DNA of 64,000 nucleotides from Salipiger thiooxidans (GTDB lineage: Bacteria; Pseudomonadota; Alphaproteobacteria; Rhodobacterales; Rhodobacteraceae). Positions within the stretch are counted from its first letter, which is position 1, and each line of letters opens with the position of its first letter. The position numbers were made by a program, and so were the translations under genes. The stretch lies in contig NZ_FNAV01000002.1 of assembly GCF_900102075.1 (NCBI RefSeq), positions 1 through 64,000 on the forward strand. Reading direction: 5' to 3'. Shown here piece by piece: positions 1 through 64,000 of this stretch. Below the pieces are notes generated by a model. The model did not search any database, was not told where the DNA came from, and saw nothing but the letters and a program-made list of their open reading frames with translations.

Positions 1-1040
1 GGATCGAAGGGCGCGGTCGCCAGCCCCCGGTCCCAGACATCGCGGCCGATCCAGCTCTGCGCGCCCTCGGTCCAGAGGTTGAGGTGCAGCCGGCGGAAGT
101 TCGGCATCTTGCCCCGGATCGCCTGTGCCTCGTCGTGGATGCGCCGGAAGTCGGTCTCGGTGAAGGCCACACCGAGATTGGGGTTCGCCATCGCCCAGGT
201 CAGCGGGTCCGAGGGGTCGGCATCCTCGGGGGGCTCGGCCACGAAGCCGAAGAAGGCGTCGTCGCGCACGTCGCCGCGCAGCACCCGCTCGGCATAGGTG
301 CGGATCTCGCCGCAGAGGCTGGCGCGGTCGGCGCCGGCGGTGGTGATCGCCCAGTCGATCGGCTGGGCGCGGGCGATCATCGAGTTGGTGACCACGTCGG
401 CGAGCTCCCTGTCGGTCCAGCGGTGCACCTCGTCGCGGGCGGCGAAGTGCGGGTTGATGCCGTCGGCGCTGTTGCCGTCGCGGCTGAGCGCGGCGATGTA
501 GCCGTTGGTGCGCGGCGACTGGATCTGCGTCTTGAACACGTCGAGCAGCGACGAGAGCGCCGGCGAGCCGCGGATCATCCGCTTGATCTCGTTGAAGAGC
601 AGCCCCGCCTGGTCTCGCGTCGTCGCCGCGCAATAGCCCTGCGGCGCGCCCTCGCCGTCGAAGAGCTGGGTGAAGAGCATCGGCACCGCCGTGTCCGTGG
701 TCTTGCCGTTCTTCTTCGCCACCTGGTGATAGGTCGCGCGGAACCGCCGCAGCCCGGTCTCGGCATGCTTCCAGCCAAACACGGACCCGTGCCGGAACAC
801 CTGCCAGGGCTGCAGCGCCAGCTCGGCGCCGGCCATCGGCCCCGTGGTGTGGCGCAGCACCTTGGCAAAGCGGATCACCATGTCGGCGGCTTCGGTGTCG
901 AAGACCAGGCCGCGATCCGCGCCGGTCTCGAGATCCATCAGGTGCCGCTCGCAGGCCATGCGCACCAGAGGCCCCACCACCACCTCGCCTTCGATCACGT
1001 CGAGCGCGTAGCGGCTGACGGGATGATCAATTGCCTCCAC
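1..1040 (-). CDS. terL: Phage terminase large subunit (N-terminal ATPase part, cut by window edge)
   Basis: Motor ATPase that packages phage DNA into the prohead. The minus-strand frame is open from a GTG at 1040 to the window edge, 346 codons. A P-loop-like AKKNGKT lies at about residues 108-114, the form typical of phage terminase-like (TerL_ATPase) proteins, and a Walker-B-like ARDEVH lies at about 201-206. The GTG overlaps the last codons of the small terminase gene, so the two are translationally coupled. The C-terminal nuclease domain is outside the window. The start is the least certain part; the frame and family are clear. Confidence 0.9.
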   Translation of the reverse strand, partial: MEAIDHPVSRYALDVIEGEVVVGPLVRMACERHLMDLETGADRGLVFDTEAADMVIRFAKVLRHTTGPMAGAELALQPWQVFRHGSVFGWKHAETGLRRFRATYHQVAKKNGKTTDTAVPMLFTQLFDGEGAPQGYCAATTRDQAGLLFNEIKRMIRGSPALSSLLDVFKTQIQSPRTNGYIAALSRDGNSADGINPHFAARDEVHRWTDRELADVVTNSMIARAQPIDWAITTAGADRASLCGEIRTYAERVLRGDVRDDAFFGFVAEPPEDADPSDPLTWAMANPNLGVAFTETDFRRIHDEAQAIRGKMPNFRRLHLNLWTEGAQSWIGRDVWDRGLATAPFD

Positions 1041-1464
1041 GGATCCCGCGCAGGAGCTCCTCGAAGAGATCCCCCTGTCCTCCGGTCGCCAGCCGCGCGT
1101 CATCGACCGGCGAGAGGCCGAAGAGCGCGCCCAGCTGGCGCATGTTGGCCAGCGCATCCTGTCGCGCCTGCCAGTTCGCCGTCTTCTTCTGCTGCACCCC
1201 GTTGCGGGTCGCCACCGAATAGGTGCGGCCCTCGAGCACGATGTTGCTGGTGAGCTCGATCACGTCCGAGGCCGACTCGCAGTAAGCCACGAACATGTGC
1301 TCGTAATGCGGCTTCAGCCGGTCCATCCGCACCAGCTCCGGCGCCAGCTCCTGCCAGACCTTCTTGGCGCCGTCGGACATCAGGTCGTGCGGCTCGGGCA
1401 CCGGCTTCGGGGCATCGCCGCGCATGGGCACGACATTGTCGAGGGTCGGCTTGCGTCCCTTCAT
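1027..1464 (-). CDS. terS: Phage terminase small subunit, P27 family
   Basis: DNA-recognition subunit of the packaging motor, 145 aa starting MKGRKPTLDNVVP. The N-terminal GRKP/K-rich start and the PxPxP stretch followed by a W..L.P.L..M..L repeat-like helix segment are typical of P27-family small terminases. The start at 1464 is chosen because an AGGAG lies about 7 bases upstream; the frame is open further up to a TTG at 1506. The stop overlaps the start of terL, the standard arrangement. Intact. Confidence 0.88.
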   Translation of the reverse strand: MKGRKPTLDNVVPMRGDAPKPVPEPHDLMSDGAKKVWQELAPELVRMDRLKPHYEHMFVAYCESASDVIELTSNIVLEGRTYSVATRNGVQQKKTANWQARQDALANMRQLGALFGLSPVDDARLATGGQGDLFEELLRGIRGGN

Positions 1465-1569
1465 GACCAATCTCCTGTCCTGCTCAAGGTGGGCTTTTTT
1501 GCTCAATTCCGCCGGTGCGGAAAGAAAGGTTGGGGCGTCGGTTTGCGCCGTCCGGCCGGGATTTTTGAC

Positions 1570-1953
1570 CTACCCCCGGTCCCCGTGCCAGACCTCGCGC
1601 GCCGTCTTCCGGCTGTGGCACCGGTGGCAGAGCGCCTGCCAGTTCGACCGGTCCCAGAACAGGACTCGGTCGCCCTTGTGCGGCACCACGTGGTCGACGT
1701 CCGTCGCGGGCTCGACCACGCCCAGCTCGCCGCAATCGACGCAGAGCGGATGCCGGTCGAGGAACCGCCGCGCCGCCACCTTCCAGCGCGGATCGGCATA
1801 GAGCGCCCGCGCAGCCGCCGCGTGCGGCGTGGCCTGCGCCGCCGCCTTCTGCGCCGCGCGCCTGCCATCCTGCTCCGCCTGGTGAACCGCGCAGCGCGGC
1901 CTGCCTGGCAGTGCGATCTCTTCGCAGCCAGGGGCGGCGCAGAGCTTACGCAT
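1570..1953 (-). CDS. HNH endonuclease of the packaging region
   Basis: 127 aa. The N-terminal half has paired cysteines (LCAAPGCEE, PRCAVH) and the C-terminal half carries the HNH core: LCVDCGE, DVDHVVPHK with the central histidine, and NWQALCHRCHSRKT. HNH proteins placed next to terminase genes are commonly required for cos-type or headful packaging in siphophages; that role is inferred from position. The ATG at 1953 is the usual family start (MRKLC…); no strong ribosome site is seen. It is the first gene of the late transcription unit behind the terminator at 2006-2034. Confidence 0.85.
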   Translation of the reverse strand: MRKLCAAPGCEEIALPGRPRCAVHQAEQDGRRAAQKAAAQATPHAAAARALYADPRWKVAARRFLDRHPLCVDCGELGVVEPATDVDHVVPHKGDRVLFWDRSNWQALCHRCHSRKTAREVWHGDRG

Positions 1954-2005
1954 GGCGGGGCACCGCTTCCGGCATGATGAACAGATCCATGCCCACAGCT
2001 TGAAA

Positions 2006-2034
2006 ACGAAAAAGCCCCGCACGATGGCGAGGCT
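2006..2034 (-). terminator. Intrinsic terminator in the late-operon leader
   Basis: On the minus strand an 8-bp stem (AGCCTCGC / GCGGGGCT, one T-G pair) with a 6-nt loop is followed directly by TTTTT. It stands between the promoter at 2149-2178 and the HNH-terminase genes, with no protein gene ending just upstream on that strand. This is where lambda has tR', the terminator relieved by the late antiterminator. Confidence 0.7.
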
Positions 2035-2142
2035 CGGGACACAGTGAAGGCGTGTCGGACGTGGCGTTCAACCCATCCTCGCCGCCCACCCTCTCCGGTA
2101 TCTGTCCCTCCGCGGGAGAGCACTCGGAGAATGAGGCCTGTT
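2006..2142 (-). ncRNA. Candidate short leader RNA (lambda 6S-like) or phage small RNA
   Basis: A strong-looking minus-strand promoter and an intrinsic terminator bracket about 135 bases without a convincing protein frame. The transcript can form a CTCTCC/GGAGAG pairing and a CTCCG/CGGAG hairpin. It would be released as a short RNA unless RNA polymerase reads through the terminator into HNH-terS-terL. Either a late-operon leader or an independent regulatory RNA fits; the sequence alone does not decide. Confidence 0.45.
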
Positions 2143-2178
2143 CCGGCGAACATAGGAATCGCACCGCCGTGCTGTCAA
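2139..2178 (-). promoter_or_regulatory. Sigma-70 promoter with overlapping palindromic operator, late region
   Basis: Minus strand TTGACA (2178-2173), 18-base spacer, TATGTT (2154-2149). The imperfect palindrome TGTTC-N4-GAACA (2139-2152) covers the end of the -10 element and the expected start site, a place where a bound repressor would block initiation. The palindrome does not match the GGGGTATTGATACCCC operators of the CI region, so a different regulator would be involved. Confidence 0.55.
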
Positions 2179-2495
2179 CTCCCGATCGCCGGATGGCATG
2201 GATCGCGAGCCGCTGGCCAGCGTCCGAAGCTGCCGCACAGGCAGCGCTGAGCAGACCTCCGTGCTTGCCGCGGTTTGACGCCAGGCGCCGACACGAAGGG
2301 CGGAGAGCTGCCGTTGGCTGCGCCGCGCACGGATAGCTGAGATGCGCAGGAACCGGACGCTGTGGCATTATTACGACGTGCAACCGAAGAGTGCCCTTGA
2401 ACAATCCTCACGGGGGAGAGATGTTTCGGGAACGGGCGCTGCGGCACTGTCATTTCAGATGACCTAACTGCGTCCATATTTTCGGGTTAAGGGCT
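2179..2495. other. Non-coding stretch upstream of the PIN module, with a 30-bp imperfect direct repeat
   Basis: No frame here shows convincing protein features; the overlapping frames look like GC-driven shadows. Two related 30-bp segments (2339-2368 and 2418-2447) match at about 21 of 30 positions and share GAGATG at one end and CGCTG-GGCA at the other. Just before the PIN module a GTCAT…ATGAC inverted repeat lies near 2450-2464. The function of these repeats is unknown. Confidence 0.4.
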
Positions 2496-2804
2496 ATGTT
2501 CATGGCGGAAGAACGGCAGGAAATGGATGTGGATGCGATCGTTGAGAAAGCGTTCGATTATTTTGATAGGTTTGTGAACCGCGGCAATCGATTGGACGGT
2601 GTACTGTTAGAAGGTCTGGAGCCAGAAGAAGATGGATGGATTGTCTCGATTGGCTTCGATGGGAAACGTCAGGAGACATCTGAGCCAGCCACTGCCGGAG
2701 CCATGGCAGCCCTGTCTGGATTTGGTAGCAAAACCGTAAAAACGGTTCGAGAGGTGCGGCATATCCACTTAGGGAACGAGGGCAGCTTCAAGAAGATGGA
2801 TTGA
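2496..2804 (+). CDS. Small acidic protein, partner of the PIN-domain gene
   Basis: 102 aa, not assigned to a family with confidence. The segment GVLLEGLEPEEDGWIVSIGF resembles a widespread small two-layer fold seen in accessory and immunity-type genes (LLEEVE…DGWIVTIGF pattern), which I know only as a pattern. Base composition is clearly lower in GC than the surrounding phage genes. The gene ends 3 bases before the PIN-domain gene, so they form a two-gene unit transcribed opposite to the flanking phage operons, the usual look of a phage moron. It could be the antitoxin or regulator of the pair; no DNA-binding motif is visible. An AAGGG precedes the ATG at 2496. Confidence 0.6.
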   Translation: MFMAEERQEMDVDAIVEKAFDYFDRFVNRGNRLDGVLLEGLEPEEDGWIVSIGFDGKRQETSEPATAGAMAALSGFGSKTVKTVREVRHIHLGNEGSFKKMD

Positions 2805-2807
2805 ACC

Positions 2808-3278
2808 TTGGGGTCTGTATTGCTGGATAGCGGGCCACTGGTCCTGTTCCTGTGTGGTTCTGTGCAGCCTGATCTTGTTGGGACGGGTAAGACTAAAAAT
2901 CATAATCTAAAAATGTTCCAGAGGCTCGTCGCAGAGATTGAAGATTTGAGTAATCATATTTCATTGCCGAATGTTCTGACCGAAGCTTCTAATCATTTGG
3001 GATCAGGGCAACAACAAGCGGTTAAAAATGCCGCGAGTGCCTTGAGTGCCTACATCCTTAGCCTTGAAGAGATATATCTGCCTAGTATCGAGGTTGTTAA
3101 AATCGTTGAATATATGGAAGTTGGGCTTGCCGATGCAGCAATTATCTCATGTGTTCCTCGACTGAGGAAAGAGAAGGTTAGAGTCTTTACGCAAGACTGG
3201 GAATTGTACAATCGACTTTCAAGCCTTGAGGTCGACTGCGTAAATATCATGCATTGGCGCACTCCTTCAAATAGGTAA
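2808..3278 (+). CDS. PIN-domain-like nuclease
   Basis: 156 aa, TTG start at 2808 (a second in-frame TTG at 2820 gives MLDSGPL). It carries the acidic residues expected of a PIN RNase: Asp7 in LLDSGPL, Glu59 in LTEASNHL, Asp109 in GLADAAII and Asp130 in VFTQDWEL. PIN proteins usually cleave RNA and many are VapC-type toxins of toxin-antitoxin pairs. Its length is slightly above a typical VapC (about 130-140 aa). The AT-richer composition, orientation against the phage operons and tight coupling to the preceding gene point to acquired cargo. Toxin function is inferred, not shown. Confidence 0.72.
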   Translation: MGSVLLDSGPLVLFLCGSVQPDLVGTGKTKNHNLKMFQRLVAEIEDLSNHISLPNVLTEASNHLGSGQQQAVKNAASALSAYILSLEEIYLPSIEVVKIVEYMEVGLADAAIISCVPRLRKEKVRVFTQDWELYNRLSSLEVDCVNIMHWRTPSNR

Positions 3279-3437
3279 ACCAACAGAATACCACGATGTG
3301 TGTCTGTATCGTCGTTGACGCACGGCACCAACTCAGCGTGGATCGCTGCGCTGGACCCTCCGCTTCCGGTCTGACACCAGTCATCCGCGGCACCTGGCAC
3401 GAAGGGCGGCTATGGGCCGCGTGCGGCGGGGAGCGCG

Positions 3438-4106
3438 CTATGTGCTGCTCCCCACCGCAAGCCCCACGAGCGTCTCGCCCGTGGTGGTGACGGAATTCTC
3501 ACGACCGAACAGGTCGAAGCGCACCTTGACCCCGCCAACGGTGTCGATCTCGACCACCTCGCATGGCATACCCTCGAACGGTCCCGCCCGGAACATGGCC
3601 CGATCCCCGGCCCGCACGCGCCCTGCCGCTGCAGCCCGCCGCTTCTGCTCCTGCCGCTCGTCCTCTTGCCGCAGATCCCGCGCACGCATCTCGTGGAGTG
3701 CGGCCAGGCGCTTGGGCCCGAGCACACCCCATTGACCATCCGACCGGCAGAGCGCGCCGGTGAGAAACGGCGAGCTTAGCACGCGGTGCGGGATGGGGAT
3801 GCCGTCGAAGCGCGCGAAGACGTATCCAGGCAAGTACCGGCGCTCGTATTCCCGGAGCTTCCCCCGCATCCGGGTCCGACGCGAGGTGACGGGATGGAAG
3901 GCATAGACGCCGCGCGCCGCCAGCCAGCTTTCCGCATGGCGTTCCTGCTGCGGCCGGCAGAGCAGCGCGTACCAGGCGCTTTCGCCTCGGTCGAAGATGG
4001 CAACCGAACTGCCCTCAGTCGGGACCGCATCGCCAACGCGGAGACCGAGGTAGGGACGGACCGCCTCGCCCGATGTCCGCTTCCCGTTCGAACCGAGCGC
4101 GCTCAT
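3438..4106 (-). CDS. Phage NusG-family transcription elongation/antitermination factor
   Basis: 222 aa. Residues about 44-120 form a NusG N-terminal domain (AWYALLCRPQQERHAESWL, then YLPGYVFARF), which in NusG and RfaH contacts RNA polymerase. Residues about 163-205 form a KOW domain (RVRAGDRAMFRAGPFEGMPC). They are joined by a charged helical linker (about 130-160). A 40-residue N-terminal extension is unusual. It is the last gene of the early minus-strand operon and overlaps the gene before it by ATGA. NusG paralogues (RfaH, LoaP) act as operon-specific antiterminators; here the position corresponds to lambda Q, so control of the late terminator at 2006-2034 is a reasonable inference. Confidence 0.85.
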   Translation of the reverse strand: MSALGSNGKRTSGEAVRPYLGLRVGDAVPTEGSSVAIFDRGESAWYALLCRPQQERHAESWLAARGVYAFHPVTSRRTRMRGKLREYERRYLPGYVFARFDGIPIPHRVLSSPFLTGALCRSDGQWGVLGPKRLAALHEMRARDLRQEDERQEQKRRAAAAGRVRAGDRAMFRAGPFEGMPCEVVEIDTVGGVKVRFDLFGRENSVTTTGETLVGLAVGSST

Positions 4107-4684
4107 TCCACGCCCTCCGGCAGCAGTGCCAAGGCGCGCGCCTCGTCCCGCCGATGCCAGGCAAGCCACTGCAGATCATCGTCGCTCGCTACACCGCGGC
4201 GTTCCCGGTCCGCGCGAACGCGGTAGTCGCTGTCGAGCTCGCGCGCCTTCTCGCGGACCATGCGCTTTTCGCCATCCTTGAGCGGCGGACGCTTGAACTT
4301 CTCCCAGAACCGGAACTCGGCCAGCAGGCGGTTCTCACGATGGGCCTCGGCGCCGGCAGCGCTCCGGAACCAGCGGGTCAGCGCCGGAACCTCCTCGAGC
4401 GGGCGCGGCTGCGCCGCCTCGGCCAGCGGCATGATCGTCGCCATGCGCGGCCAGCCCCGCCGGTCCTTGCCCTCGCCGCGATACCTGAGCGCAGCGCGGA
4501 GATCCTCGAGCTTCTCATCGTGCATGTGGCTCAGCTCGTCGGCGAGATCCCTCAGGAACTTCGCGTGGCGCTCGGCCGACACGCCGCCGGGCTTGCGAAA
4601 GCCGTGCTCGGTCAGCGGGTCGATCAGCAGGCGGCGCACCCGGTCCCGCTTGGTCTCGGTCTTCGAGGTCTGCTCGTCGGTCAT
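4103..4684 (-). CDS. Conserved-looking phage protein of unknown function
   Basis: 193 aa starting MTDEQTSKTETKRDR, with AAGGGA about 9 bases upstream. It is highly charged and probably all-helical. An N-terminal segment resembles a basic helix (RDRVRRLLIDPL), and the middle holds a W/F-rich stretch (RWFRSA…FRFWEKFKRPP). No enzymatic motif or DNA-binding motif is recognised. It sits between the replication initiator and the NusG-like gene, overlapping the latter by ATGA, so it belongs to the replication part of the early operon. A helicase-loader role would fit the position but nothing in the sequence shows it. Confidence 0.7.
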   Translation of the reverse strand: MTDEQTSKTETKRDRVRRLLIDPLTEHGFRKPGGVSAERHAKFLRDLADELSHMHDEKLEDLRAALRYRGEGKDRRGWPRMATIMPLAEAAQPRPLEEVPALTRWFRSAAGAEAHRENRLLAEFRFWEKFKRPPLKDGEKRMVREKARELDSDYRVRADRERRGVASDDDLQWLAWHRRDEARALALLPEGVE

Positions 4685-4698
4685 CGTCCGTCCCTTTC

Positions 4699-5382
4699 TC
4701 AGCAAAGGCCCGACCGCTCACGCTCTTGCGGCGTGAGAAGGTTCGCGGCGAGGATGTGGTCCAGGATCCACGGCCTGAGGTCCGAGAGGGCATCGGCATG
4801 CCCGTCCCGGAAGCGCTCGACGGCGCGCTCGGCATCGCGGATCACCATGGGGTTTTCGGAAGGCTTCGGCGCGGTCGCGCGCGCCCCATGGTTTTTACAT
4901 GGTTCTGCCTTTATATAGGCGGGTCCGGATTTGACCCCTTTTTGGGTCTGATCTGACCCCTTTTGAGAGCCGTATAAGGGTTCAGATCGCGACCCTTTTA
5001 GTGGGCCTGATTTGAACCCTTTTAGGGCAACGACACGTCCCCGCGTCAGGAAGCCGTACCCGCTCGCCCGGCCCCGCCCGCGACCGGTGATCCGGGTCAT
5101 CCATCCGGCCTCGACAAGCTCCGAGATCGCCCGCTTGATCGTCGAGCGGGAGCGCCCGGTCAGCGCCTCCAGGGCCGGGATCGACGGGTCGCACTGGACG
5201 GTATGCTTGTTCGCGAAGTCGAGCACGAAGACGTGCGCAAGCATCTGCGCCTGCGCACTCAGGTCCGGGTCGCGCCGAACGCTTTCGAGCCAGCCGAAGC
5301 GCTGGTGTTGCCACTCGTCGGGCCCGATCAACCTGGTGCCCTCCGGAGCGGCAAACTCGTATTCTCTCGCAGCATGAGCCAC
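4699..5382 (-). CDS. Phage replication initiator with winged-helix domain (lambda O-like role)
   Basis: 227 aa. Residues about 60-110 form a helix-turn-helix/winged helix (SIPALEALTGRSRSTIKRAI, then ELVEAGWMTRI) as in phage and plasmid replication initiators. The middle (about residues 117-155) is a low-complexity stretch rich in KG, KS and GP that is encoded by four DNA iterons. The C-terminal part (DAERAVERFRDGHADALSDL) is helical and may recruit a partner. An initiator whose own gene contains its binding repeats is the arrangement of lambda O and its origin. The gene lies mid-way in the minus-strand early operon. Confidence 0.75.
   Translation of the reverse strand: MAHAAREYEFAAPEGTRLIGPDEWQHQRFGWLESVRRDPDLSAQAQMLAHVFVLDFANKHTVQCDPSIPALEALTGRSRSTIKRAISELVEAGWMTRITGRGRGRASGYGFLTRGRVVALKGFKSGPLKGSRSEPLYGSQKGSDQTQKGVKSGPAYIKAEPCKNHGARATAPKPSENPMVIRDAERAVERFRDGHADALSDLRPWILDHILAANLLTPQERERSGLC
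4927..5025. repeat. Four iterons inside the initiator gene: candidate phage origin of replication
   Basis: Four 17-19 bp direct repeats read on the plus strand: GGATTTGACCCCTTTTTG (4927-4944), TGATCTGACCCCTTTTGAG (4949-4967), AGATCGCGACCCTTTTAG (4984-5001) and TGATTTGAACCCTTTTAG (5008-5025). The shared core is GAT-T-GA-CCCTTTT. Repeat-to-repeat distances are 22, 35 and 24 bases. An AT-rich segment with a GCCT-ttatat-AGGC hairpin lies next to them near 4905-4920 and could serve as the unwinding element. Confidence 0.65.
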
Positions 5383-5507
5383 GACACACCTCTCGACAGG
5401 TTCGGCGCACGACCTCTTCGGGCCGCAACGCGGGTGATGCGATCCGAACGGACCGCCTGCTTGTCGTTCTGTTCGCGGGGGCAGGGATCTGCGCCCCGGT
5501 CCCCCGC

Positions 5508-5855
5508 TCAGCCCCCCTCACGTGGCACGTGAGAAGGAATTCGTTGTCCGCCCATGGTCGGGTCCCGCGCTCGGGCCGCCCAGTAGCGCGCCAGCGCCCG
5601 TCCAAGCCGATCCCGCCGATGGTCGAAGACGGGCACGTTGCCGTCCCGAACCGCGTCGACCAGGTCGCACGCCGCTTCCGCCGCCTCACTCACGTCCGAC
5701 GGCGGCGCCCGGTCGGCAAAGGCGCAGAGCGCGATCTTCAGATGCCCCGCGAGCTCCACGCACTCCACCAGCCCGCCGCGACACATCGCGACCGCTGTGG
5801 CGGCGATGATCACGCGCGGCACCGGCTCGGAATCGGCCTCATCAAGCCACGTCAT
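5508..5855 (-). CDS. Phage protein of unknown function
   Basis: 115 aa, starting MTWLDEADSEPVPRVII. It is rich in alanine and acidic residues and probably helical; no motif is recognised. Its start overlaps the stop of the next gene upstream by ATGA, placing it in the early operon between the DnaA-like protein and the replication initiator. The frame is kept because of this coupling and because antisense frames in the region show no features. Confidence 0.6.
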   Translation of the reverse strand: MTWLDEADSEPVPRVIIAATAVAMCRGGLVECVELAGHLKIALCAFADRAPPSDVSEAAEAACDLVDAVRDGNVPVFDHRRDRLGRALARYWAARARDPTMGGQRIPSHVPREGG

Positions 5856-6118
5856 GGCAGCCCCTCACGATCCTGCACGGCAACCTCCGTCGCATCTCGG
5901 AACTGCCGAAGGCTCGCGACAGCGGTCTCGAGATCGGCAACGAATGCATCGAAGGACGGCCCGTCGAGAGAGCCGTTCACCACCGGCGGCCCGCCTTCGA
6001 AGCCCTCCGGTCGCAGCGACCAGCCGCGCGACCCGCAGTCGAGCCGCACAAGGCGCAGGATCAGATGGCCGAAGGGGACGGTCACGCTCTGGGTGATGTG
6101 GGCCCGCCTCGCGCTCAT
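5852..6118 (-). CDS. Small phage protein of unknown function
   Basis: 88 aa. The N-terminal half (HITQSVTVPFGHLILRLVRL) looks like a beta-hairpin and the C-terminal half (FDAFVADLETAVASLRQF) like an amphipathic helix. It overlaps both neighbours by ATGA. No family recognised. Confidence 0.6.
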   Translation of the reverse strand: MSARRAHITQSVTVPFGHLILRLVRLDCGSRGWSLRPEGFEGGPPVVNGSLDGPSFDAFVADLETAVASLRQFRDATEVAVQDREGLP

Positions 6119-6537
6119 GCCGCACCCGCCAGGCTGATCGCCACCTGCACGCGCAGCTTCGCCTTCGCGGCCCGCGCGCGCGCCTCGGTGATGCCGTGCT
6201 GAATCGTGCTGGGGTCCCGGCTGAAGTAGTCGCCGATCTCGAGCGATGAGAGCCCTGCCCTGCTCATGACCAGGAAGGCCTCCTGCCGAGCGACGACAAG
6301 CGCCTTGATCCGCGAGGGGCCGCGCATGACGGCCAGCTTCACGCCATGCTTGGCGGCAACCCGCGCCGCGATGATGTCTGTCGCCTCTATGGGGAGATCC
6401 GCCAGCACCTGCAGCCCTTCCGAGGTCATGGTCCCGATCAGCTCGGCGAGCTTTTCACGCCGCTCGGCAGCGTGGCGGAGCTCCATCTCCTCCCAGCTCT
6501 CGACCCGACGACGGGCATTCTCCTTCGACCCCGTCAC
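6115..6537 (-). CDS. DnaA domain-IV-like DNA-binding protein
   Basis: 140 aa from a GTG at 6537 with GAGGG upstream; longer in-frame starts up to 6819 would run through the terminator at 6553-6586 and are unlikely. The C-terminal part (about residues 80-125) contains IKALVVARQEAFLVMSRAG, LSSLEIGDYFSRDPSTIQHG, the pattern of the DnaA box-binding domain (R..A.yL.r…S..eIG..F..rD.sTv.ha). The AAA+ domain of DnaA is absent. Stand-alone domain-IV proteins occur in phages of this family; they may help at the phage origin or compete with host DnaA. First gene after the leader terminator of the early operon. Confidence 0.72.
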   Translation of the reverse strand: MTGSKENARRRVESWEEMELRHAAERREKLAELIGTMTSEGLQVLADLPIEATDIIAARVAAKHGVKLAVMRGPSRIKALVVARQEAFLVMSRAGLSSLEIGDYFSRDPSTIQHGITEARARAAKAKLRVQVAISLAGAA

Positions 6538-6552
6538 CGCGGCGCCCTCGGC

Positions 6553-6586
6553 ATGAAAGACCCCGGTGCCGTGGGCGACACCGGGG
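6553..6586 (-). terminator. Intrinsic terminator within the early operon (tR1-like position)
   Basis: Perfect 8-bp stem CCCCGGTG/CACCGGGG with a 10-nt loop, followed on the minus strand by TCTTTC. It lies in a roughly 250-base gap (6538-6787) between the cII-position HTH gene and the replication genes. In lambda a terminator (tR1) sits at the same place and limits replication-gene expression until antitermination. No other gene is supported in this gap. Confidence 0.65.
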
Positions 6587-6787
6587 CAAGGCCTGACAGG
6601 AAGCTGCGCCGGGTCCCGGCGGCGCTCCAGATCTGAGAGGACGCGCGAGGCGGAGTGGCCTCGGAGGAAGAGAGGTGGCCACCGTGGGACACCGCCCCGC
6701 GCGTGAGGTGGCAGAGGGCCTGTTCCCCCGCCTGGCAGGTCCGGACAGGCCGGACGTACGAAAGTCTTGAACCGGAACGGGCAGGCA

Positions 6788-7117
6788 TCAGGCCGCCCTT
6801 TTCGCGTCCGCCGCGACAACAGCCGCGAGGTGATCCAGGAAGCCGGGGCATTCCAGCGTTGCGATCATCACCTTGTCGGCGGTCGGGCGGGTCGTGCCGT
6901 TCCACCAGTTCCAGGCCGTGCTGTTTCGCACCTCGAAGAACCCGGCGACATCCTCAGGGCGCCGAAAGGCGCCGCGCAGCCAGTCCGACCAGATCTCGGC
7001 CGCGATGACCTGCATCCGGTATCGGTCCAAAGCTTTGGACCGCGACACGCGCGGGAACACTGAGTCAGCGTCGCCGCATGGTTCATTCGATACGACGAGT
7101 TTCAGATTGTTTGTCAT
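6788..7117 (-). CDS. Phage HTH regulator in the cII position
   Basis: 109 aa. Residues about 40-90 (WSDWLRGAFRRPEDVAGFFE, then VRNSTAWNWWNGTTRPTAD) look like a helix-turn-helix in which a tryptophan-rich recognition segment selects DNA. It overlaps the Cro-like gene upstream by ATGA. The position right after cro is that of lambda cII, but the sequence is not a recognisable CII; call by position only. Confidence 0.65.
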   Translation of the reverse strand: MTNNLKLVVSNEPCGDADSVFPRVSRSKALDRYRMQVIAAEIWSDWLRGAFRRPEDVAGFFEVRNSTAWNWWNGTTRPTADKVMIATLECPGFLDHLAAVVAADAKRAA

Positions 7118-7314
7118 GCGGCGTCCTCGGTCGGGGGATTCTCGGCCATGAACTCACGCAGCTTGTCGACGCGGGTCATCGTCGGGCTCGACTTTCGCGA
7201 CTTCCACGATCCCCATTCTCGCCAGCCCGCGCCTATGGCATCGCGCAGCACCGCCTGCGGGGTACGTCCTACCGAGGCAGCGTAGGCCTCAACTTCTGCG
7301 ATCAACTGCTCCAT
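7114..7314 (-). CDS. Cro-like small DNA-binding protein
   Basis: 66 aa, first gene leftward from the divergent CI control region. The sequence (AVLRDAIGAGWREWGSWKSR, then KSSPTMTRVDKLREFMAENP) has the length and helix pattern of short Cro/YdaS-like regulators. Its promoter overlaps the 7327-7342 operator. Expected role: early repressor that switches off the CI promoter and so favours lysis; inferred from position and size. Confidence 0.68.
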   Translation of the reverse strand: MEQLIAEVEAYAASVGRTPQAVLRDAIGAGWREWGSWKSRKSSPTMTRVDKLREFMAENPPTEDAA

Positions 7315-7326
7315 GGTCAGGTTTAT

Positions 7327-7368
7327 GGGGTATTGCTACCCCATCTGGCAAGGGTAATTTGCACCCCT
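7327..7368. promoter_or_regulatory. Divergent cI/cro control region with two operators (O_R-like)
   Basis: GGGGTATTGCTACCCC (7327-7342) is a 16-bp near-palindrome; AGGGTAATTTGCACCCC (7351-7367) is a weaker copy with one extra base. For cro (minus) TTGCCA and CATAAA are spaced about 18 bases across the first operator. For cI (plus) TTGCTA (7333-7338), a 16-base spacer and TAATTT (7355-7360) make a promoter overlapping both. Repressor binding here would therefore control both directions. Confidence 0.72.
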
Positions 7369-7384
7369 AGCGAAGCCGGACGCC

Positions 7385-8038
7385 ATGATTGACAAAATCG
7401 CTATGGCCCGCACGTTCATCGAAGCGCTACAACACGCCCTTGCTGTGACCGGGCGCTCCGTCCGCAGCTTAGCTTCGGAGACCGGTATCCCGTATGAGCG
7501 CTTAAAACAGGTGGCTCGCGGACGAACTGCAACAACGAATGCTGATGACGCCTATCTCATCGCAAGGGCATTCGGCGGGACTTACGAGCAGTTCATGGAC
7601 GGCAGCCTGATACACCCCCAGACAATTGCGATAGCAGGCAAGGTTGGGGCTGGCGCCAAGGTTCCCGTCTTTGACGCCTACTTGAAGGGCGACGGCCCTC
7701 AGGTTGAGTGCCCTCCGGGCCTATCGGCATCTGGCGTGGTCGCAGTAGAGATCGAAGGCGACAGCATGGAGCCGATCTATAGCGACGGCGACCTTCTCTT
7801 CTATACCCGGGTCAGCCACGACGGCGTACCGGATGACGTAGTCGGGCACCGTTGCGTTGTGGAGGACGAGGACGGGATGGGCTGGGTTAAGCAAGTAAAG
7901 GCTGGCGATGAACCAGGCCTCTTCCACCTTATCTCGCTAAATCCTGGCGCGCACAACATGTGGAACAAGCGCCTTAAATGGGCCGCTGCAGTCCGCCTTC
8001 ATTGGCCAGCAGACCTCGCTCGGAAATCGCACGGCTAG
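7385..8038 (+). CDS. Prophage CI/LexA-type repressor
   Basis: 217 aa. An N-terminal helix-turn-helix (about residues 18-60, RSVRSLASETGIPYERLKQV) is followed by an S24 self-cleavage domain with catalytic Ser127 in IEGDSMEP and Lys169 in GWVKQV. An Ala-Gly pair in the hinge (IAGKVGAGAKV, residues 83-93) offers a cleavage site. Such repressors maintain lysogeny by binding paired operators and self-cleave when RecA is activated by DNA damage. Operators are seen directly upstream and again at 9266-9310. No clear ribosome site lies before the ATG, as for lambda cI made from its maintenance promoter. Confidence 0.88.
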   Translation: MIDKIAMARTFIEALQHALAVTGRSVRSLASETGIPYERLKQVARGRTATTNADDAYLIARAFGGTYEQFMDGSLIHPQTIAIAGKVGAGAKVPVFDAYLKGDGPQVECPPGLSASGVVAVEIEGDSMEPIYSDGDLLFYTRVSHDGVPDDVVGHRCVVEDEDGMGWVKQVKAGDEPGLFHLISLNPGAHNMWNKRLKWAAAVRLHWPADLARKSHG

Positions 8039-8081
8039 CGCAAAAAAACCTAGACTCCCAGAGAACGCGCATCTCACGCTT

Positions 8082-8096
8082 ATTCGGCACCCGAAT
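8082..8096. promoter_or_regulatory. Inverted repeat upstream of the orphan nuclease gene
   Basis: ATTCGG-CAC-CCGAAT, perfect 6-bp arms, 20 bases before the start at 8117, with TTAGGAG as ribosome site in between. No T-run follows, so an operator or a translation-modulating hairpin is more likely than a terminator. Confidence 0.4.
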
Positions 8097-8116
8097 CGCA
8101 TCGTTAGGAGTAAAGA

Positions 8117-9184
8117 ATGAGCAGTTTCGCTGAGCAGATGGAAACCCTTGCTGCGAGATCGAAGTCAGCGGAGCGCCAAGCCCTGACCGAAGAAGCGACA
8201 AAAACCGCTGTCGTTCTCCCGTTCATCCAATCCCTTGGCTTCGACGTCTTCAATCTAGACGAAGTAATGCCAGAGTTCGTCGCCGACGTCGGGACAAAGA
8301 AGGGTGAGAAAGTCGATTTCGCGATCAAGATCGATGGCAAGATTGCCATGCTCGTTGAAGCGAAGCCGATCAACAGCAAGCTCGGCGAAACTCAGTTCAG
8401 CCAGCTTTTCAGATACTTCCACGTCACTGAAGCTCGCCTTGCCATACTCACCAATGGCAAGGAGGCCTGGTTCTTCTCAGACATAGATGAACCGAACAAG
8501 ATGGACAGCAAGCCTTTCTTTAAGTTCGACTTCCAAAACCATGACCGAGCACAGGTTCAGGAGATTGCCCGCTTCCAGAAGGAGTGCTTTGCCATTGACT
8601 CGATTGTCGAAGCGGCGTCCAACCTGAAATACACGCGCGCAGCCGCCAACTATCTTTCACAGCAAATGAACGAACCGGATGACGACTTCGTACGGCTTGT
8701 CGGACGACAGATCCACGAGGGCCCGATAACGAAGTCCGTGTCCGAGCAGCTTAAGCCCGCCATTCAGGCCGCATTGAATGAGATCATACGCAATCAGATC
8801 CAAGATAAATTAAGCATCACACTGGGCAGCTCAAATACCGCCCCCACACCGAAGCCCACGCCGACACATGAAGCTCCACAAGCCGAAATCGAAACCACTG
8901 AGGAAGAGATCGAGGGCTTCATGATCGTACGCGCTATCGCCGCAAAGCTTACCCCGGTCAGCCGAATCACCATTCGTGACGCCAAAAGTTACTGCGCCAT
9001 CCTAATGGATGATAACAACCGTCGCCCGATTTGCAGGCTATACTTCAACTCTGCGACAACGAAGAATATTGGGCTCTTTGACGAGAGCAAAACGGAAACA
9101 AGGGTTCGCGTAGATGGCCCCGGCGACATCTACAGCCATGCCGATGCGATCGAAGCGGTGGTGCAGAGCTATCTGAAGACCTAG
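8117..9184 (+). CDS. Orphan HsdR-N-type PD-(D/E)XK nuclease-like protein
   Basis: 355 aa. The N-terminal domain (about residues 20-160) matches the nuclease domain of type I restriction R subunits: VVLPFIQSLGFDVF, then Asp67 in EKVDFAI and the E-x-K of VEAKP (Glu81, Lys83), followed by a TNGKEAWFF strand. The helicase motor of HsdR is missing, and no hsdM or hsdS lies nearby. The C-terminal part (about 250-355) is a separate beta-rich domain. Stand-alone proteins of this type are common next to prophage repressors. A role in superinfection exclusion or host defence is plausible but not shown. Confidence 0.75.
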   Translation: MSSFAEQMETLAARSKSAERQALTEEATKTAVVLPFIQSLGFDVFNLDEVMPEFVADVGTKKGEKVDFAIKIDGKIAMLVEAKPINSKLGETQFSQLFRYFHVTEARLAILTNGKEAWFFSDIDEPNKMDSKPFFKFDFQNHDRAQVQEIARFQKECFAIDSIVEAASNLKYTRAAANYLSQQMNEPDDDFVRLVGRQIHEGPITKSVSEQLKPAIQAALNEIIRNQIQDKLSITLGSSNTAPTPKPTPTHEAPQAEIETTEEEIEGFMIVRAIAAKLTPVSRITIRDAKSYCAILMDDNNRRPICRLYFNSATTKNIGLFDESKTETRVRVDGPGDIYSHADAIEAVVQSYLKT

Positions 9185-9265
9185 CCAACCCACATCTCGG
9201 CACGCCAAAAGGCTGCACATAACGCTCCGCCGCCGCCCCCGGCGCGATGTGATGCCGTTCATTAT

Positions 9266-9318
9266 GGGGTATTGATACCCTTTTTCTATTGACAGGGGTA
9301 TCAATACCCCACTAGCGT
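9266..9318 (+). promoter_or_regulatory. Rightward early promoter with two repressor operators (O_L-like)
   Basis: GGGGTATTGATACCCT (9266-9281) and the perfect palindrome GGGGTATCAATACCCC (9295-9310) match the operator before cro. TTGACA (9289-9294) and TAGCGT (9313-9318) are spaced 18 bases, with the perfect operator filling the spacer. Repressor bound there would shut the operon 9345-14646. This is the clearest operator in the window. Confidence 0.78.
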
Positions 9319-9344
9319 GCCTTCATCAACCGATGGAGGCACTC

Positions 9345-9680
9345 ATGCCGAACAAGTACGTTCTCCCCGAAGAGGCGGCCTTCCTGACCAACCCGGAGGC
9401 CGCCGCCGCTGACCGCATCACCCGCCAAGATTTCTGGTTGCTCGCAAAGCAGCGGCAGGGACACCCAATTACCCACGAGGCAGGGAACCGCCTCCACGAC
9501 CTCGAAGCCCGCATTTCCGGACGCCCGACGCTCGTGCACGTTATCACCGACGGCGACCCCGAGCCCGAACCGCCCACGCCGGCGATGACCGAGGTCGAGG
9601 CCGGGCGCCAGCGTGCCCTGCCGGCAATCCACGCCGCCGTCGCCCGCAAGCTCCATCTTGGTGGCGGCGAGGCCGCATGA
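9345..9680 (+). CDS. First gene of the rightward early operon, unknown function
   Basis: 111 aa from ATG 9345 with GGAGG 7 bases upstream. The N-terminal half (FLTNPEAAAADRITRQDFWL) is helical, and a proline/glutamate-rich hinge (DPEPEPPTP) precedes a C-terminal helix. No motif is recognised. Being first behind the repressor-controlled promoter, it would be made immediately on induction. It overlaps the next gene by ATGA. Confidence 0.62.
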   Translation: MPNKYVLPEEAAFLTNPEAAAADRITRQDFWLLAKQRQGHPITHEAGNRLHDLEARISGRPTLVHVITDGDPEPEPPTPAMTEVEAGRQRALPAIHAAVARKLHLGGGEAA

Positions 9681-9922
9681 ACACCCACACGACAGCGCAA
9701 GCCATCACTCACGGACCCGCGCCTGTCCCGCTGCCGGGCGACCAGTTGTGGTATGCCCGGCAGCTTCGATCCCTACCCGGATGGCAGCTCGACGACGTCC
9801 CGGATGACGTGATGCTCGAGGCATGCACCGCGGTGATCGCACTCTCCGACGATGACACAGAGATCGCCTCGGCGCGCCGCCTGGCCCACCTGCTCTGCGG
9901 CGAGATCGCCGCCCCGAGATAA
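9677..9922 (+). CDS. Small phage protein of unknown function
   Basis: 81 aa, overlaps the gene before it by ATGA. LPGWQLDDVPDDVMLEACTA and the C-terminal SARRLAHLLCGEI suggest a small helical protein. Not recognised. Confidence 0.58.
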   Translation: MNTHTTAQAITHGPAPVPLPGDQLWYARQLRSLPGWQLDDVPDDVMLEACTAVIALSDDDTEIASARRLAHLLCGEIAAPR

Positions 9923-9947
9923 CCCATGCCGGGCGAGGTGCCCGCAT

Positions 9948-9988
9948 CCCCCTGCCGCAAATGCGATGCCGATGCGCGCGGCAGGGGG
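9948..9988 (+). promoter_or_regulatory. Long hairpin before the next ribosome-binding site
   Basis: Perfect 11-bp stem CCCCCTGCCGC / GCGGCAGGGGG with a 19-nt loop in the 93-base gap between two operon genes. It ends 11 bases before the AGGAG of the gene at 10016. No T-run; probably an mRNA stabiliser or translation control element. Confidence 0.5.
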
Positions 9989-10015
9989 CATCAGTTCAGA
10001 AGGAGAAGCCCCGTG

Positions 10016-10438
10016 ATGGCGAACAAGAAGCCCCCGGCGCAGGTCAACCGCCCTGAGCCCCACGACCCCTACAAGATGCGCAGCCTTGAGCAGATCCTGA
10101 CCCTGTTCGATGGCGGCAGCTTCCTCGCCGACGTGATGGAACGCCACCAGAGCCTGATGCAGGATCTCATGGACCATCTCGAGGAGCACGGGCCGAAGGG
10201 CTGCGCAGGTTCCATGAGCATCACGATCGACTACGCCGTCGGCAATTCCGGCGATGTCGGCATGGGCGCCAAGGTCGAGTTCAAGCCGCCGAAGAAGCCC
10301 AAGAGCAGCGCCGCCGCCTTCATCAACGATGCGGGCGAGCTCACCCTCTACAGCCCGATGATGGCGCGCATGCACCAACCGGTCCGGGACGTCACCGACT
10401 TCGATCCGGAGACCGGCGAAGTGCGCGACGTCGACTGA
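10016..10438 (+). CDS. Phage early-operon protein of unknown function
   Basis: 140 aa from ATG 10016, preceded by AGGAG. The middle (SMSITIDYAVGNSGDVGMGA) is beta-rich and followed by a lysine-proline patch (KPPKKPKS) and a C-terminal acidic tail (DFDPETGEVRDVD). It is followed after 24 bases by the DUF2303 gene, a pairing I expect in prophages of this bacterial family. Function unknown. Confidence 0.62.
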   Translation: MANKKPPAQVNRPEPHDPYKMRSLEQILTLFDGGSFLADVMERHQSLMQDLMDHLEEHGPKGCAGSMSITIDYAVGNSGDVGMGAKVEFKPPKKPKSSAAAFINDAGELTLYSPMMARMHQPVRDVTDFDPETGEVRDVD

Positions 10439-10462
10439 TCACCCCAACCACGGAGACACCAG

Positions 10463-11452
10463 ATGTCCGAAGACCTCATCCCCATGCAGAACCCCGCCGA
10501 GACGATGCGGGACATCATGGCCGACATCGGCCACCACGACCCGGTCGAGACGCCGGATGGGCTCGACCTTACCAAGCCCCACCTGGTCACGCTGCCCAAC
10601 CACCGCAAGGTCGAGAACCTCACGACGCACCACCGCGCCGCTCTGGAGTTCCTGAAACCCGCGCGGCGGAGCGGCACCGCGAAGCTCAAGGACCTCGACA
10701 GCCTCATCCTCTGGGCCAATCGTTTCAAGGGCGACACCTCGGCGCTCTTCGCGAACCCTGAGATGAGCGCTCCCACGCTCACCTGCATCGCCGACTACCA
10801 CGGCGCCGGCGCCATCGACCCCCTGAACCCGGAAGGCGACCCGACCGCGCGGCACTGCCACCACCGCGCGGTCTACGGCTTCCCCCTCTCCAAGGAGTGG
10901 CAGGCGTGGATGGGGATCTCGGGGCGCGCCCTCGACAAGGACGAGATGGGCGAGTTCATCGAGGCGAACGCGAAGGACATCATGGACCCGACGCCGCCGG
11001 TGCTGGCGCTCACCGAGAACGACAAGAACCAGCCCTGGGAGAACCGTCTGATCCAGACAGCGCGGCAGATCGAGGGCCGCTACGGCCAGCTGGGCCAGCT
11101 GCTCGCGATGTCGCGCCGCTTCCAGGTCTACGAGACCAGCGACCTGACGGTGAAGACCAACCGCGACACCGGCGAGAGCGAGATCCAGTTCCTCAACGAG
11201 CACAAGGACGCCGACGGCAAGCCGCTCAGCGTGCCGAACCTGATCATCATCACGATCCCCGTGTTCCTGAACGGCGCCCCTTACCGGATGCCGGTGCGCT
11301 TCCGCTACCGGAAGTCGGGATCCGCCGTGAAGTTCATCCTGTCGATCTACAACCCGGAAAGGGCGTTCGAAGCCGCCTTCGACGAGGCGCTCAAGATCGC
11401 GGCCGACGCCACCGAGCTCCCCATCTTCCAGGGCCACCCCGAATCCAGCTGA
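10463..11452 (+). CDS. DUF2303 (YfdQ-like) phage protein
   Basis: 329 aa, GGAG ahead of the ATG. It matches the DUF2303/YfdQ type by length and by the pattern of its blocks: HRKVENLTTHHRAALEFLKP near the N-terminus, LILWANRFK, TLTCIADYHGAG, HRAVYGFPLSKEWQAWM, and a C-terminal VKFILSIYNPERAFEAAF. The family occurs in early regions of many prophages, including E. coli CPS-53, and has no known biochemical role. Intact. Confidence 0.8.
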   Translation: MSEDLIPMQNPAETMRDIMADIGHHDPVETPDGLDLTKPHLVTLPNHRKVENLTTHHRAALEFLKPARRSGTAKLKDLDSLILWANRFKGDTSALFANPEMSAPTLTCIADYHGAGAIDPLNPEGDPTARHCHHRAVYGFPLSKEWQAWMGISGRALDKDEMGEFIEANAKDIMDPTPPVLALTENDKNQPWENRLIQTARQIEGRYGQLGQLLAMSRRFQVYETSDLTVKTNRDTGESEIQFLNEHKDADGKPLSVPNLIIITIPVFLNGAPYRMPVRFRYRKSGSAVKFILSIYNPERAFEAAFDEALKIAADATELPIFQGHPESS

Positions 11453-11513
11453 TGCCCATGTCAGCGCCCCGGCAGCGGGGCGTTGCGATGGTCACCAGCG
11501 CAGGAGGACATCC

Positions 11514-11732
11514 ATGCACAGCGAAGACTATTTCCAGCGGACCTGCGCCGAGAAGCCCAAGGGTGCATTCTGGCGCTTCATCGAGAAGCTCGCCGAGTAC
11601 CCGGATGAGCCCAGCAGGATGTCCGCATGGAGCATCGTCCTGATCGGCGGCGGACTCACCGGCCTCGGAGCGATCTGGGGCCTCGGCTGGCTCATCGCGA
11701 CCGCGATCAAGGCGGCGGGGTGGGACGGATGA
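11514..11732 (+). CDS. Small single-span membrane protein
   Basis: 72 aa with one predicted membrane helix at about residues 40-66 (IVLIGGGLTGLGAIWGLGWL) and a charged N-terminal part that would stay in the cytoplasm. AGGAGG precedes the ATG by 6 bases. Overlaps the next gene by ATGA. Early-expressed small phage membrane proteins often affect host envelope or exclude other phages; that is conjecture here. Confidence 0.6.
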   Translation: MHSEDYFQRTCAEKPKGAFWRFIEKLAEYPDEPSRMSAWSIVLIGGGLTGLGAIWGLGWLIATAIKAAGWDG

Positions 11733-12175
11733 AGAACAAGCTCACCGATCTCAACAACCACCTCTTCGCCCAGCTCGAGCGCCTGTCCGACGAGAACCTC
11801 GAAACCGACGCCATCGATCGCGAGGTGAAGCGCACCGAGGCGATGAAGTCGCGACTGAAATCAAAAGTCCCGGACGTGGCTACAACCACGGCCGGGACCG
11901 ATGATACTCGAAAATCGATGTCCGTCGCCCGGAGCTCCAGCCGCAATAGACTGATGCAACATATCGCTGGGCACTCGTACCAAACCAACCACTCACGGAC
12001 ACCTATATACCTGTCAGAGTTGAACGATTCTGCCAATTCACGCCCGGAAGGGCATAAGCGTGGGAGACCTATCCGTTCGGATCAACCACAGTGCTTTTGC
12101 CCGCCGGTGGCCGAGGCGCTGGCCAGGGCAAACTGCGGGCACCTGGTTGCGGCAAGCGTGGAGGTGGAGGCATGA
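11729..12175 (+). CDS. Phage protein with a conserved short N-terminus and an atypical C-terminal extension
   Basis: 148 aa. The first 38 residues (MKNKLTDLNNHLFAQLERLS, then DREVKRTEAM) match a common prophage protein of about 75 aa. After that the sequence no longer follows the family: it becomes serine-, arginine- and histidine-rich, contains a strong DNA hairpin (11867-11898), and uses codons unlike its neighbours. The frame nevertheless stays open to an ATGA overlap at 12172. It may be a family member whose 3' half was replaced by an insertion or recombination, with the far part (about 12050-12175) belonging to another gene. Treat as a doubtful fusion. Confidence 0.45.
   Translation: MKNKLTDLNNHLFAQLERLSDENLETDAIDREVKRTEAMKSRLKSKVPDVATTTAGTDDTRKSMSVARSSSRNRLMQHIAGHSYQTNHSRTPIYLSELNDSANSRPEGHKRGRPIRSDQPQCFCPPVAEALARANCGHLVAASVEVEA
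11867..11898 (+). other. Strong GC hairpin within the 11729-12175 frame
   Basis: GTCCCGG-AC-GTGG-ctacaa-CCAC-GG-CCGGGAC: 7-bp and 4-bp stems separated by a 2x2 internal loop, 6-nt loop. Neither a downstream T-run nor an obvious binding site is present. It coincides with the point where the gene departs from its family. Confidence 0.55.
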
Positions 12176-12357
12176 CCACCCCGACACGCGGACAGCAACG
12201 GCAGATCGCCGACTACCTGGACCACATCGCGGACCAGAAGCTGAACTGCTCCCAGCTCGGATCAGCTGACCCGATGACCGCCAACCGAATTGCTCTCGGG
12301 GCAGCATACCGTCTGGTCGCCGCAGACATGCGCGCGCTCGCGGACAGCGAAGGCTGA
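12172..12357 (+). CDS. Small phage protein of unknown function
   Basis: 61 aa from ATG 12172, coupled to the previous frame by ATGA. Sequence QQRQIADYLDHIADQKLNCS and NRIALGAAYRLVAADMRALA suggests two helices. Not recognised. Confidence 0.5.
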   Translation: MTTPTRGQQRQIADYLDHIADQKLNCSQLGSADPMTANRIALGAAYRLVAADMRALADSEG

Positions 12358-12382
12358 AATCAAACAATCGTCGGAGGCAAAC

Positions 12383-12901
12383 ATGATCGTCACCCAGGAA
12401 TGGACCCACGCCCTCACCTGCATGCAGCAGACCGTGCTGCTGACCGCGATCCGCGGGCCGGACGGCGTCGCGAAGTATCACCCGTCGAAGTACATGATCC
12501 GTTGGTTCCGCCGCTGCGTGCTGCTGGGCGCCTTGGATCACAACGTGTTCGAGAACCCCTACGACCCGCGGGGCGGCAGCTTCACCGGGCCGAGCTACAG
12601 CTGGTCGCCGGCGATCCCGCACGAGGAAAGCTGGACCGTGCATATGCAGCCGGTCTTCGACAGATACCTGCAGTCGCTAGACGAGCTGCCCCACCATTTC
12701 CAGCTGCACTTCATGCACGCGGCAGAGATCATCGGCTACAAGCACCCAGACCCGCTGATCCGCGACTGGTGGAACTACGTCTACCGCGAGCTTGCCAACG
12801 ACATGCACCTCAACGTCGAGACCGAGGAAGAGCTCGACTTTCGCCTCGGCGACAGCGAGGCCCAGTGGCGCGCCAAGAGCAGCAAGGCGACGCAGGCATG
12901 A
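12383..12901 (+). CDS. Phage protein of unknown function, tryptophan/histidine-rich
   Basis: 172 aa, CGGAGG 6 bases before the ATG at 12383. Several conserved-looking aromatic and histidine patches (SKYMIRWFRRC, ELPHHFQLHFMHAAEIIGYK, RDWWNYVYRELANDMHLN) suggest a compact folded protein, possibly metal-binding, but no catalytic motif is recognised. ATGA overlap with the next gene. Confidence 0.65.
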   Translation: MIVTQEWTHALTCMQQTVLLTAIRGPDGVAKYHPSKYMIRWFRRCVLLGALDHNVFENPYDPRGGSFTGPSYSWSPAIPHEESWTVHMQPVFDRYLQSLDELPHHFQLHFMHAAEIIGYKHPDPLIRDWWNYVYRELANDMHLNVETEEELDFRLGDSEAQWRAKSSKATQA

Positions 12902-13167
12902 CCAACACCACCACCAACCGCATGAAGCGGCTCATCGCGGACATCTCCGAGCACGGTGCGACACCGAGCCGGGTGAAGAAGATCACCAACGCGCTGCGGG
13001 CCGTGACGGCCGAGCGCGATGCGGCTGCCGATCGGGTAAAAAAGCTCGAGCGCCTCGTGGAGCTCGCGGACGCGCGGTGTGAGATCTGCGCGGATCCGGC
13101 CACGACGCTCGATAGCGCCGGAGACGCGGCGTGTGCGGCATGTGCCGCCAAGGAGGAGCGCGAATGA
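12898..13167 (+). CDS. Small coiled-coil protein with C-terminal zinc-finger-like cysteines
   Basis: 89 aa. A long helix (about residues 8-58, NALRAVTAERDAAADRVKKL) is followed by two CxxC pairs (CEICADP … CAAC) about 19 residues apart, the spacing of a small zinc ribbon. Coupled by ATGA on both sides. Function unknown; a DNA- or RNA-binding role is possible. Confidence 0.58.
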   Translation: MTNTTTNRMKRLIADISEHGATPSRVKKITNALRAVTAERDAAADRVKKLERLVELADARCEICADPATTLDSAGDAACAACAAKEERE

Positions 13168-13466
13168 TGCCGAAGCGCATTCAGATGACACGACGCAAAG
13201 GCGGCTGGCGCAAAGATCACCCCGACGCTGTCGTGGTCGCGAGACCGTCGAAATGGGGCAATCCCTACCAGGGCGATGGTCGTGGCGTTGACCGAGCGAT
13301 GTTGGCGAGCCTGTTCGGCGAGCTGATGAAGCGACCGGAAAAGTCAGCTTTCGTCGAAGAGGTTAGACGCGAGCTACGCGGCAAGGATCTCGCGTGTTGG
13401 TGTCCCTTGGACGGCCCGTGCCACGCCGACGTGTTGCTTGAAATCGCGAACAGGGAGCGCGAGTGA
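13164..13466 (+). CDS. DUF4326-type phage protein
   Basis: 100 aa starting MMPKRIQMTRRKGGWRKDHP. It shows the DUF4326 pattern: VVARPSKWGNPYQ near the start and DLACWCPLDGPCHADVLLEI at the end, with a conserved CWC…C cysteine set. The family is common in phages and has no established function. ATGA overlap with the gene before; nearly overlapping the short gene after. Confidence 0.72.
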   Translation: MMPKRIQMTRRKGGWRKDHPDAVVVARPSKWGNPYQGDGRGVDRAMLASLFGELMKRPEKSAFVEEVRRELRGKDLACWCPLDGPCHADVLLEIANRERE

Positions 13467-13642
13467 TGCCAACGCCTCACCAGCCGGAACCGCCGAAATG
13501 GCTCACAGAGGCTGCGCAGGTATGCCAGAATACCGGCGTCACCATCACCATCGAACACCAGTCCCGCGTCTACAAGATAGCGCCCACCGCGGCCGAGCGG
13601 AACGGCGACGAGCCTGACTTCGTGAACTGGAACCGCAAGTGA
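13466..13642 (+). CDS. Very short phage gene just before the integrase
   Basis: 58 aa from ATG 13466 (a GTG at 13463 is also in frame), sequence MPTPHQPEPPKWLTEAAQVC…, ending DFVNWNRK. Its first base is the last base of the preceding stop codon and its own stop overlaps the integrase GTG start, so translation passes from gene to gene. The central VTITIEHQSRVYKIAP looks like a beta-hairpin. An excisionase would be expected in this spot, but no helix-turn-helix is evident. Confidence 0.55.
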   Translation: MPTPHQPEPPKWLTEAAQVCQNTGVTITIEHQSRVYKIAPTAAERNGDEPDFVNWNRK

Positions 13643-14646
13643 AGAGAAGCCTCCCCGCCTACGTCTACGCCCGAGGAAAGAAGGGCTACCTCTACTTCGT
13701 CCGTGGCGGGATCTGCCAGCGTATCCACAGCGAGCCTGGCACTGCCGAGTTCGCCTCAGACTACGCCCGCCTGATGCGGGGTCGTGTCGCGACGCCGAAA
13801 CAGACCATATCCAAGCTGATTGAACTTTGGATGCGCTCGCCGAAGTGGGCGAAGTACGCGCACAACACGCGGCGCGGGCACGAGCGGCACCTACTCTATC
13901 TCAGCGAGACCGCCGGAAATGTTGACCCGGCCAAGCTCAGAACGGTTCATGTCTACGAGATGCGGGATGCACTAGCCGACAAGCCGACTGATGCAAACAG
14001 GAAGCTCGACACACTCGTTGCGCTGCTGAACTACGGTATCCAGATCGGATGGCTTGATCGTAACCCGGCGCATGGGGTCGAACGGCTGGACCCAGCTGGA
14101 AGGAAGCGCAAGCCTTGGCCCGTCGACCTCATAGAAGCATTCCGCGCGGAAGCTGAAGGCCGAACACTGCTGCTCTTCGAGATGCTGCTAGGGACCGGAC
14201 AACGCATCAATGACGTGCTGTCCCTGCGCTGGTCTGATCTCGACGGGGACGGCTTCCCCCTCACTCAGGGGAAAACGAAGAAAGAGCTCTACATCCCTCT
14301 CACAGACCGCCTTCGGACCGTTCTTGATGCTGAGAAGCGCAAGGGGCTGTTCATCATCTGCCACGACGACGGCCGACGCATCAGCTACCAGCTTGCGCAC
14401 AAGGACATCATGGCAGTGCGCAAGAAGATCGGCGCGGAAGACTACGACATTCACGCGCTTCGCTACGCCGCCGCGACCGAGATCGCGTCCATCCCCGGCA
14501 TGACGAACGAGCACATCCAGGCAATCACCGGCCACGCGGATGCGACCATGATCCGGCTCTATGCTGGCGCGGCCGTGCAGCGGGCGCGAGCCGAAGAGGC
14601 GCAGAAAGCGCGCCGGGACAGAACGAATACGAAAAGCGAACACTGA
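13639..14646 (+). CDS. int: Tyrosine site-specific integrase
   Basis: 335 aa from GTG 13639. The catalytic set is complete: Arg189 in GTGQRINDVL, a lysine in GKTKKE near 213, His272 and Arg275 in IHALRY, His299 in TGHADATMI and nucleophile Tyr308 in RLYAG. The N-terminal half (about 50-130) is the core-binding SAM-like domain. It inserts and excises the prophage, and lies 40-80 bases from the junction within ctrA, as expected for the integrase end of an element. Last gene of the repressor-controlled rightward operon. Confidence 0.93.
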   Translation: MKRSLPAYVYARGKKGYLYFVRGGICQRIHSEPGTAEFASDYARLMRGRVATPKQTISKLIELWMRSPKWAKYAHNTRRGHERHLLYLSETAGNVDPAKLRTVHVYEMRDALADKPTDANRKLDTLVALLNYGIQIGWLDRNPAHGVERLDPAGRKRKPWPVDLIEAFRAEAEGRTLLLFEMLLGTGQRINDVLSLRWSDLDGDGFPLTQGKTKKELYIPLTDRLRTVLDAEKRKGLFIICHDDGRRISYQLAHKDIMAVRKKIGAEDYDIHALRYAAATEIASIPGMTNEHIQAITGHADATMIRLYAGAAVQRARAEEAQKARRDRTNTKSEH

Positions 14647-14725
14647 AACGGATTTGAAACGCAAAAATATTTTACAATAATATCAGCACCATAAGTGACA
14701 ATATAGATGATTGAGGAACATCTCC
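14644..14725. other. Attachment-site region (prophage end in ctrA)
   Basis: Between the integrase stop and the recognisable ctrA sequence lies AT-rich DNA with a direct repeat TGAAACG (14644-14650 and 14655-14661, one helical turn apart), a plausible arm-type integrase site. On the ctrA strand the gene reads ACCAAGGAGATGTTCCTCAA and then AT-rich codons for NHLY before leaving the CtrA sequence. The crossover core is therefore probably within about 14703-14725; the exact overlap cannot be set without the other end. Confidence 0.7.
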
Positions 14726-15237
14726 TTGGTCAGGGTGGTGCCCTTGCGCAGCGAGAGCAGCTCGAGCATCTGGTATTCCTTGCCGGTCAGATGCACCGCC
14801 TTGCCGCCGACCTCGACCGTCTTGGCGTCGAGGTTGACCGAGATCTTGCCAGTGCGGATGACCGACTGCGAATGGCCCTTGGAGCGGCGGATGATGGCGT
14901 GGATGCGCGCCACCAGCTCATCGCGGTGGAAGGGCTTGGTGAGGTAATCGTCGGCGCCGAAGCCGAATCCCTTGATCTTGTTCTCGGTGTCGTCGGCCCC
15001 GGAGAGAATCAGGATGGGCGTGTTGATTCGGGACATCCGGAGCTGGCGCAGCACTTCGTGCCCGTTGATGTCGGGCAGGTTGAGGTCCAGCAGGATCAGG
15101 TCGTAATCGTAGAGCCGGGCCAGGTCGATGCCTTCCTCGCCGAGATCGGTGGCATAAACGTTGAGATTGGCATGCGTCAGCATCAATTCGATGCTCTTCG
15201 ACGTGGTCGGATCGTCTTCCACCAGAAGGATGCGCAT
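14683..15237 (-). pseudogene. ctrA: CtrA response regulator, truncated by the prophage
   Basis: 184 aa instead of about 235-240. The receiver domain (1-120) is complete with phospho-acceptor Asp51 and KPFH. The winged-helix output domain begins ([32 protein letters not shown]) but ends at Tyr179, followed by CHLWC and a stop supplied by phage DNA. The expected continuation ([20 protein letters not shown]), which forms the recognition helix, and the wing are gone. CtrA controls cell-cycle genes in Caulobacter and motility and gene transfer agent genes in Rhodobacteraceae, where it is dispensable. The product could still be phosphorylated and perhaps dimerise, but should not bind DNA. Confidence 0.9.
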
Positions 15238-15290
15238 TGAGCTGTTCTCCGCTTGTTCTGTCCCATTGACCCGACCCTGTCGGAAATAGG

Positions 15291-15305
15291 TTAATGCTTC
15301 TTTAC
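15291..15305. promoter_or_regulatory. Candidate CtrA half-site pair upstream of ctrA
   Basis: TTAA-N7-TTAC, one mismatch from the CtrA consensus TTAA-N7-TTAA, 54-68 bases before the ctrA start. Autoregulation is known in relatives. Short motif, so chance is possible. Confidence 0.35.
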
Positions 15306-15352
15306 TGTAGCCGGTAATGGAGCAATTTCAACTTGCGGTTGCCACTTATAGC

Positions 15353-15652
15353 CTACTGATCAGAATTTTCGTGACCGGTCGCGCGAAAGCGCTGCACCAG
15401 CGTCGCCTTGAGCGCCTCTTCGCCGTGGCAGGCCACTGCGCGCATCCATTCCGACAGCTCTTCGGAACTGAGGCCGTAGCGATCAAGCGCCTGTTTTTCC
15501 GAGAGAAGACCGAAGCGCACCGCCTTCACTACGGCGGCCTTGCGCGAGGCCACCCAGCGCCGGGTTTCGACCGGCGGCAGGTCGGCACGGGTCATGATGG
15601 AGCCGTCCGGCATGTTCACCGCACGGGGGCCATCGATCTTCTTGAGGTACAT
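15353..15652 (-). CDS. sciP: DUF1153 protein, SciP-like CtrA inhibitor
   Basis: 99 aa from MYLKKIDGPRAV (a further ATG lies at 15670). It has the DUF1153 pattern: PDGSIMTRADLPPVETRRWV, then SRKAAVVKAVRFGLLSEKQA, LDRYGLSSEELSEWMRAVAC and LKATLVQRFR. In Caulobacter, SciP binds CtrA and blocks its recruitment of RNA polymerase. Its position next to ctrA supports the assignment. The gene is intact, though its target here is truncated. Predicted helix-turn-helix in the middle; cytoplasmic. Confidence 0.85.
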   Translation of the reverse strand: MYLKKIDGPRAVNMPDGSIMTRADLPPVETRRWVASRKAAVVKAVRFGLLSEKQALDRYGLSSEELSEWMRAVACHGEEALKATLVQRFRATGHENSDQ

Positions 15653-15701
15653 CGTCGTCGTCCCAGTCATTCCGGCTGGGACCTATTTGACCCTGCTCAA
15701 T

Positions 15702-15716
15702 TTAACGGCATCTAAA
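15702..15716. promoter_or_regulatory. Candidate CtrA half-site pair between sciP and mnmA
   Basis: TTAA-N7-TAAA in the short divergent region between sciP (minus) and mnmA (plus), one mismatch from the CtrA consensus on either strand. Would allow CtrA control of its own inhibitor. Weak evidence. Confidence 0.3.
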
Positions 15717-15778
15717 ACCGCCCCTTGAGAGTGCAGCGCATTTTCCTATATTCCGGGCCAATTCCCCAGGAGTCCGTC

Positions 15779-16921
15779 ATGCCCCTCGATGCCCCGAAAC
15801 TCAATTCGCTCGGCCTGCCGAAGCCCCCGTCCGAGACGCGGGTCGTGGTCGCCATGTCCGGCGGAGTCGATTCCTCGGTGGTGGCGGCGATGCTGGCCGA
15901 GGAAGGCTACGACGTCGTTGGCGTCACCCTGCAGCTCTACGACCACGGCGCGGCGCTGGCCAAGAAGGGCGCCTGCTGCGCCGGCATCGACATCCACGAT
16001 GCCCGCCGCGTGGCAGAGCAGATGAGCTTCCCACACTACGTGCTCGATTACGAGAACATCTTCCGCGACGCCGTCATCGACGAATTCGCCGAGAGCTATC
16101 TCGGCGGCGCCACCCCCGTGCCTTGCATCCGCTGCAACGAGCGGGTGAAGTTCAAGGACCTGCTGGAGACCGCCAAGGATCTGGACGCCGACTGTATGGC
16201 GACAGGCCACTACATCCAGCGCATGGTCGGCGATCGCGGCCCCGAGCTGCACTCGGCGGCGGATGCCAACCGCGACCAGAGCTACTTCCTGTTCTCGACC
16301 ACGCCCGAGCAGCTGTCGTTCCTGCGCTTCCCGCTCGGCCACCTCAAGAGCAAGGCGGAAACCCGTGCGCTGGCTGCGAAATACGGGCTGAGCGTGGCGG
16401 ACAAGCCGGACAGCCAGGACATCTGCTTCGTGCCCGACGGCAACTATGCCAGCGTGATCGAGAAGCTGCGGCCGGGTGCGGCCGAGCCGGGCGAGATCGT
16501 GCATGTCGACGGCCGTGTGCTCGGCGAGCACCGCGGCGTCATCCACTACACCATCGGCCAGCGCCGGGGGCTGGGGATCGGCGGGCTGTCGGATCCGCTC
16601 TACGTGGTGAAGCTCGACGTCGACAAGAAACAGGTGATCGTGGGGCCGAAGGAGCTGCTCGCCACCCGCACGGTGCCGGTGCGCGAGATCAACTGGCTGG
16701 GCGACGAGCCCTTCACCTCGCGCAAGGAATGGCACGTGTCGGTCAAGGTGCGCTCCACCCGTCCCCCGCGCGAGGCGGTGATCCGTCCGATCTCGGAGAC
16801 CGAGGCCGAGGTCGAGCTGATGGTCGCAGAGGAAGGTGTCTCGCCGGGTCAGGCCTGCGTTTTCTACGACACCGAGAGCAGCCGCATCTTCGGCGGCGGC
16901 TGGATCTGGCGCGGGCACTGA
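15779..16921 (+). CDS. mnmA: tRNA-specific 2-thiouridylase MnmA
   Basis: 380 aa from ATG 15779 with CAGGAG upstream; an earlier in-frame start at 15725 lacks a ribosome site. It converts U34 of Lys, Glu and Gln tRNAs to 2-thiouridine. The PP-loop SGGVDSS (ATP binding), [12 protein letters not shown] with the catalytic cysteine, GHYIQR, and the second cysteine in [10 protein letters not shown] are all present, along with the C-terminal beta-barrel ([10 protein letters not shown]). Length normal. Single gene. Confidence 0.95.
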
Positions 16922-17115
16922 GCGCCGGGCCGGGCGCGAGCCGCGCATCGCCGGTCCGCGGGATGGCGATGCGCGCCTGGAACCTCGCGATTTATCCCGG
17001 CCACGTCCGAAAGACCTCGACACGTCGCACCAAGCTCAGCCAGATCGCCGGCCCGGGGGGCGGACCGGCGATGCGCGGCGGTCTTCGGCCTTGATTCCGC
17101 GCCGGAGCTCTGGCC

Positions 17116-18003
17116 CTACCGCCCCTGATCTTTCCGCTTCAGCAGCGTGTGCGCCACCGCGCCCGCCACCGTCAGCAGGATGATCACCGTGCCCACCGCG
17201 TTGATCACCGGCGGGTGGCCGTTGGCGTTGCGGGCCATGGCGCCGATCTCGGTGGCGAAGGTGCAGGCCGCGCCCTTGGCGAACATGGTGGTGTTGTAGT
17301 TCTCCATGCTCGCCATGAAGGCGATCACCGCCGCCGAGGCCAGCGCCGGCGCGAGATAGGGCAGCGTCAGCCGCCGGAACACCCGGAACGGCGTCGCGCC
17401 GAGATCCAGCGCCGCCTCCTCGAGTTCCACCGGCTGGCGCTGCAGCCGCGCCATCAGGATCAGCATCGGGTAGCCCGAGATGAAGGTCACCTGCGCCATG
17501 ATGATGGTGAAGAGCCCCGCATCTACCCCGAGCCGGTTCCAGAACACCAGCGCCGAGAGGCCGAGCACGATCCCCGGCGCCAGCATCGGCGACAGCAGCA
17601 CCCACCAGAGCGCCCCGTTCGCGCGCGAGCGCCAGCGGGTCAGCAGCACCGCCCCCGCGAGCCCCAGCATCAGCGACATCGGCACCACGATGGCCGCCAC
17701 GTAGAGCGAGTTTCCGAGGCAGCCGATGAAGCGCTCACGGTCGATGGCGCGCAGGACCGGGTCGGCCCGCAGCGCCTCCTCGGGCATCCAGAAGAAGGCG
17801 TACCACTTGCCGGTGAAGCCGCGCCAGTCGGTCACCGTGGGCGGCGAGGCGTCGTTGAACGACGACAGGATCATCAGCAGCAGCGGCACGAACATGAAGG
17901 CGAGGAACGCCCACGTGTAGGCGGTGAGCAGCCCGTCGGCGGTCAGGAAGCGCGGCCCGCGGGCGCGGTGCTGACGGGCGCCGGTGTCGGAAAGATCGGT
18001 CAT
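17116..18003 (-). CDS. ABC transporter permease, PotC type
   Basis: 295 aa. Six membrane segments with the inner-membrane-component loop EEAALDLGATPFRVFRRLTL, the EAA motif that docks on the ATPase. MTDLSDTGARQ start overlaps the stop of the upstream permease by ATGA. Together with the next three genes upstream it forms a spermidine/putrescine-type (PotABCD-like) importer. The true substrate could be a polyamine, opine or other cationic amine and is not readable from sequence. Confidence 0.88.
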   Translation of the reverse strand: MTDLSDTGARQHRARGPRFLTADGLLTAYTWAFLAFMFVPLLLMILSSFNDASPPTVTDWRGFTGKWYAFFWMPEEALRADPVLRAIDRERFIGCLGNSLYVAAIVVPMSLMLGLAGAVLLTRWRSRANGALWWVLLSPMLAPGIVLGLSALVFWNRLGVDAGLFTIIMAQVTFISGYPMLILMARLQRQPVELEEAALDLGATPFRVFRRLTLPYLAPALASAAVIAFMASMENYNTTMFAKGAACTFATEIGAMARNANGHPPVINAVGTVIILLTVAGAVAHTLLKRKDQGR

Positions 18004-19382
18004 TGCACCCTCGCGAAATCCTTGAGACGCGTCCGCATGATCCACATGAAGAGCGCGACCAGCACGAAGCAGACGATGGTGTAGGCAAAGCTGTAGGCCG
18101 CGCCGCTGTTGGCGTTGGGGCTCTCGAAGAACTTGTTGTAGATCGTCTGGCTGAACCACTCGGCCTGCAGCCCGCGCGAGATGATCCGCGGCACCGAGAA
18201 CGCCCCCGCCGCCAGCATGAAGGTGGCAATGGTGCCCACCGCGATGCCGGGCTTGGAATGCGGGATGATGATCCGCCAGTGTACCCGCCACGGCGAGGCC
18301 CCGAGGTCCCGCGCCGCCTCGATCTGGTTTTTGTCGAGGGTGTTCATGACGTTGTAGATCGGGAAGACCATGAAGAGCACATAGGTGTAGACGATCACGA
18401 GGAAGACCGTGCCGGGGAAGCGCTTGAACTGGATCGGCCTGTCGATCAGCCCCAGCCACTCGAGCAGGCCGTTCAGCAGCCCGGCGTTGTCGATGATCGT
18501 GGTCCAGGCGTAGATCCGCATGAGCTCGACGATGGCATAGGGGATCACCAGCCCGAGGAAGAGCCAGACCGCCCGCTTCGGCGGGGTCGCGAGCGCCACC
18601 TTGTAGGCGATGGGATAGCACAGCAGCAGCGCCAGCGCGGTGGCGATCACCGCCTGCACCAGCGTCCGCGCCAGCGTGATGAGCGCGATGCGCTGGTAGA
18701 CCTGCCCGTCACGTTCGAAGCGCAGCCCGGTCAGAGACAGCAGCCGGTTCGAGAACTTCGCATCCTCGAGCGCGCGCTGGGTGTCCGACATGGGGATGTG
18801 CCGGGCCTCTGCCAGCGCCGCGAAGTTCTCGAGCGTGTAGGGCGTGGCATTGGCCTCCTGCGCGCGCAGCTCGCCGTAGAGCTGGCTCGCGAGCTCCGCG
18901 ATCTCCTGCGCGGCGGCCTGCTGGTCCGCCAGCGGCACGGTCTCGGAGACCTCGAGCAGCGGCAGATCGTAGGCCTCGTCGAGCCAGACCGTCTCGGCCT
19001 CGCTCCGCGCCAGCGCCCGGTGCGTGGTGGCGCGGGCGCATTGCAGGATGTAGGGCCGCGCGGGGGCCGCCTCGACCCCGTCCGCGCTGCCCGACATCGA
19101 GGGCACCGCCATGCCGCCGGACATGGACGGCACCGCGAGCCCGCCGGAGCCCTGTCCGCTCTCGGCCGGGGTGTCGTAGGTGCGCAGGATCGACACGCAG
19201 GTTCGGGCGTCGCGCTCGACCATCTGCACCACGGCGCTGTCGGCGGCCCGCGGCGGCGCGGTCAGCGCGCGCTCCAGCATGGTGAGCTGCGGCAGCACGA
19301 TGAGCATCAGCCCCCAGATCGCCGCCGCAAGGAAGAAGACGAGCGTCAGCCCCTTGCCGTATCCCCGGAACAGCCCGCTCAT
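18000..19382 (-). CDS. ABC transporter permease, PotB type, with large periplasmic insertion
   Basis: 460 aa, against about 280-300 for PotB. After the first membrane segment (about 10-35) comes a roughly 190-residue insertion, including a tandem GGLAVPSMSG/GMAVPSMSG repeat, two cysteines (RTCVSIL, LQCARAT) and helical segments. The transmembrane core then resumes near residue 235, with the EAA-like loop EAARDLGASPWRVHWRI. By topology the insertion faces the periplasm, where it could contact the binding protein. Overlaps both neighbours by ATGA; reading frame intact. Confidence 0.85.
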   Translation of the reverse strand: MSGLFRGYGKGLTLVFFLAAAIWGLMLIVLPQLTMLERALTAPPRAADSAVVQMVERDARTCVSILRTYDTPAESGQGSGGLAVPSMSGGMAVPSMSGSADGVEAAPARPYILQCARATTHRALARSEAETVWLDEAYDLPLLEVSETVPLADQQAAAQEIAELASQLYGELRAQEANATPYTLENFAALAEARHIPMSDTQRALEDAKFSNRLLSLTGLRFERDGQVYQRIALITLARTLVQAVIATALALLLCYPIAYKVALATPPKRAVWLFLGLVIPYAIVELMRIYAWTTIIDNAGLLNGLLEWLGLIDRPIQFKRFPGTVFLVIVYTYVLFMVFPIYNVMNTLDKNQIEAARDLGASPWRVHWRIIIPHSKPGIAVGTIATFMLAAGAFSVPRIISRGLQAEWFSQTIYNKFFESPNANSGAAYSFAYTIVCFVLVALFMWIMRTRLKDFARVQ

Positions 19383-20482
19383 TGCGCCGCGAGCTCCTGC
19401 CCGGTGCGCGCCAGCGGACCCGTCGGCAGGATCACCGCCTGCTTCGCCGCAAAGCCCAGCATGACCGGCGCGTCGCCCGAGACCTCGGGCGCAGCGCCGT
19501 CATTGGTGACGTGCACCGCGAACTCGACGCCCTTCGCCTCGAAGAAGAGGTTGAGGAAGGCACCCTCGAGATCGCGCCGGACCAGCCGCGCCGCGATGCG
19601 GTTCTCGCCATGCTCGGGGATCACCGCCTCGGGGCGGACAAAGAGCATGGCCTGCGCGCCGGGCGCCAGCTGCTCGGGGTTGCGGGCGCGGAAGCGGCCG
19701 AGATCGGTGGCGATGGTCGCGGTGCCGTTGTCGACGCTCTCGATGCGGCCGTCGATGCGGTTGATCTCGCCCACGAAGCTTGCGGCAAAGGCGGTGCGGG
19801 GGCGCGAGTAGACATCGTCGCCGGTGCCCACCTGCTCGATCACGCCGTTGTTCATCACCGCGATGCGGTCCGACATGGTCAGCGCCTCGCCCTGGTCGTG
19901 GGTGATGTAGATGAAGGTGACGCCGGTCTTCTTCTGGATCGCCCGCAGCTCGGCGCGCATGTGCTGGCGCAGCTTCAGGTCGAGCGCCGAGAGCGGCTCG
20001 TCGAGCAGCAGCACCGCGGGCTCGACCGCCAGAGCGCGGGCAATGGCGACCCGCTGGCGCTGGCCGCCCGACAGCTCGGACGGCAGCTTGTCGCCCTGGT
20101 CGCCAAGCGCCACGAGTTCCAGCAGCTCCTGCGCCCGCGCCCGGCGCTCGCGCTTGCCGATGCCGCGCGCCTCGAGCCCGAAGGCCACGTTCTCCCACAC
20201 CGGCATCAGCGGGAAGAGCGCGAGGTTCTGGAAGATCAGCGCCGTCGGCCGCGCGTTGGGGCCCCTGCCCGCCATGTCCTCGCCCCCGATGAGGATGCGC
20301 CCCTCGGAGGGTTCGTTGAAGCCCGAGACCGCCCGCAGGATCGTGGTCTTGCCGCAGCCCGAGGGGCCGAGGATCGAGAAGAACTCGCCCGCCTCGATCC
20401 TGAGCGACGTGGGTTTCACGGCGGTGAAACCGTTGGGATAGGTGATGGAGACGCCTTCCAGCGTCACGTCCTTGCCGCGCAT
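19379..20482 (-). CDS. ABC transporter ATP-binding protein, PotA type
   Basis: 367 aa from ATG 20482 with GGAGAGAG upstream. Walker A GPSGCGKTT, Q-loop FQNLALFP, signature LSGGQRQRVAIARAL, Walker B LLLDEPLSALD and H-loop ITHDQGEA are intact. The C-terminal TOBE domain (about 270-365) is typical of Pot/Fbp ATPases. It energises the permease pair encoded downstream and overlaps it by ATGA. Confidence 0.92.
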   Translation of the reverse strand: MRGKDVTLEGVSITYPNGFTAVKPTSLRIEAGEFFSILGPSGCGKTTILRAVSGFNEPSEGRILIGGEDMAGRGPNARPTALIFQNLALFPLMPVWENVAFGLEARGIGKRERRARAQELLELVALGDQGDKLPSELSGGQRQRVAIARALAVEPAVLLLDEPLSALDLKLRQHMRAELRAIQKKTGVTFIYITHDQGEALTMSDRIAVMNNGVIEQVGTGDDVYSRPRTAFAASFVGEINRIDGRIESVDNGTATIATDLGRFRARNPEQLAPGAQAMLFVRPEAVIPEHGENRIAARLVRRDLEGAFLNLFFEAKGVEFAVHVTNDGAAPEVSGDAPVMLGFAAKQAVILPTGPLARTGQELAAQ

Positions 20483-20636
20483 GGGCTCTCTCCGTGGCGA
20501 TCGCGCGCGCGGCAAAGCGCGCGCGGGTGCGTGCCGGTCGGCCTTGAACGGGCAAGGCGCCGGGCGCGGAACGCCCGGCGCGCAATACGCGCGGCCGCCG
20601 GGACGCGCGGACGATGCCGCGCGCCCCGTCCGGCAA

Positions 20637-21755
20637 TCAGGCGTTGGTGATGATTTCCGAGAACTCGTTCTGGGTCGGCGCGAGGAACGGCGTCTCGGCC
20701 TGCCACCACCACATGTTGCCCAGCACCTCCTGGGTGTAGACCTCGTTGAACTGGCGCTTGAACTCTTCGCTGGCGAACTCGGCAGCGCCGGCCACCGCCG
20801 AGTTGTAGCCGGTGTTGTTCGAGAACATGCCGCCCACTTCCGGGGTCAGCATGAAGTTCATGAACGCCACGGCCTGGTCCACGTTCTCGGCCTCGCGCAT
20901 GATGCCGAAGCTGTCGAGCCAGGTGATGATGCCTTCCTTGGGCGCGCGGTAGATGAACTCGGGGTTCTCGCGGTTCAGCAGCAGGCCGGTGGTGTCCCAC
21001 GTCTGGCCGATGACGCAGCCCGCGTCCTTGAAGGCGGCGGTGGCTTCGGTGGCGTTGTTCCAGAACGCGCCGAAGTGATCCTTGCGCTCGATGATCCACT
21101 GGGTGACAGCGCCAAAGACCCGGCGGGCCTCTTCTTCCGACTTGTAGACGTCGAGCATCCGGTTCGAGGGCACCTCGCCGGTGGCGTCGAGGTAGAGACC
21201 GATGCCGATCAGCGCCGATTTCTGGCGGAACGCCGACTTGCCCTCGGTGCCGTCCGCGAAGAGATCGCCGTAGGACAGCGTGGCGGGGTCGATGCCTGCG
21301 GTGGTGTTGAGCGTCATGCCCTCGGTGCCCCAGTCGAAGGGCAGCACGACCTGCTCGCCGTTGTGCATGCCGCCGAGCGTTGCGCTGTCACGCAGGAAGG
21401 ACGGGATCACCGCGTCGGTGTTCACGCCCGCGGGCAGCGGCATGAAGTAGCTGTTGCCGTCGCTGTCGAGGTAGTTCGGCGCGTTGGTGATCGACGGGAA
21501 CACCACGTCGAAGCCCTTGCCGCCGGCGGACGAGATGGTCGACTCGGCCTCGTTGTTCGAGCCGAAGGTGGTGAGCTCGAGCGTGATTCCGGTGTCGGCC
21601 TCGAACTTCTCGGCGATGTTGGGCTGGATGTAATCCTGCCATGCGAGGACCCTGACGGTGCCCGACGCGGCCAGCGCGTCATGGGCGCGCAGCACCACCG
21701 GCGCGGCAACGGCGGTGGCGGTCATCTTCAGGGCGGTGCGGCGGGAAATCGTCAT
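20637..21755 (-). CDS. Extracellular solute-binding protein, PotD/PotF type
   Basis: 372 aa. The N-terminus SRRTALKMTATAVAAPVVLR is a twin-arginine-type signal, cleaved after AHDALAA or nearby, so the protein is probably exported folded. The mature start VRVLAWQDYIQPNIAEKFEA is typical of spermidine/putrescine-binding proteins. Acidic and aromatic residues (DWGTEGM, WDTTGLL, WLDSFGI) suit a cationic amine ligand. First gene of the operon; the 154-base gap to the ATPase gene is larger than the others, so it may be expressed at a higher level. Confidence 0.9.
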   Translation of the reverse strand: MTISRRTALKMTATAVAAPVVLRAHDALAASGTVRVLAWQDYIQPNIAEKFEADTGITLELTTFGSNNEAESTISSAGGKGFDVVFPSITNAPNYLDSDGNSYFMPLPAGVNTDAVIPSFLRDSATLGGMHNGEQVVLPFDWGTEGMTLNTTAGIDPATLSYGDLFADGTEGKSAFRQKSALIGIGLYLDATGEVPSNRMLDVYKSEEEARRVFGAVTQWIIERKDHFGAFWNNATEATAAFKDAGCVIGQTWDTTGLLLNRENPEFIYRAPKEGIITWLDSFGIMREAENVDQAVAFMNFMLTPEVGGMFSNNTGYNSAVAGAAEFASEEFKRQFNEVYTQEVLGNMWWWQAETPFLAPTQNEFSEIITNA

Positions 21756-22067
21756 CTGGTATCCTCTCTGCTGGAATGCGGGCCACGCGGGGCCCGTCGG
21801 ATCGCCGGTTAGACCCGGTTCAAGTCACTCTGGTGACACTCTTGTAAACGACGCATGACAGCGCAAGCACGGAATCTCCGGACGCCCGGTTTCGTGACCG
21901 GAGGCCGCCCCCCCAGCCGTCATCCGCCGGACCCGTCCCCGCCCACGCAACCGCCCCGTCCCGCCCGGACCGCCCGCCGCGGCGTCGCCGGCGCGCCGCG
22001 GACGAAAGCCTCTGGCATCACGCGACATTTCGGGTCAGGTATGGGCGACCCTCGCCCGGAGCCCCCC
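21756..22067. promoter_or_regulatory. Divergent upstream region with an inverted repeat
   Basis: Holds the promoters of the transporter operon (minus) and the SMR gene (plus). GTCAC-TCTG-GTGAC (21824-21837) lies about 70 bases before the binding-protein start and is a possible operator. No clear -35/-10 pair is visible. Nothing coding is supported. Confidence 0.4.
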
Positions 22068-22397
22068 ATGCCCTACCTTGTCCTCGCCCTCGCCGTGCTG
22101 GCCGAGACCATCGGCACCGCCGCCCTGCAGGCGAGCCAGCAGTTCACCCGCCTCGTGCCCTCGGTGATCGTCGTGGTCGCCTACGCGCTGGCGTTCTGGC
22201 TGCTGTCGATCGCTCTCAAGAGCTTCCCCGTCGGCATCGCCTACGCGCTCTGGTCCGGGCTCGGCATCTTCTTCATCGCAATCATCGGGCTGGTAGTCTT
22301 CGGACAGCGGCTGGATCTGCCCGCGGTCCTCGGGATCGGGCTGATCCTTGCCGGCATCCTCGTGATCAACCTGTTTTCCTCCACGTCCGGACATTAA
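22068..22397 (+). CDS. Small multidrug resistance (SMR) family transporter
   Basis: 109 aa, four membrane helices filling nearly the whole protein. MPYLVLALAVLAETIGTAAL carries the essential membrane glutamate (Glu13-equivalent of EmrE); the SMR signature (FPVGIAYALWSGLGI) and the final VFGQRLDLPAVLGIGLILAG are present. EmrE-type proteins exchange protons for quaternary cations. Could instead be a guanidinium or polyamine exporter; the nearby polyamine-type importer makes that worth noting. GGAG lies before the ATG. Confidence 0.9.
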   Translation: MPYLVLALAVLAETIGTAALQASQQFTRLVPSVIVVVAYALAFWLLSIALKSFPVGIAYALWSGLGIFFIAIIGLVVFGQRLDLPAVLGIGLILAGILVINLFSSTSGH

Positions 22398-22461
22398 AGG
22401 GCTGGCCTTTTGGCCCCCATGACGCTAGGCGATCCCGCGAAACTCCCTAAAAGGCACTCCC

Positions 22462-24279
22462 ATGGACCTTCGCAACATCGCGATCATCGCCCACGTGGAC
22501 CACGGCAAGACCACCCTCGTCGACGAACTCCTCAAACAGTCCGGCGCGTTCCGCGAGAACCAGGCCGTGGCCGAGCGCGCGATGGACAGCAACGACCTCG
22601 AGCGCGAGCGCGGCATCACCATCTTCGCCAAGCCGACCTCGGTCGAGTGGAAGGGCACGCGCATCAACATCGTGGACACCCCCGGCCACGCCGACTTCGG
22701 CGGCGAGGTCGAGCGCATCCTGAGCATGGTGGACGGCGTGGTGCTGCTGGTGGACGCGGCCGAGGGCCCGATGCCGCAGACCAAGTTCGTGACCTCCAAG
22801 GCGCTGCGCCTCGGCCTGCGCCCGATTGTGGTTCTGAACAAGGTCGACAAGCCCGACGCCGAGCCCGACCGCGCGCTCGACGAATGCTTCGACCTCTTCG
22901 CCTCGCTCGACGCGAACGAAGACCAGCTCGACTTCCCGCACATGTACGCCTCGGGCCGCAACGGCTGGGCCGATGCCGAGCTCGACGGGCCGCGCAAGGA
23001 TCTCTCGGCGCTGTTCAACCTCATCGTGAACCACGTGCCGGCGCCGAAGCAGATCAAGCACCAGGACGACGACTTCCGGATGCTGGCCACCACGCTGGGC
23101 TCGGATCCCTTCGTCGGCCGCCTGCTGACCGGCCGCATCGAGACCGGCCGCGTCAAGGTCGGCCAGACGGTGCAGGCGATCAGCCGCATCGGCCAGAAGA
23201 TCGAGCAGTTCCGCGTCACCCGCGTGCAGGCCTTCCGCGGCCTCGCCCAGGCCGACATCGACGAGGGCCTCGCGGGCGACATCGTCAGCCTCGCCGGCAT
23301 GTCGAAGGCCACCGTGGCCGACACCATCTGCGCACTGGCCGTGGAGACGCCGCTCGACGCCCAGCCCATCGACCCGCCGACCATCACCGTGACCTTCGGC
23401 ATCAACGACAGCCCGCTGGCCGGCCGTGACGGCAAGAAGGTACAGTCGCGCGTGATCCGCGAGCGCCTGATGAAGGAGGCCGAGGGCAACGTCGCGATCA
23501 AGATCAAGGACACCCCCGGCGGCGAGGCTTTCGAGGTCTCCGGCCGCGGCGAACTCCAGATGGGCGTGCTCATCGAGAACATGCGCCGCGAGGGCTTCGA
23601 GCTCAGCATCTCGCGCCCGCAGGTGATCATGAAGGAAGAGAACGGCCAGCTCATGGAGCCGGTCGAGGAAGCCACCATCGACGTGGACGACGAATACTCG
23701 GGCGCGGTGATCGAGAAGCTGACCGGCGTGCGCAAGGGCGACCTCGTCGAGATGCGCCAGGCGGGCGCGGGCAAGACCCGGATCATCGCCCACGTGCCGT
23801 CGCGCGGCCTGATCGGCTACCACGGCGAGTTCCTCACCGACACCCGCGGCACCGGCGTGCTGAACCGCGTGTTCCATGGCTGGGTCCCGCACAAGGGCCC
23901 GATCGAGGGCCGTCGCGCCGGCGTGCTGATCTCGATGGAGAACGGCGAGGCCGTGGCCTACGCGCTGTGGAACCTCGAGGACCGCGGCAAGATGTTCCTC
24001 GGCGCCCAGGCCCCGGTCTACCAGGGCATGATCATCGGCGAGCACAGCCGTGACAACGACCTCGAGGTGAACCCGCTCAAGGGCAAGAAGCTCACCAACG
24101 TGCGCGCCTCCGGCACCGACGAAGCGGTGCGCCTGACCACGCCGATCACCCTGTCGCTGGAAGAGGCCATCGCCTACATCAACGACGACGAGCTGGTCGA
24201 GGTCACCCCGAACGCCATCCGCCTCCGCAAGCGCTACCTCGACCCGCACGAGCGCAAGCGCATGTCGAAGCAGCCGTAA
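22462..24279 (+). CDS. typA: Ribosome-associated GTPase TypA/BipA
   Basis: 605 aa, full length. GTPase motifs AHVDHGKTT (G1), [10 protein letters not shown] (G2), [10 protein letters not shown] (G3) and LNKVDKPDA (G4) are followed by EF-G-like domains and the BipA-specific C-terminal region ([19 protein letters not shown]). It assists 50S subunit assembly and stress adaptation. Single gene followed by its own terminator. Confidence 0.96.
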
Positions 24280-24300
24280 GCGGCCGACACAGTCACAGGG

Positions 24301-24337
24301 AAACGCCCGACGCCCCCGCGCCGGGCGTTTTCCTTTT
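24301..24337 (+). terminator. Intrinsic terminator of typA
   Basis: AAACGCCCG … CGGGCGTTT stem (9 bp, 12-nt loop) followed by TTCCTTTT, 22 bases after the typA stop. Confidence 0.85.
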
Positions 24338-24743
24338 CCCGCCCCCTCTTCTGGTCTCCGACGCCGCACGCGACCAATTCCGGGACACCACCGACACGGA
24401 AATCCGACGACAGACAAAGCGCCACACGCCGCGAAAAACAGCACGCCCCGCCCAGTCCGGGTCCATCTTCATCTTGCCAAATAAACTCCGGGGGAGTCGC
24501 GCGAAGCGCGACGGGGGCAGCGCCCCTCCTCCGTCACTGCCCGCAGATCCAGTACGTACGCCTGCGCGCGGCCAGATCCCGATAGCACGGGACAGCAAGG
24601 CGCGATTGCACCGGGGACAGCACAGCACGCCCCGTCGGAACCGTCACATCGCCCCGGTCATGGGCGTGTCGGGGACCGGACCTTCCCACACACCCGGCAG
24701 AGGCACCCGGCGGCGGACACCCGGCCCACCGCCGTCCGTCAGC
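24338..24743. other. Non-coding gap between typA and the convergent esterase gene
   Basis: No supported gene. It contains the gene-end repeat at 24464-24535 and otherwise GC-rich DNA without clear signals. Confidence 0.6.
24464..24535. repeat. Dispersed gene-end repeat, copy 1
   Basis: CATCTTCATCTTGCCAAATA then AACTCCGGGGG, followed by a GTCGCGCGAAGCGCGAC hairpin and CCCC-rich sequence. Shares its core with the elements at 55727-55794 and 62763-62790. Confidence 0.7.
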
Positions 24744-25409
24744 TCAGAACCCGCACTTGTCGCGCAGGAAGGCCAGCGCCACGCCGAGCCCGTCGGGCGC
24801 GATGCCGTGGGCGGTGCCCTTCTGGATGTGGGCGTAGACCTCCTTCCAGCCGGCGCCCTGCAGGGCCTCGGCGGCGGCGGGCAGCGACTCGGGCGGCACC
24901 ACGTCGTCCTGATCGCCGTGCACCAGCAGGATCTGCGGCCGCGAGACCAGTTCGTCGGCCAGAAGCTCCGGCTGCAGCAGGCGCCCGGAGAAGGCCACCA
25001 CGCCGGCGAATTCGTCCTCGCGGCGCGGCGCCACGTGCAGGGCCATCATCGTGCCCTGGCTGAACCCGAAGAGCGCCACCTGTTCCGGCAGCAGGTCCTC
25101 GTCGACCATCAGCGCATCGAGAAAGGCGTTCAGATCCTCGACCGCGCGGCCCATGCCCTGCATGCTCTCCTCTTCCGAGGAGCCGTCGATCCACGGGATC
25201 GGGAACCACTGGAAGCCGAAGGGGGCGCCGGCGCAGGCCTCGGGCGCGTCGGGCGCGACGAAGAGCGTATCCGGCAGGTGCTCTCCCATCGGGTCCGCGA
25301 GCCCCAGCAGGTCGGCGCCATTGGCGCCATAGCCGTGAAGGAAGACGACGCAGGAGCGGGTCTCGCCCGAGACGGGCTCCCTGCGGCCGGTGTTCAGAAC
25401 GCGGGTCAT
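24744..25409 (-). CDS. Phospholipase/carboxylesterase (alpha/beta hydrolase)
   Basis: 221 aa from ATG 25409, AGGGG upstream. VVFLHGYGANGADLL carries the oxyanion-hole HGYG; GFSQGTMMAL is the nucleophile elbow with catalytic Ser; VHGDQDDVVPPES and GTAHGIAPDG provide Asp and His. This is the YpfH/PF02230 type, cytoplasmic, acting on short esters. Overlaps the glycosylase gene upstream by ATGA. Confidence 0.9.
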   Translation of the reverse strand: MTRVLNTGRREPVSGETRSCVVFLHGYGANGADLLGLADPMGEHLPDTLFVAPDAPEACAGAPFGFQWFPIPWIDGSSEEESMQGMGRAVEDLNAFLDALMVDEDLLPEQVALFGFSQGTMMALHVAPRREDEFAGVVAFSGRLLQPELLADELVSRPQILLVHGDQDDVVPPESLPAAAEALQGAGWKEVYAHIQKGTAHGIAPDGLGVALAFLRDKCGF

Positions 25410-26035
25410 GCGATCCCCTCTCGCTGTTTCGCCACATGGTAGTAGGCCCAGAGGGCACGGGCCGCAACCGATCTCCACGGGCTCCAGGCCTCGGCCATCT
25501 CGCGCAGGGCGCGCTCCTTCGGGCGCTCCGGCAGGTCGAAGAGAAGCCGCGCGGATTCCTGCAGCGCGAGGTCGCCCGGCGCGAAGACATCCGCCCGCCC
25601 GAGCGAGAACATGGCGTAGATCTCGGCGGTCCAGATGCCGATGCCCTTCACCGCCACCAGCGTCTTCACCACCTCGTCGGTGGGCGCCAGCCGCAGCGCG
25701 TCGAAGTCGATCCCCGCCCCCGCCAGCGCCACCGCGTAGGAGGCCTTCTGCCGCGACAGACCGAGCGCGCGCAGCCCCTCCTCATCGGTCGCGCGGATCG
25801 CCCCGGGGCTGGTCATTCCCGCCGCTTCGAGCCGCGCCCAGATCGCCCGCGCCGAGGCCACGCTGACCTGCTGGCTGACGATGGCCGAGAGCAGCTGCCC
25901 GAAGCCGTCGGGCCGCCGCCGCAACGGCAATGGCCCGGTGAGCTCCAGCGCCCGGGCAAAGCGCGGCTCCGCCCCGCAGAGCCAGGTGACGCCCTCCGCG
26001 ACGCAGGCGTCGCTCTCGATGATCCGTCCTACCAC
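25406..26035 (-). CDS. DNA-3-methyladenine glycosylase (AlkA-type)
   Basis: 209 aa, HhH-GPD family. LLSAIVSQQVSVASARAIW is the N-terminal helix block; LVAVKGIGIWTAEIYAMF the helix-hairpin-helix, and RADVFAPGDLALQESAR holds the catalytic aspartate (PGDLAL). It removes alkylated bases at the start of base excision repair. Shorter than E. coli AlkA because the N-terminal domain is absent, as usual in this family. Upstream partner of the esterase in a two-gene operon. Confidence 0.9.
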   Translation of the reverse strand: MVGRIIESDACVAEGVTWLCGAEPRFARALELTGPLPLRRRPDGFGQLLSAIVSQQVSVASARAIWARLEAAGMTSPGAIRATDEEGLRALGLSRQKASYAVALAGAGIDFDALRLAPTDEVVKTLVAVKGIGIWTAEIYAMFSLGRADVFAPGDLALQESARLLFDLPERPKERALREMAEAWSPWRSVAARALWAYYHVAKQREGIA

Positions 26036-26149
26036 GTCCGGCCTTTCTTCTTTCCAGGTGCATGTCGTCCGGCAGGCTGCCGGTCAGCGCCAATCTGGCA
26101 CAGCTGCGGCCTCTTGCTCTACCCGGTTTCTGCGCCTACCCATGCAACC

Positions 26150-27364
26150 ATGACAGACGTTCAGGACAGCCGGGCCCGCCGCAACGTTGTGGTGCTGGTG
26201 ATGGCGCAGGCCCTTCTCGGCGCGCAGATGCCGATGATCTTCACCATCGCCGGGCTGGCAGGCCAGTCGCTGGCCTCGAACCCGTGTTTCGCGACGCTGC
26301 CGATCTCGATGATCGTGCTGGGCTCGATGTGCGCCGCCACGCCGGTCTCGGCCTTCATGCAGCGCTTCGGGCGCCGGGCGGGCTTTGCGCTCGGCACCAC
26401 CGGGGGCGCGCTGGGGGGCGCGATCGGGGCGCTCGGGCTCTACACCGCATCGTTCCCGCTGTTCCTCCTGGGCAGCCTGCTCACCGGCATCTACATGTCG
26501 GCGCAGGGCTTCTACCGCTTCGCCGCCGCCGACACCGCCTCCGACGCCTACCGGCCCAAGGCGATCTCGTATGTCATGGCGGGCGGGCTCGCCTCGGCGA
26601 TCATCGGCCCGCAGCTGGTGAAGCTCACCGCCGACGCCTTCGTGGTACCCTTCCTCGGCACCTATGCCGCTGTGATCGCGATCAACCTCGTGGGCGCGCT
26701 CCTCTTCCTCTTCCTCGACATCCCGCGCCCGCCGGTGCCCTCCGAGGACGCGCCGCGCGGCCGCAGCCGCCGCGAGCTCATCACCACTCCGGGCATCGCA
26801 GTGGCGGTGATCTGCGCCATGGTCAGCTACGCGCTGATGAACCTCGTGATGACCTCGACGCCGCTGGCGGTGGTGGGCTGCGGGTTCGAGACCGGCGACG
26901 CCGCCAACGTCGTGACCGCCCACGTGCTGGCGATGTACGTGCCGTCCTTCTTCACCGGCCACCTGATCGCCCGCTTCGGGGTCGAGAAGATCGTGGCACT
27001 GGGTCTCTTCATCCTCGCCTGCGCCGGCGGCGTGGCGCTGACCGGCGTCGAGCTGGAACAGTTCTTCCTGGCGCTGGTGCTGCTCGGGATCGGCTGGAAC
27101 TTCGGCTTCATCGGCGCGACCACGATGCTCGCCGCGTCGCACGCGCCCTACGAGCGGGGCCGCATGCAGGGCCTGAACGACCTGATTGTGTTTGGCGGCG
27201 TGACCATGGCCTCGCTGGCTTCGGGCGGGCTGATGAACTGCTCGGGCGGCAGCGCGCAAGAGGGCTGGACCGCGGTCAACATGGCGATGGCGCCGTTCCT
27301 GGTGCTTGCCGGCGGCGCGCTGATCTGGCTGATCCTGCGCCCCGAGGAGCAACCCGCGGAGTAA
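26150..27364 (+). CDS. Major facilitator superfamily transporter
   Basis: 404 aa from ATG 26150, about twelve membrane helices. Typical loop motif after helix 2 (SAFMQRFGRRAGFALGTTGG) and a central loop (RPPVPSEDAPRGRSRREL). Substrate unknown; this type is often annotated as YnfM/arabinose-efflux-like. The frame extends upstream only as a shadow over the glycosylase gene, so the later start is right. The start overlaps no other gene; a weak ribosome site precedes it. Confidence 0.85.
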   Translation: MTDVQDSRARRNVVVLVMAQALLGAQMPMIFTIAGLAGQSLASNPCFATLPISMIVLGSMCAATPVSAFMQRFGRRAGFALGTTGGALGGAIGALGLYTASFPLFLLGSLLTGIYMSAQGFYRFAAADTASDAYRPKAISYVMAGGLASAIIGPQLVKLTADAFVVPFLGTYAAVIAINLVGALLFLFLDIPRPPVPSEDAPRGRSRRELITTPGIAVAVICAMVSYALMNLVMTSTPLAVVGCGFETGDAANVVTAHVLAMYVPSFFTGHLIARFGVEKIVALGLFILACAGGVALTGVELEQFFLALVLLGIGWNFGFIGATTMLAASHAPYERGRMQGLNDLIVFGGVTMASLASGGLMNCSGGSAQEGWTAVNMAMAPFLVLAGGALIWLILRPEEQPAE

Positions 27365-27405
27365 CCCGCCCCCGGGGTGGTCAAAGCCCCCCGGAGGAGG
27401 GGCAT

Positions 27406-28182
27406 TCAGATCCGGCCCGTCGCCGCGGCCAGCATAAGCCCGGCGCGGCGGCGGAACTCCGAAAGCTCCAGCGCCCCCGCCGCCACCCGTCGGGGCTCGG
27501 CGGCCGCCTGCCGCAGCAGCGGACCCGCCTGCCATCCCGCAAGCAGCGCCGCCCGTGCCGGACGCGGCACGGCCCCCAGCCCCTTGCGGGCCGTGACGAG
27601 CCTTGCCAGCCCCTCGCGCGCCAGTGCCGCCACCGCCTCGGGGCGGCCGTCGACCAGCGGCACCCGGCCGTGGGATTCGAGCTCGGGCACCGCGCGCAGG
27701 AACTGCGCCAGCCCCGCGGCAAAGCCCGCATCGCGCGCCACCTCGGCCGGCATTCCCCCAAGCGCCCTGCCCGCAGCCAGCATCAGCCCGCCGGACGTTT
27801 CCTCGAGGTAGCGCGCCAGATGCGCCTCGTCCTCGAAGCCGTCGCGGTAGATGTCCCAGCGCCGCGCACCCACCAGCCGGTCGAGCGCCTCGGCACCCTC
27901 GGCGTCGAGCACGCGCGCAAGCGGCGACACCACCTCGTGGCGCCGCACCTGCCCGCCGCTGCGGATCTCGTCCAGCGCGTCGCGCCACCATTGCAGCCGC
28001 ATCTCTGCGATCATCGTCTCCTTCGTCACCCAGGGTGCGCGCGCGACCTCGAGGTTGAAGGCGTAGATCGGGAAAAGCACGACGCGCGCCGTCACCGGCG
28101 CCGCCATCGCCGCCGCGAAGCGGTCGGGGTCGCCGCGCTCGACGAGGCGGGCGCAGGCGGTCAGATCGTCATCGAAGTCCAT
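27406..28182 (-). CDS. Squalene/phytoene synthase family protein (NDUFAF6-like)
   Basis: 258 aa. PIYAFNLEVARAPWVTKETM, EMRLQWWRDALDEI and EETSGGLMLAAGRA follow the trans-prenyltransferase fold. However, the aspartate-rich DXXXD metal sites are incomplete (only WWRDALDE-like), as in NDUFAF6, which helps complex I assembly rather than making squalene. In alphaproteobacteria these proteins stand alone, as here, apart from carotenoid clusters. The role in complex I assembly is inferred. Confidence 0.78.
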   Translation of the reverse strand: MDFDDDLTACARLVERGDPDRFAAAMAAPVTARVVLFPIYAFNLEVARAPWVTKETMIAEMRLQWWRDALDEIRSGGQVRRHEVVSPLARVLDAEGAEALDRLVGARRWDIYRDGFEDEAHLARYLEETSGGLMLAAGRALGGMPAEVARDAGFAAGLAQFLRAVPELESHGRVPLVDGRPEAVAALAREGLARLVTARKGLGAVPRPARAALLAGWQAGPLLRQAAAEPRRVAAGALELSEFRRRAGLMLAAATGRI

Positions 28183-28221
28183 GTCCCTGCACCTATGCCG
28201 ATGCCGCGCGGTTGGAAAGGG

Positions 28222-28938
28222 TCAGCGCGGGCGCGCCAGCACCAGCTCGTAGGCGATGCGTTCGGGCGCCTGCCGCCAGAGCGCTCTCGCGCGCTCGGCA
28301 CCGTCGAGCACCGCGGCCATCTCCGGGGTCGCCCCCGGCCGCAGCGCCGCCGCCTCGCGCGCGAGGCTGTCGTAATAGGCCTGCCACGGCGCGCCGGTCA
28401 GCAGCCGCGTGGCGATGACCTCGAGGCCCGCCGCCCCGACCTGCCACCGCAGCGCCGCGCGGTCGGGGAGCCCGGGCTCGCCCGCCCAGAAGTCGCACAC
28501 CGCCTGCGGCTCGTCCCCGCCAAGGTACACGCCCTGCGAGAAGGCCACCGCCCCGCCCGGGGCCAGCGCCCCGCGCCAGCCGCGCAGCCCCTCGGTGACG
28601 CCGAGGAAATACATCGCACCCGCGGACCAGATCAGGTCCTAGGGCCCCGAGAGCGCCGCCATGTCGGCCACGGAGACCCGCGCATTGGGCAAGCCCCGAA
28701 GCCGCGCCTCGGCCGCCGCCACGAAGGCGGGGATCGCCTCGATCCCCTCCACCTCTCCGGAGGGCAGCTCCCGCGCCAGCGTCGCGCAATCGGCACCGGT
28801 GCCGCAGCCCGCGTCGCAGACCCGCACCGTGCCCTCGATCCCCAGCCTCTCCAGCGCCCAGAGCACGTCTCCGGCCAGCCCCGGCCCCTGCCGGTCGAGC
28901 CGTGCATAGAGCGTCACGAACCCGGGCGGCCGCGTCAT
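28222..28938 (-). pseudogene. Class I SAM-dependent methyltransferase interrupted by an amber codon
   Basis: One frame of 239 codons with a single TAG at 28641-28639. N-terminal part: VRVCDAGCGTGADCATLARE is the SAM-binding motif I and NARVSVADMAALSGP motif III. After the stop the frame continues as DLIWSAGAMYFLGV, so the expected sequence is GPYDLIWSAG with Tyr replaced by TAG, a one-base change. The downstream part could restart at ATG 28614 but would lack the cofactor site. Start overlaps the cimA stop. Either a recent loss or a sequencing error. Confidence 0.8.
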
Positions 28939-30560
28939 GCCTTGCCGGCCTCCCCGCAGTCGCGGATCAGCTTCCAGCGCACCGCGTCAAGCAGCGCCTC
29001 GAAGGAGGCGTCGACTATGTTGGCGCTCACGCCCACTGTCTGCCAGCGCCGCCCGGCGCCGTCCTGGCTGTCGATGATGACCCGCGTCACCGCCTCGGTG
29101 CCGCCCTGGGTGATGCGCACCTTGAAGTCGACGAGGCGCATGTCGTCGATCACCTCCTGATAGGGCCCGAGATCCTTGGCCAGCGCCTTGGCGAGCGCGT
29201 TCACCGGACCGCGGTCGTGGCCCTCGTTGTCGAGGCTGTCCGACACCGAGAGCTTCTTGTCGCCGTCGATGCGCACCACGACCACCGCCTCGGACAGCGA
29301 GACCATGCGGTCGTACTTGTTCTTGCGCCGCTCGATGGTCACCCGGTAGCGCTTGACCTCGAAGAAGTCCGGCAACCGCCCCAACTCCTCGCGCGCCAGC
29401 AGCTCGAAGCTCGCCTGCGCGGTGTCGTAGGTGTAGCCCTCGGCCTCGCGCGCCTTGATGGTCTCGAGGATCCGGGCCAGCGCCGGATCGCCTTTCCCGA
29501 CCTCGAGCCCCGCCTCGGCGAGCCGGCGGCGCAGGTTCGCCTGCCCGGCCTGGTTCGACATCGGGATGACGCGGCGGTTGCCCACCGCAGAAGGCGCGAT
29601 GTGCTCGTACGTCGAGGGGTCCTTGAGGATCGCGCTCGCGTGCAGGCCCGCCTTGTGGGCAAAGGCCGAGGACCCCACGTAGGGCGCCTGCCGCATCGGC
29701 ACGCGGTTCAGCACCTCGTCGAGCATCCGGCTGGTCTGGGTCAGCCCCTCCAGCGCCGCGCGGCTGACGCCGATGTCATAGGCGCTGGCATAGGGCTCCT
29801 TGAGCAGCAGCGTCGGGATCAGCGAGGTAAGGTTGGCGTTGCCACAGCGCTCGCCGAGGCCGTTGAGCGTGCCCTGCACCTGCCGCACGCCTGCGTCCAC
29901 CGCCGCCAGCGTCGCCGCCACCGCGTTCTCGGTGTCGTTGTGGGTGTGGATGCCGAGCCGGTCGCCGGGGATGCCGCCCGCGATGACCTGCTTGACGATG
30001 CCGTAGACCTCGTGCGGCAGCGTGCCGCCGTTGGTGTCGCAGAGCACGATCCAGCGCGCGCCAGCCTCGAACGCCGCCCGCAGGCACTCGAGCGCATAGG
30101 GCGCGTTCGCCTTCCAGCCGTCGAAGAAATGCTCCGCGTCGAACAGCGCCTCGCGGCCCTGCGCCACGATATGCGCGACCGAGGCGCGGATGTTCTCGAC
30201 GTTCTCCGGCAGTTCGATGCCAAGCGCCGCTGTGACGTGGTAGTCATGGGTCTTGCCGACGAGGCACACCGCCTGCGTCCCGGCGTTCAGAACCGCCGCC
30301 AGCACGTCGTCGTTCTCGGCCGAGCGCCCGGCCCGCTTGGTCATGCCGAAGGCGGTCATCACCGCGCGGGTGGCGCCGACCTCGTCGAAGAAGGCCGAAT
30401 CCGTGGGGTTCGCCCCCGGCCAGCCGCCCTCGATGTAATCCACCCCGAGCCCGTCGAGCGCCGCCGCGATGCGCAGCTTCTCGGCGGTCGAGAACTGCAC
30501 CCCCTGCGTCTGCTGCCCGTCGCGCAGCGTGGTGTCGTAGAGGTAAAGCTTCTCCGTCAT
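28935..30560 (-). CDS. cimA: (R)-citramalate synthase
   Basis: 541 aa from ATG 30560 (GAGGG 7 bases upstream; a GTG at 30566 lies too close to it). LYDTTLRDGQQTQGVQFS is the HMGL-like active-site motif and LGIHTHNDTENAVAATLA the metal-binding histidines; the C-terminal LeuA dimer domain (about 400-530) gives feedback control by isoleucine in relatives. It condenses pyruvate and acetyl-CoA to citramalate, giving a threonine-independent route to isoleucine. Full length. Confidence 0.9.
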   Translation of the reverse strand: MTEKLYLYDTTLRDGQQTQGVQFSTAEKLRIAAALDGLGVDYIEGGWPGANPTDSAFFDEVGATRAVMTAFGMTKRAGRSAENDDVLAAVLNAGTQAVCLVGKTHDYHVTAALGIELPENVENIRASVAHIVAQGREALFDAEHFFDGWKANAPYALECLRAAFEAGARWIVLCDTNGGTLPHEVYGIVKQVIAGGIPGDRLGIHTHNDTENAVAATLAAVDAGVRQVQGTLNGLGERCGNANLTSLIPTLLLKEPYASAYDIGVSRAALEGLTQTSRMLDEVLNRVPMRQAPYVGSSAFAHKAGLHASAILKDPSTYEHIAPSAVGNRRVIPMSNQAGQANLRRRLAEAGLEVGKGDPALARILETIKAREAEGYTYDTAQASFELLAREELGRLPDFFEVKRYRVTIERRKNKYDRMVSLSEAVVVVRIDGDKKLSVSDSLDNEGHDRGPVNALAKALAKDLGPYQEVIDDMRLVDFKVRITQGGTEAVTRVIIDSQDGAGRRWQTVGVSANIVDASFEALLDAVRWKLIRDCGEAGKA

Positions 30561-30584
30561 CTCCACGCCCTCGCATCCATTGGC

Positions 30585-30660
30585 ACGAAATATCCTCGGG
30601 GGGGCTCGGCTTGCCCGAGCGGGGGGCAGACAGCCCCCCTCCGGCGCCCGTCAGGGGCAC
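30585..30660. repeat. GC-rich gene-end element between cimA and cysS
   Basis: GAAATATCCTCGGGGGGGCT is followed by a GCTCGGCTTGCCCGAGC hairpin and a GGGGGGCAGACAGCCCCCCT hairpin. It resembles the CTCCGGGGG end of the dispersed repeat but lacks the ATCTTGCC part. Probably a related family or transcription end. Confidence 0.45.
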
Positions 30661-30672
30661 ATGCGCAGACGG

Positions 30673-32100
<1,428 letters not shown>

Positions 32101-32183
32101 GGCGCGCTCCTTCGCACGAAGATCGCGGCGGGATTAGCAACTCTACTTCTGGATTGGAATAGAAGACCGGCCCGCCGAAGAAT

Positions 32184-32760
32184 TCAGCAGGTAATGCAGC
32201 AGATCCGAATGAGGGTTGCTTGCGTGGTCATACGCCTCCCATACCGCGATCGGCCCCGTCCGTCCAGCATTTCGACAAGCCGGGTCACGGTGCGCAGGTT
32301 GCGTGCGGTGAGCGGGCAGCCGACGACCGCCTCGAGCCGCTGCGCCGGCTTCGAGCGCCCGAAGCCCCGGGCTTGAAAAGCCAGGCTATGCCACTGCCCA
32401 TCCCGGGACCGTCGCCTCGGCGCTGCGTGCCCGCGCGCGCGGTCGGGCGCGGGCGCGCCGACGAGGAAACCCGCGTGGGCGAGCCCCGGGCCGTCCGGTG
32501 TAAAGGGGTAATCGTCGCGGACGTGGCTCGGTCAGCACCAGCACGGGCATGTCGAGGCCCCTGGCGGCGCGGATCGCCTCGCGCAGCGCGCCGGCCTGCG
32601 CCTCGGGCTTGTCGTCGGCGTCGAAGACGAGGTTGCCGGAGGAGACGCAGCTCTCGACGTCGCGCCAGCCGAGCGTGTCGCAGAGCCCGCGCAGCTCCTT
32701 CATGGGCGGGGCATTGGCCCCGCCCATGTTGATCCCCCGCAGACGGGTGACACGGGTCAT
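32184..32760 (-). pseudogene. DUF1697 gene with a frameshift
   Basis: The N-terminal frame (MTRVTRLRGINMGGANAPPM, ESCVSSGNLVFDAD, LDMPVLVLTE) follows DUF1697 for 78 residues. It then runs into an arginine-proline shadow frame. In the frame one base away, from 32525, the family sequence resumes: HVRDDYPFTPDGPGLAHAGF and then FGRSKPAQRLEAVVGCPLTA, RNLRTVTRLVEML. One extra base (or two lost) near 32526 explains this. The middle PDRARGHAAPRRR looks degenerate too. Likely inactive. Confidence 0.75.
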
Positions 32761-32805
32761 GGGCGGCCTCCGTTCGCCGCCAGTGTCGCAGCGCGGGCCG
32801 GGACA

Positions 32806-33186
32806 TCAGGCGTAGCTGACGACCTCGAACTCCACGCCGTCGGGCCCGTCGAAGTAGAACCGCCGCCCGGGTTCGTAATCCGCGTGCTCGTGCGGGTGGA
32901 AGCCCGCCGCGCGCACCTTGTCCTCGGCCGCATCGAGATCGGGCACCACCACGCCGATGTGGTTCAACCCGCCCTGCCGCACGTAGCGCTCGGGCTTTTC
33001 GAGGGCTTTGCCCCCGGGGCAATAGAGCGCGAGGTAGTCGTCGTCGGTGCCGACATGGATGGACCAGCCATCGCCCATCGCAGCGCCCTCCCAGCGGATG
33101 CGCCAGCCGAAGAGGTCGCAGAGGATCCTGGCGGTGGCCTGGGGGTCGGGGACGGCGATGTTCACGTGTTCCAGCGTGGCGTTCAT
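32806..33186 (-). CDS. VOC (glyoxalase/dioxygenase fold) family protein
   Basis: 126 aa from ATG 33186 with GGAG upstream. LEHVNIAVPDPQATARILCD and LNHIGVVVPDLDAAEDKVRA are the paired VOC half-motifs with metal-ligand histidines, and DPDGVEFEV-type end (FDGPDGVEFEVVSYA) supplies the last glutamate. Small single-domain metalloenzyme; substrate unknown, could be a glyoxalase-like lyase. Confidence 0.82.
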   Translation of the reverse strand: MNATLEHVNIAVPDPQATARILCDLFGWRIRWEGAAMGDGWSIHVGTDDDYLALYCPGGKALEKPERYVRQGGLNHIGVVVPDLDAAEDKVRAAGFHPHEHADYEPGRRFYFDGPDGVEFEVVSYA

Positions 33187-33283
33187 TCGGGGCTCCTTTG
33201 CCTGTCTTGGGTTTGAACGGCACAAGCATCGGACCTCAAGTGCCATTGAGGTCAAACGAAAACTACAGAGGTCCTCCAGCCGG

Positions 33284-33514
33284 TTACGCGTTGCCCGCGC
33301 GAGGGCGGCGCACCGGCCAGACCTCGAACGGCCCCGCCGAGACCACCAGCGCACCTCCCGCGATCTCGAGGGGGTGCATGTGCTCGCCCGCGAGCGGCGC
33401 CGAGGTGACCGCGCCCACCTCCACCTTGGTCTGCATGAGGATGCCGACCCGCGCCGGGTCCAGCCGCACCGTTGCCCACATCAGCGCCGCCAGTGACAAC
33501 CCCCACCAGAGCAC
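33284..33514 (-). CDS. Small possible membrane-anchored protein
   Basis: 76 aa from GTG 33514. The N-terminus is a hydrophobic helix (LWWGLSLAALMWATV) preceded in frame by more hydrophobic and then basic codons, so the true start may be a non-standard codon further up. The C-terminal part (VSAGPFEVWPVRRP) is short. No family recognised; could be a spurious frame. Confidence 0.35.
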   Translation of the reverse strand: MLWWGLSLAALMWATVRLDPARVGILMQTKVEVGAVTSAPLAGEHMHPLEIAGGALVVSAGPFEVWPVRRPRAGNA

Positions 33515-33706
33515 GCCGCAGGCCAGCGCCAGAGCGCCCCGGTGACGGCCGCGATGGCGGTGGCGATATGCGCGATAGGGTCAGCTGGTCATGGCCTGAC
33601 CCTGGCAGAGCGGCGCCCGCGACCCAGATCGCCCGACGTGCAACGGGCGGGACCGGTGCCCCGATCCCGCCCGTGCGGTGGTACTGCCGAGGTTTCGGGC
33701 AGCGCC

Positions 33707-34867
33707 CTACTGGTTGGGCCGCGCCGCCTCGAGCTTGCGATAGGCCGCCACGTTGCTGTTGTGCTCGTCCAGCGTGGCCGCGAAGTTGTGCCCGTCCGCC
33801 GGGTTCAGGGTCTTTGCCACGAAGTAGATGAAATCGGAAGCCGCCGGGTTCAGCGCCGCCTCGATGGCCGCGCGGCCCGGGTTGGCGATGGGGGTCGGCG
33901 GCAGGCCCGCGATCACGTAGGTGTTGTAGGGCGTCTCGGCGCGCAGCTCGGACTGGCGGATGCCACGCCCCAGCACGCCCTGCCCGTTGGTGATGCCGTA
34001 GATCACCGTGGGGTCGGTCTGCAGCCGCATGCCACGCTCAAGCCGGTTGACGAAGACGCTGGCCACGAGGAAGCGCTCCTCGGCGTTGCCGGTCTCCTTC
34101 TCGACGATCGAGGCCATGGTCAGCGCCTCGTTCTTGCTCTCGTAGGGCAGCCCCTCTGCGCGGTTCTCCCACGCGTTATCTAGGATGACCTGCTGCGCCA
34201 TCTGCATGCGCTCGATGAGCGCGCCGCGGCCGTCGCCCTTGGTGACCTCGTAGCTGTCTGGGGCCAGCGAGCCTTCGACCGGCAGGTTCGCGACCTCGCC
34301 GTCGAGCACGTCGACCTGCCCCAGCTCCTGCACCACCTGCCAGCTCGTGACACCCTCGGCCAGCGACACGCGGAAGCGGGTCGACATGTCATCGCGGAAG
34401 GCGGCGTATTCGGTCGGAGCGGGCTCGGCGGGGTTGAACTCGAGCACCTCGGTATAGCGGCCGACCGCGGGGTCGAGCTCGCGCACCTGCACCAGCGCGC
34501 TGTTCACGCCGATGCGGTAGACCACCTCGGTGCCGCAGGTCGAGGCGCCGCCCTTGGTGACGATGTCGGTGATCTCGGTCATCGAGGCGCGCTCGGGCAC
34601 GAGGTACGCGCCCGCCTTCAGCTGGCCTGCCTTTTCGGTGTAGTCGGCGCCGAGCCTGAAGATCATGCCGGACGAGATCGCGCCCTGCTCCTCGAGGTCC
34701 TGGGACACCCGGTTGAAGTTGCTGCCGCGCGCGACCTGCAGGCAGATCGGCGCGTCAAGCGGGCCGCTGGCGGAGTACTCGTTCTGCGCCCAGATCAGCG
34801 CCCCGCCGAAGAGGAACACCACCACGACGAGGAAAGTCAGCGCGTTCGAGGCGATGTTGCGCCACAT
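33707..34867 (-). CDS. mltG: Endolytic transglycosylase MltG
   Basis: 386 aa. An N-terminal membrane anchor (about 8-28) is followed by a LysM-like domain and the YceG catalytic domain. The catalytic Glu lies in TMASIVEKETG, and LERGMRLQTDPTVIYGIT and NTYVIAGLPPTPIANPG are signature blocks. It cuts nascent glycan strands and sets their length. Starts one base before the fabF stop codon's end, so the two are coupled. Confidence 0.93.
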   Translation of the reverse strand: MWRNIASNALTFLVVVVFLFGGALIWAQNEYSASGPLDAPICLQVARGSNFNRVSQDLEEQGAISSGMIFRLGADYTEKAGQLKAGAYLVPERASMTEITDIVTKGGASTCGTEVVYRIGVNSALVQVRELDPAVGRYTEVLEFNPAEPAPTEYAAFRDDMSTRFRVSLAEGVTSWQVVQELGQVDVLDGEVANLPVEGSLAPDSYEVTKGDGRGALIERMQMAQQVILDNAWENRAEGLPYESKNEALTMASIVEKETGNAEERFLVASVFVNRLERGMRLQTDPTVIYGITNGQGVLGRGIRQSELRAETPYNTYVIAGLPPTPIANPGRAAIEAALNPAASDFIYFVAKTLNPADGHNFAATLDEHNSNVAAYRKLEAARPNQ

Positions 34868-36124
34868 TTATTCGACCTTCCCGAAGATCACGCTCGCGTT
34901 GGTGCCACCGAAACCGAAGGAGTTGGAGAGCGCGTAGGTGACCTTGCGCTCGCGCTTGGCGTTGGGCGCGAGGTCGATCGGCGTTTCCACCGCGGGGTTG
35001 TCGAGGTTGATCGTCGGCGGCGCGACCTGGTCGCGGATCGCGAGGATCGAGAAGATCGCCTCGATGGCACCGGCGGCCCCGAGCAGGTGGCCGGTGGCCG
35101 ACTTGGTCGAGGACATGGTGACGTTGCCCGCGTGTTCGCCGAGCAGCTTCTCGACGGCGCCGAGCTCGATGGTGTCGGCCATGGTCGAGGTGCCGTGGGC
35201 GTTGATATAGTCGATGTCCGACGGCTGCAGCCCGGCGGACTTCAGCGCGGCGCTCATCGAGCGCAGGGCGCCGTCGCCGTCCTCGGACGGGGCGGTGATG
35301 TGGTAGGCGTCGCCCGAGAGACCGTAGCCCAGCACCTCGGCATAGATCTTGGCGCCGCGGGCCTTGGCGTGCTCGTATTCTTCCAGCACCACGATGCCCG
35401 CGCCCTCGCCCATGACAAAGCCGTCACGGTCGGCGTCATAGGGACGGCTGGCCTTGGTGGGATCGTCGGCGCGCTTGGTCGACAGCGCCTTGCAGGCGTT
35501 GAAGCCGGCGATGCCGATCTTGCAGATCGCCGCCTCGGCGCCGCCCGCGACCATCACGTCGGCGTCGCCGTACCTGATCAGGCGCATCGCATCGCCGATG
35601 GCGTGGGCGCCGGTCGAGCAGGCGGTGACCACCGAGTGGTTCGGGCCCCTGAAGCCGTACTTGATCGAGACCTGACCCGAGATCAGGTTGATCAACGCGC
35701 CGGGAACGAAGAACGGCGACACGCGGCGCGGGCCCTTCTCTTCCATCATCACGGCGGTGTTGGCGATGGAGTTCAGGCCACCGATGCCGGAGCCGATCAG
35801 GACGCCGGTGCGCTCGAGATCTTCCTTATCCTCGGGCATCCAGCCGGAATCCTCAACCGCCTGCTGGGCGGCTGCGAGACCGAAGAGGATGAAGGTGTCG
35901 ACCTTGCGCTGCTCTTTCGGCTCCATGTAGACGTTGGCATTGAACTCGCCCTCGCCCTCGCCGCGGGGAACCTCGCAGGCATAGGTCGTGGTCAGGCCCT
36001 CGGTATCGAACCCGGTGATCGGTCCGGCACCCGACTGACCGTCGAGGATGCGCTCCCAGCTTTTTTCAACACCGTCGGCCAACGGCGTCACCAGCCCCAG
36101 CCCGGTAACCACAACGCGACGCAT
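34868..36124 (-). CDS. fabF: 3-oxoacyl-[acyl-carrier-protein] synthase II
   Basis: 418 aa. Active-site cysteine in VVTACSTGAHAIGDA, histidines in INAHGTSTMADTIE and ATGHLLGAAGAIEA, final SFGFGGTNASVIF loop. Elongates fatty acids in type II synthesis; length and motifs normal. The fabF-mltG order is common in alphaproteobacteria. Confidence 0.96.
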   Translation of the reverse strand: MRRVVVTGLGLVTPLADGVEKSWERILDGQSGAGPITGFDTEGLTTTYACEVPRGEGEGEFNANVYMEPKEQRKVDTFILFGLAAAQQAVEDSGWMPEDKEDLERTGVLIGSGIGGLNSIANTAVMMEEKGPRRVSPFFVPGALINLISGQVSIKYGFRGPNHSVVTACSTGAHAIGDAMRLIRYGDADVMVAGGAEAAICKIGIAGFNACKALSTKRADDPTKASRPYDADRDGFVMGEGAGIVVLEEYEHAKARGAKIYAEVLGYGLSGDAYHITAPSEDGDGALRSMSAALKSAGLQPSDIDYINAHGTSTMADTIELGAVEKLLGEHAGNVTMSSTKSATGHLLGAAGAIEAIFSILAIRDQVAPPTINLDNPAVETPIDLAPNAKRERKVTYALSNSFGFGGTNASVIFGKVE

Positions 36125-36207
36125 TGCTCTACCCTTCCCTCAAGTATTCTTTCGTGGACCCGCTCTTACCCTGCCCGCGCGCCTCGGGGCAAGGGTTCGA
36201 AGGCGGT

Positions 36208-37008
36208 TCAGCCCCACTCCGGGCCGAGATCCGCCCGTGACCGGTCGATCCAGTGGTCCCGGAGCCAGTCGCAGGGCTTGGAATGGCGGATGACGCTGCC
36301 GTTCCAGCCGTCGATCGCGTCGCTCATCTTGGGGCGTCCGTGGAAGCAGACGACGCGGGCATCCTCGGGCAGACGCGGCTTGTGCAGCCAGTTGCCGGGG
36401 AACGGGTTGCAGTCGTACTTGAACGACACCACCCAGTCGCCGGGGATGTAGGTGAAGACGCCCCGGTCCATGGCCTTGTGGCTGGTGTAGCGCTGCTCGG
36501 AGCCCCGCGCCTTTTCGACTTCCCTGTAGGCGTCGCTGGCGAGGTCCTCATAGAGGAAGCCGTGCAGCGCCGGGTCGAAGCGGAAGACGGAGCCGTGTCC
36601 GGTGGGCCGGCCCTTGCGCTTTTCGGTCCAGTCGTGGCGCATGGCGATGGTGCCGGGCGCGAGGTCGTGGATCTCGTCCAGCGAGCCGGTGATGACCACG
36701 TCGAGGTCGAAGCCGAGGAACGGTCCCTCGAGATCCGGCACGAGGCCGGGACGGAAGAGCGAAACCTTGCGCATGGCGCCCTGCCGGTTGGCCACCGCGA
36801 GCGCCGCGGCCATCGGTTCGGCGAAGGGCTCGACCTGCAGCGGCAGCACCTCGATCTCCGGGTGCAGCCCCTCGGCGTGCTCGGTCATGCAGAAGAAGCG
36901 GATCGGGCGCGACATGTTGCGCCGCACCCCGGAATAGAGCCGGTTGACGTATTCCGGCCCGAAGAGCGTGCCCCACTTGATGCAGATGATGTTGGCCGGT
37001 TGCGTCAC
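36208..37008 (-). CDS. Glycosyltransferase-like protein
   Basis: 266 aa from GTG 37008, chosen for the GAGGAA 6 bases upstream; a TTG at 37035 is possible. IICIKWGTLFGPEYVNRLYS at the start and GPFLGFDLDVVITGSLDEI with a DxD-like FDLD suggest a GT-A fold nucleotide-sugar site. KYDCNPFP and VVCFHGRPKMSD are further conserved-looking blocks. Proteins like this are frequent in the family, without a known acceptor. Cytoplasmic, no signal peptide. Confidence 0.68.
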   Translation of the reverse strand: MTQPANIICIKWGTLFGPEYVNRLYSGVRRNMSRPIRFFCMTEHAEGLHPEIEVLPLQVEPFAEPMAAALAVANRQGAMRKVSLFRPGLVPDLEGPFLGFDLDVVITGSLDEIHDLAPGTIAMRHDWTEKRKGRPTGHGSVFRFDPALHGFLYEDLASDAYREVEKARGSEQRYTSHKAMDRGVFTYIPGDWVVSFKYDCNPFPGNWLHKPRLPEDARVVCFHGRPKMSDAIDGWNGSVIRHSKPCDWLRDHWIDRSRADLGPEWG

Positions 37009-37175
37009 TTGGGGTTCCTCGGTCTTTGTCGTCAACGCTGTGTCGTCAGCGCTTTAGCCCAAAGCGCCCGCGCGGCCAAGCGGTGGCACCGGCGCAGGTC
37101 CGCCACCCGCCACCAAAAAGGACCGGGCGGCGATGCCGCACCGGTCCCGGGGATCGTGACAGGACGGCCGCGCCG

Positions 37176-38339
37176 TCAGGCGGCGGGCATCCGGCGTTCG
37201 ACGATCTCGGCGTACCACGAGCAGCCCGCCGGGATGGCGTTGTCGTCGAAGTTGTACTCGGGCGAGTGCACCATGGCGGTATCGCCGTTGCCCACGAGGA
37301 TGTAGGCGCCCGGGCGCTCGTTCAGCATGAAGGCGAAGTCCTCGCCGCCCATGACCAGCGGTGCCTCGGCACAGTCACCGGCGACGGATTTCGCAACTTC
37401 GACGGCGAAATCGGTCTGCTCGTCGTGGTTCACCATCACCGGGTAGTTACGGCTGTACGAGACCGTGGCCTCGGCGTTCATCGCGGTCGCGATGCCGGTG
37501 CAGATCTCGGAGATGCGGGTCTCGGCCAGGTCGCGGTTCTCGGGCGAGAGCGTGCGCACGGTGCCGCGCAGGGTCACCCTCGGCGGGATCACGTTGAAGG
37601 CCTGCGACGAGGTCACGAAGCTGGTCACCGAGACGACGATCTGGCTCACCGGGTCGGCGTTGCGGCTGGCGATGGACTGCAGAGCCGTGACGATCTGGGC
37701 CGAGATGACGACCGGGTCGATGGTCTCGTGCGGCTTGGCGGCGTGGCCGCCGCGGCCGGTGACAACCACCTCGTATGTGTCGGTGGCGGCGAAGAACGGG
37801 CCGGGACGGATGGCGAAGCTGCCGAGCGGCTGGCCCGGCCAGTTGTGCATGCCGTAGACTTCCTGGATGCCCCAGCGCTCCATCATGCCGTCGTCGCACA
37901 TGACCTTGGCGCCGCCGCCGCCCTCTTCGGCGGGCTGGAAGATCACCACGACGGTGCCGTCGAAGTTGCGCGTCTCGGCAAGGTACTTGGCCGCGCCCAG
38001 CAGCATCGCGGTGTGGCCGTCGTGGCCGCAGGCGTGCATGGCGTTCGGGGTCTTCGAGGCATAGGGCACGCCGGTGTTCTCGTTGATCGGCAGCGCGTCC
38101 ATGTCGGCGCGCAGGCCGATGACCTTACCCGAGCCGCTGGCCTTGCCCCTGATCACGCCCACGACGCCGGTGCGGCCGATGCCCTCGGTCACCTCGTCGC
38201 AGCCGAACTCGCGCAGCTTCCCGGCGACGATGCCGGCGGTGCGGTGCGTTTCGAACAGCAGCTCGGGGTTCTCGTGGAAGTCACGTCGCCAGGCGGTGAT
38301 TTCATCCTGCAGCTCGGCGAAGCGGTTCTTGACGGGCAT
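37176..38339 (-). CDS. M20 family amidohydrolase (hippurate hydrolase-like)
   Basis: 387 aa from MPVKNRFAEL (ATG 38339, GGAG ahead). RADMDALPINE, MHACGHDGHTAMLLGAA, FQPAEEGGGGAKVM and MGGEDFAFML supply the di-metal ligands typical of M20D aminoacylases. Likely removes acyl groups from amino acids. Several in-frame ATGs exist upstream (38351, 38363) without a ribosome site. It sits at the end of a block of amino-acid and peptide genes. Confidence 0.9.
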   Translation of the reverse strand: MPVKNRFAELQDEITAWRRDFHENPELLFETHRTAGIVAGKLREFGCDEVTEGIGRTGVVGVIRGKASGSGKVIGLRADMDALPINENTGVPYASKTPNAMHACGHDGHTAMLLGAAKYLAETRNFDGTVVVIFQPAEEGGGGAKVMCDDGMMERWGIQEVYGMHNWPGQPLGSFAIRPGPFFAATDTYEVVVTGRGGHAAKPHETIDPVVISAQIVTALQSIASRNADPVSQIVVSVTSFVTSSQAFNVIPPRVTLRGTVRTLSPENRDLAETRISEICTGIATAMNAEATVSYSRNYPVMVNHDEQTDFAVEVAKSVAGDCAEAPLVMGGEDFAFMLNERPGAYILVGNGDTAMVHSPEYNFDDNAIPAGCSWYAEIVERRMPAA

Positions 38340-38537
38340 GGAGGGCTCCATTGATTTGATCATTTTTCCGGAGCGACCCTGCCACCGCCTGCGGGCCCCC
38401 GCAAGGGCTGCCCCGGCGCAAGCCCCGGGTCCCGAGCTCCGTCCCGAGCTCCGGCCGGGCCGGTCCCAACACGACGACGGGGCCCCGGATGGCCCTGCCA
38501 TGGTGACACGTCGCGCGCCAAGGCTCACGCCGCAGGC

Positions 38538-39887
38538 TCAGAGGTTGGGGCCGGTGACCAGCTTGGTGCCGTCCCAGAACCGCGCGATCCGGAAGCGCGA
38601 CAGGTCGTGGCCCGGGTCGCGGCCCATCACCATGTCGGCGGCGACGCGTCCGAAGGCCGGGCCGATGCCGAAGCCGTGGCCGCACATGCCGGTGAGCACG
38701 GTCAGCCCCGGGATCTGCGGCACCCGGTCGACCACCGGCACCACGTCGGGCAATACGTCGATCATTCCCGCCCAGGCCGCCTGCAGCGGCACCTCGCCCA
38801 TCTGCGGGAACTGGCTGCCGAAGTTGCGGCGGGTCGCGGCGACCAGCCCCTTGTTGGGATCGGGCGACAGGATGCGCATGCGCTCGAAGGGGGTCTCGTC
38901 ATCGTCGTTCCAGCTCCGCGGCGTGCCCCATGCGTCGGGATAGCCGCGCGGCGCCAGCGCGCGCAGGCGGATGTCGAACTCGCCCGATACCGCCAGCGGC
39001 AGGTAGGTGCCCAGCGCCCGGAAGCTGTCTGGCCCGACGAAGAGCTCGGAGGCCGCCGAGGGCGCCAGCGTGTAGCCGCCGTCGGCGCGCGGGCGGAAGG
39101 CGAAGTCGGAGTCGACGCCGGCGCTGTTCACCGCCTGCGGCAGCGGTGCCGTGGCCATCGCGGTCGAGCGCACCGAGAGCTGTGGGATCCGCACCCCGTG
39201 GCGCCGCAGGAACAACGAGGACCACGCCCCGCCCGCCAGCACCACCTGCCCGGTGGCGATGCGGCCGCGCTCGGTGATGACGCCCGAGACCTCGTCGCCC
39301 GCCATGTCGAGCCCGCGCACGGCGCAGCGTTCGCGGACCATGGCGCCCTCGCGCACGGCCAGCCGCGCCAGCTCGGGCACCGCCACCCAGGGCTCGCCCT
39401 TCATGTCGGTCGGCGTGTGCAGCGCCCCGACCCAGCGGCCGGCCCCGGCGCCCAGCAGTGCCTGCGTCTCGTCCGCGTCGAGCAGCCGCGACGAGACGCC
39501 CAGCGGTTTCGCCTGCGCCAGCCAGTCGGCGTAACCCGCCATGTCCTTGTCGGTGCGGGCAAGGTAGCTCACCCCCACCGTGCGCACGCCCAGCCGCCCG
39601 TCGCATTCCGCGTCGAGCGCGGTCCAGAGCTTCTGCGCCTCGAGCGCGACCGGGATCTCGGCAAGGTCGCGGCCCTGCACCCGGATCCAGCCCCAGTTGC
39701 GCGAGCTCTGCTCGGCGGCGACGCGGCCCTTCTCGAGCAGCACCACCGAAAGCCCGGCACGGGCGGCGTAGAGCGCGGTCGAAACCCCGATCACCCCGCC
39801 GCCGATGACCACGAGATCCGCGAAGCCCGGCAGCTCGCCGTCGTGTTCGACCGGACCCTCGTCGCGGAACGGAAAGGTCACCGTCAC
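38538..39887 (-). CDS. FAD-dependent oxidoreductase (DadA/glycine oxidase type)
   Basis: 449 aa from GTG 39887, whose first bases overlap the stop of the deacetylase gene. LVVIGGGVIGVSTALYAARA is the FAD-binding Rossmann motif, with RNWGWIRVQGRD just after it, and TGMCGHGFGIGPAFGR is the C-terminal FAD contact. DAO-superfamily members oxidise amines of amino acids. Being coupled to an ArgE-like gene suggests use of a deacylated amino acid, but the substrate is unknown. Confidence 0.88.
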   Translation of the reverse strand: MTVTFPFRDEGPVEHDGELPGFADLVVIGGGVIGVSTALYAARAGLSVVLLEKGRVAAEQSSRNWGWIRVQGRDLAEIPVALEAQKLWTALDAECDGRLGVRTVGVSYLARTDKDMAGYADWLAQAKPLGVSSRLLDADETQALLGAGAGRWVGALHTPTDMKGEPWVAVPELARLAVREGAMVRERCAVRGLDMAGDEVSGVITERGRIATGQVVLAGGAWSSLFLRRHGVRIPQLSVRSTAMATAPLPQAVNSAGVDSDFAFRPRADGGYTLAPSAASELFVGPDSFRALGTYLPLAVSGEFDIRLRALAPRGYPDAWGTPRSWNDDDETPFERMRILSPDPNKGLVAATRRNFGSQFPQMGEVPLQAAWAGMIDVLPDVVPVVDRVPQIPGLTVLTGMCGHGFGIGPAFGRVAADMVMGRDPGHDLSRFRIARFWDGTKLVTGPNL

Positions 39888-41050
39888 GCGAGACGCTCCA
39901 GCAGTTTCTCGATGAAGGCCTGCCCGGCGTCGACCTGGCTGATCTCGATGTACTCGTTGGGCTGGTGCGCGATGCCGATGTCGCCCGGCCCGCAGACCAC
40001 GGCATCGTAGCCGGTGCGCTGGAAGTGGCTGGCCTCGGTGCCGTAGCTCACCTGCATGACGCCGTTGTCGCCGGTGACCTGACGCACCAGTTCCTCGGCC
40101 GAGTTGTTCTCGGTCGGGTTCAGCGGCGGCAGCTCGAACATCTCGCGGACCTCGATCCACGCCTCGGGGCACACCGCCTGCATCTGGGCCTGAAGCTCGG
40201 CGACCTTGGCGAGGAAGCGCTCGCGCCACATCTGGGAATCCTCTCCCGGGATCACCCGGAAGCCCACGCCGAACTCGCAGTCCTTGGCGGTGATGTTGTG
40301 CGCCGTGCCGCCGCGGATCTGGCCCACGTGCACGTTGGTGAAGGGCGGATCGAAGAGCGCCGCGATGGCGTCGGGCGTCTTCTCGGCGTTGGCGGCGTTG
40401 GTCTCGTTGGCCCATTCGATGAGCTTGGCGCCCCACATGATCGCCGACACGCCCCGGTGCAGGATCGAGGAATGCACCTCGACGCCGTGCACGTGGACCC
40501 AGAAGTTCACCCCGCCCTTGTGGCCGGTGACGGCCTTGAGCATCGTGGGCTCACCGACGATCACCGAGCTTGCCTTGGGCAGCCCCGCCAGCATCGCCTC
40601 GGCAAGGTCCTTGCCGCCCATGCAGCCCAGTTCCTCGTCGTAGCTGAGGCCCAGCTGGATCGGCCGCGTCACGCCACGGTATTTCGCCTCGACCACCGCC
40701 CAGACCGCCAGCGCGTCAAAGGCCTTCATGTCGGTGGACCCGCGCCCGTAGAGCTTGCCGTCGCGCTCGGTCAGGGTGAAGGGATCGCTGTCCCACTCCT
40801 GCCCGTCCACCGGCACCACATCGGTGTGCCCCGAGAGGATCACCCCGCCCTCGACCATCGGCCCCACATGGGCGAAGAGCGCCGCCTTGGTTTCGGGCTC
40901 CTCCGGCTTGGGGTGGCGCTGGCTCTCGATGCCGTGGCTGGCGAGATACTCCTCGACCCAGTCGATCAGCGGCAGGTTGGGATCGCGGCTGACGGTGGGA
41001 AAGCTCACCAGCTTGGCGAGGATCTCGCGGGGGGAAAGGCGGGTCGGCAT
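39884..41050 (-). CDS. argE: Acetylornithine deacetylase (ArgE)/M20 peptidase
   Basis: 388 aa from ATG 41050 with AAGGA upstream. LSGHTDVVPVDGQEWDSDPF, YGRGSTDMKAF and EELGCMGGKDL carry the M20 metal ligands; MFELPPLNP and SYGTEASHFQ are the ArgE-type substrate residues. It may make ornithine in arginine synthesis or act in catabolism of N-acyl amino acids, and the coupling with the FAD oxidoreductase favours the latter. The symbol reflects family, not proven role. Confidence 0.85.
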   Translation of the reverse strand: MPTRLSPREILAKLVSFPTVSRDPNLPLIDWVEEYLASHGIESQRHPKPEEPETKAALFAHVGPMVEGGVILSGHTDVVPVDGQEWDSDPFTLTERDGKLYGRGSTDMKAFDALAVWAVVEAKYRGVTRPIQLGLSYDEELGCMGGKDLAEAMLAGLPKASSVIVGEPTMLKAVTGHKGGVNFWVHVHGVEVHSSILHRGVSAIMWGAKLIEWANETNAANAEKTPDAIAALFDPPFTNVHVGQIRGGTAHNITAKDCEFGVGFRVIPGEDSQMWRERFLAKVAELQAQMQAVCPEAWIEVREMFELPPLNPTENNSAEELVRQVTGDNGVMQVSYGTEASHFQRTGYDAVVCGPGDIGIAHQPNEYIEISQVDAGQAFIEKLLERLA

Positions 41051-41180
41051 GAAGGGTCCTTCGTTTGTCTGCAAATGGCCTACGACGGCGGGCGCATCCC
41101 CGGCAAGGGCCGCTCATGCAACCCGGCCATGGTCCGCGCGCCCTGCCCGTCTTCGAGGCAGCGGCCGCGGGGCCCGGGGG

Positions 41181-42074
41181 TCAGGGCGCGAGGTCGAGCA
41201 CCACCGGGTGATGGTCCGTCGGCCAGACGCCGCCGTGCCGCATCTGCGGCACGTAGGGGCCACCCGTGGCGTCGAGCCCCGCGAGGCCGATGTGGTCGAT
41301 GGCGGGCAGGAGGTGCACGCCGCGGTTCAGATGGTGGGTCGCGGCGGGCACCCTTGGAAAGCGCAACCCTGCGTCCTGAAGGATCCGCATCACGCGCCAG
41401 CCGCGCAAGGCGTTGAGATCGCCCGCAAGGATCACCGGCGTGCCGGCGTCGATCACCGCCGTCAGGCGGCGCGCGATGAGCTCGGCCGAGCGTCTCCGGT
41501 TCGAGGCGCTGCGGTATTCGAGATGCACATTCACCAGGCGGAAGCGCTGGCCGCCGCCCACCGGCGTGAACTCGGCCCACGAAGCGAAGGCGGGCCAGGA
41601 GCCGTCGAAGGTGCGGGAATAGATCACCGCGGGCTTCTCGGAGAAGAAGAACCAGCCCTGATCCTCCAGCCGCAGCCGGTCGGTGCGGTAGAAGATCGGC
41701 TGGGTCGAGGGGAAGCTGCGCCAGTCTCCGGTGGCGGCGGCCTCAAAGCCTGGCAAGCGCCCGAGAAGGTAGCCCCGCGCGAGGTTGTCCGAATCGTCGT
41801 CGCCGCCGCGAAAGCTCTCCATCTCCTGGAAGGCGATGACGTCGGCCTTCAGCGCCGCCACCGTGTCGCCCAGCGCCGCCTTGCGCCGTTCCCAGCCGGC
41901 GAGGCTCCAAGGCCCCTCCCCGCCCGAGCGCAGGTCGATGTAGTGGACGTTGAGCGTGGCGACCCGCAGCGTATCCACGTGGGGCTCAGGCAGGGGGGCG
42001 CCGTCGCTGAGCCGGATCTGCTGGGCGCAGGCCACGAGCACGAGCAGCGCCAGCAGCGCGCCCGAAGCCTTCAT
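41181..42074 (-). CDS. Endonuclease/exonuclease/phosphatase family lipoprotein
   Basis: 297 aa from ATG 42074. MKASGALLALLVLVAC is a lipoprotein signal with Cys16. The EEP fold follows: LRVATLNVHYIDL, VIAFQEMES with the metal glutamate, VNVHLEY, GDLNALRG and a final DHHPVVLDL. Could be a nuclease or phosphoesterase working in the periplasm. A longer start at 42155 would bury the signal; rejected. Confidence 0.83.
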   Translation of the reverse strand: MKASGALLALLVLVACAQQIRLSDGAPLPEPHVDTLRVATLNVHYIDLRSGGEGPWSLAGWERRKAALGDTVAALKADVIAFQEMESFRGGDDDSDNLARGYLLGRLPGFEAAATGDWRSFPSTQPIFYRTDRLRLEDQGWFFFSEKPAVIYSRTFDGSWPAFASWAEFTPVGGGQRFRLVNVHLEYRSASNRRRSAELIARRLTAVIDAGTPVILAGDLNALRGWRVMRILQDAGLRFPRVPAATHHLNRGVHLLPAIDHIGLAGLDATGGPYVPQMRHGGVWPTDHHPVVLDLAP

Positions 42075-42191
42075 CACCGCCCGCACGATCCGCACCGCCG
42101 CCTCTCCGATCCCAGCCACGGTCGAAAGGCTAGCACGCAGCAAAAGGCCGCGCACGGGGCGCGGCCTTGTCGCTGTGGCTACGTCAGCGCG

Positions 42192-42989
42192 TCAGTGCCG
42201 GTACTGCGGCTCTTCGGCGTCGAGCTGGCGGCGCACCGAGGCGAGGTGCAGCCGCGCGGATTCCGCGTCGCCCTCACGCATCTGGTCGTAGGTCGCCTGC
42301 GCCACGTCCGGTGCCACGGGATGCACCGCACGGCCGGTGGACATGGCGAGAAGCTGCACCTCGGCGGCGCGCTCGAGGTAGTAGAGGTCGTCCCAGGCCT
42401 CGGCGATGGTCTGACCCAGCACCATGACGCCATGGTGCTTCATGAAGACGATGTCCGCCTCGCCCACCGCCTCGGCGATGCGCTTGCCCTCGGTGTTGTC
42501 GAGCGCGAGCCCGTTGTAGTCGTGGTCCACCGCGGTGCGGCCGTAGAACTTGAGCGCGGTCTGCCCGGCCCAGATCAGCGGCTCGCCCTCGGTCATCGAG
42601 AGCGCGGTCGCGTAGGGCATGTGGGTGTGAAACGCCGCCTTCGCCCGCGGCAGGCGGCGGTGCATCTCGGCGTGGATGTAGAAGGCGGTGGCCTCGGGGG
42701 TGCCATTGCCCTCGACCACGTTGCCCTCGTAGTCGCAGATCAGCAGCGACGAGGCGGTGATCTCGCGGAAGGCGTAGCCGTAGGGGTTCACGAGGAAAAG
42801 GTCGTCATGCCCCGGCACCACCGCCGAGAAGTGGTTGCAGATGCCCTCTTCGAAGCCATAGCGCGCCGCCATGCGGAAGCAGGCGGCGAGATCCTCGCGC
42901 GCGCCGCGGATGGCGTCGGTGCCAAGGTCGGGGCGGTTGAGAAGCGTCGGTGCGGCGGGGGTCTGGGCGTTGGAAAGGCTGTGGGCCAT
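42192..42989 (-). CDS. Class II aldolase/adducin family protein
   Basis: 265 aa from ATG 42989. ICNHFSAVVPGHDD, HTHMPYATALS and FMKHHGVMVLGQTIAEAWDD hold the three zinc histidines and catalytic residues of the fuculose-aldolase fold. Reversible aldol cleavage of sugar phosphates or decarboxylation is possible; substrate unknown. It follows the peptide ABC ATPase on the same strand after about 85 bases. Confidence 0.85.
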   Translation of the reverse strand: MAHSLSNAQTPAAPTLLNRPDLGTDAIRGAREDLAACFRMAARYGFEEGICNHFSAVVPGHDDLFLVNPYGYAFREITASSLLICDYEGNVVEGNGTPEATAFYIHAEMHRRLPRAKAAFHTHMPYATALSMTEGEPLIWAGQTALKFYGRTAVDHDYNGLALDNTEGKRIAEAVGEADIVFMKHHGVMVLGQTIAEAWDDLYYLERAAEVQLLAMSTGRAVHPVAPDVAQATYDQMREGDAESARLHLASVRRQLDAEEPQYRH

Positions 42990-43074
42990 GCGGTCGTCCT
43001 GTCGATTCGTTGTCCTTGCGAAGGCACGGTCCCCCCGCCTCGCCATGCGGCGGGACCCTGCCGCTGCCGTGCTA

Positions 43075-44895
<1,821 letters not shown>

Positions 44896-45143
44896 GCATG
44901 CTCTCCTGACTTTCGAGTGCAAACGCTACGGGCAGTGTCTTGGTAGTGTCAAACCCCGCCAATGCTTTCCGCCAAGGCAGTGCTTGCAATTTCCGGATGT
45001 TCTGTTTCGATTGGCGACACGAAGGGGGATCGGGAGCCGGTCCGGACGAGCCAATCAAAGGTCCGGGTCGAAAAGGTGATTCCCCCTCCCAAGACCAAAA
45101 AACTGGTTCGTATCGGACCGGGGAGCCCAACAAGGAGAGAGCT

Positions 45144-46850
45144 ATGACCCTCAAGACCCTCTTGCTCGGAGCGGTTGCGACATCCGCACTGGCACCAGCT
45201 GCCTTCGCCGAGCGCGGCGAGGACGGGCATGTGAACATCATCTACTGGCAGGCGCCTTCGATCATGACGCCCTATCTCTCGAGTGGCACGAAGGACATCG
45301 AGGCGTCTTCGCTCGTGCTCGAACCGCTGGGCCGCTACACCGAGACCGGCGAGCTCGTCCCCTTCCTGGCGGAAGAGATCCCCACGGTCGAGAACGGCGG
45401 CGTGGCCGAGGACCTGAAGTCGATCACCTGGAAGCTGAAGGAAGGCCTTGTGTGGTCCGATGGCAGCCCGGTGACCTCGGCGGACGTGAAATTCACCGCC
45501 GACTACTGCATGGATCCCGAGGGCGGCTGCGCGCAGCTCGCCAAGTTCGACCACATCGCCTCTATCGACACCCCCGACGATCTGACCGTCGTGGTGAACT
45601 TCGACGAGCCCATGCCGAACCCCTACGGCCCGTTCATGGGCGGCCAGTCCCCGATCCTGCAGAAAGCGCAGTTCGAGAACTGCACCGGCGCTGCGGCGTC
45701 GACCTGCACCGAGGCCAACTTCAACCCGATCGGCACCGGCCCCTTCGTGGTCGACGAGTTCAAGCCCAACGACGTGATCTCGCTCTCGGCCAACCCCAAC
45801 TACCGTGACCCGGCCAAGCCCGCCTTCGCGACCGTGACCCTCAAGGGCGGCGGCGACGCGGAATCGGCGGCCCGCGCCGTCCTGCAGACCGGCGAGTTCG
45901 ACTATGCCTGGAACCTGCAGCTGGCACCCGACGTGCTTGCCTCGATGGCAGAAGGCGGCTCCGGCACCCCGGTCTCGGCCTTTGGCACGCTGGTCGAGCG
46001 CCTCGAGATGAACATGACCGACCCGTCGCCGGACCTGCCGGAAGGCGAGCGGTCGACCGTCGCGCATCCGCACCCCATCCTGTCGGACTTCAACGTCCGC
46101 AAGGCGCTGTCGATGGCCATCGACCGCGCGCTGCTGACCGAGATCGGCTATGGTCAGGCCGGTCGCCCGACCTGCAACCTCGTGCCCGCGCCGGCGCTCT
46201 ATGCCTCCGACAACGAGGAATGCCTGACCCAGGACATCGAGGGCGCCAAGGCGCTGCTCGAGGAATCCGGCTGGACCGACAGCGACGGCGACGGCATCCG
46301 CGACAAGGACGGCGAGAAGCTCTCGCTGCTCTACCAGTCGTCGACCAACGCCGTGCGCCAGGACTTCCAGGCGCTGATCAAGCAGTGGTGGTCGGAGATC
46401 GGGGTCGAGACCGAACTGCGCAACGTCGACTCGTCGGTGTTCTTCGGCGGTGACCCGGGCTCGCCCGACACCTTCCAGAAGTTCTACGCGGACGTAGAGA
46501 TGTACGCCAACAACTTCGACGGCACCGACCCGCAGTCCTACCTGCAGATGTACCGCTGCGGCAACGAGCCGAAGCCGTCCTCGCAATGGCAGGGCGAGAA
46601 CATCAACCGCTTCTGCAACGAAGAGTACGACGCCCTCCTCGACGAGCTGGCAAAGACCGGCGAACTCGAGAAGCGCGGCGAGATCGCCAAGAAGCTGAAC
46701 GACATCATCACCAAGGAAACGATGACCATCGTTCCGCTGGTCGACCGTGGCCGCGTGTCGGCGCATTCCAACAGCCTCGGCGGCGTGATCCTGAACACCT
46801 GGGACTCCGAGCTCTGGAACGCCGCGGACTGGTACCGCATCGACGGCTGA
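45144..46850 (+). CDS. Peptide ABC transporter substrate-binding protein (SBP family 5)
   Basis: 568 aa from ATG 45144 with AAGGAG. The signal peptide (MTLKTLLLGAVATSALAPAA) is cleaved after AFA. Family-5 blocks: WKLKEGLVWSDGSPVTSADV, NPIGTGPFVVDEFKP, NVRKALSMAIDRALL. Four cysteines (DYCMDPEGGC; FENC…STC) could form disulfides in the periplasm. First gene of the plus-strand transporter unit; a hairpin after it separates it from the permeases. Confidence 0.92.
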   Translation: MTLKTLLLGAVATSALAPAAFAERGEDGHVNIIYWQAPSIMTPYLSSGTKDIEASSLVLEPLGRYTETGELVPFLAEEIPTVENGGVAEDLKSITWKLKEGLVWSDGSPVTSADVKFTADYCMDPEGGCAQLAKFDHIASIDTPDDLTVVVNFDEPMPNPYGPFMGGQSPILQKAQFENCTGAAASTCTEANFNPIGTGPFVVDEFKPNDVISLSANPNYRDPAKPAFATVTLKGGGDAESAARAVLQTGEFDYAWNLQLAPDVLASMAEGGSGTPVSAFGTLVERLEMNMTDPSPDLPEGERSTVAHPHPILSDFNVRKALSMAIDRALLTEIGYGQAGRPTCNLVPAPALYASDNEECLTQDIEGAKALLEESGWTDSDGDGIRDKDGEKLSLLYQSSTNAVRQDFQALIKQWWSEIGVETELRNVDSSVFFGGDPGSPDTFQKFYADVEMYANNFDGTDPQSYLQMYRCGNEPKPSSQWQGENINRFCNEEYDALLDELAKTGELEKRGEIAKKLNDIITKETMTIVPLVDRGRVSAHSNSLGGVILNTWDSELWNAADWYRIDG

Positions 46851-47243
46851 TCGCCTGACACCGGCGCGCCCCTCTCGCGGGGGCGCGCCCTCTTCCGGAA
46901 GGCTCCCCGTGGACGCAGACCTCTGGACCCCCGACCGCACGCCCCCGTGCGACGTCCCGGGCGCATCCCGCGCCCGCTGTCCCGGCGCCCCGCGCCTGAC
47001 GTCCCCCACGCCCGCCAGGCCCACGGCACCTCCTCGAGCCCGTCTCGGACGCCGGACCGCGCCGCGGCACCGCCCCAACGCAATTCCCCTTCAAGACCGA
47101 AATCGGAGACACGGTGATCCAGATCCCACTCACCACCGGGCAACCGCAGATCGCCGGTTGCATGCCGATCCCGTGCCGGTTACCGGCACGCGGGCAGATC
47201 GCCTGCCACCCGCAGCCCCCGCACTGAGCCCGGAGACCCGCCC
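46851..47243 (+). other. Gap between binding protein and permease genes, with two hairpins
   Basis: GGCGCGCCCC / GGGGCGCGCC (46863-46889) is a 10-bp stem 12 bases after the stop, then CTCTT; it may stabilise the binding-protein message and reduce read-through. GTGCCGGT-T-ACCGGCAC (47173-47189) is a second palindrome 55 bases before the permease start. No gene is supported in the rest. Confidence 0.65.
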
Positions 47244-48281
47244 ATGCTGACCTTTGCCGTGCGAAGACTGGTTCTCTCGATCCCGACGCTGCTGTTCATC
47301 AGCTTCGTGATCTTCATGTTGCTGCAACTCGCTCCCGGCGACCCGATGGCGCAGGTGCCGCTGACGGTTCCGCCCGATGTGAAGGAGAAGATGCGCCAGG
47401 CCCTCGGGCTCGGCGAGCCTCCGCTGGTGCAATACTGGAAATGGCTGGTCCAGGTGTTCTGGATCGAACCCAAGATCTTCATCGACTGGCTGACCCGCGA
47501 CAGCTGGCTGCTGGGCTGGCTGCCCGACACCCATCTCTACAACGGCGAGCTGCGGGTGATCTCGTGGCAGACCCGCTCGCCGGTGATGGACATCGTGCTG
47601 CAGCGGATTCCGCAGACGCTCTGGGTCGTGGGCATGTCCTACGTGGTGGGCGTGCTGATCGCCCTGCCCATCGGCATCTACTCGGCCTACCGCCAGTACT
47701 CGGTGTTCGACCAGGCCGGGACATTCATCACCATGATCGGCTTCTCGATCCCGCCGTTCTTCACCGGCCCGCTGCTGATCGTGGTCTTCTCGGTCTACCT
47801 CGGCTGGTTCCCGTCGATCTACGACACCACCCACGTCGTGCGCGACTGGGCGAGCTTCAAGTTCCAGCTCAGCCAGATGATCATGCCCGTCATGGTGCTG
47901 GCGCTGCAGACCACGGCGCAGCTGTCGCGCTACATGCGGGCCTCGATGCTCGACAACCTCAACCAGGACTACGTGCGCACCGCGCGCGCCAAGGGCCTGT
48001 CCGAGGCGGTGGTGGTCATGGTCCACGTGCTGCGCAACTCGATGATCCCCGTGGTGACGGTGATCGCGCTGGGCGTGCCCGCGATCTTCGGCGGCGCCAT
48101 CATCACCGAGAACGTGTTCAAGGTGAACGGCATCGGCCAGCTGCTGATCACGGCCCTTTTCGCCAACGACCTGCCGATGGTGATGACGCTGACCTTCATC
48201 TTCGCGTTCCTCATCGTGCTCTTCAACCTGATCGCAGACATCCTTTACGGCCTGCTCGACACGAGGATCCGCTATGACTGA
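47244..48281 (+). CDS. Peptide ABC transporter permease, DppB type
   Basis: 345 aa. MLTFAVRRLVLSIPTLLFIS is the typical first membrane segment, PGDPMAQ the conserved short motif, and NQDYVRTARAKGLSEAVVVM the ATPase-docking EAA loop. The C-terminus ends DILYGLLDTRIRYD as in DppB. Overlaps the partner permease. Confidence 0.93.
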   Translation: MLTFAVRRLVLSIPTLLFISFVIFMLLQLAPGDPMAQVPLTVPPDVKEKMRQALGLGEPPLVQYWKWLVQVFWIEPKIFIDWLTRDSWLLGWLPDTHLYNGELRVISWQTRSPVMDIVLQRIPQTLWVVGMSYVVGVLIALPIGIYSAYRQYSVFDQAGTFITMIGFSIPPFFTGPLLIVVFSVYLGWFPSIYDTTHVVRDWASFKFQLSQMIMPVMVLALQTTAQLSRYMRASMLDNLNQDYVRTARAKGLSEAVVVMVHVLRNSMIPVVTVIALGVPAIFGGAIITENVFKVNGIGQLLITALFANDLPMVMTLTFIFAFLIVLFNLIADILYGLLDTRIRYD

Positions 48282-49278
48282 CAGCCCCCAGGACGACGTG
48301 ATCCTTGCCGAAGCCGAAAACGCAGCCGCGCTGGGCGCGCTCAGGGACAAGGTTCCCTCGGCCCCGCCGCGCTCCAAGTGGCGCGACGTGTGGGAGCAGT
48401 TCCGCAAGCACAAGGGCGCGATGATCGGGGCCTTCTTCCTGATCTTCATCACCCTCGGCGTGCTTGCCGGTCCGTGGCTCTGGACGCTGGATCCGCAGAA
48501 GCTCGACATCCGGGCCAAAGACATGCGCCCGATCTACACCGCGATCTGGGACAGCGCGGCCAAGACCGGCTGGGCCCACCCGCTGGGCACCGACCAGCTC
48601 GGGCGCGACAATCTCGCGCAGCTGATCGCGGGCGGGCGCGCCTCGATGGCGGTGGGCTGGGCGGCGATGGTGCTGTCGCTGGTCATCGGCACCGGAGTCG
48701 GCGTCATCTCGGGCTTCTTCAAGAAGCTCGACGGCCCGCTCATGCGCCTGACCGACCTGTTCCTGTCGCTGCCGATCCTGCCGCTGCTGCTGGTCGCGGT
48801 GACGCTGTTCCGGCAGCCGCTGCGGGCCAACTTCGGCCCCGAGGGCGGGATGTTCATCCTGATCGTGACGGTGGTCGGCATCACTTCGTGGATGCCCACG
48901 GCGCGGATCGTGCGGGGCGACGTCCTCGCCATCAAGGAGCGCGAGTTCGTGCTCGCCGCCCGCTCCATCGGCACTCAGCCGTTCAAGATCATCACGCGCC
49001 ACCTGCTGCCGAACGTGCTGTCGCCGATCATGGTCTCGGCGACGCTGGGCCTTGCCACCGCGATCATCACCGAGTCGGCGCTGTCCTTCCTTGGCGTCGG
49101 CTTCCCGTCGGACTTCCCGACCTGGGGCAAGATGCTGGCCGACGCCGTGGCGCGGATGGAGGACTTCCCCGAGCGCGTCATGCTGCCGGGCATCGCCATC
49201 TCGCTGACGGTGCTCGGGGTGAACTACCTCGGCGACGGCCTGCGCGACGCGCTCGACCCGCGCATCCGCGGTCGCTGA
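48274..49278 (+). CDS. Peptide ABC transporter permease, DppC type
   Basis: 334 aa, overlaps the DppB-type gene by 8 bases. HPLGTDQLGRDNLAQLIAGG is the DppC signature, REFVLAARSIGTQPFKIITR the EAA loop, and NYLGDGLRDALDPRIRGR the standard end. The N-terminal 45 residues are a cytoplasmic tail. Completes the importer with the ATPase at 43075. Confidence 0.93.
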   Translation: MTDSPQDDVILAEAENAAALGALRDKVPSAPPRSKWRDVWEQFRKHKGAMIGAFFLIFITLGVLAGPWLWTLDPQKLDIRAKDMRPIYTAIWDSAAKTGWAHPLGTDQLGRDNLAQLIAGGRASMAVGWAAMVLSLVIGTGVGVISGFFKKLDGPLMRLTDLFLSLPILPLLLVAVTLFRQPLRANFGPEGGMFILIVTVVGITSWMPTARIVRGDVLAIKEREFVLAARSIGTQPFKIITRHLLPNVLSPIMVSATLGLATAIITESALSFLGVGFPSDFPTWGKMLADAVARMEDFPERVMLPGIAISLTVLGVNYLGDGLRDALDPRIRGR

Positions 49279-49319
49279 TCCGGCCTCGGGACAGCGCTGC
49301 TGTCCCGTTGCCTCCAGAG

Positions 49320-49341
49320 CCGCTCCGCCCCTGCGGAGCGG
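49320..49341. other. Hairpin at the convergent gene ends
   Basis: CCGCTCCG/CGGAGCGG, 8-bp perfect stem, 6-nt loop, no T-run, between the permease stop and the convergent lipoprotein gene. May act as a two-way transcript end. Confidence 0.4.
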
Positions 49342-49391
49342 GCTCCTCACCAGAGCTCCGGGCGGCGGCGCACCCAGCGCCCCGCCCTTTT

Positions 49392-49817
49392 TCATGCCCG
49401 CCGAGCCGCCGAGATGAACTGCAGCGTGTCATTGTCGCCCCCCCCGGGACACCGGAGCGTGACGGACTGCTCGGCCTCGATGTCCGAGCCGCCTGCATAG
49501 ATCGCCCCGCTCAGGATCTGATCTCCGTCGAGGCGCTGCGCCATGCCCTGATCGTCGGCGAAATAGCCGTCGGTGTCATCGATCACCAAAATCACGTATG
49601 ACGTGCTGCCCGGCAGGAGGGTGACCGCGTCGGACCCAAGGACGAACGTGTAACCGCCGTTGTTGTCGACCCCACCCGTCGCCGTGGTCGTGATCGAGGA
49701 CATGCCGAAGACGTCGAGCATTTGGGCGGGCATGGGGAGGGGATCCGGCAGGGAAGGCTCCGGGGTGCATGACGCAATACCGATAAGGAGCAGTAACGCC
49801 GGCCCCGCAGGCGCTAT
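49392..49817 (-). CDS. Probable small lipoprotein next to the anti-sigma gene (start unclear)
   Basis: About 141 aa. Its N-terminal stretch [20 protein letters not shown] is a clear lipoprotein signal with a lipobox (GIASC). The remainder (GGYTFVLGSDAVTLLPGSTS, YVILVIDDTDGYF, EQSVTLRCPGGGD) is beta-rich. No ATG, GTG or TTG is available close by in frame; the codon best placed is ATA at 49817, overlapping the anti-sigma stop, and the open frame otherwise runs far back over that gene. Either a rare start, or translation reinitiating from the upstream gene. Confidence 0.55.
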   Translation of the reverse strand: MAPAGPALLLLIGIASCTPEPSLPDPLPMPAQMLDVFGMSSITTTATGGVDNNGGYTFVLGSDAVTLLPGSTSYVILVIDDTDGYFADDQGMAQRLDGDQILSGAIYAGGSDIEAEQSVTLRCPGGGDNDTLQFISAARRA

Positions 49818-50509
49818 TCGTCGCGCGGCGCCATCTGGGCGATGGACAGGATCGGGCCCTGCGCCACGCCGGTGGGCGAGCCGCCGGGCTCTTCCTCGGA
49901 GATCGCGATGGCCGCGCCGTCCATCGCCTCGGCGAGTTGCTGCGGCATCGGGATCTGGGTCAGACCGTCCTCGGCCACGAGACCCAGCGAGATCGGCGTG
50001 TCGCCTTCCTCGGGGATCATCCATATCTCGAGCGAGCGTCCCGCCGGGTAGTCGCCGGCGTCGCGCTGCATCATGAAGGTCTGGCTCTCGGGCGCGTAAT
50101 GCGCCAGCAGCACCAGCCCTCGCGACGGGGTCTCGAGGTCGGCCCAGAGATCGGGCTTGTTGCGGAAGTCGAGCAACCCCGAGAACATCGCCGCCCAGGC
50201 GATGGCGGCGGCGGCCACGGCGCCGAGCAGATAGGGCAGGATTTGCTGCCAGACCGACGGGCGCTTGCGGCCGAAGAGCCTGTCCTCGATCCGGCGCAGC
50301 AGCTGCGGCGGCGGCGCCACCGCCTCGACCGGATCGGTCAGCGCGGCGAAATACTCGCTCCACGCCTCCACGTCCTGCTGCAGGTCGCGGTCCTGCGAGA
50401 GCCGTGCCTCGAAGGCGCGAAGCTCGTCCTCGGGCAGCAGGCCGAGCACGTACTCCGCCGCCGCGGCTTCCCAGCCGCCCGGTAGATCGGTGTCCTCGGG
50501 CCCGCTCAT
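49814..50509 (-). CDS. Anti-sigma factor, RskA/ChrR-like membrane type
   Basis: 231 aa. An N-terminal sigma-binding helical domain ([20 protein letters not shown]) is followed by a single membrane span (about 90-110, [16 protein letters not shown]) and a periplasmic RskA-type beta domain ([20 protein letters not shown]). It holds its cognate ECF sigma factor inactive until a signal acts on the periplasmic part. Overlaps the sigma gene by ATGA. Confidence 0.9.
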
Positions 50510-51063
50510 CGGCTCAGGCACTCCCTCAGTTGCATCAGGCTGCGGCGCAGCCAGGTTCTCACGGTGTTGAGCTTGACGCCGGTGGCGTCGGAAAGCTCGG
50601 CATAGGTGGCGCCCTCGAGATAGGCGCGGCGGACCATCTCGGCACGTTCGGGCGGCAGCTCGGACATGCAGGACATCAGCGCCTGCGCTTCGGACCGGCT
50701 TTCGGCCTGCTGCGCCGGGCCCGGCGCCGGGTCCGCCACCAACTCGGCGGCGTCGATGGGGGCCACGCGCGCCCGCGCGCCCGCGTCGCGGCGACGGCGG
50801 CGGTCGATGGCGGCATTGCGCGCGAGCGTGATCAGCCAGGTCATCGGCGAGAAGCCGTTGACACGATACTGCCCGGCCCTCGCCCAGATCTTGCAGTAGA
50901 CGTCCTGAAGCGCCTCCTCTGCCAGGCCCCGGTCGTTCAAGACACGCAGGCACACACCGAAGAGTTTCGCCGCCGTCCGGTCATAGAGCAGCCGGAATGC
51001 CGCGCGGTCGCCCATGGCGGTGCGGGCGATCAGGTCTTCGATCTCGGCTTGCGGGGTGGTCAC
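50506..51063 (-). CDS. ECF RNA polymerase sigma factor (SigK-like group)
   Basis: 185 aa. Region 2: [36 protein letters not shown] and [20 protein letters not shown]; region 4: [40 protein letters not shown]. Pairing with an RskA-type anti-sigma puts it in the SigK/SigL-like group. Target promoters unknown; it probably activates its own operon. Confidence 0.92.
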
Positions 51064-51219
51064 TTGGATACGGCGCCTGAGCAGGGTCGGTCTTGCCGAA
51101 GCCTATCCCGGCAGCGCAGGCGGGGCAAACGCCAAGTGCACCCACGTGCCGCTCTTGCCCTTCCCCGCGATATGAGGCACCACGGGTGCCGAGAGATTAA
51201 TGACGATCAGGGGCACGCC

Positions 51220-52203
51220 ATGAGCAGCGATATCGACATCAATGCGAAACCGACCGAAGAGATCGAGGTCCGCGAGGTGTTCGGCATCGACACCGACATG
51301 GTGGTGCATGGTTTCCCCGAGCGCACCGACCGTGTTCCGGATGTGGACAGCACCTACAAGTTCGACCCGGACACCACGCTCGCCATCCTCGCCGGCTTCC
51401 GCAACAACCGCCGCGTGATGATCCAGGGTTACCACGGCACCGGCAAGTCGACCCACATCGAACAGGTCGCCGCCCGCCTGAACTGGCCCTGCGTGCGCGT
51501 CAACCTCGACAGCCACATCAGCCGGATCGACCTGATCGGCAAGGACGCCATCAAGCTCGTCGACGGCAAGCAGACCACCCAGTTCCAGGAAGGCATCCTG
51601 CCCTGGGCGCTGCGCAACCCGACCGCCATCGTGTTCGACGAGTACGACGCCGGCCGCGCCGACGTGATGTTCGTGATCCAGCGCGTGCTCGAGACCGACG
51701 GCAAGCTGACCCTTCTCGACCAGAACCAGGTGCTGACGCCGCACAAGTATTTCCGCATTTTCGCCACCGCCAACACCGTCGGCCTCGGCGACACGACGGG
51801 CCTCTATCACGGCACCCAGCAGATCAACCAGGGCCAGATGGACCGCTGGTCACTGGTGGCGACACTGAACTATCTCAGCATCGACGCCGAGGTGAATATC
51901 GTGCTGTCCAAGGCGCCGCATTACAACAACGAGAAGGGCCGCAAGACCATCCGCCAGATGGTCACCGTGGCCGACTTCACCCGCCGCGCCTTCATGAACG
52001 GCGAGCTGTCGACCGTGATGTCGCCGCGGACCGTGATCGCCTGGGCGACCAACGCCGAGATCTTCCGCAACGTGGGCTACGCCTTCCGTCTCTCCTTCCT
52101 CAACAAGTGCGACGAGCTCGAGCGCCAGACCGTGGCCGAGTTCTACCAGCGCTGCTTCGACGAGGAACTCCCGGAGAGCGCGGCGAGCCTCAGCATCGCC
52201 TGA
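51220..52203 (+). CDS. cobS: Cobaltochelatase CobS subunit
   Basis: 327 aa from ATG 51220. AAA+ ATPase: Walker [15 protein letters not shown], Walker [15 protein letters not shown], sensor [10 protein letters not shown]; start [18 protein letters not shown] is typical. With CobT and CobN it inserts cobalt into hydrogenobyrinate diamide in aerobic B12 synthesis. cobT lies 1.6 kb downstream, separated by three small genes. Confidence 0.95.
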
Positions 52204-52212
52204 TCCGGGCGG

Positions 52213-52905
52213 GTGTCGGCGCCGCTCCATATCGGCCTGATCGGCGGTATCGGCGTGGCGGCGACGCTCGTCTACTACCAGCGCCTTGCCGCCGCCGTCG
52301 ACCGGCTTGGCGGCAAGCTCGAGCTGACCATCGTGCACGCCGATGTGCAGGAGCTGATCCGCAACAATCTCGCCGACGCGCGCGAGGCGCAGGCCGAGGT
52401 CTACCTCCGCCACATCGAGCGCCTGCGCGACGCCGGCTGCGATTGCGCCGCCATCACCTCGCTTGGCGGTCATTTCTGCTTTGACGAGACCGTCGCGCGC
52501 AGCCCGTTGCCGCTGATTTCGGCTGTGGCGCCGCTGGACGATTTCCTCGCGGGCCAGGGGCTGCACCGGGTCGGCCTGCTCGGCACCCGCGTGGTGATGC
52601 GCACCCGCCTCTACGGCCAGCTCTCACGCACCGAGGCGGTGACCCTCGACGACCGCATCGACGAGCTGGGCCAGAGCTACCAGGACATGGCCGTCGCCGG
52701 CACCTGCACGCGCGAACAGCGAATGCAGTTCCTGCACGCCGGACGGCAGCTGGTGGACGAGCTCGGCGCCGAGGCGGTGGTGCTCGCTGGCACCGATCTC
52801 AACCTCGCCTTCGAGGGCGCCGCCCCGGGCTACCGCGTGGTGGATGCGCTCGACGTGCACGTCGATCTGCTGGCCCGCCTCGCGACCGGCCACGCCACGC
52901 TGTGA
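52213..52905 (+). CDS. Aspartate/glutamate racemase superfamily protein lacking the usual cysteines
   Basis: 230 aa from GTG 52213, 10 bases after cobS. The fold start IGLIGGIGVAATLVYYQRLA fits YgeA-type racemases. At the first catalytic position the usual CNT is replaced by AITSLGGHFC (a Cys is offset), and at the second GCTE is replaced by AGTDLNLAF. Two-cysteine racemase chemistry is therefore unlikely; related decarboxylases or isomerases use other residues. Overlaps the next gene by GTGA. Confidence 0.78.
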   Translation: MSAPLHIGLIGGIGVAATLVYYQRLAAAVDRLGGKLELTIVHADVQELIRNNLADAREAQAEVYLRHIERLRDAGCDCAAITSLGGHFCFDETVARSPLPLISAVAPLDDFLAGQGLHRVGLLGTRVVMRTRLYGQLSRTEAVTLDDRIDELGQSYQDMAVAGTCTREQRMQFLHAGRQLVDELGAEAVVLAGTDLNLAFEGAAPGYRVVDALDVHVDLLARLATGHATL

Positions 52906-53225
52906 GACTCCGGGCGGCCTGCCTGCTGGCAGTGCTCGCGGCAAGCCCCGCTCGGGCCGAGACCGCGGCGGAATGCGCCGCCTTCTGGCAGGCGTTGGCG
53001 GGGGTGTGGCGCGACTACCCCGGGGTCTGGACCGCCCCCGGCACCGCCCTCGCCCTCGTGGACGATTTCCGCAAGCTCTCGGGCGGCGCTGTGGCCGAGG
53101 ACCGCATCGCGAGCTACCGGCTGATGCACCGCTACGCGCTTTCGGGCGACCGCCAGAGCGCCGACCTGCAGCGCCGCATCGGCGCGCGCTGCGACGCGCT
53201 GCTGCCTGCCCCCGGGACGAAGTGA
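52902..53225 (+). CDS. Small exported protein of unknown function
   Basis: 107 aa from GTG 52902. Signal peptide (RLRAACLLAVLAASPARA) cleaved before ETAAECAAFW. The mature part is helical with two cysteines that could pair (C27-equivalent in AECAAF, and ARCDALL). No family recognised. Coupled to the racemase-like gene. Confidence 0.65.
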   Translation: MRLRAACLLAVLAASPARAETAAECAAFWQALAGVWRDYPGVWTAPGTALALVDDFRKLSGGAVAEDRIASYRLMHRYALSGDRQSADLQRRIGARCDALLPAPGTK

Positions 53226-53330
53226 CCGGCGGCCCCGGACAGGGAGAACGCTAAAATTCGTTGCAGATTCATCGCGGGATCGCGCGGGCGGGTCAGCGAA
53301 CGGTAACGTCTCCGCCCCCAGAGTGGCGCC

Positions 53331-53738
53331 ATGTGCCGCAGCCGACCTCTGCTCTGGCTCCTGGCCGCCCTCGCGCTGATCTCGGCGCCCCTGCGGGCGG
53401 CGGTCGCCGGCGACACCGCGCAACTGGCCGAGAACTATGCCGTCTGCGCCGGCCGCCTCGCCGCCCTGACCGAGCACAACTGGCTGATGCAGGATCCCGC
53501 CGCCGACGCCATCGCCTTTCGCCGCGACTGGACCATCGCGCTTTTCGAGGCGATCAGCGCCGCGATTCCGGGCGATGAGGCGCAGCGCGCGCTGTCGATC
53601 TCGCGCCACCGCGCCCGCCGCGAACACAAGAGCCTGCTCGACACCGCAAGCTTCAACCAGGACCCACGCCGCGCCCGGCTGGCGCTCGCCACCGCCCTGC
53701 GGCACCTCATGCCCTGCCACGAGCTGCTGACCCGCTGA
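53331..53738 (+). CDS. Small exported helical protein of unknown function
   Basis: 135 aa. Signal peptide (LLWLLAALALISAPLRAAVA). Mature part has AVCAGRLAALTEHNWLM and LRHLMPCHELLT with a cysteine near each end, suggesting one disulfide, and an arginine-rich middle (ISRHRARREHKSLLD). The layout is similar to the gene before it, so they may be distant relatives. Lies 75 bases before cobT. Confidence 0.65.
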   Translation: MCRSRPLLWLLAALALISAPLRAAVAGDTAQLAENYAVCAGRLAALTEHNWLMQDPAADAIAFRRDWTIALFEAISAAIPGDEAQRALSISRHRARREHKSLLDTASFNQDPRRARLALATALRHLMPCHELLTR

Positions 53739-53813
53739 TCCGACCGCACCATCGCGCTATTCCAACCGCTTTGCCCCTTGCCAATTGCGCCGCGCGGCGC
53801 GAAACCTGTGGCC

Positions 53814-55691
53814 ATGGCGCGTAATGACGACAACCCCGCAGATCCCTTCAAGAAAGCCCTGGCCGAGGCGACCAAGGTCATGGCCGACGATTCCGACCTG
53901 ACGGTGAACTACACCGTCGACCCGTCGGGTGTATCGGGCGACATCATGCGCCTGCCGCAGGTCTCGCGCCGGATGACGCGCGACGAGGTCCTGCTGGCGC
54001 GCGGCACCGCCGACGCCCTGGCGCTCTATCGCCGCTACCACGACGCCGGCACCCACGCCCGCTACGCCCCTCCGGGCGACATGGCGCGCGAGCTCTACGA
54101 GGCGATGGAGACCGCCCGCTGCGAGGCGATGGGCGCGCGCGACATGCCCGGCACCGCCGGCAACATCGACGCCAAGATCGGCCACGAGGCCGCGCGCCGC
54201 GGCTATGGCCAGATCACCCAGCCCTCCGAGGCACCGCTGCCGGTGGCCGCGGGCTACCTGATACGCCACCTCGCCACCGGCCGCGACCTGCCCAAGGACG
54301 CCAGCCACGTCATGGAACTGTGGCGCGGCTTCATCGAGGACCAGGCCGGCGGCACGCTCGAGGACCTGCAGGAGAAACTCTCCGACCAGGCCGCCTTCGC
54401 GCGCTTCGCCCGCCAGATGATCACCGACCTCGGCTACGGCGACCAGCTCGGCGACGACCCCGATCAGCTCGACGACGAGGATCAGGACGAGGCCGAACCC
54501 GATGGTGCCGAGGAGGAACAAGCCGATTCCACCGGCCAGGACGACCAGCAGCAGGACGAGGCCGAGGCCTCGCCCGAGCAGAGCCAGGACGAGACCCAGG
54601 ACGCCAGCCAGGCGCAGGTCTCGGCCGACGACATGGCCGACCAGGAGATGGGCGAGGAAACCGAGATGCCCGAGGGCGAGGCGCCGATGGAGCCGCCCGC
54701 CCCCGCCCCGGTCTCCGAGGCCGACCCGACCTACAAGGTCTACGACGGCACCCACGACGAAGAGATCCCCGCCGAGGAGCTGGCCGAACCGCAGGAACTC
54801 GAGCGGCTGCGCGCCTATCTCGACCAGCAGCTCGAGCCGCTGAAGGGCGCCGTCTCGCGGCTCGCCAACAAGCTGCAGCGCCGCCTGCAGGCGCAGCAGA
54901 ACCGCAGCTGGGAGTTCGACCGCGAGGAAGGCATCCTCGACGCCGGCCGTCTCGCCCGCGTGGTCGCAAACCCGACGACGCCGCTGTCGTTCAAGGTCGA
55001 GAAGGACACCGAGTTCCGCGACACCGTGGTGACGCTGCTGCTCGACAACTCCGGCTCGATGCGCGGCCGGCCGATTTCCATTGCGGCGATCTGCGCCGAC
55101 GTCCTCGCCCGCACCCTCGAGCGCTGCAACGTGAAGGTCGAGATCCTCGGCTTCACCACCCGCGCCTGGAAGGGCGGCCTCGCCCGCGAGAAGTGGCTCA
55201 ACGAGGGCCGCGAGCAGCAGCCGGGCCGCCTCAACGACCTGCGCCACATCATCTACAAGCGCGCCGACGCACCATGGCGCCGGGTCCGCGACAACCTCGG
55301 GCTGATGATGAAGGAAGGACTCCTGAAGGAGAACATCGACGGCGAGGCGCTGGAATGGGCGCACCGCCGCATGGTCGGCCGCCCCGAGGCGCGCAAGATC
55401 CTCATGGTGATCTCGGACGGCGCCCCGGTGGACGACTCGACGCTCTCGGTGAACCCCGCGAACTACCTCGAAAAGCACCTGCGCGACGTGATCGCAATGG
55501 TCGAGCGCCGCAAGCAGGTCGAGCTGCTGGCCATCGGCATCGGCCACGACGTGACCCGCTACTACGACCGCGCGGTGACCATCACCGACGTCGAACAGCT
55601 CGCCGGCGCGATGACCGAACAGCTCGCAGCGCTCTTCGACAGCGACCCGCGCGCCCGCGCCCGCTTCATGGGGATCAAGAAGGCAGGGTAA
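53814..55691 (+). CDS. cobT: Cobaltochelatase CobT subunit
   Basis: 625 aa from ATG 53814. N-terminal helical domain, a central acidic low-complexity linker (about 215-330; [20 protein letters not shown]) and a C-terminal von Willebrand A domain with MIDAS motif [10 protein letters not shown] and [10 protein letters not shown]. Forms the AAA+ chaperone complex with CobS. Length normal. Confidence 0.95.
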
Positions 55692-56000
55692 GGGGCTCTG
55701 CCCCTCTTGGCCTGCGGCCAATTCACCCCGGAGTTTATCTGGCAAGATGAAGAGCGGGCCCGTCCCCTTCATCTTGCCCCTAAACTCCGGGGGTGCGGGG
55801 GCTGGCCCCCGCTGCCGTCCGCAATGCGGGCGGCACTCTCCGGAGCCATCACACGCATCGACGGGACGCTATCCTGACCGTGAGCGCCCGCAGACTGCGC
55901 GGTTCTTGTCGGCCGGCAGGGAGACCGACCCTGCCCGCTATGCCGATCGGGAGAGGTCTGCTACCCTGTGCACACGTTAAGGTTGCGAGGCTGCATTTAG
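55692..56000. other. Gap after cobT with an inverted-repeat element
   Basis: Contains the paired repeat at 55727-55794 and GC-rich DNA with a GCGGGGGCTGGCCCCCGC hairpin near 55797-55814. No gene supported. Confidence 0.6.
55727..55794. repeat. Dispersed gene-end repeat, copy 2, in inverted-pair form
   Basis: Arms of about 27 bp face each other: CCGGAGTTTATCTGGCAAGA (from about 55729) and CTTCATCTTGCCCCTAAACT (from 55768), with about 14 bases between. The arms match except for 2-3 bases at the TCTGG/CCCCTA step. Transcribed, it forms a long hairpin and probably ends cobT transcription. Confidence 0.75.
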
Positions 56001-56312
56001 ATGAAGAGACCATTGGTCATCGCATTGGCGCTGACATGCGCCGCCCCGCTCGAAGCTCAGAACATCGTCCCGCCTCAGGGCGAGCGGATCACAGACACCG
56101 GGTGCCTCGTGACCGGGCTCGATCCCAACGGCGACGGATTCCTCGCCCTGCGCACGGGCCCGGGCAGCCATTATCAGCAGATCGGCAGCCTTCACAACGG
56201 AGACGCCGCCTACATGCGCGCCTGTCTGGGCAAATGGTGCTACGTCAAGAACGGCGCAGGTTCCGCGGGTGGATCTACACCGCGTGGTGTGAATTCTATC
56301 CGTGAGTTATGA
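56001..56312 (+). pseudogene. Exported SH3-domain protein with a 3' frameshift
   Basis: 103 aa as read. Signal peptide (MKRPLVIALALTCAAPLEAQ), then an SH3b domain: GDGFLALRTGPGSHYQQIGS, DAAYMRACLGKWCYVK. The expected end WIYTAWCEFYP lies in the neighbouring frame (stop at 56305), and one missing base after 56269 restores it: …AGWIYTAWCEFYP. As read, the protein ends GGSTPRGVNSIREL instead, losing the last beta strand and a cysteine that probably pairs with another. Sequencing error is the alternative. Confidence 0.75.
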
Positions 56313-56523
56313 TCGGCTCATCCGACCCCACAAGCAAGCGACACCAGACCGCAGGCAGGGGTCCGGCAGAGGTGAGATGGCCCTGCGCCCCCCAACGCTC
56401 CCTCTTGGCGCCGGATTGTGATCACAAGCGACCTTTCGGCAGATGACGCGCCTGTGTCGCGGGTCTTTGCCACTGGCGCCTCGACGCAGGCTTGGTAAGT
56501 TCTGCGCAAAAGGAGGCCGAGCC

Positions 56524-58299
56524 ATGTTCCAGACGTTCCATGAGACCGCCCGCCCCGAGCAGGGGCCGCCGCGGCTGAAGGCCCTGCGCGGTGAGCTCGC
56601 GCGTGAGGGGCTCGACGGTTTCATCGTGCCGCGCGCCGACGCCCACCAGGGCGAATACGTGGCGCCGCATGACGACCGGCTGGCCTGGCTCACCGGGTTC
56701 ACCGGGTCGGCGGGCTATTGCGTGGCGTTGCGCGACGTGGCCGGGGTCTTTGTCGACGGCCGCTACCGGGTGCAGGTCAAGGCGCAGGTCGCGTCCGATT
56801 ATACCCCCGTCGACTGGCCCGAGACCGGGCTCGCCGAGTGGATTGCCCCCAAGCTGCCCGGGGGCGGTGCGGTCGGCATCGACCCGTGGCTGTTCTCGGT
56901 CGACCAGGCCCGCGGGCTCGAAGAGCGGCTCGCAGGCATCGAGCTGCGGCGCTGCGAGAATCTCGTGGACCGGATCTGGGAGGACCAGCCCGCGCCGCCC
57001 ATGGGCGCGGTCTTTGCGCAGCCGGTGGAGCTTGCCGGCGAGGCGCATGGCGACAAGATCGCCCGCCTCGCGCGCACGTTCGGTGCCGACACCTGCATCC
57101 TCACCCTGCCCGACAGCATCGCCTGGCTGCTCAACATCCGCGGAAGCGACATCCCCCGCAACCCGGTGCCGCACGGCTTCGCCCTGCTTCACGCCGATGC
57201 CACGGTCACGCTCTTCATGGACGCCCGCAAGCTCGAGGGGCTGGGTGACCACCTTGGCGCCGCCGTCATTCTTCGGGACCCGTCCGAGTTCCCCCAGGCG
57301 CTTGCCGCACTGCGCGGCACGGTACGGCTCGACCCGGCCTCCTGCCCCGTTGCGGTGCGCGAGACGCTGATCGCCTGCGAGGTGACCGAGGCGCAGGATC
57401 CCTGCCTCATCCCCAAGGCGCGCAAGAATGCCGCCGAACTCGAGGGCACCCGCGCCGCGCATCTGCGCGACGGCGCCGCCATGGTGCGCTTCCTCGCGTG
57501 GCTCGACCGGCAGGCGCCGGGCAGCCTCACCGAGATCGACGTGGTGACGACGCTCGAGGGCTGCCGTGCCGCCACCAACGCGCTGCGCGACATCTCCTTC
57601 GAAACCATCGCCGGCGCCGGGCCCAACGGGGCCATCGTGCACTACCGGGTGACCGAGGGCACCAACCGTCCCGTGCGCGAGGGCGAGCTGTTGCTCGTCG
57701 ACAGCGGCGGGCAATACGTCGACGGCACCACCGACATCACCCGCACCGTCGCTGTCGGCGAAGTGGGCGGCGAGGAATGCGCCAACTTCACCCGCGTGCT
57801 CAAGGGCATGATCGCGCTGTCGCGGCTGCGCTTCCCGGCGGGGCTCGCCGGGCGCGACATCGACGTGCTCGCCCGGGCCGCGCTCTGGGAGGCGGGGCTC
57901 GACTACGGTCACGGCACCGGCCACGGCGTCGGCGCCTATCTCAGCGTGCACGAGGGCCCCGCCCGCATCGCGCGCACCGGCACCGTGCCCTTCGAGCCCG
58001 GCATGATCCTGTCGAACGAGCCGGGGTTTTACCGCGAGGGCGCCTATGGTATCAGGATCGAGAACCTCATCGCCGTGGAAGAGGCCCCGCCCCTTGCGGG
58101 CCAGGTGGTGCCACGGATGCTGCGGTTCGAAACCCTCACATGGGTGCCGATTGACAGGCGGCTGATCGTGACCGCGTTGCTGACCGCGGCGGAGCGCGAC
58201 TGGCTGGACGCATACCATGCCGAAGTGCTCGAACGGATCGCACCGCTGGTCGAGGGAGACGATGCAACCTGGCTCGAGGCGGCCTGCGCGCCGCTTTGA
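56524..58299 (+). CDS. M24 metallopeptidase, aminopeptidase P family
   Basis: 591 aa from ATG 56524, AAGGAGG upstream. The two creatinase-like N-terminal domains (about 20-300) precede the pita-bread catalytic domain with metal ligands in DSGGQYVDGTTDITRT, HGTGHGVGAYLSVHEG, LSNEPGFYREG and YGIRIENL. It removes an N-terminal residue before proline. No signal peptide: cytoplasmic. Long three-domain form, as in eukaryotic-type X-prolyl aminopeptidases. Confidence 0.92.
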   Translation: MFQTFHETARPEQGPPRLKALRGELAREGLDGFIVPRADAHQGEYVAPHDDRLAWLTGFTGSAGYCVALRDVAGVFVDGRYRVQVKAQVASDYTPVDWPETGLAEWIAPKLPGGGAVGIDPWLFSVDQARGLEERLAGIELRRCENLVDRIWEDQPAPPMGAVFAQPVELAGEAHGDKIARLARTFGADTCILTLPDSIAWLLNIRGSDIPRNPVPHGFALLHADATVTLFMDARKLEGLGDHLGAAVILRDPSEFPQALAALRGTVRLDPASCPVAVRETLIACEVTEAQDPCLIPKARKNAAELEGTRAAHLRDGAAMVRFLAWLDRQAPGSLTEIDVVTTLEGCRAATNALRDISFETIAGAGPNGAIVHYRVTEGTNRPVREGELLLVDSGGQYVDGTTDITRTVAVGEVGGEECANFTRVLKGMIALSRLRFPAGLAGRDIDVLARAALWEAGLDYGHGTGHGVGAYLSVHEGPARIARTGTVPFEPGMILSNEPGFYREGAYGIRIENLIAVEEAPPLAGQVVPRMLRFETLTWVPIDRRLIVTALLTAAERDWLDAYHAEVLERIAPLVEGDDATWLEAACAPL

Positions 58300-58356
58300 C
58301 ACAGGGATGTCATATCGCGGCTTATATATGATCCGCGGACTTACGGGGAGAGACAC

Positions 58357-58701
58357 ATGCTGAAGCACATCAAGATCCGCCCGGCCGGGGGCACATGGGT
58401 GATCCGCGCCGGAGGTGCCGTCCTTGGCGAAAGCGGCCGCGCACTGGAGCTGACCGAGGGCGATATGCCCAGCGTCATCTACTTCCCGCGCGAGGACATC
58501 GCCATGGCTTTTCTCGAGCCGTCCGAGTACCGCACGCTGAACCAGTGGATCGGCGAGGCGCGCTATTTCAACATCGCATCCAAGAGCCGGAACTACGACA
58601 ACGCCGTCTGGTCCTACGAGGCACCGCTGGACGAGGCCAAGGATCTCGAGGGCTACCTCGCCTTCCACGTGCAGGACGGCGTGGCGGTGGAGCAGGTCTG
58701 A
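58357..58701 (+). CDS. DUF427 family protein
   Basis: 114 aa. VIYFPREDIAMAFLEPS and YFNIASKSRNYDNAVWSYEA are DUF427 signature blocks, ending YLAFHVQDGVAVEQV. Small beta-barrel of unknown function, common in alphaproteobacteria. Followed by a good terminator. Confidence 0.88.
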   Translation: MLKHIKIRPAGGTWVIRAGGAVLGESGRALELTEGDMPSVIYFPREDIAMAFLEPSEYRTLNQWIGEARYFNIASKSRNYDNAVWSYEAPLDEAKDLEGYLAFHVQDGVAVEQV

Positions 58702-58747
58702 GACCGCTTTCCCGGCCTACCCTCCGGGAAGCACATTCCCACATACG

Positions 58748-58782
58748 AAAACGGCCGGAGCTCTGACGCTCCGGCCGTTTTT
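58748..58782 (+). terminator. Intrinsic terminator after the DUF427 gene
   Basis: AACGGCCGGAGC / GCTCCGGCCGTT, 12-bp stem with 6-nt loop, then TTTTT-type run. The complementary strand also has an A-rich flank, so it may serve the convergent CHAP gene as well. Confidence 0.88.
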
Positions 58783-58835
58783 CCGTGCCGCCTGCCGATG
58801 ACCGAGCGGAAGAGCCTCCCGCTGCGGCCATGCGA

Positions 58836-59390
58836 TCAGTTCATCGCGGCGGGGTAGATGAAACCGTTGATCGGGTAGGACTTGCCGTAGGCGCCGGGGT
58901 TGCTTTCGACCTGCACCGAGGACCAGTCGCCGCTGGCAGAGACATCCTTGACCGACATGCCCAGCGACACCTTGTTGCGCGACCAGTTGGCGTGGTCGAT
59001 GCGGATCTCGCGGTCCGAGACCACCTCGGAGACCACCGCAACGTGGCCCATCGGCATGCCGCCGGTGCCCGCGAAGGCCATGACCGAACCCACGACGGGC
59101 TCGGCGCCACGGTCGTAGAGCCCCTTGGCCTTGCCCCACCAGGTGTTGGCGTTGCCCCGGATCTCGACACCGCTGGCGTTGCGGGCGAAGGGCACGCACC
59201 AGACGCGCTTGCCGGCGTTCTGGAGTTCCTTCACCTCGCGCAGTGCCATGGCGCGACGATCGAGGTCGATGCCGGCGGAGGACGCATAGGTGATGTCAGG
59301 CGACTTGGTCGAGCAGGCCGCAGTGGCCAGCAGCAAAGCACAGAGTACCGGCAGGCAAAGGCCAGCCTTGCGGACACGGGTCACGCGCAT
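58836..59390 (-). CDS. CHAP-domain lipoprotein (putative peptidoglycan amidase)
   Basis: 184 aa from ATG 59390 with GAGGGA. Lipoprotein signal ending LLLATAAC. CHAP domain: catalytic Cys in RVWCVPFARNASGVEIRGNA, His in MGHVAVVSEVVSDREI, then DHANWSRNKVS with the final Asn. Likely cuts peptide cross-links or remodels the wall. A longer start (59468) adds no useful signal. Confidence 0.87.
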   Translation of the reverse strand: MRVTRVRKAGLCLPVLCALLLATAACSTKSPDITYASSAGIDLDRRAMALREVKELQNAGKRVWCVPFARNASGVEIRGNANTWWGKAKGLYDRGAEPVVGSVMAFAGTGGMPMGHVAVVSEVVSDREIRIDHANWSRNKVSLGMSVKDVSASGDWSSVQVESNPGAYGKSYPINGFIYPAAMN

Positions 59391-59546
59391 ATTGTCCCTC
59401 GAAAGTCTATTCTGCCCTGCCCCGTTGTTGCCGGAGCTGACACAGACTTTTGACCATTCGTTTACCAATGCAAAGAGGGTCGTGTTGGAACCGGCAGAAA
59501 TCCGCCAATCCCCTTGATCTGGATGTCAGATTGCAATGCTGGCGGA

Positions 59547-61223
59547 TCAGGAATGCTCTTCCGCCGCGGTCGCGGCGAGCGCCCGGTTGTAGGCCTTGAG
59601 CGCATCCACGTGGAAGAGCGCGCCCTGCAGCACCGGGGACTGGTCCTCGCCCTCGAGCGTCACCACCGGCAGGAAGGCGACCCCGGACTTGTCGAAGCGC
59701 GGCAGCGCGGTCTCGAGCGTGGCGGATTGCGGCACGTAGAGCCCCTGCGCGATCATCCGGTGGCAGGCCTCCTCGTCGGCGGCGCCCTCGGTGCCGGGCC
59801 GGCGCATGACGCCGGTGACGCGGAACATCGCCAGCAGGTAGGCCTGCGGGCCGGCCGCGAGGTGGACGTGGCGCCGCTCGAGCTGGGTGAGGAAGAAGCT
59901 GCGGTGCACGAGCCGCGAGGCGAGCGCGGTGGACATCGAGACCGACACCATCACCGCAAGCCCGGTCTGCCAGTCGCCGGTGAGCTCGAAGACGATGAGC
60001 GTGGTCGAGATCGGCGCGCCCAGCACCGCCGCCGCCACCGCCCCCATGCCCGCCAGCGCGTAGAGCGTGAAGGCCGAGCTCTGCTCGGGGAAGATGCCGG
60101 TGGCGATATGGGCGAAGGTGAGCCCGGTCAGCGCCCCCACCATGAGCGAGGGCGAGAACACCCCGCCGCCCATGCGTCCGGCCATGGTGATCGAGACCGC
60201 GGCAACCTTGACGGCGGTGAAGACGAAGGCCTGCGTGAGCCCGAGATTGCCGGTCAGCGCCCGCGACGTGGTCTCGTAGCCCACGCCGATGATATGCGGA
60301 AACTGGATCGCCAGCGCCCCCAGAAGCAGCCCCGCCACCGCCGGGCGCAGCCAGTGCGGCAGTCCGAGGCGCTTCTGGATGCGGCCGCCGAAATCGTCCG
60401 ACCAGAAGATCGCCCGCATCATCAGCGCCGCCACCAGGCCGCAGACCAGCCCCATGAGGAAAAAGGCGGGCAGCTCGAGGTAGAACTCGACGGTGGTGGT
60501 GCCGGGCAGCAGGAACTCGGTCACGTCGCCGAAGGCCAGCCGGTTGATCACCGTGCCGGCGGCGCTGGCCACCACGATGGGCGCAAACGCGTGCAGCGCG
60601 AAGTGGCGCAGCACCACCTCGAGCCCGAAGAGCGCGCCGGCGATGGGCGCGTTGAAGCTGGCCGAGACGGCGGCGGCCACGGCGCAGCCCAGCAGGTCGC
60701 GCCCGGTGATGCCGTCGACGCGCAGCCGGTTGGCGACCCAGGACGAGATCATCGCCGCGATATGCACCACCGGCCCCTCGCGACCCGTCGAGCCACCGGT
60801 CGAGAGGGTGATCCACGAACAGAGCGCCGACGCGATTCCCGCCTTCTTCTCGACCCGTCCGTCGTTGAGCGCGGCGCCCTCGATCACATCCGAGACCGAG
60901 CGCACCCGCCCGTCGGGGGTGAAGTACTGCAGGATCACGCCCACCACGAGCCCGCCCGCGACGGGGATCAGCAGCACCCAGACCCAGGGCAGTTCACGGG
61001 CGAAGCTGGCCAGCGTGTTGACATCTTCCGTGCCGTAAAGCGCCGCCTGCAAGCGGTTGATGCCGAAACGGAAAATCACCGCCGACGCACCTGCCGCCGC
61101 GCCCACGACCAGCGCGATGAGCCAGAACGTGACCTGCCCCGGAGCCTTGTGGCGCAGCATGTCCCAGCTTCGCCCGCAGGTGCCGCGCAGCTCGTGCCAC
61201 TGGCGGGAAAACGCCCGCAACAT
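59547..61223 (-). CDS. ClC-family chloride channel/antiporter
   Basis: 558 aa from ATG 61223. ClC motifs: STGGSTGREGPVVHIAAM with the gating glutamate (GREGP), GRMGGGVFSPSLMVGALTG, and the C-terminal ISTTLIVFELTGDWQ. A C-terminal CBS-like regulatory region follows (about 440-545). About ten or more membrane segments. May exchange chloride for protons or act as a channel; the sequence does not settle it. Confidence 0.92.
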   Translation of the reverse strand: MLRAFSRQWHELRGTCGRSWDMLRHKAPGQVTFWLIALVVGAAAGASAVIFRFGINRLQAALYGTEDVNTLASFARELPWVWVLLIPVAGGLVVGVILQYFTPDGRVRSVSDVIEGAALNDGRVEKKAGIASALCSWITLSTGGSTGREGPVVHIAAMISSWVANRLRVDGITGRDLLGCAVAAAVSASFNAPIAGALFGLEVVLRHFALHAFAPIVVASAAGTVINRLAFGDVTEFLLPGTTTVEFYLELPAFFLMGLVCGLVAALMMRAIFWSDDFGGRIQKRLGLPHWLRPAVAGLLLGALAIQFPHIIGVGYETTSRALTGNLGLTQAFVFTAVKVAAVSITMAGRMGGGVFSPSLMVGALTGLTFAHIATGIFPEQSSAFTLYALAGMGAVAAAVLGAPISTTLIVFELTGDWQTGLAVMVSVSMSTALASRLVHRSFFLTQLERRHVHLAAGPQAYLLAMFRVTGVMRRPGTEGAADEEACHRMIAQGLYVPQSATLETALPRFDKSGVAFLPVVTLEGEDQSPVLQGALFHVDALKAYNRALAATAAEEHS

Positions 61224-61297
61224 TCCCAGGTCCCCTTTGGCTTTCGCAGGGCGAGAGGCGCGTATAAGGTCGCCTCCGAAGTCCCCGGAGGTAGCTG

Positions 61298-62671
61298 ATG
61301 ACCATCGCCAAAGCCCTTGACGCTCTTGCCCCACTCCTAGGCGAACGGCTGAGCCGCTCCAAGTCCGAACTGGCGCATCACGGACGCTCCGAGTCCTATT
61401 TCCCACAGACCGAGCCGGACGCGGTGGCCTATCCCGAGACCCTCGCCGAGGTGCAGGCTCTGGTGAAGATCTGCGCCGGGCACGGCTGCCCGATGGTGGG
61501 CTGGGGCGCCGGCACCTCGCTCGAGGGCCACGGGCTCGCGGTGAGGGGCGGCGTGGTCGTCGACTTCTCGCGCATGAACAAGGTGCTCGAGATCCGGCCC
61601 GCGGACATGGACGTGACGGTGCAACCCGGCGTCACCCGCGAGGCGCTGAACGAGGAGCTGCGCGCCACGGGGCTGTTCTTCCCCGTCGACCCCGGCGCCA
61701 ACGCGAGCCTCGGCGGCATGGCGATGACCCGCGCCTCGGGCACCACGGCGGTGCGCTACGGCACCATGCGTGACAACGTGCTGGGCATGCAGGTGGTGCT
61801 GGCGGACGGCCGCGTGATCCGCACTGGCACCCGCGCGCGCAAATCCTCGGCGGGCTACGATCTCACCGCGCTGATGGTGGGATCCGAGGGCACGCTCGGC
61901 CTCGTGACCGAGCTGACCCTGCGCCTGCACGGCGTGCCCGAGGCCACCAGCGCCGGCATCTGCGCCTTCCCCGACATGCATGCCGCGGTCACGGCGGTGA
62001 TGGAGACCATCCAGATGGGCATTCCCATGGCGCGGATCGAGTTCGTCGATGCCGCCACCGCGCGCGCCTTCACCGCCTATTCCGGCATGGAGATGTCCGA
62101 GGCGCCGCACCTGCTGGTCGAGTTCAACGGCTCGCCCGAAAGCGTGGCGCAGGACGCCGAGCGCTTCGGCGAGATCGTCGCCGACCATGGCGCCTCGCCG
62201 TTCCGCTGGTCGGCCCGCGAGGAAGAACGCCGGGCGCTCTGGGCGCTGCGCCACAACGGCTATTACGCCATTCTCGCGTCGCGCAAGGGCGCGCGGGCGC
62301 TGGTGACCGACATGTGCGTGCCGATCTCGCAGCTCGCGCAGGCGGTCGAGGAGACGCAGGCCGACATCGCCAGGGGCTCGATCCCCGGCCCGATCCTCGG
62401 CCACGTGGGCGACGGCAACTTCCACGCCATCCTGCTGGTGGACCCCGACCAGCCCGCCGAGATGGAAGAGGCCAAGCGGCTCTCGCACCGCATGGCCGAA
62501 CGCGCGCTGGCGCTCGGCGGCACCTGCACCGGCGAGCACGGCATCGGCATGGGCAAGCTCGACTACATGGAGGCGGAGCACGGCGAGGGCTGGGACGTGA
62601 TGGGCCAGATCAAGCGCGCGCTTGACCCGCAGAACCTGATGAACCCGGGCAAGCTGGTGCGGCAGGGCTGA
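61298..62671 (+). CDS. FAD-linked D-lactate dehydrogenase (GlcD/DLD family)
   Basis: 457 aa. FAD domain: PMVGWGAGTSLEGHGLAVRG and DPGANASLGGMAMTRASGTT, AGYDLTALMVGSEGTLGLVT; C-terminal cap with GHVGDGNFHAILLVDP and GTCTGEHGIGMGKLDYM, NPGKLV. These are characteristic of cytochrome-linked D-lactate dehydrogenase or glycolate oxidase GlcD. Alone here, without glcE/glcF, so D-lactate dehydrogenase is preferred. Divergent from the ClC gene. Confidence 0.9.
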   Translation: MTIAKALDALAPLLGERLSRSKSELAHHGRSESYFPQTEPDAVAYPETLAEVQALVKICAGHGCPMVGWGAGTSLEGHGLAVRGGVVVDFSRMNKVLEIRPADMDVTVQPGVTREALNEELRATGLFFPVDPGANASLGGMAMTRASGTTAVRYGTMRDNVLGMQVVLADGRVIRTGTRARKSSAGYDLTALMVGSEGTLGLVTELTLRLHGVPEATSAGICAFPDMHAAVTAVMETIQMGIPMARIEFVDAATARAFTAYSGMEMSEAPHLLVEFNGSPESVAQDAERFGEIVADHGASPFRWSAREEERRALWALRHNGYYAILASRKGARALVTDMCVPISQLAQAVEETQADIARGSIPGPILGHVGDGNFHAILLVDPDQPAEMEEAKRLSHRMAERALALGGTCTGEHGIGMGKLDYMEAEHGEGWDVMGQIKRALDPQNLMNPGKLVRQG

Positions 62672-62762
62672 CCCGCCCTGCCCGCGGCGCCCGCCCCGGC
62701 ACCACGCCCGCGCAACGCGCCCGCCCCCGCTCCGGACCCTCCCGTTCTCCCGGGCGCCCCCA

Positions 62763-62790
62763 GCTTCATCTTGCCAGACAAACTCCCGCC
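62763..62790. repeat. Dispersed gene-end repeat, copy 3
   Basis: GCTTCATCTTGCCAGACAAA then CTCCCGCC, followed by a GGAGGCATCCCGACGCCTCC hairpin. Same core as copies at 24464 and 55727, again between convergent genes. Confidence 0.65.
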
Positions 62791-62835
62791 GGAGGCATCC
62801 CGACGCCTCCACGCGGTACAACCTCGACGACCGGG

Positions 62836-63954
62836 CTACCCCGCCAGCACCTTGCGGAACCGAGCCAGCACGATCGCCAGCGCCACGCCCGCCATCAGCG
62901 CCATCGCCGCCAGATCTCCTGCCACCAGCGTGATCCCCCCGCCCCGGTAGAGCACCGTCTGTGCGAACGAGACGAAATGGGTTGCCGGGCTGACGACCTG
63001 CATCAGCAGCCGCAGCCAGCCGGGCATCGATTCAAGCGGCGTGATCCCGCCCGAGAGCATGAAGAGCACGATGATCACCGGGATCACCAGCAGCCCGAAC
63101 TGCCCCATGTTCTGGGTGAAGCTCGCCAGCAGCAGCCCGAGGCTCGCCACCGCCACCACGTAGAGCCCCGCGCCCAGCACGTAGAGCCAGAGCGCCCCCG
63201 AGACCGGCACTCCCAGCGCCCACTCCACCACCAGCGTCAGGCTCAAAACCGAGCCCAGCAGGATCACCGCACCGGTCGCAATGATCTTCGACAGCACGAT
63301 CTCAACCGGGCGGATCGGCATCACCAGCACGTGCTCGATGGTGCCGTGCTCGCGCTCCCGGATCATCGACGAGCCGGAGAGGATCAGCGTCAGGATGGTG
63401 ACGTTGTTCATCAGCTGCATCACCGCGCTGAACCACGTGGCGTTGAAGTTGGGGTTGAAGCGGGTGCGGATCACCACCTCGACGAGATCGTCGCTGTCGG
63501 CGCCCGGCTGCAGGTATTCGCTCAGCGTCTCGGCCAGCAACTGCTGCAGGAAGGTTGCGCCGTTGCCCGCCTGCGCCACCGCCGTCGCGTCCACCAGAAG
63601 CTGCAGCGTCGCCGCCCGCCCGGCGCGCAGGTCGCGCTCGAAATCCGGCGGGATCGCCAGCACCAGCACGAAGCGGCCGTCGGTCTGCGCCTGCGCGGCC
63701 TCGGACGGGGCCAGCAGGTCGGGCGCGGCGAAGAGCGGCGGGCGGATCTCATCGATCAGCCGCCCCGAGAGCGGCGAGTGGTCCTCGTCCACCACCGCCA
63801 CCGAGAGGTCGCGCACCTCGGTCGAGGCCGCGCTCGTCACCATCCAGATCGCCACCGTGAAGACGTAGATCATCAGCACGATCATCACCCGGTCGCGGCG
63901 GATCGCGCGCAACTCCTTCATCGTGAGCCTCAGCGTGTTGTAGATCGCGCGCAT
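62836..63954 (-). CDS. ABC-2 type export permease (YhhJ/YbhR-like)
   Basis: 372 aa. First membrane segment after LKELRAIRRDRVMIVLMI, large extracytoplasmic domain (about 45-175), then five segments with SSMIREREHGTIEHVLVMPI and PVIIVLFMLSGGITPLESMP, ABC-2 family signatures. Works with a partner permease (partly seen upstream) and an ATPase and membrane-fusion protein expected beyond the right edge. Probable drug or lipid-type exporter; cargo unknown. Confidence 0.9.
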   Translation of the reverse strand: MRAIYNTLRLTMKELRAIRRDRVMIVLMIYVFTVAIWMVTSAASTEVRDLSVAVVDEDHSPLSGRLIDEIRPPLFAAPDLLAPSEAAQAQTDGRFVLVLAIPPDFERDLRAGRAATLQLLVDATAVAQAGNGATFLQQLLAETLSEYLQPGADSDDLVEVVIRTRFNPNFNATWFSAVMQLMNNVTILTLILSGSSMIREREHGTIEHVLVMPIRPVEIVLSKIIATGAVILLGSVLSLTLVVEWALGVPVSGALWLYVLGAGLYVVAVASLGLLLASFTQNMGQFGLLVIPVIIVLFMLSGGITPLESMPGWLRLLMQVVSPATHFVSFAQTVLYRGGGITLVAGDLAAMALMAGVALAIVLARFRKVLAG

Positions 63955-63957
63955 GGC

Positions 63958-64000
63958 TCAGGCCTCCTGCTTGCGCAGGGCAAGCGACGAGATCAGCAGG
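63958..64000 (-). CDS. C-terminal end of a gene cut by the window edge, probably the partner ABC-2 permease or ATPase
   Basis: Only 13 codons are visible, LLISSLALRKQEA then TGA, 3 bases before the start of the ABC-2 permease. The hydrophobic end with a basic tail is typical of a membrane protein C-terminus, fitting a second permease of the same exporter. Confidence 0.5.
   Translation of the reverse strand, partial: LLISSLALRKQEA

What the first reader, a model, noticed from the sequence alone, without database searches (positions are those of the whole stretch)
14683..14725. Prophage integrated inside ctrA, removing the DNA-recognition part of the master regulator
Seen: ctrA reads normally to Tyr179 (…EMFLNHLY) and then ends CHLWC-stop in AT-rich DNA 37 bases from the integrase stop. 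The codons for NHLY are AT-rich (AAT CAT CTA TAT), so the phage copy mimics the first residues beyond the crossover but does not rebuild the gene. Known: in Rhodobacteraceae CtrA is not essential and drives gene transfer agent, motility and related genes. Inference: lysogeny switches off the CtrA regulon, possibly blocking GTA release and lysis, and excision could restore the gene, an active-lysogeny switch like the phages in Listeria comK. I do not know of a described case at ctrA.
Basis: partly seen in the sequence, partly recalled or inferred. Interest (0 to 1): 0.86.

Follow-up and report, generated by a model that had tools for sequence, protein, structure and literature searches.

The report
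Prophages that cut ctrA in two
A temperate phage has inserted itself into the gene for CtrA, the regulator that switches on swimming and gene-transfer particles in related marine bacteria, and other, largely different phages have done the same at the same spot, so carrying the phage probably turns this regulator off.

Summary
ctrA (15237 to 14683, minus strand) is cut by a prophage whose integrase end fills the window to 14710. The crossover is a 7-base core, TCCTCAA, over codons 174-176; the last HLY is already phage DNA. No second ctrA was found (next best regulator 38% identical). The genus is Salipiger: of 20 genomes, this one included, 4 are split at this core, 15 intact, 1 frameshifted. 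The four prophages share 3-13% of their DNA, the integrase end in every pair, so they are different phages with one integration module. Eight IMG/VR records show the same junction. Paracoccus phage Pkon1, published in 2019 as mitomycin C-inducible and disrupting an 'OmpR regulator', has a related integrase and the same core, so the site is in print, without the name CtrA. Lysogeny very probably removes CtrA function (inferred). An active-lysogeny switch is possible but unshown; an S24-type repressor suggests ordinary SOS induction. Whether the loss helps the phage is untested; ctrA is also broken or missing without a phage in some relatives.

The parts
1..14710 (+). Right arm of the prophage (the left arm is on contig C66; the stretch between is not assembled)
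   Evidence: Window 1 is the start of contig C30; repressor, endonuclease and integrase families; 1-2197 is 98% identical to the end of contig C18
7385..8038 (+). CI-like repressor with a Peptidase_S24 domain
   Evidence: phrog_4 transcriptional repressor E 2.9e-13; PF00717 34.8 bits against cut-off 23.3
13463..13642 (+). 59-residue ORF directly upstream of the integrase; possible recombination directionality factor (a guess)
   Evidence: tblastn matches in L058 (83%), and weakly in L092 (33%, E 6e-4) and L090 (34%, E 1e-3), each upstream of an integrase; no Pfam match up to E 0.1
13639..14646 (+). Tyrosine-recombinase integrase, 335 residues
   Evidence: PF00589, E 7.3e-20; 82-86% identical to the integrases at ctrA in three other Salipiger genomes
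14683..14710 (-). Phage-side arm of attR; read in the ctrA frame it gives the last base of Asn176, HLY, CHLWC and a stop
   Evidence: Comparison of both junctions in four genomes
14711..14717 (-). Crossover core TCCTCAA (codons 174-176 of ctrA)
   Evidence: Identical at attL and attR within each of four genomes; TTCTCAA on both sides in G006
14711..15237 (-). 5' remnant of ctrA: whole receiver domain and the start of the DNA-binding domain
   Evidence: PF00072 at residues 3-112; PF00486 matched at 1-35 of 77 (residues 145-179), below its cut-off; NF045991 CtrA equivalog 330.6 bits against cut-off 350, versus 431.2 for an intact orthologue

Best explanation
A temperate tailed phage integrates by a tyrosine recombinase at a 7-base core inside the coding sequence of ctrA (codons 174-176 of 238). 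The lysogen keeps a CtrA with its receiver domain and only the first part of its winged helix. The rest of the gene is stranded at the far end of the prophage; in this genome the phage side supplies an in-frame ATG for a 72-residue fragment. The phage does not rebuild the gene, so the lysogen should have no working CtrA (inferred), and precise excision would restore it (shown only by joining the flanks on paper). Related integrases have brought largely different phages to the same codons in four Salipiger genomes and in other, unnamed hosts, and very probably in Paracoccus, where the gene was published as an OmpR regulator. The S24-type repressor points to ordinary DNA-damage induction, so excision is probably coupled to lysis in most cells. 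From published ctrA mutants of Rhodobacter capsulatus, Dinoroseobacter and Phaeobacter, the expected result is loss of flagellar and GTA expression without loss of viability.
For: ctrA 5' part and stop. ctrA 3' part beside phage left arm, with tape measure, tail fibre and amidase genes in that arm. No other orthologue found, next best 38%. Joined flanks give 238 residues in 4 of 4 genomes. 4 of 20 Salipiger genomes split at the same core. The four prophages share 3-13% of DNA pairwise, and the integrase end is a shared block in 6 of 6 pairs. The 9 ctrA-labelled integrases of the tree fall in one 100/100 clade with two others. IMG/VR: 8 of 33 loci with a CtrA C-terminal match have it fused to non-ctrA DNA at the same residue; two more have ctrA ending at residue 178/179 beside an integrase. 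Pkon1: same core, mitomycin C-induced, 'disrupted' an OmpR regulator gene. Published ctrA-mutant phenotypes (passages). GTA marker present in all four lysogens.
Against: No expression, motility, GTA or induction data exist here for these strains. The truncated protein keeps its receiver domain and could still act, for example as a phosphate sink. The middle of this prophage is not assembled, so its completeness is unknown. That the Paracoccus gene is ctrA rests on a 13-base attB, the label 'OmpR' and the ctrA remnants beside two Pkon1-like records (L109, L110); I did not see the host gene. The ctrA 5' part has not decayed in the lysogens (0, 1, 1, 0 private replacements in codons 1-173), which fits recent insertion as well as frequent excision.
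Confidence: 0.86

Rival explanations
1. Tolerated site: the integrase uses ctrA only because it is conserved and dispensable in Rhodobacterales. Loss of CtrA is a side effect with no benefit to the phage.
For: CtrA is reported as not essential in the Rhodobacterales examined (PMC4046655 passage). ctrA is lost by other routes too: in two further genera of the family sample it is broken by what looks like insertion elements at residues near 125 and 118 (G396, G025; element type recalled, not searched), it looks frameshifted in G008, G065 and G259, and about 28 of 394 genomes have no close match (counted by eye). An integrase 80% identical uses another site, at the start of rlmJ, in the same genome. 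The prophages carry no excess of CtrA motifs.
Against: The same codons are used with integrases down to about 50% identity and with largely different phages, which a costly neutral site need not show. Phages in conserved genes often rebuild them (recalled; three of the five Paracoccus phages rebuild a tRNA gene); here that is not so.
Confidence: 0.55
2. Active lysogeny: a subpopulation excises the prophage without lysis to restore ctrA when motility or GTA is useful, as described for Listeria comK.
For: Joined flanks restore ctrA exactly. The ctrA 5' part is not decaying. The insertion is in the coding sequence of a regulator and is recurrent.
Against: An S24-type repressor gene suggests SOS-coupled induction, and mitomycin C released Pkon1 as particles. 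No uninterrupted ctrA is in this assembly; attP was not searched for. Recent insertion explains the lack of decay equally well.
Confidence: 0.12
3. Phage benefit: destroying CtrA silences GTA, flagella and CtrA-dependent resident prophages, protecting the lysogen and excluding competitors.
For: An R. capsulatus ctrA deletion is resistant to phage Jorvik (PMC10589892 passage). In Phaeobacter CtrA-phosphorelay mutants GTA is not expressed, and one of the two most repressed chromosome regions is a 35.6 kb prophage (PMC12363192 passages). GTA marker kept in the lysogens.
Against: Not tested in these hosts. In the family sample a confirmed prophage split was seen in 2 of 394 genomes, both Salipiger. 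ctrA is also lost without a phage in some relatives.
Confidence: 0.22
4. Assembly artefact or contamination joining phage DNA to ctrA.
For: The window begins at a contig end, and the prophage shares near-identical DNA with a second prophage in the same genome.
Against: Both junctions were found in this genome with the same core. Three other genomes show both junctions on a single contig. The core follows the local sequence variant in G006.
Confidence: 0.02

Closest known systems
Paracoccus phage vB_PkoS_Pkon1 and prophage vB_PpaP_PD15 (Decewicz et al. 2019, PMC6536676; passages read)
   Same: Related integrase (Pkon1: 55.5% identical to the window's over 92%); same core; insertion into an 'OmpR family' regulator gene; a siphovirus and a podovirus with 92.7% similar integrases both in such a gene. 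Pkon1 is inducible.
   Different: The gene was not named ctrA; other host genus; Pkon1 shares at most 2% of its DNA with the Salipiger prophages.
Listeria monocytogenes comK prophage, 'active lysogeny' (recalled; paper listings only)
   Same: A prophage splits a regulator gene that precise excision would restore.
   Different: No evidence of excision without lysis here; unrelated host; the integrases were not compared.
Staphylococcus aureus phiSa3 in hlb (listing and start of abstract)
   Same: A prophage inactivates a host gene by insertion; the paper's title calls it a regulatory switch.
   Different: There the target is an enzyme gene; here it is a global transcription regulator.
CtrA-dependent alphaproteobacterial phages (Mascolo et al. 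2022, PMC9437464, abstract and passages; Jorvik, PMC10589892, passages)
   Same: Phage life cycles tied to host CtrA.
   Different: Those phages use CtrA; these break its gene and show no excess of TTAA-N7-TTAA motifs.

Membership tests
CtrA response regulator (NCBIfam NF045991) | Score above the curated cut-off over the whole protein | tested here: not met
   330.6 bits against 350 for the truncated product; 431.2 for the intact orthologue of a relative
CtrA response regulator (NCBIfam NF045991) | Complete receiver domain | tested here: met
   PF00072 at residues 3-112, profile 1-110 of 111
CtrA response regulator (NCBIfam NF045991) | Complete winged-helix DNA-binding domain | tested here: not met
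   PF00486 positions 1-35 of 77 only
Phage tyrosine recombinase integrase | Catalytic-domain match and conserved catalytic residues | tested here: met
   PF00589 E 7.3e-20; R189, H272, R275, H299 and Y308 invariant in 8 of 8 rows (their catalytic role is recalled)
Phage tyrosine recombinase integrase | Short identical core at both prophage ends | tested here: met
   7 bases, 4 of 4 Salipiger genomes
Active lysogeny (phage regulatory switch) | Prophage inside a host gene that precise excision would restore | tested here: met
   Joined flanks give 238 residues in 4 of 4 genomes
Active lysogeny (phage regulatory switch) | Excision without lysis under host conditions | not testable with these tools
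   Needs quantitative PCR or reads
Gene-disrupting prophage (negative lysogenic conversion) | Host gene broken and not rebuilt by the phage | tested here: met
   After Tyr179 the frame stops after 5, 0, 0 and 5 residues in G000, G018, G019 and G006; no GGMDEP continuation
Gene-disrupting prophage (negative lysogenic conversion) | Loss of phenotype in the lysogen | not testable with these tools
   No bench data

The most novel reading that the evidence does not exclude
A lineage of integrases, shared among largely different phages, targets the ctrA core of Rhodobacterales because knocking out CtrA is useful to the prophage: it shuts down the gene transfer agent and its lysis, the flagellum that other phages may adsorb to, and CtrA-activated rival prophages, so that one phage holds the cell until excision restores ctrA.
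Probability: 0.2. Interest if true: 0.82.

Novelty: new member of a known kind. Interest (0 to 1): 0.6.

Why it matters
CtrA controls flagella and the gene transfer agent in the Rhodobacterales studied. If lysogeny by phages with this integrase removes it, then motility and gene-transfer ability of an isolate, including the sequenced strain S. bermudensis HTCC2601 (G019 here), may depend on the prophage it carries, and species described from one lysogenic isolate may be misread. It also offers natural ctrA knock-outs with a ready control, the cured strain, for asking whether a phage gains by switching off CtrA.

Tried and rejected
Second ctrA copy: searched the own genome, none found. Phage-encoded replacement of the ctrA 3' end: rejected, the attR frame stops within 5 residues in the four Salipiger genomes. 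CtrA-binding sites in the prophages: exact TTAA-N7-TTAA 0 in all 7 sets scanned; with up to one mismatch 0-2, inside the range of 30 first-order resamplings. Decay of ctrA in lysogens: none seen in codons 1-173.

The family sample (394 genomes, one for nearly every genus) is a weak census: its match list was cut, so I judged most genomes by best E alone. Eleven low scorers were re-examined. G236, G161, G036 and G290 are in one piece; G394, G412 and G367 are cut by contig ends (G394's two contigs overlap by intact ctrA); G065 and G259 look frameshifted; G396 and G025 are broken near residues 125 and 118 by other DNA that looks like insertion elements, not at the core. About 28 genomes with no match better than 1e-40 (counted by eye) were not looked at further.

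IMG/VR: of 33 C-terminal hits, 8 are fused to non-ctrA DNA, 19 have a contiguous N-terminal part, 6 are partial matches without one. In 4 of the 8 (L102, L103, L108, L110) no related integrase was found in the record at E 1e-10; records may be fragments. Of the 9 N-terminal hits only L092 and L099 fit the pattern.

Tree: L099 is on a long branch, so its place is unsure; the integrases of L101 and L104 were not in the tree. Integrases of about 46% identity and below in the family sample were found in genomes where I saw no ctrA split; most of their own target sites were not worked out.

Motility of HTCC2601: listings scanned, passages of two papers opened, nothing usable; the rest were not opened. 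'Not in print as ctrA' rests on (6 papers listed; 0; 15 of 16 listed; 8 of 9; 1; 12 of 46) in an open-licence library, judged from listings and the passages opened.

Full report
WHAT IS THERE. On the minus strand the ORF 15237-14683 reads as CtrA to EMFLNHLY and then CHLWC-stop. The integrase ORF 13639-14646 (plus strand) ends 37 positions before it and matches PF00589. The truncated product keeps the whole receiver domain but matches only positions 1-35 of the 77-position DNA-binding domain. It falls below the cut-off of the NCBI CtrA equivalog (330.6 bits against 350), while an intact relative scores 431.2.

THE OTHER END. The window is the start of contig C30 of a 68-contig genome, so the left end of the prophage is not in it. 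A search with the C-terminal part of a relative's CtrA found it on contig C66, 91% identical over 64 residues from LNHLY on, followed by 16 kb of DNA to the contig end with tail fibre, tape measure and amidase genes. In this genome the phage side supplies an ATG in frame, so the 3' part is open as a 72-residue ORF. No second ctrA was found: after ctrA itself the next best match is 38% identical.

THE CROSSOVER. Aligning both junctions in four genomes places the shared core at TCCTCAA (TTCTCAA in G006, on both sides), codons 174-176, window 14711-14717. Past the core the integrase-side junction continues with phage DNA that spells HLY, followed by a stop after 0 or 5 more residues. Joining the host flanks at the core gives an uninterrupted 238-residue protein in 4 of 4 genomes.

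RECURRENCE. The genus is Salipiger: the nearest integrases (82-86%) are in S. bermudensis DP6N14-6, AmN7-7 and HTCC2601. In the genus sample of 20 genomes, this one included, 15 have ctrA in one piece, 4 are split at the core (G000, G018, G006, G019), and G008 has a frameshift in a run of G at codon 180. In the three relatives both parts lie on one contig, about 40, 47 and 50 kb apart. At the DNA level the four prophages share 3-13% of their length pairwise (this genome's prophage was represented by its two arms, 30.8 kb). A block of 1.06-1.25 kb holding the integrase is shared in 6 of 6 pairs; the other shared blocks differ from pair to pair. So these are different phages with a common integration module.

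BEYOND SALIPIGER. In IMG/VR, 8 of 33 loci matching the CtrA C-terminus have it fused at the same residue to non-ctrA DNA. A related integrase (51-56% identical) was found in 4 of these 8 records: in three at the opposite end (L101, L104, L109), in one (L106) on the same side as the ctrA 3' part. Two further records have ctrA ending at residue 178/179 with an integrase (66% and 51%) nearby (L092, L099). In a tree of 35 integrases the 9 rows labelled ctrA (Pkon1 by its paper) fall in one clade supported 100/100 together with the pair C18/L082; L099 is on a long branch. The C18 prophage of the same genome sits at the start of rlmJ (PF04378), so the target has changed within the clade; the site of L082 is not known.

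ALREADY IN PRINT. Paracoccus phage Pkon1 has an integrase 55.5% identical over 92% of its length, and its record notes an 'attachment site in OmpR-family transcriptional regulator gene'. The paper (PMC6536676; passages read) gives attB GTTTCTCAA(G/C)CAT, says the gene was disrupted, reports mitomycin C induction, and notes a podovirus, PD15, with a 92.7% similar integrase also in an OmpR regulator gene. Two IMG/VR records whose last 112 phage bases match the end of Pkon1 at about 79% lie against a ctrA 3' part. I therefore read the Paracoccus target as ctrA; the word does not occur in that paper's main text. The paper searches listed no paper that, from listing or passages opened, names ctrA as an attachment site; several lists were cut.

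WHAT IT DOES. Shown: the gene is cut and not rebuilt. Inferred: the lysogen lacks CtrA function. From papers (passages): CtrA is not essential in the Rhodobacterales examined, controls flagella, and in R. capsulatus also GTA (PMC4046655); in Phaeobacter inhibens mutants of the CtrA phosphorelay flagellar genes are silenced, GTA is not expressed, and one of the two most repressed regions is a 35.6 kb prophage (PMC12363192); a ctrA deletion makes R. capsulatus resistant to phage Jorvik (PMC10589892). The GTA marker PF13547 is present and open in all four lysogens and in 19 of 20 genomes of the genus, so a silenced GTA is possible but unmeasured.

SWITCH OR NOT. For a switch: exact restoration on joining and no decay of the ctrA 5' part (private replacements 0, 1, 1, 0 in the lysogens, 0-4 in the other 16). 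Against: an S24-type repressor gene, particle release on mitomycin C for Pkon1, and recent insertion as an equally good reason for the lack of decay. The prophages show no excess of CtrA motifs, so I see no sign that they respond to CtrA.

BENEFIT OR TOLERANCE. Against a special benefit to the phage, ctrA is also broken without a phage: what look like insertion elements cut it in G396 and G025, and it looks frameshifted in G008, G065 and G259. About 28 of 394 genomes of the family sample have no close match (by eye). For a benefit stand the conserved target across divergent integrases and largely different phages and the published CtrA-dependence of GTA, a resident prophage and an infecting phage. 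I cannot decide between them here and favour tolerance.

VERDICT. It belongs to a known kind, gene-disrupting prophages, and the site was published under another name. Loss of CtrA function is likely; the switch and the phage benefit are open and easy to test.

Noticed in passing
L019:676-1458 and L058 (contig C18, about 116978): A second prophage of the same genome, with an integrase 80% identical, sits at the very start of rlmJ (PF04378); the gene stays open but is cut off from its upstream DNA.
   Followed up: partly
L143/L145 (G396) and L144 (G025): ctrA is broken near residues 125 and 118 by DNA that looks like insertion elements (type recalled, not searched) in two other genera.
   Followed up: partly
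L036 (G008), ctrA codon 180: ctrA is frameshifted in a run of seven G directly after the attachment core; sequencing error or another way of losing CtrA.
   Followed up: no
window 1-2197 and C18:124717-126913: 98% identical DNA ends both contigs at the same point, so a shared prophage segment was probably collapsed in assembly.
   Followed up: partly
L106 / L206 (IMG/VR record G440): Here the integrase end faces the ctrA 3' part, the reverse of the other cases, and more ctrA-like sequence (ATGTTCCTCAACC) is kept.
   Followed up: partly
L137 and L161 (G394): Two contigs end inside ctrA with an overlap of about codons 172-187, across the attachment core; the gene reads on intact, so this may be a plain contig break.
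   Followed up: partly
family sample: About 28 of 394 genomes (counted by eye from best E) have no CtrA match better than 1e-40, some nearly complete, such as G226.
   Followed up: no
L057:3843-4046 (minus): Small helix-turn-helix protein near the attL end (HTH_17, E 6.7e-05, below cut-off), a possible excisionase.
   Followed up: partly
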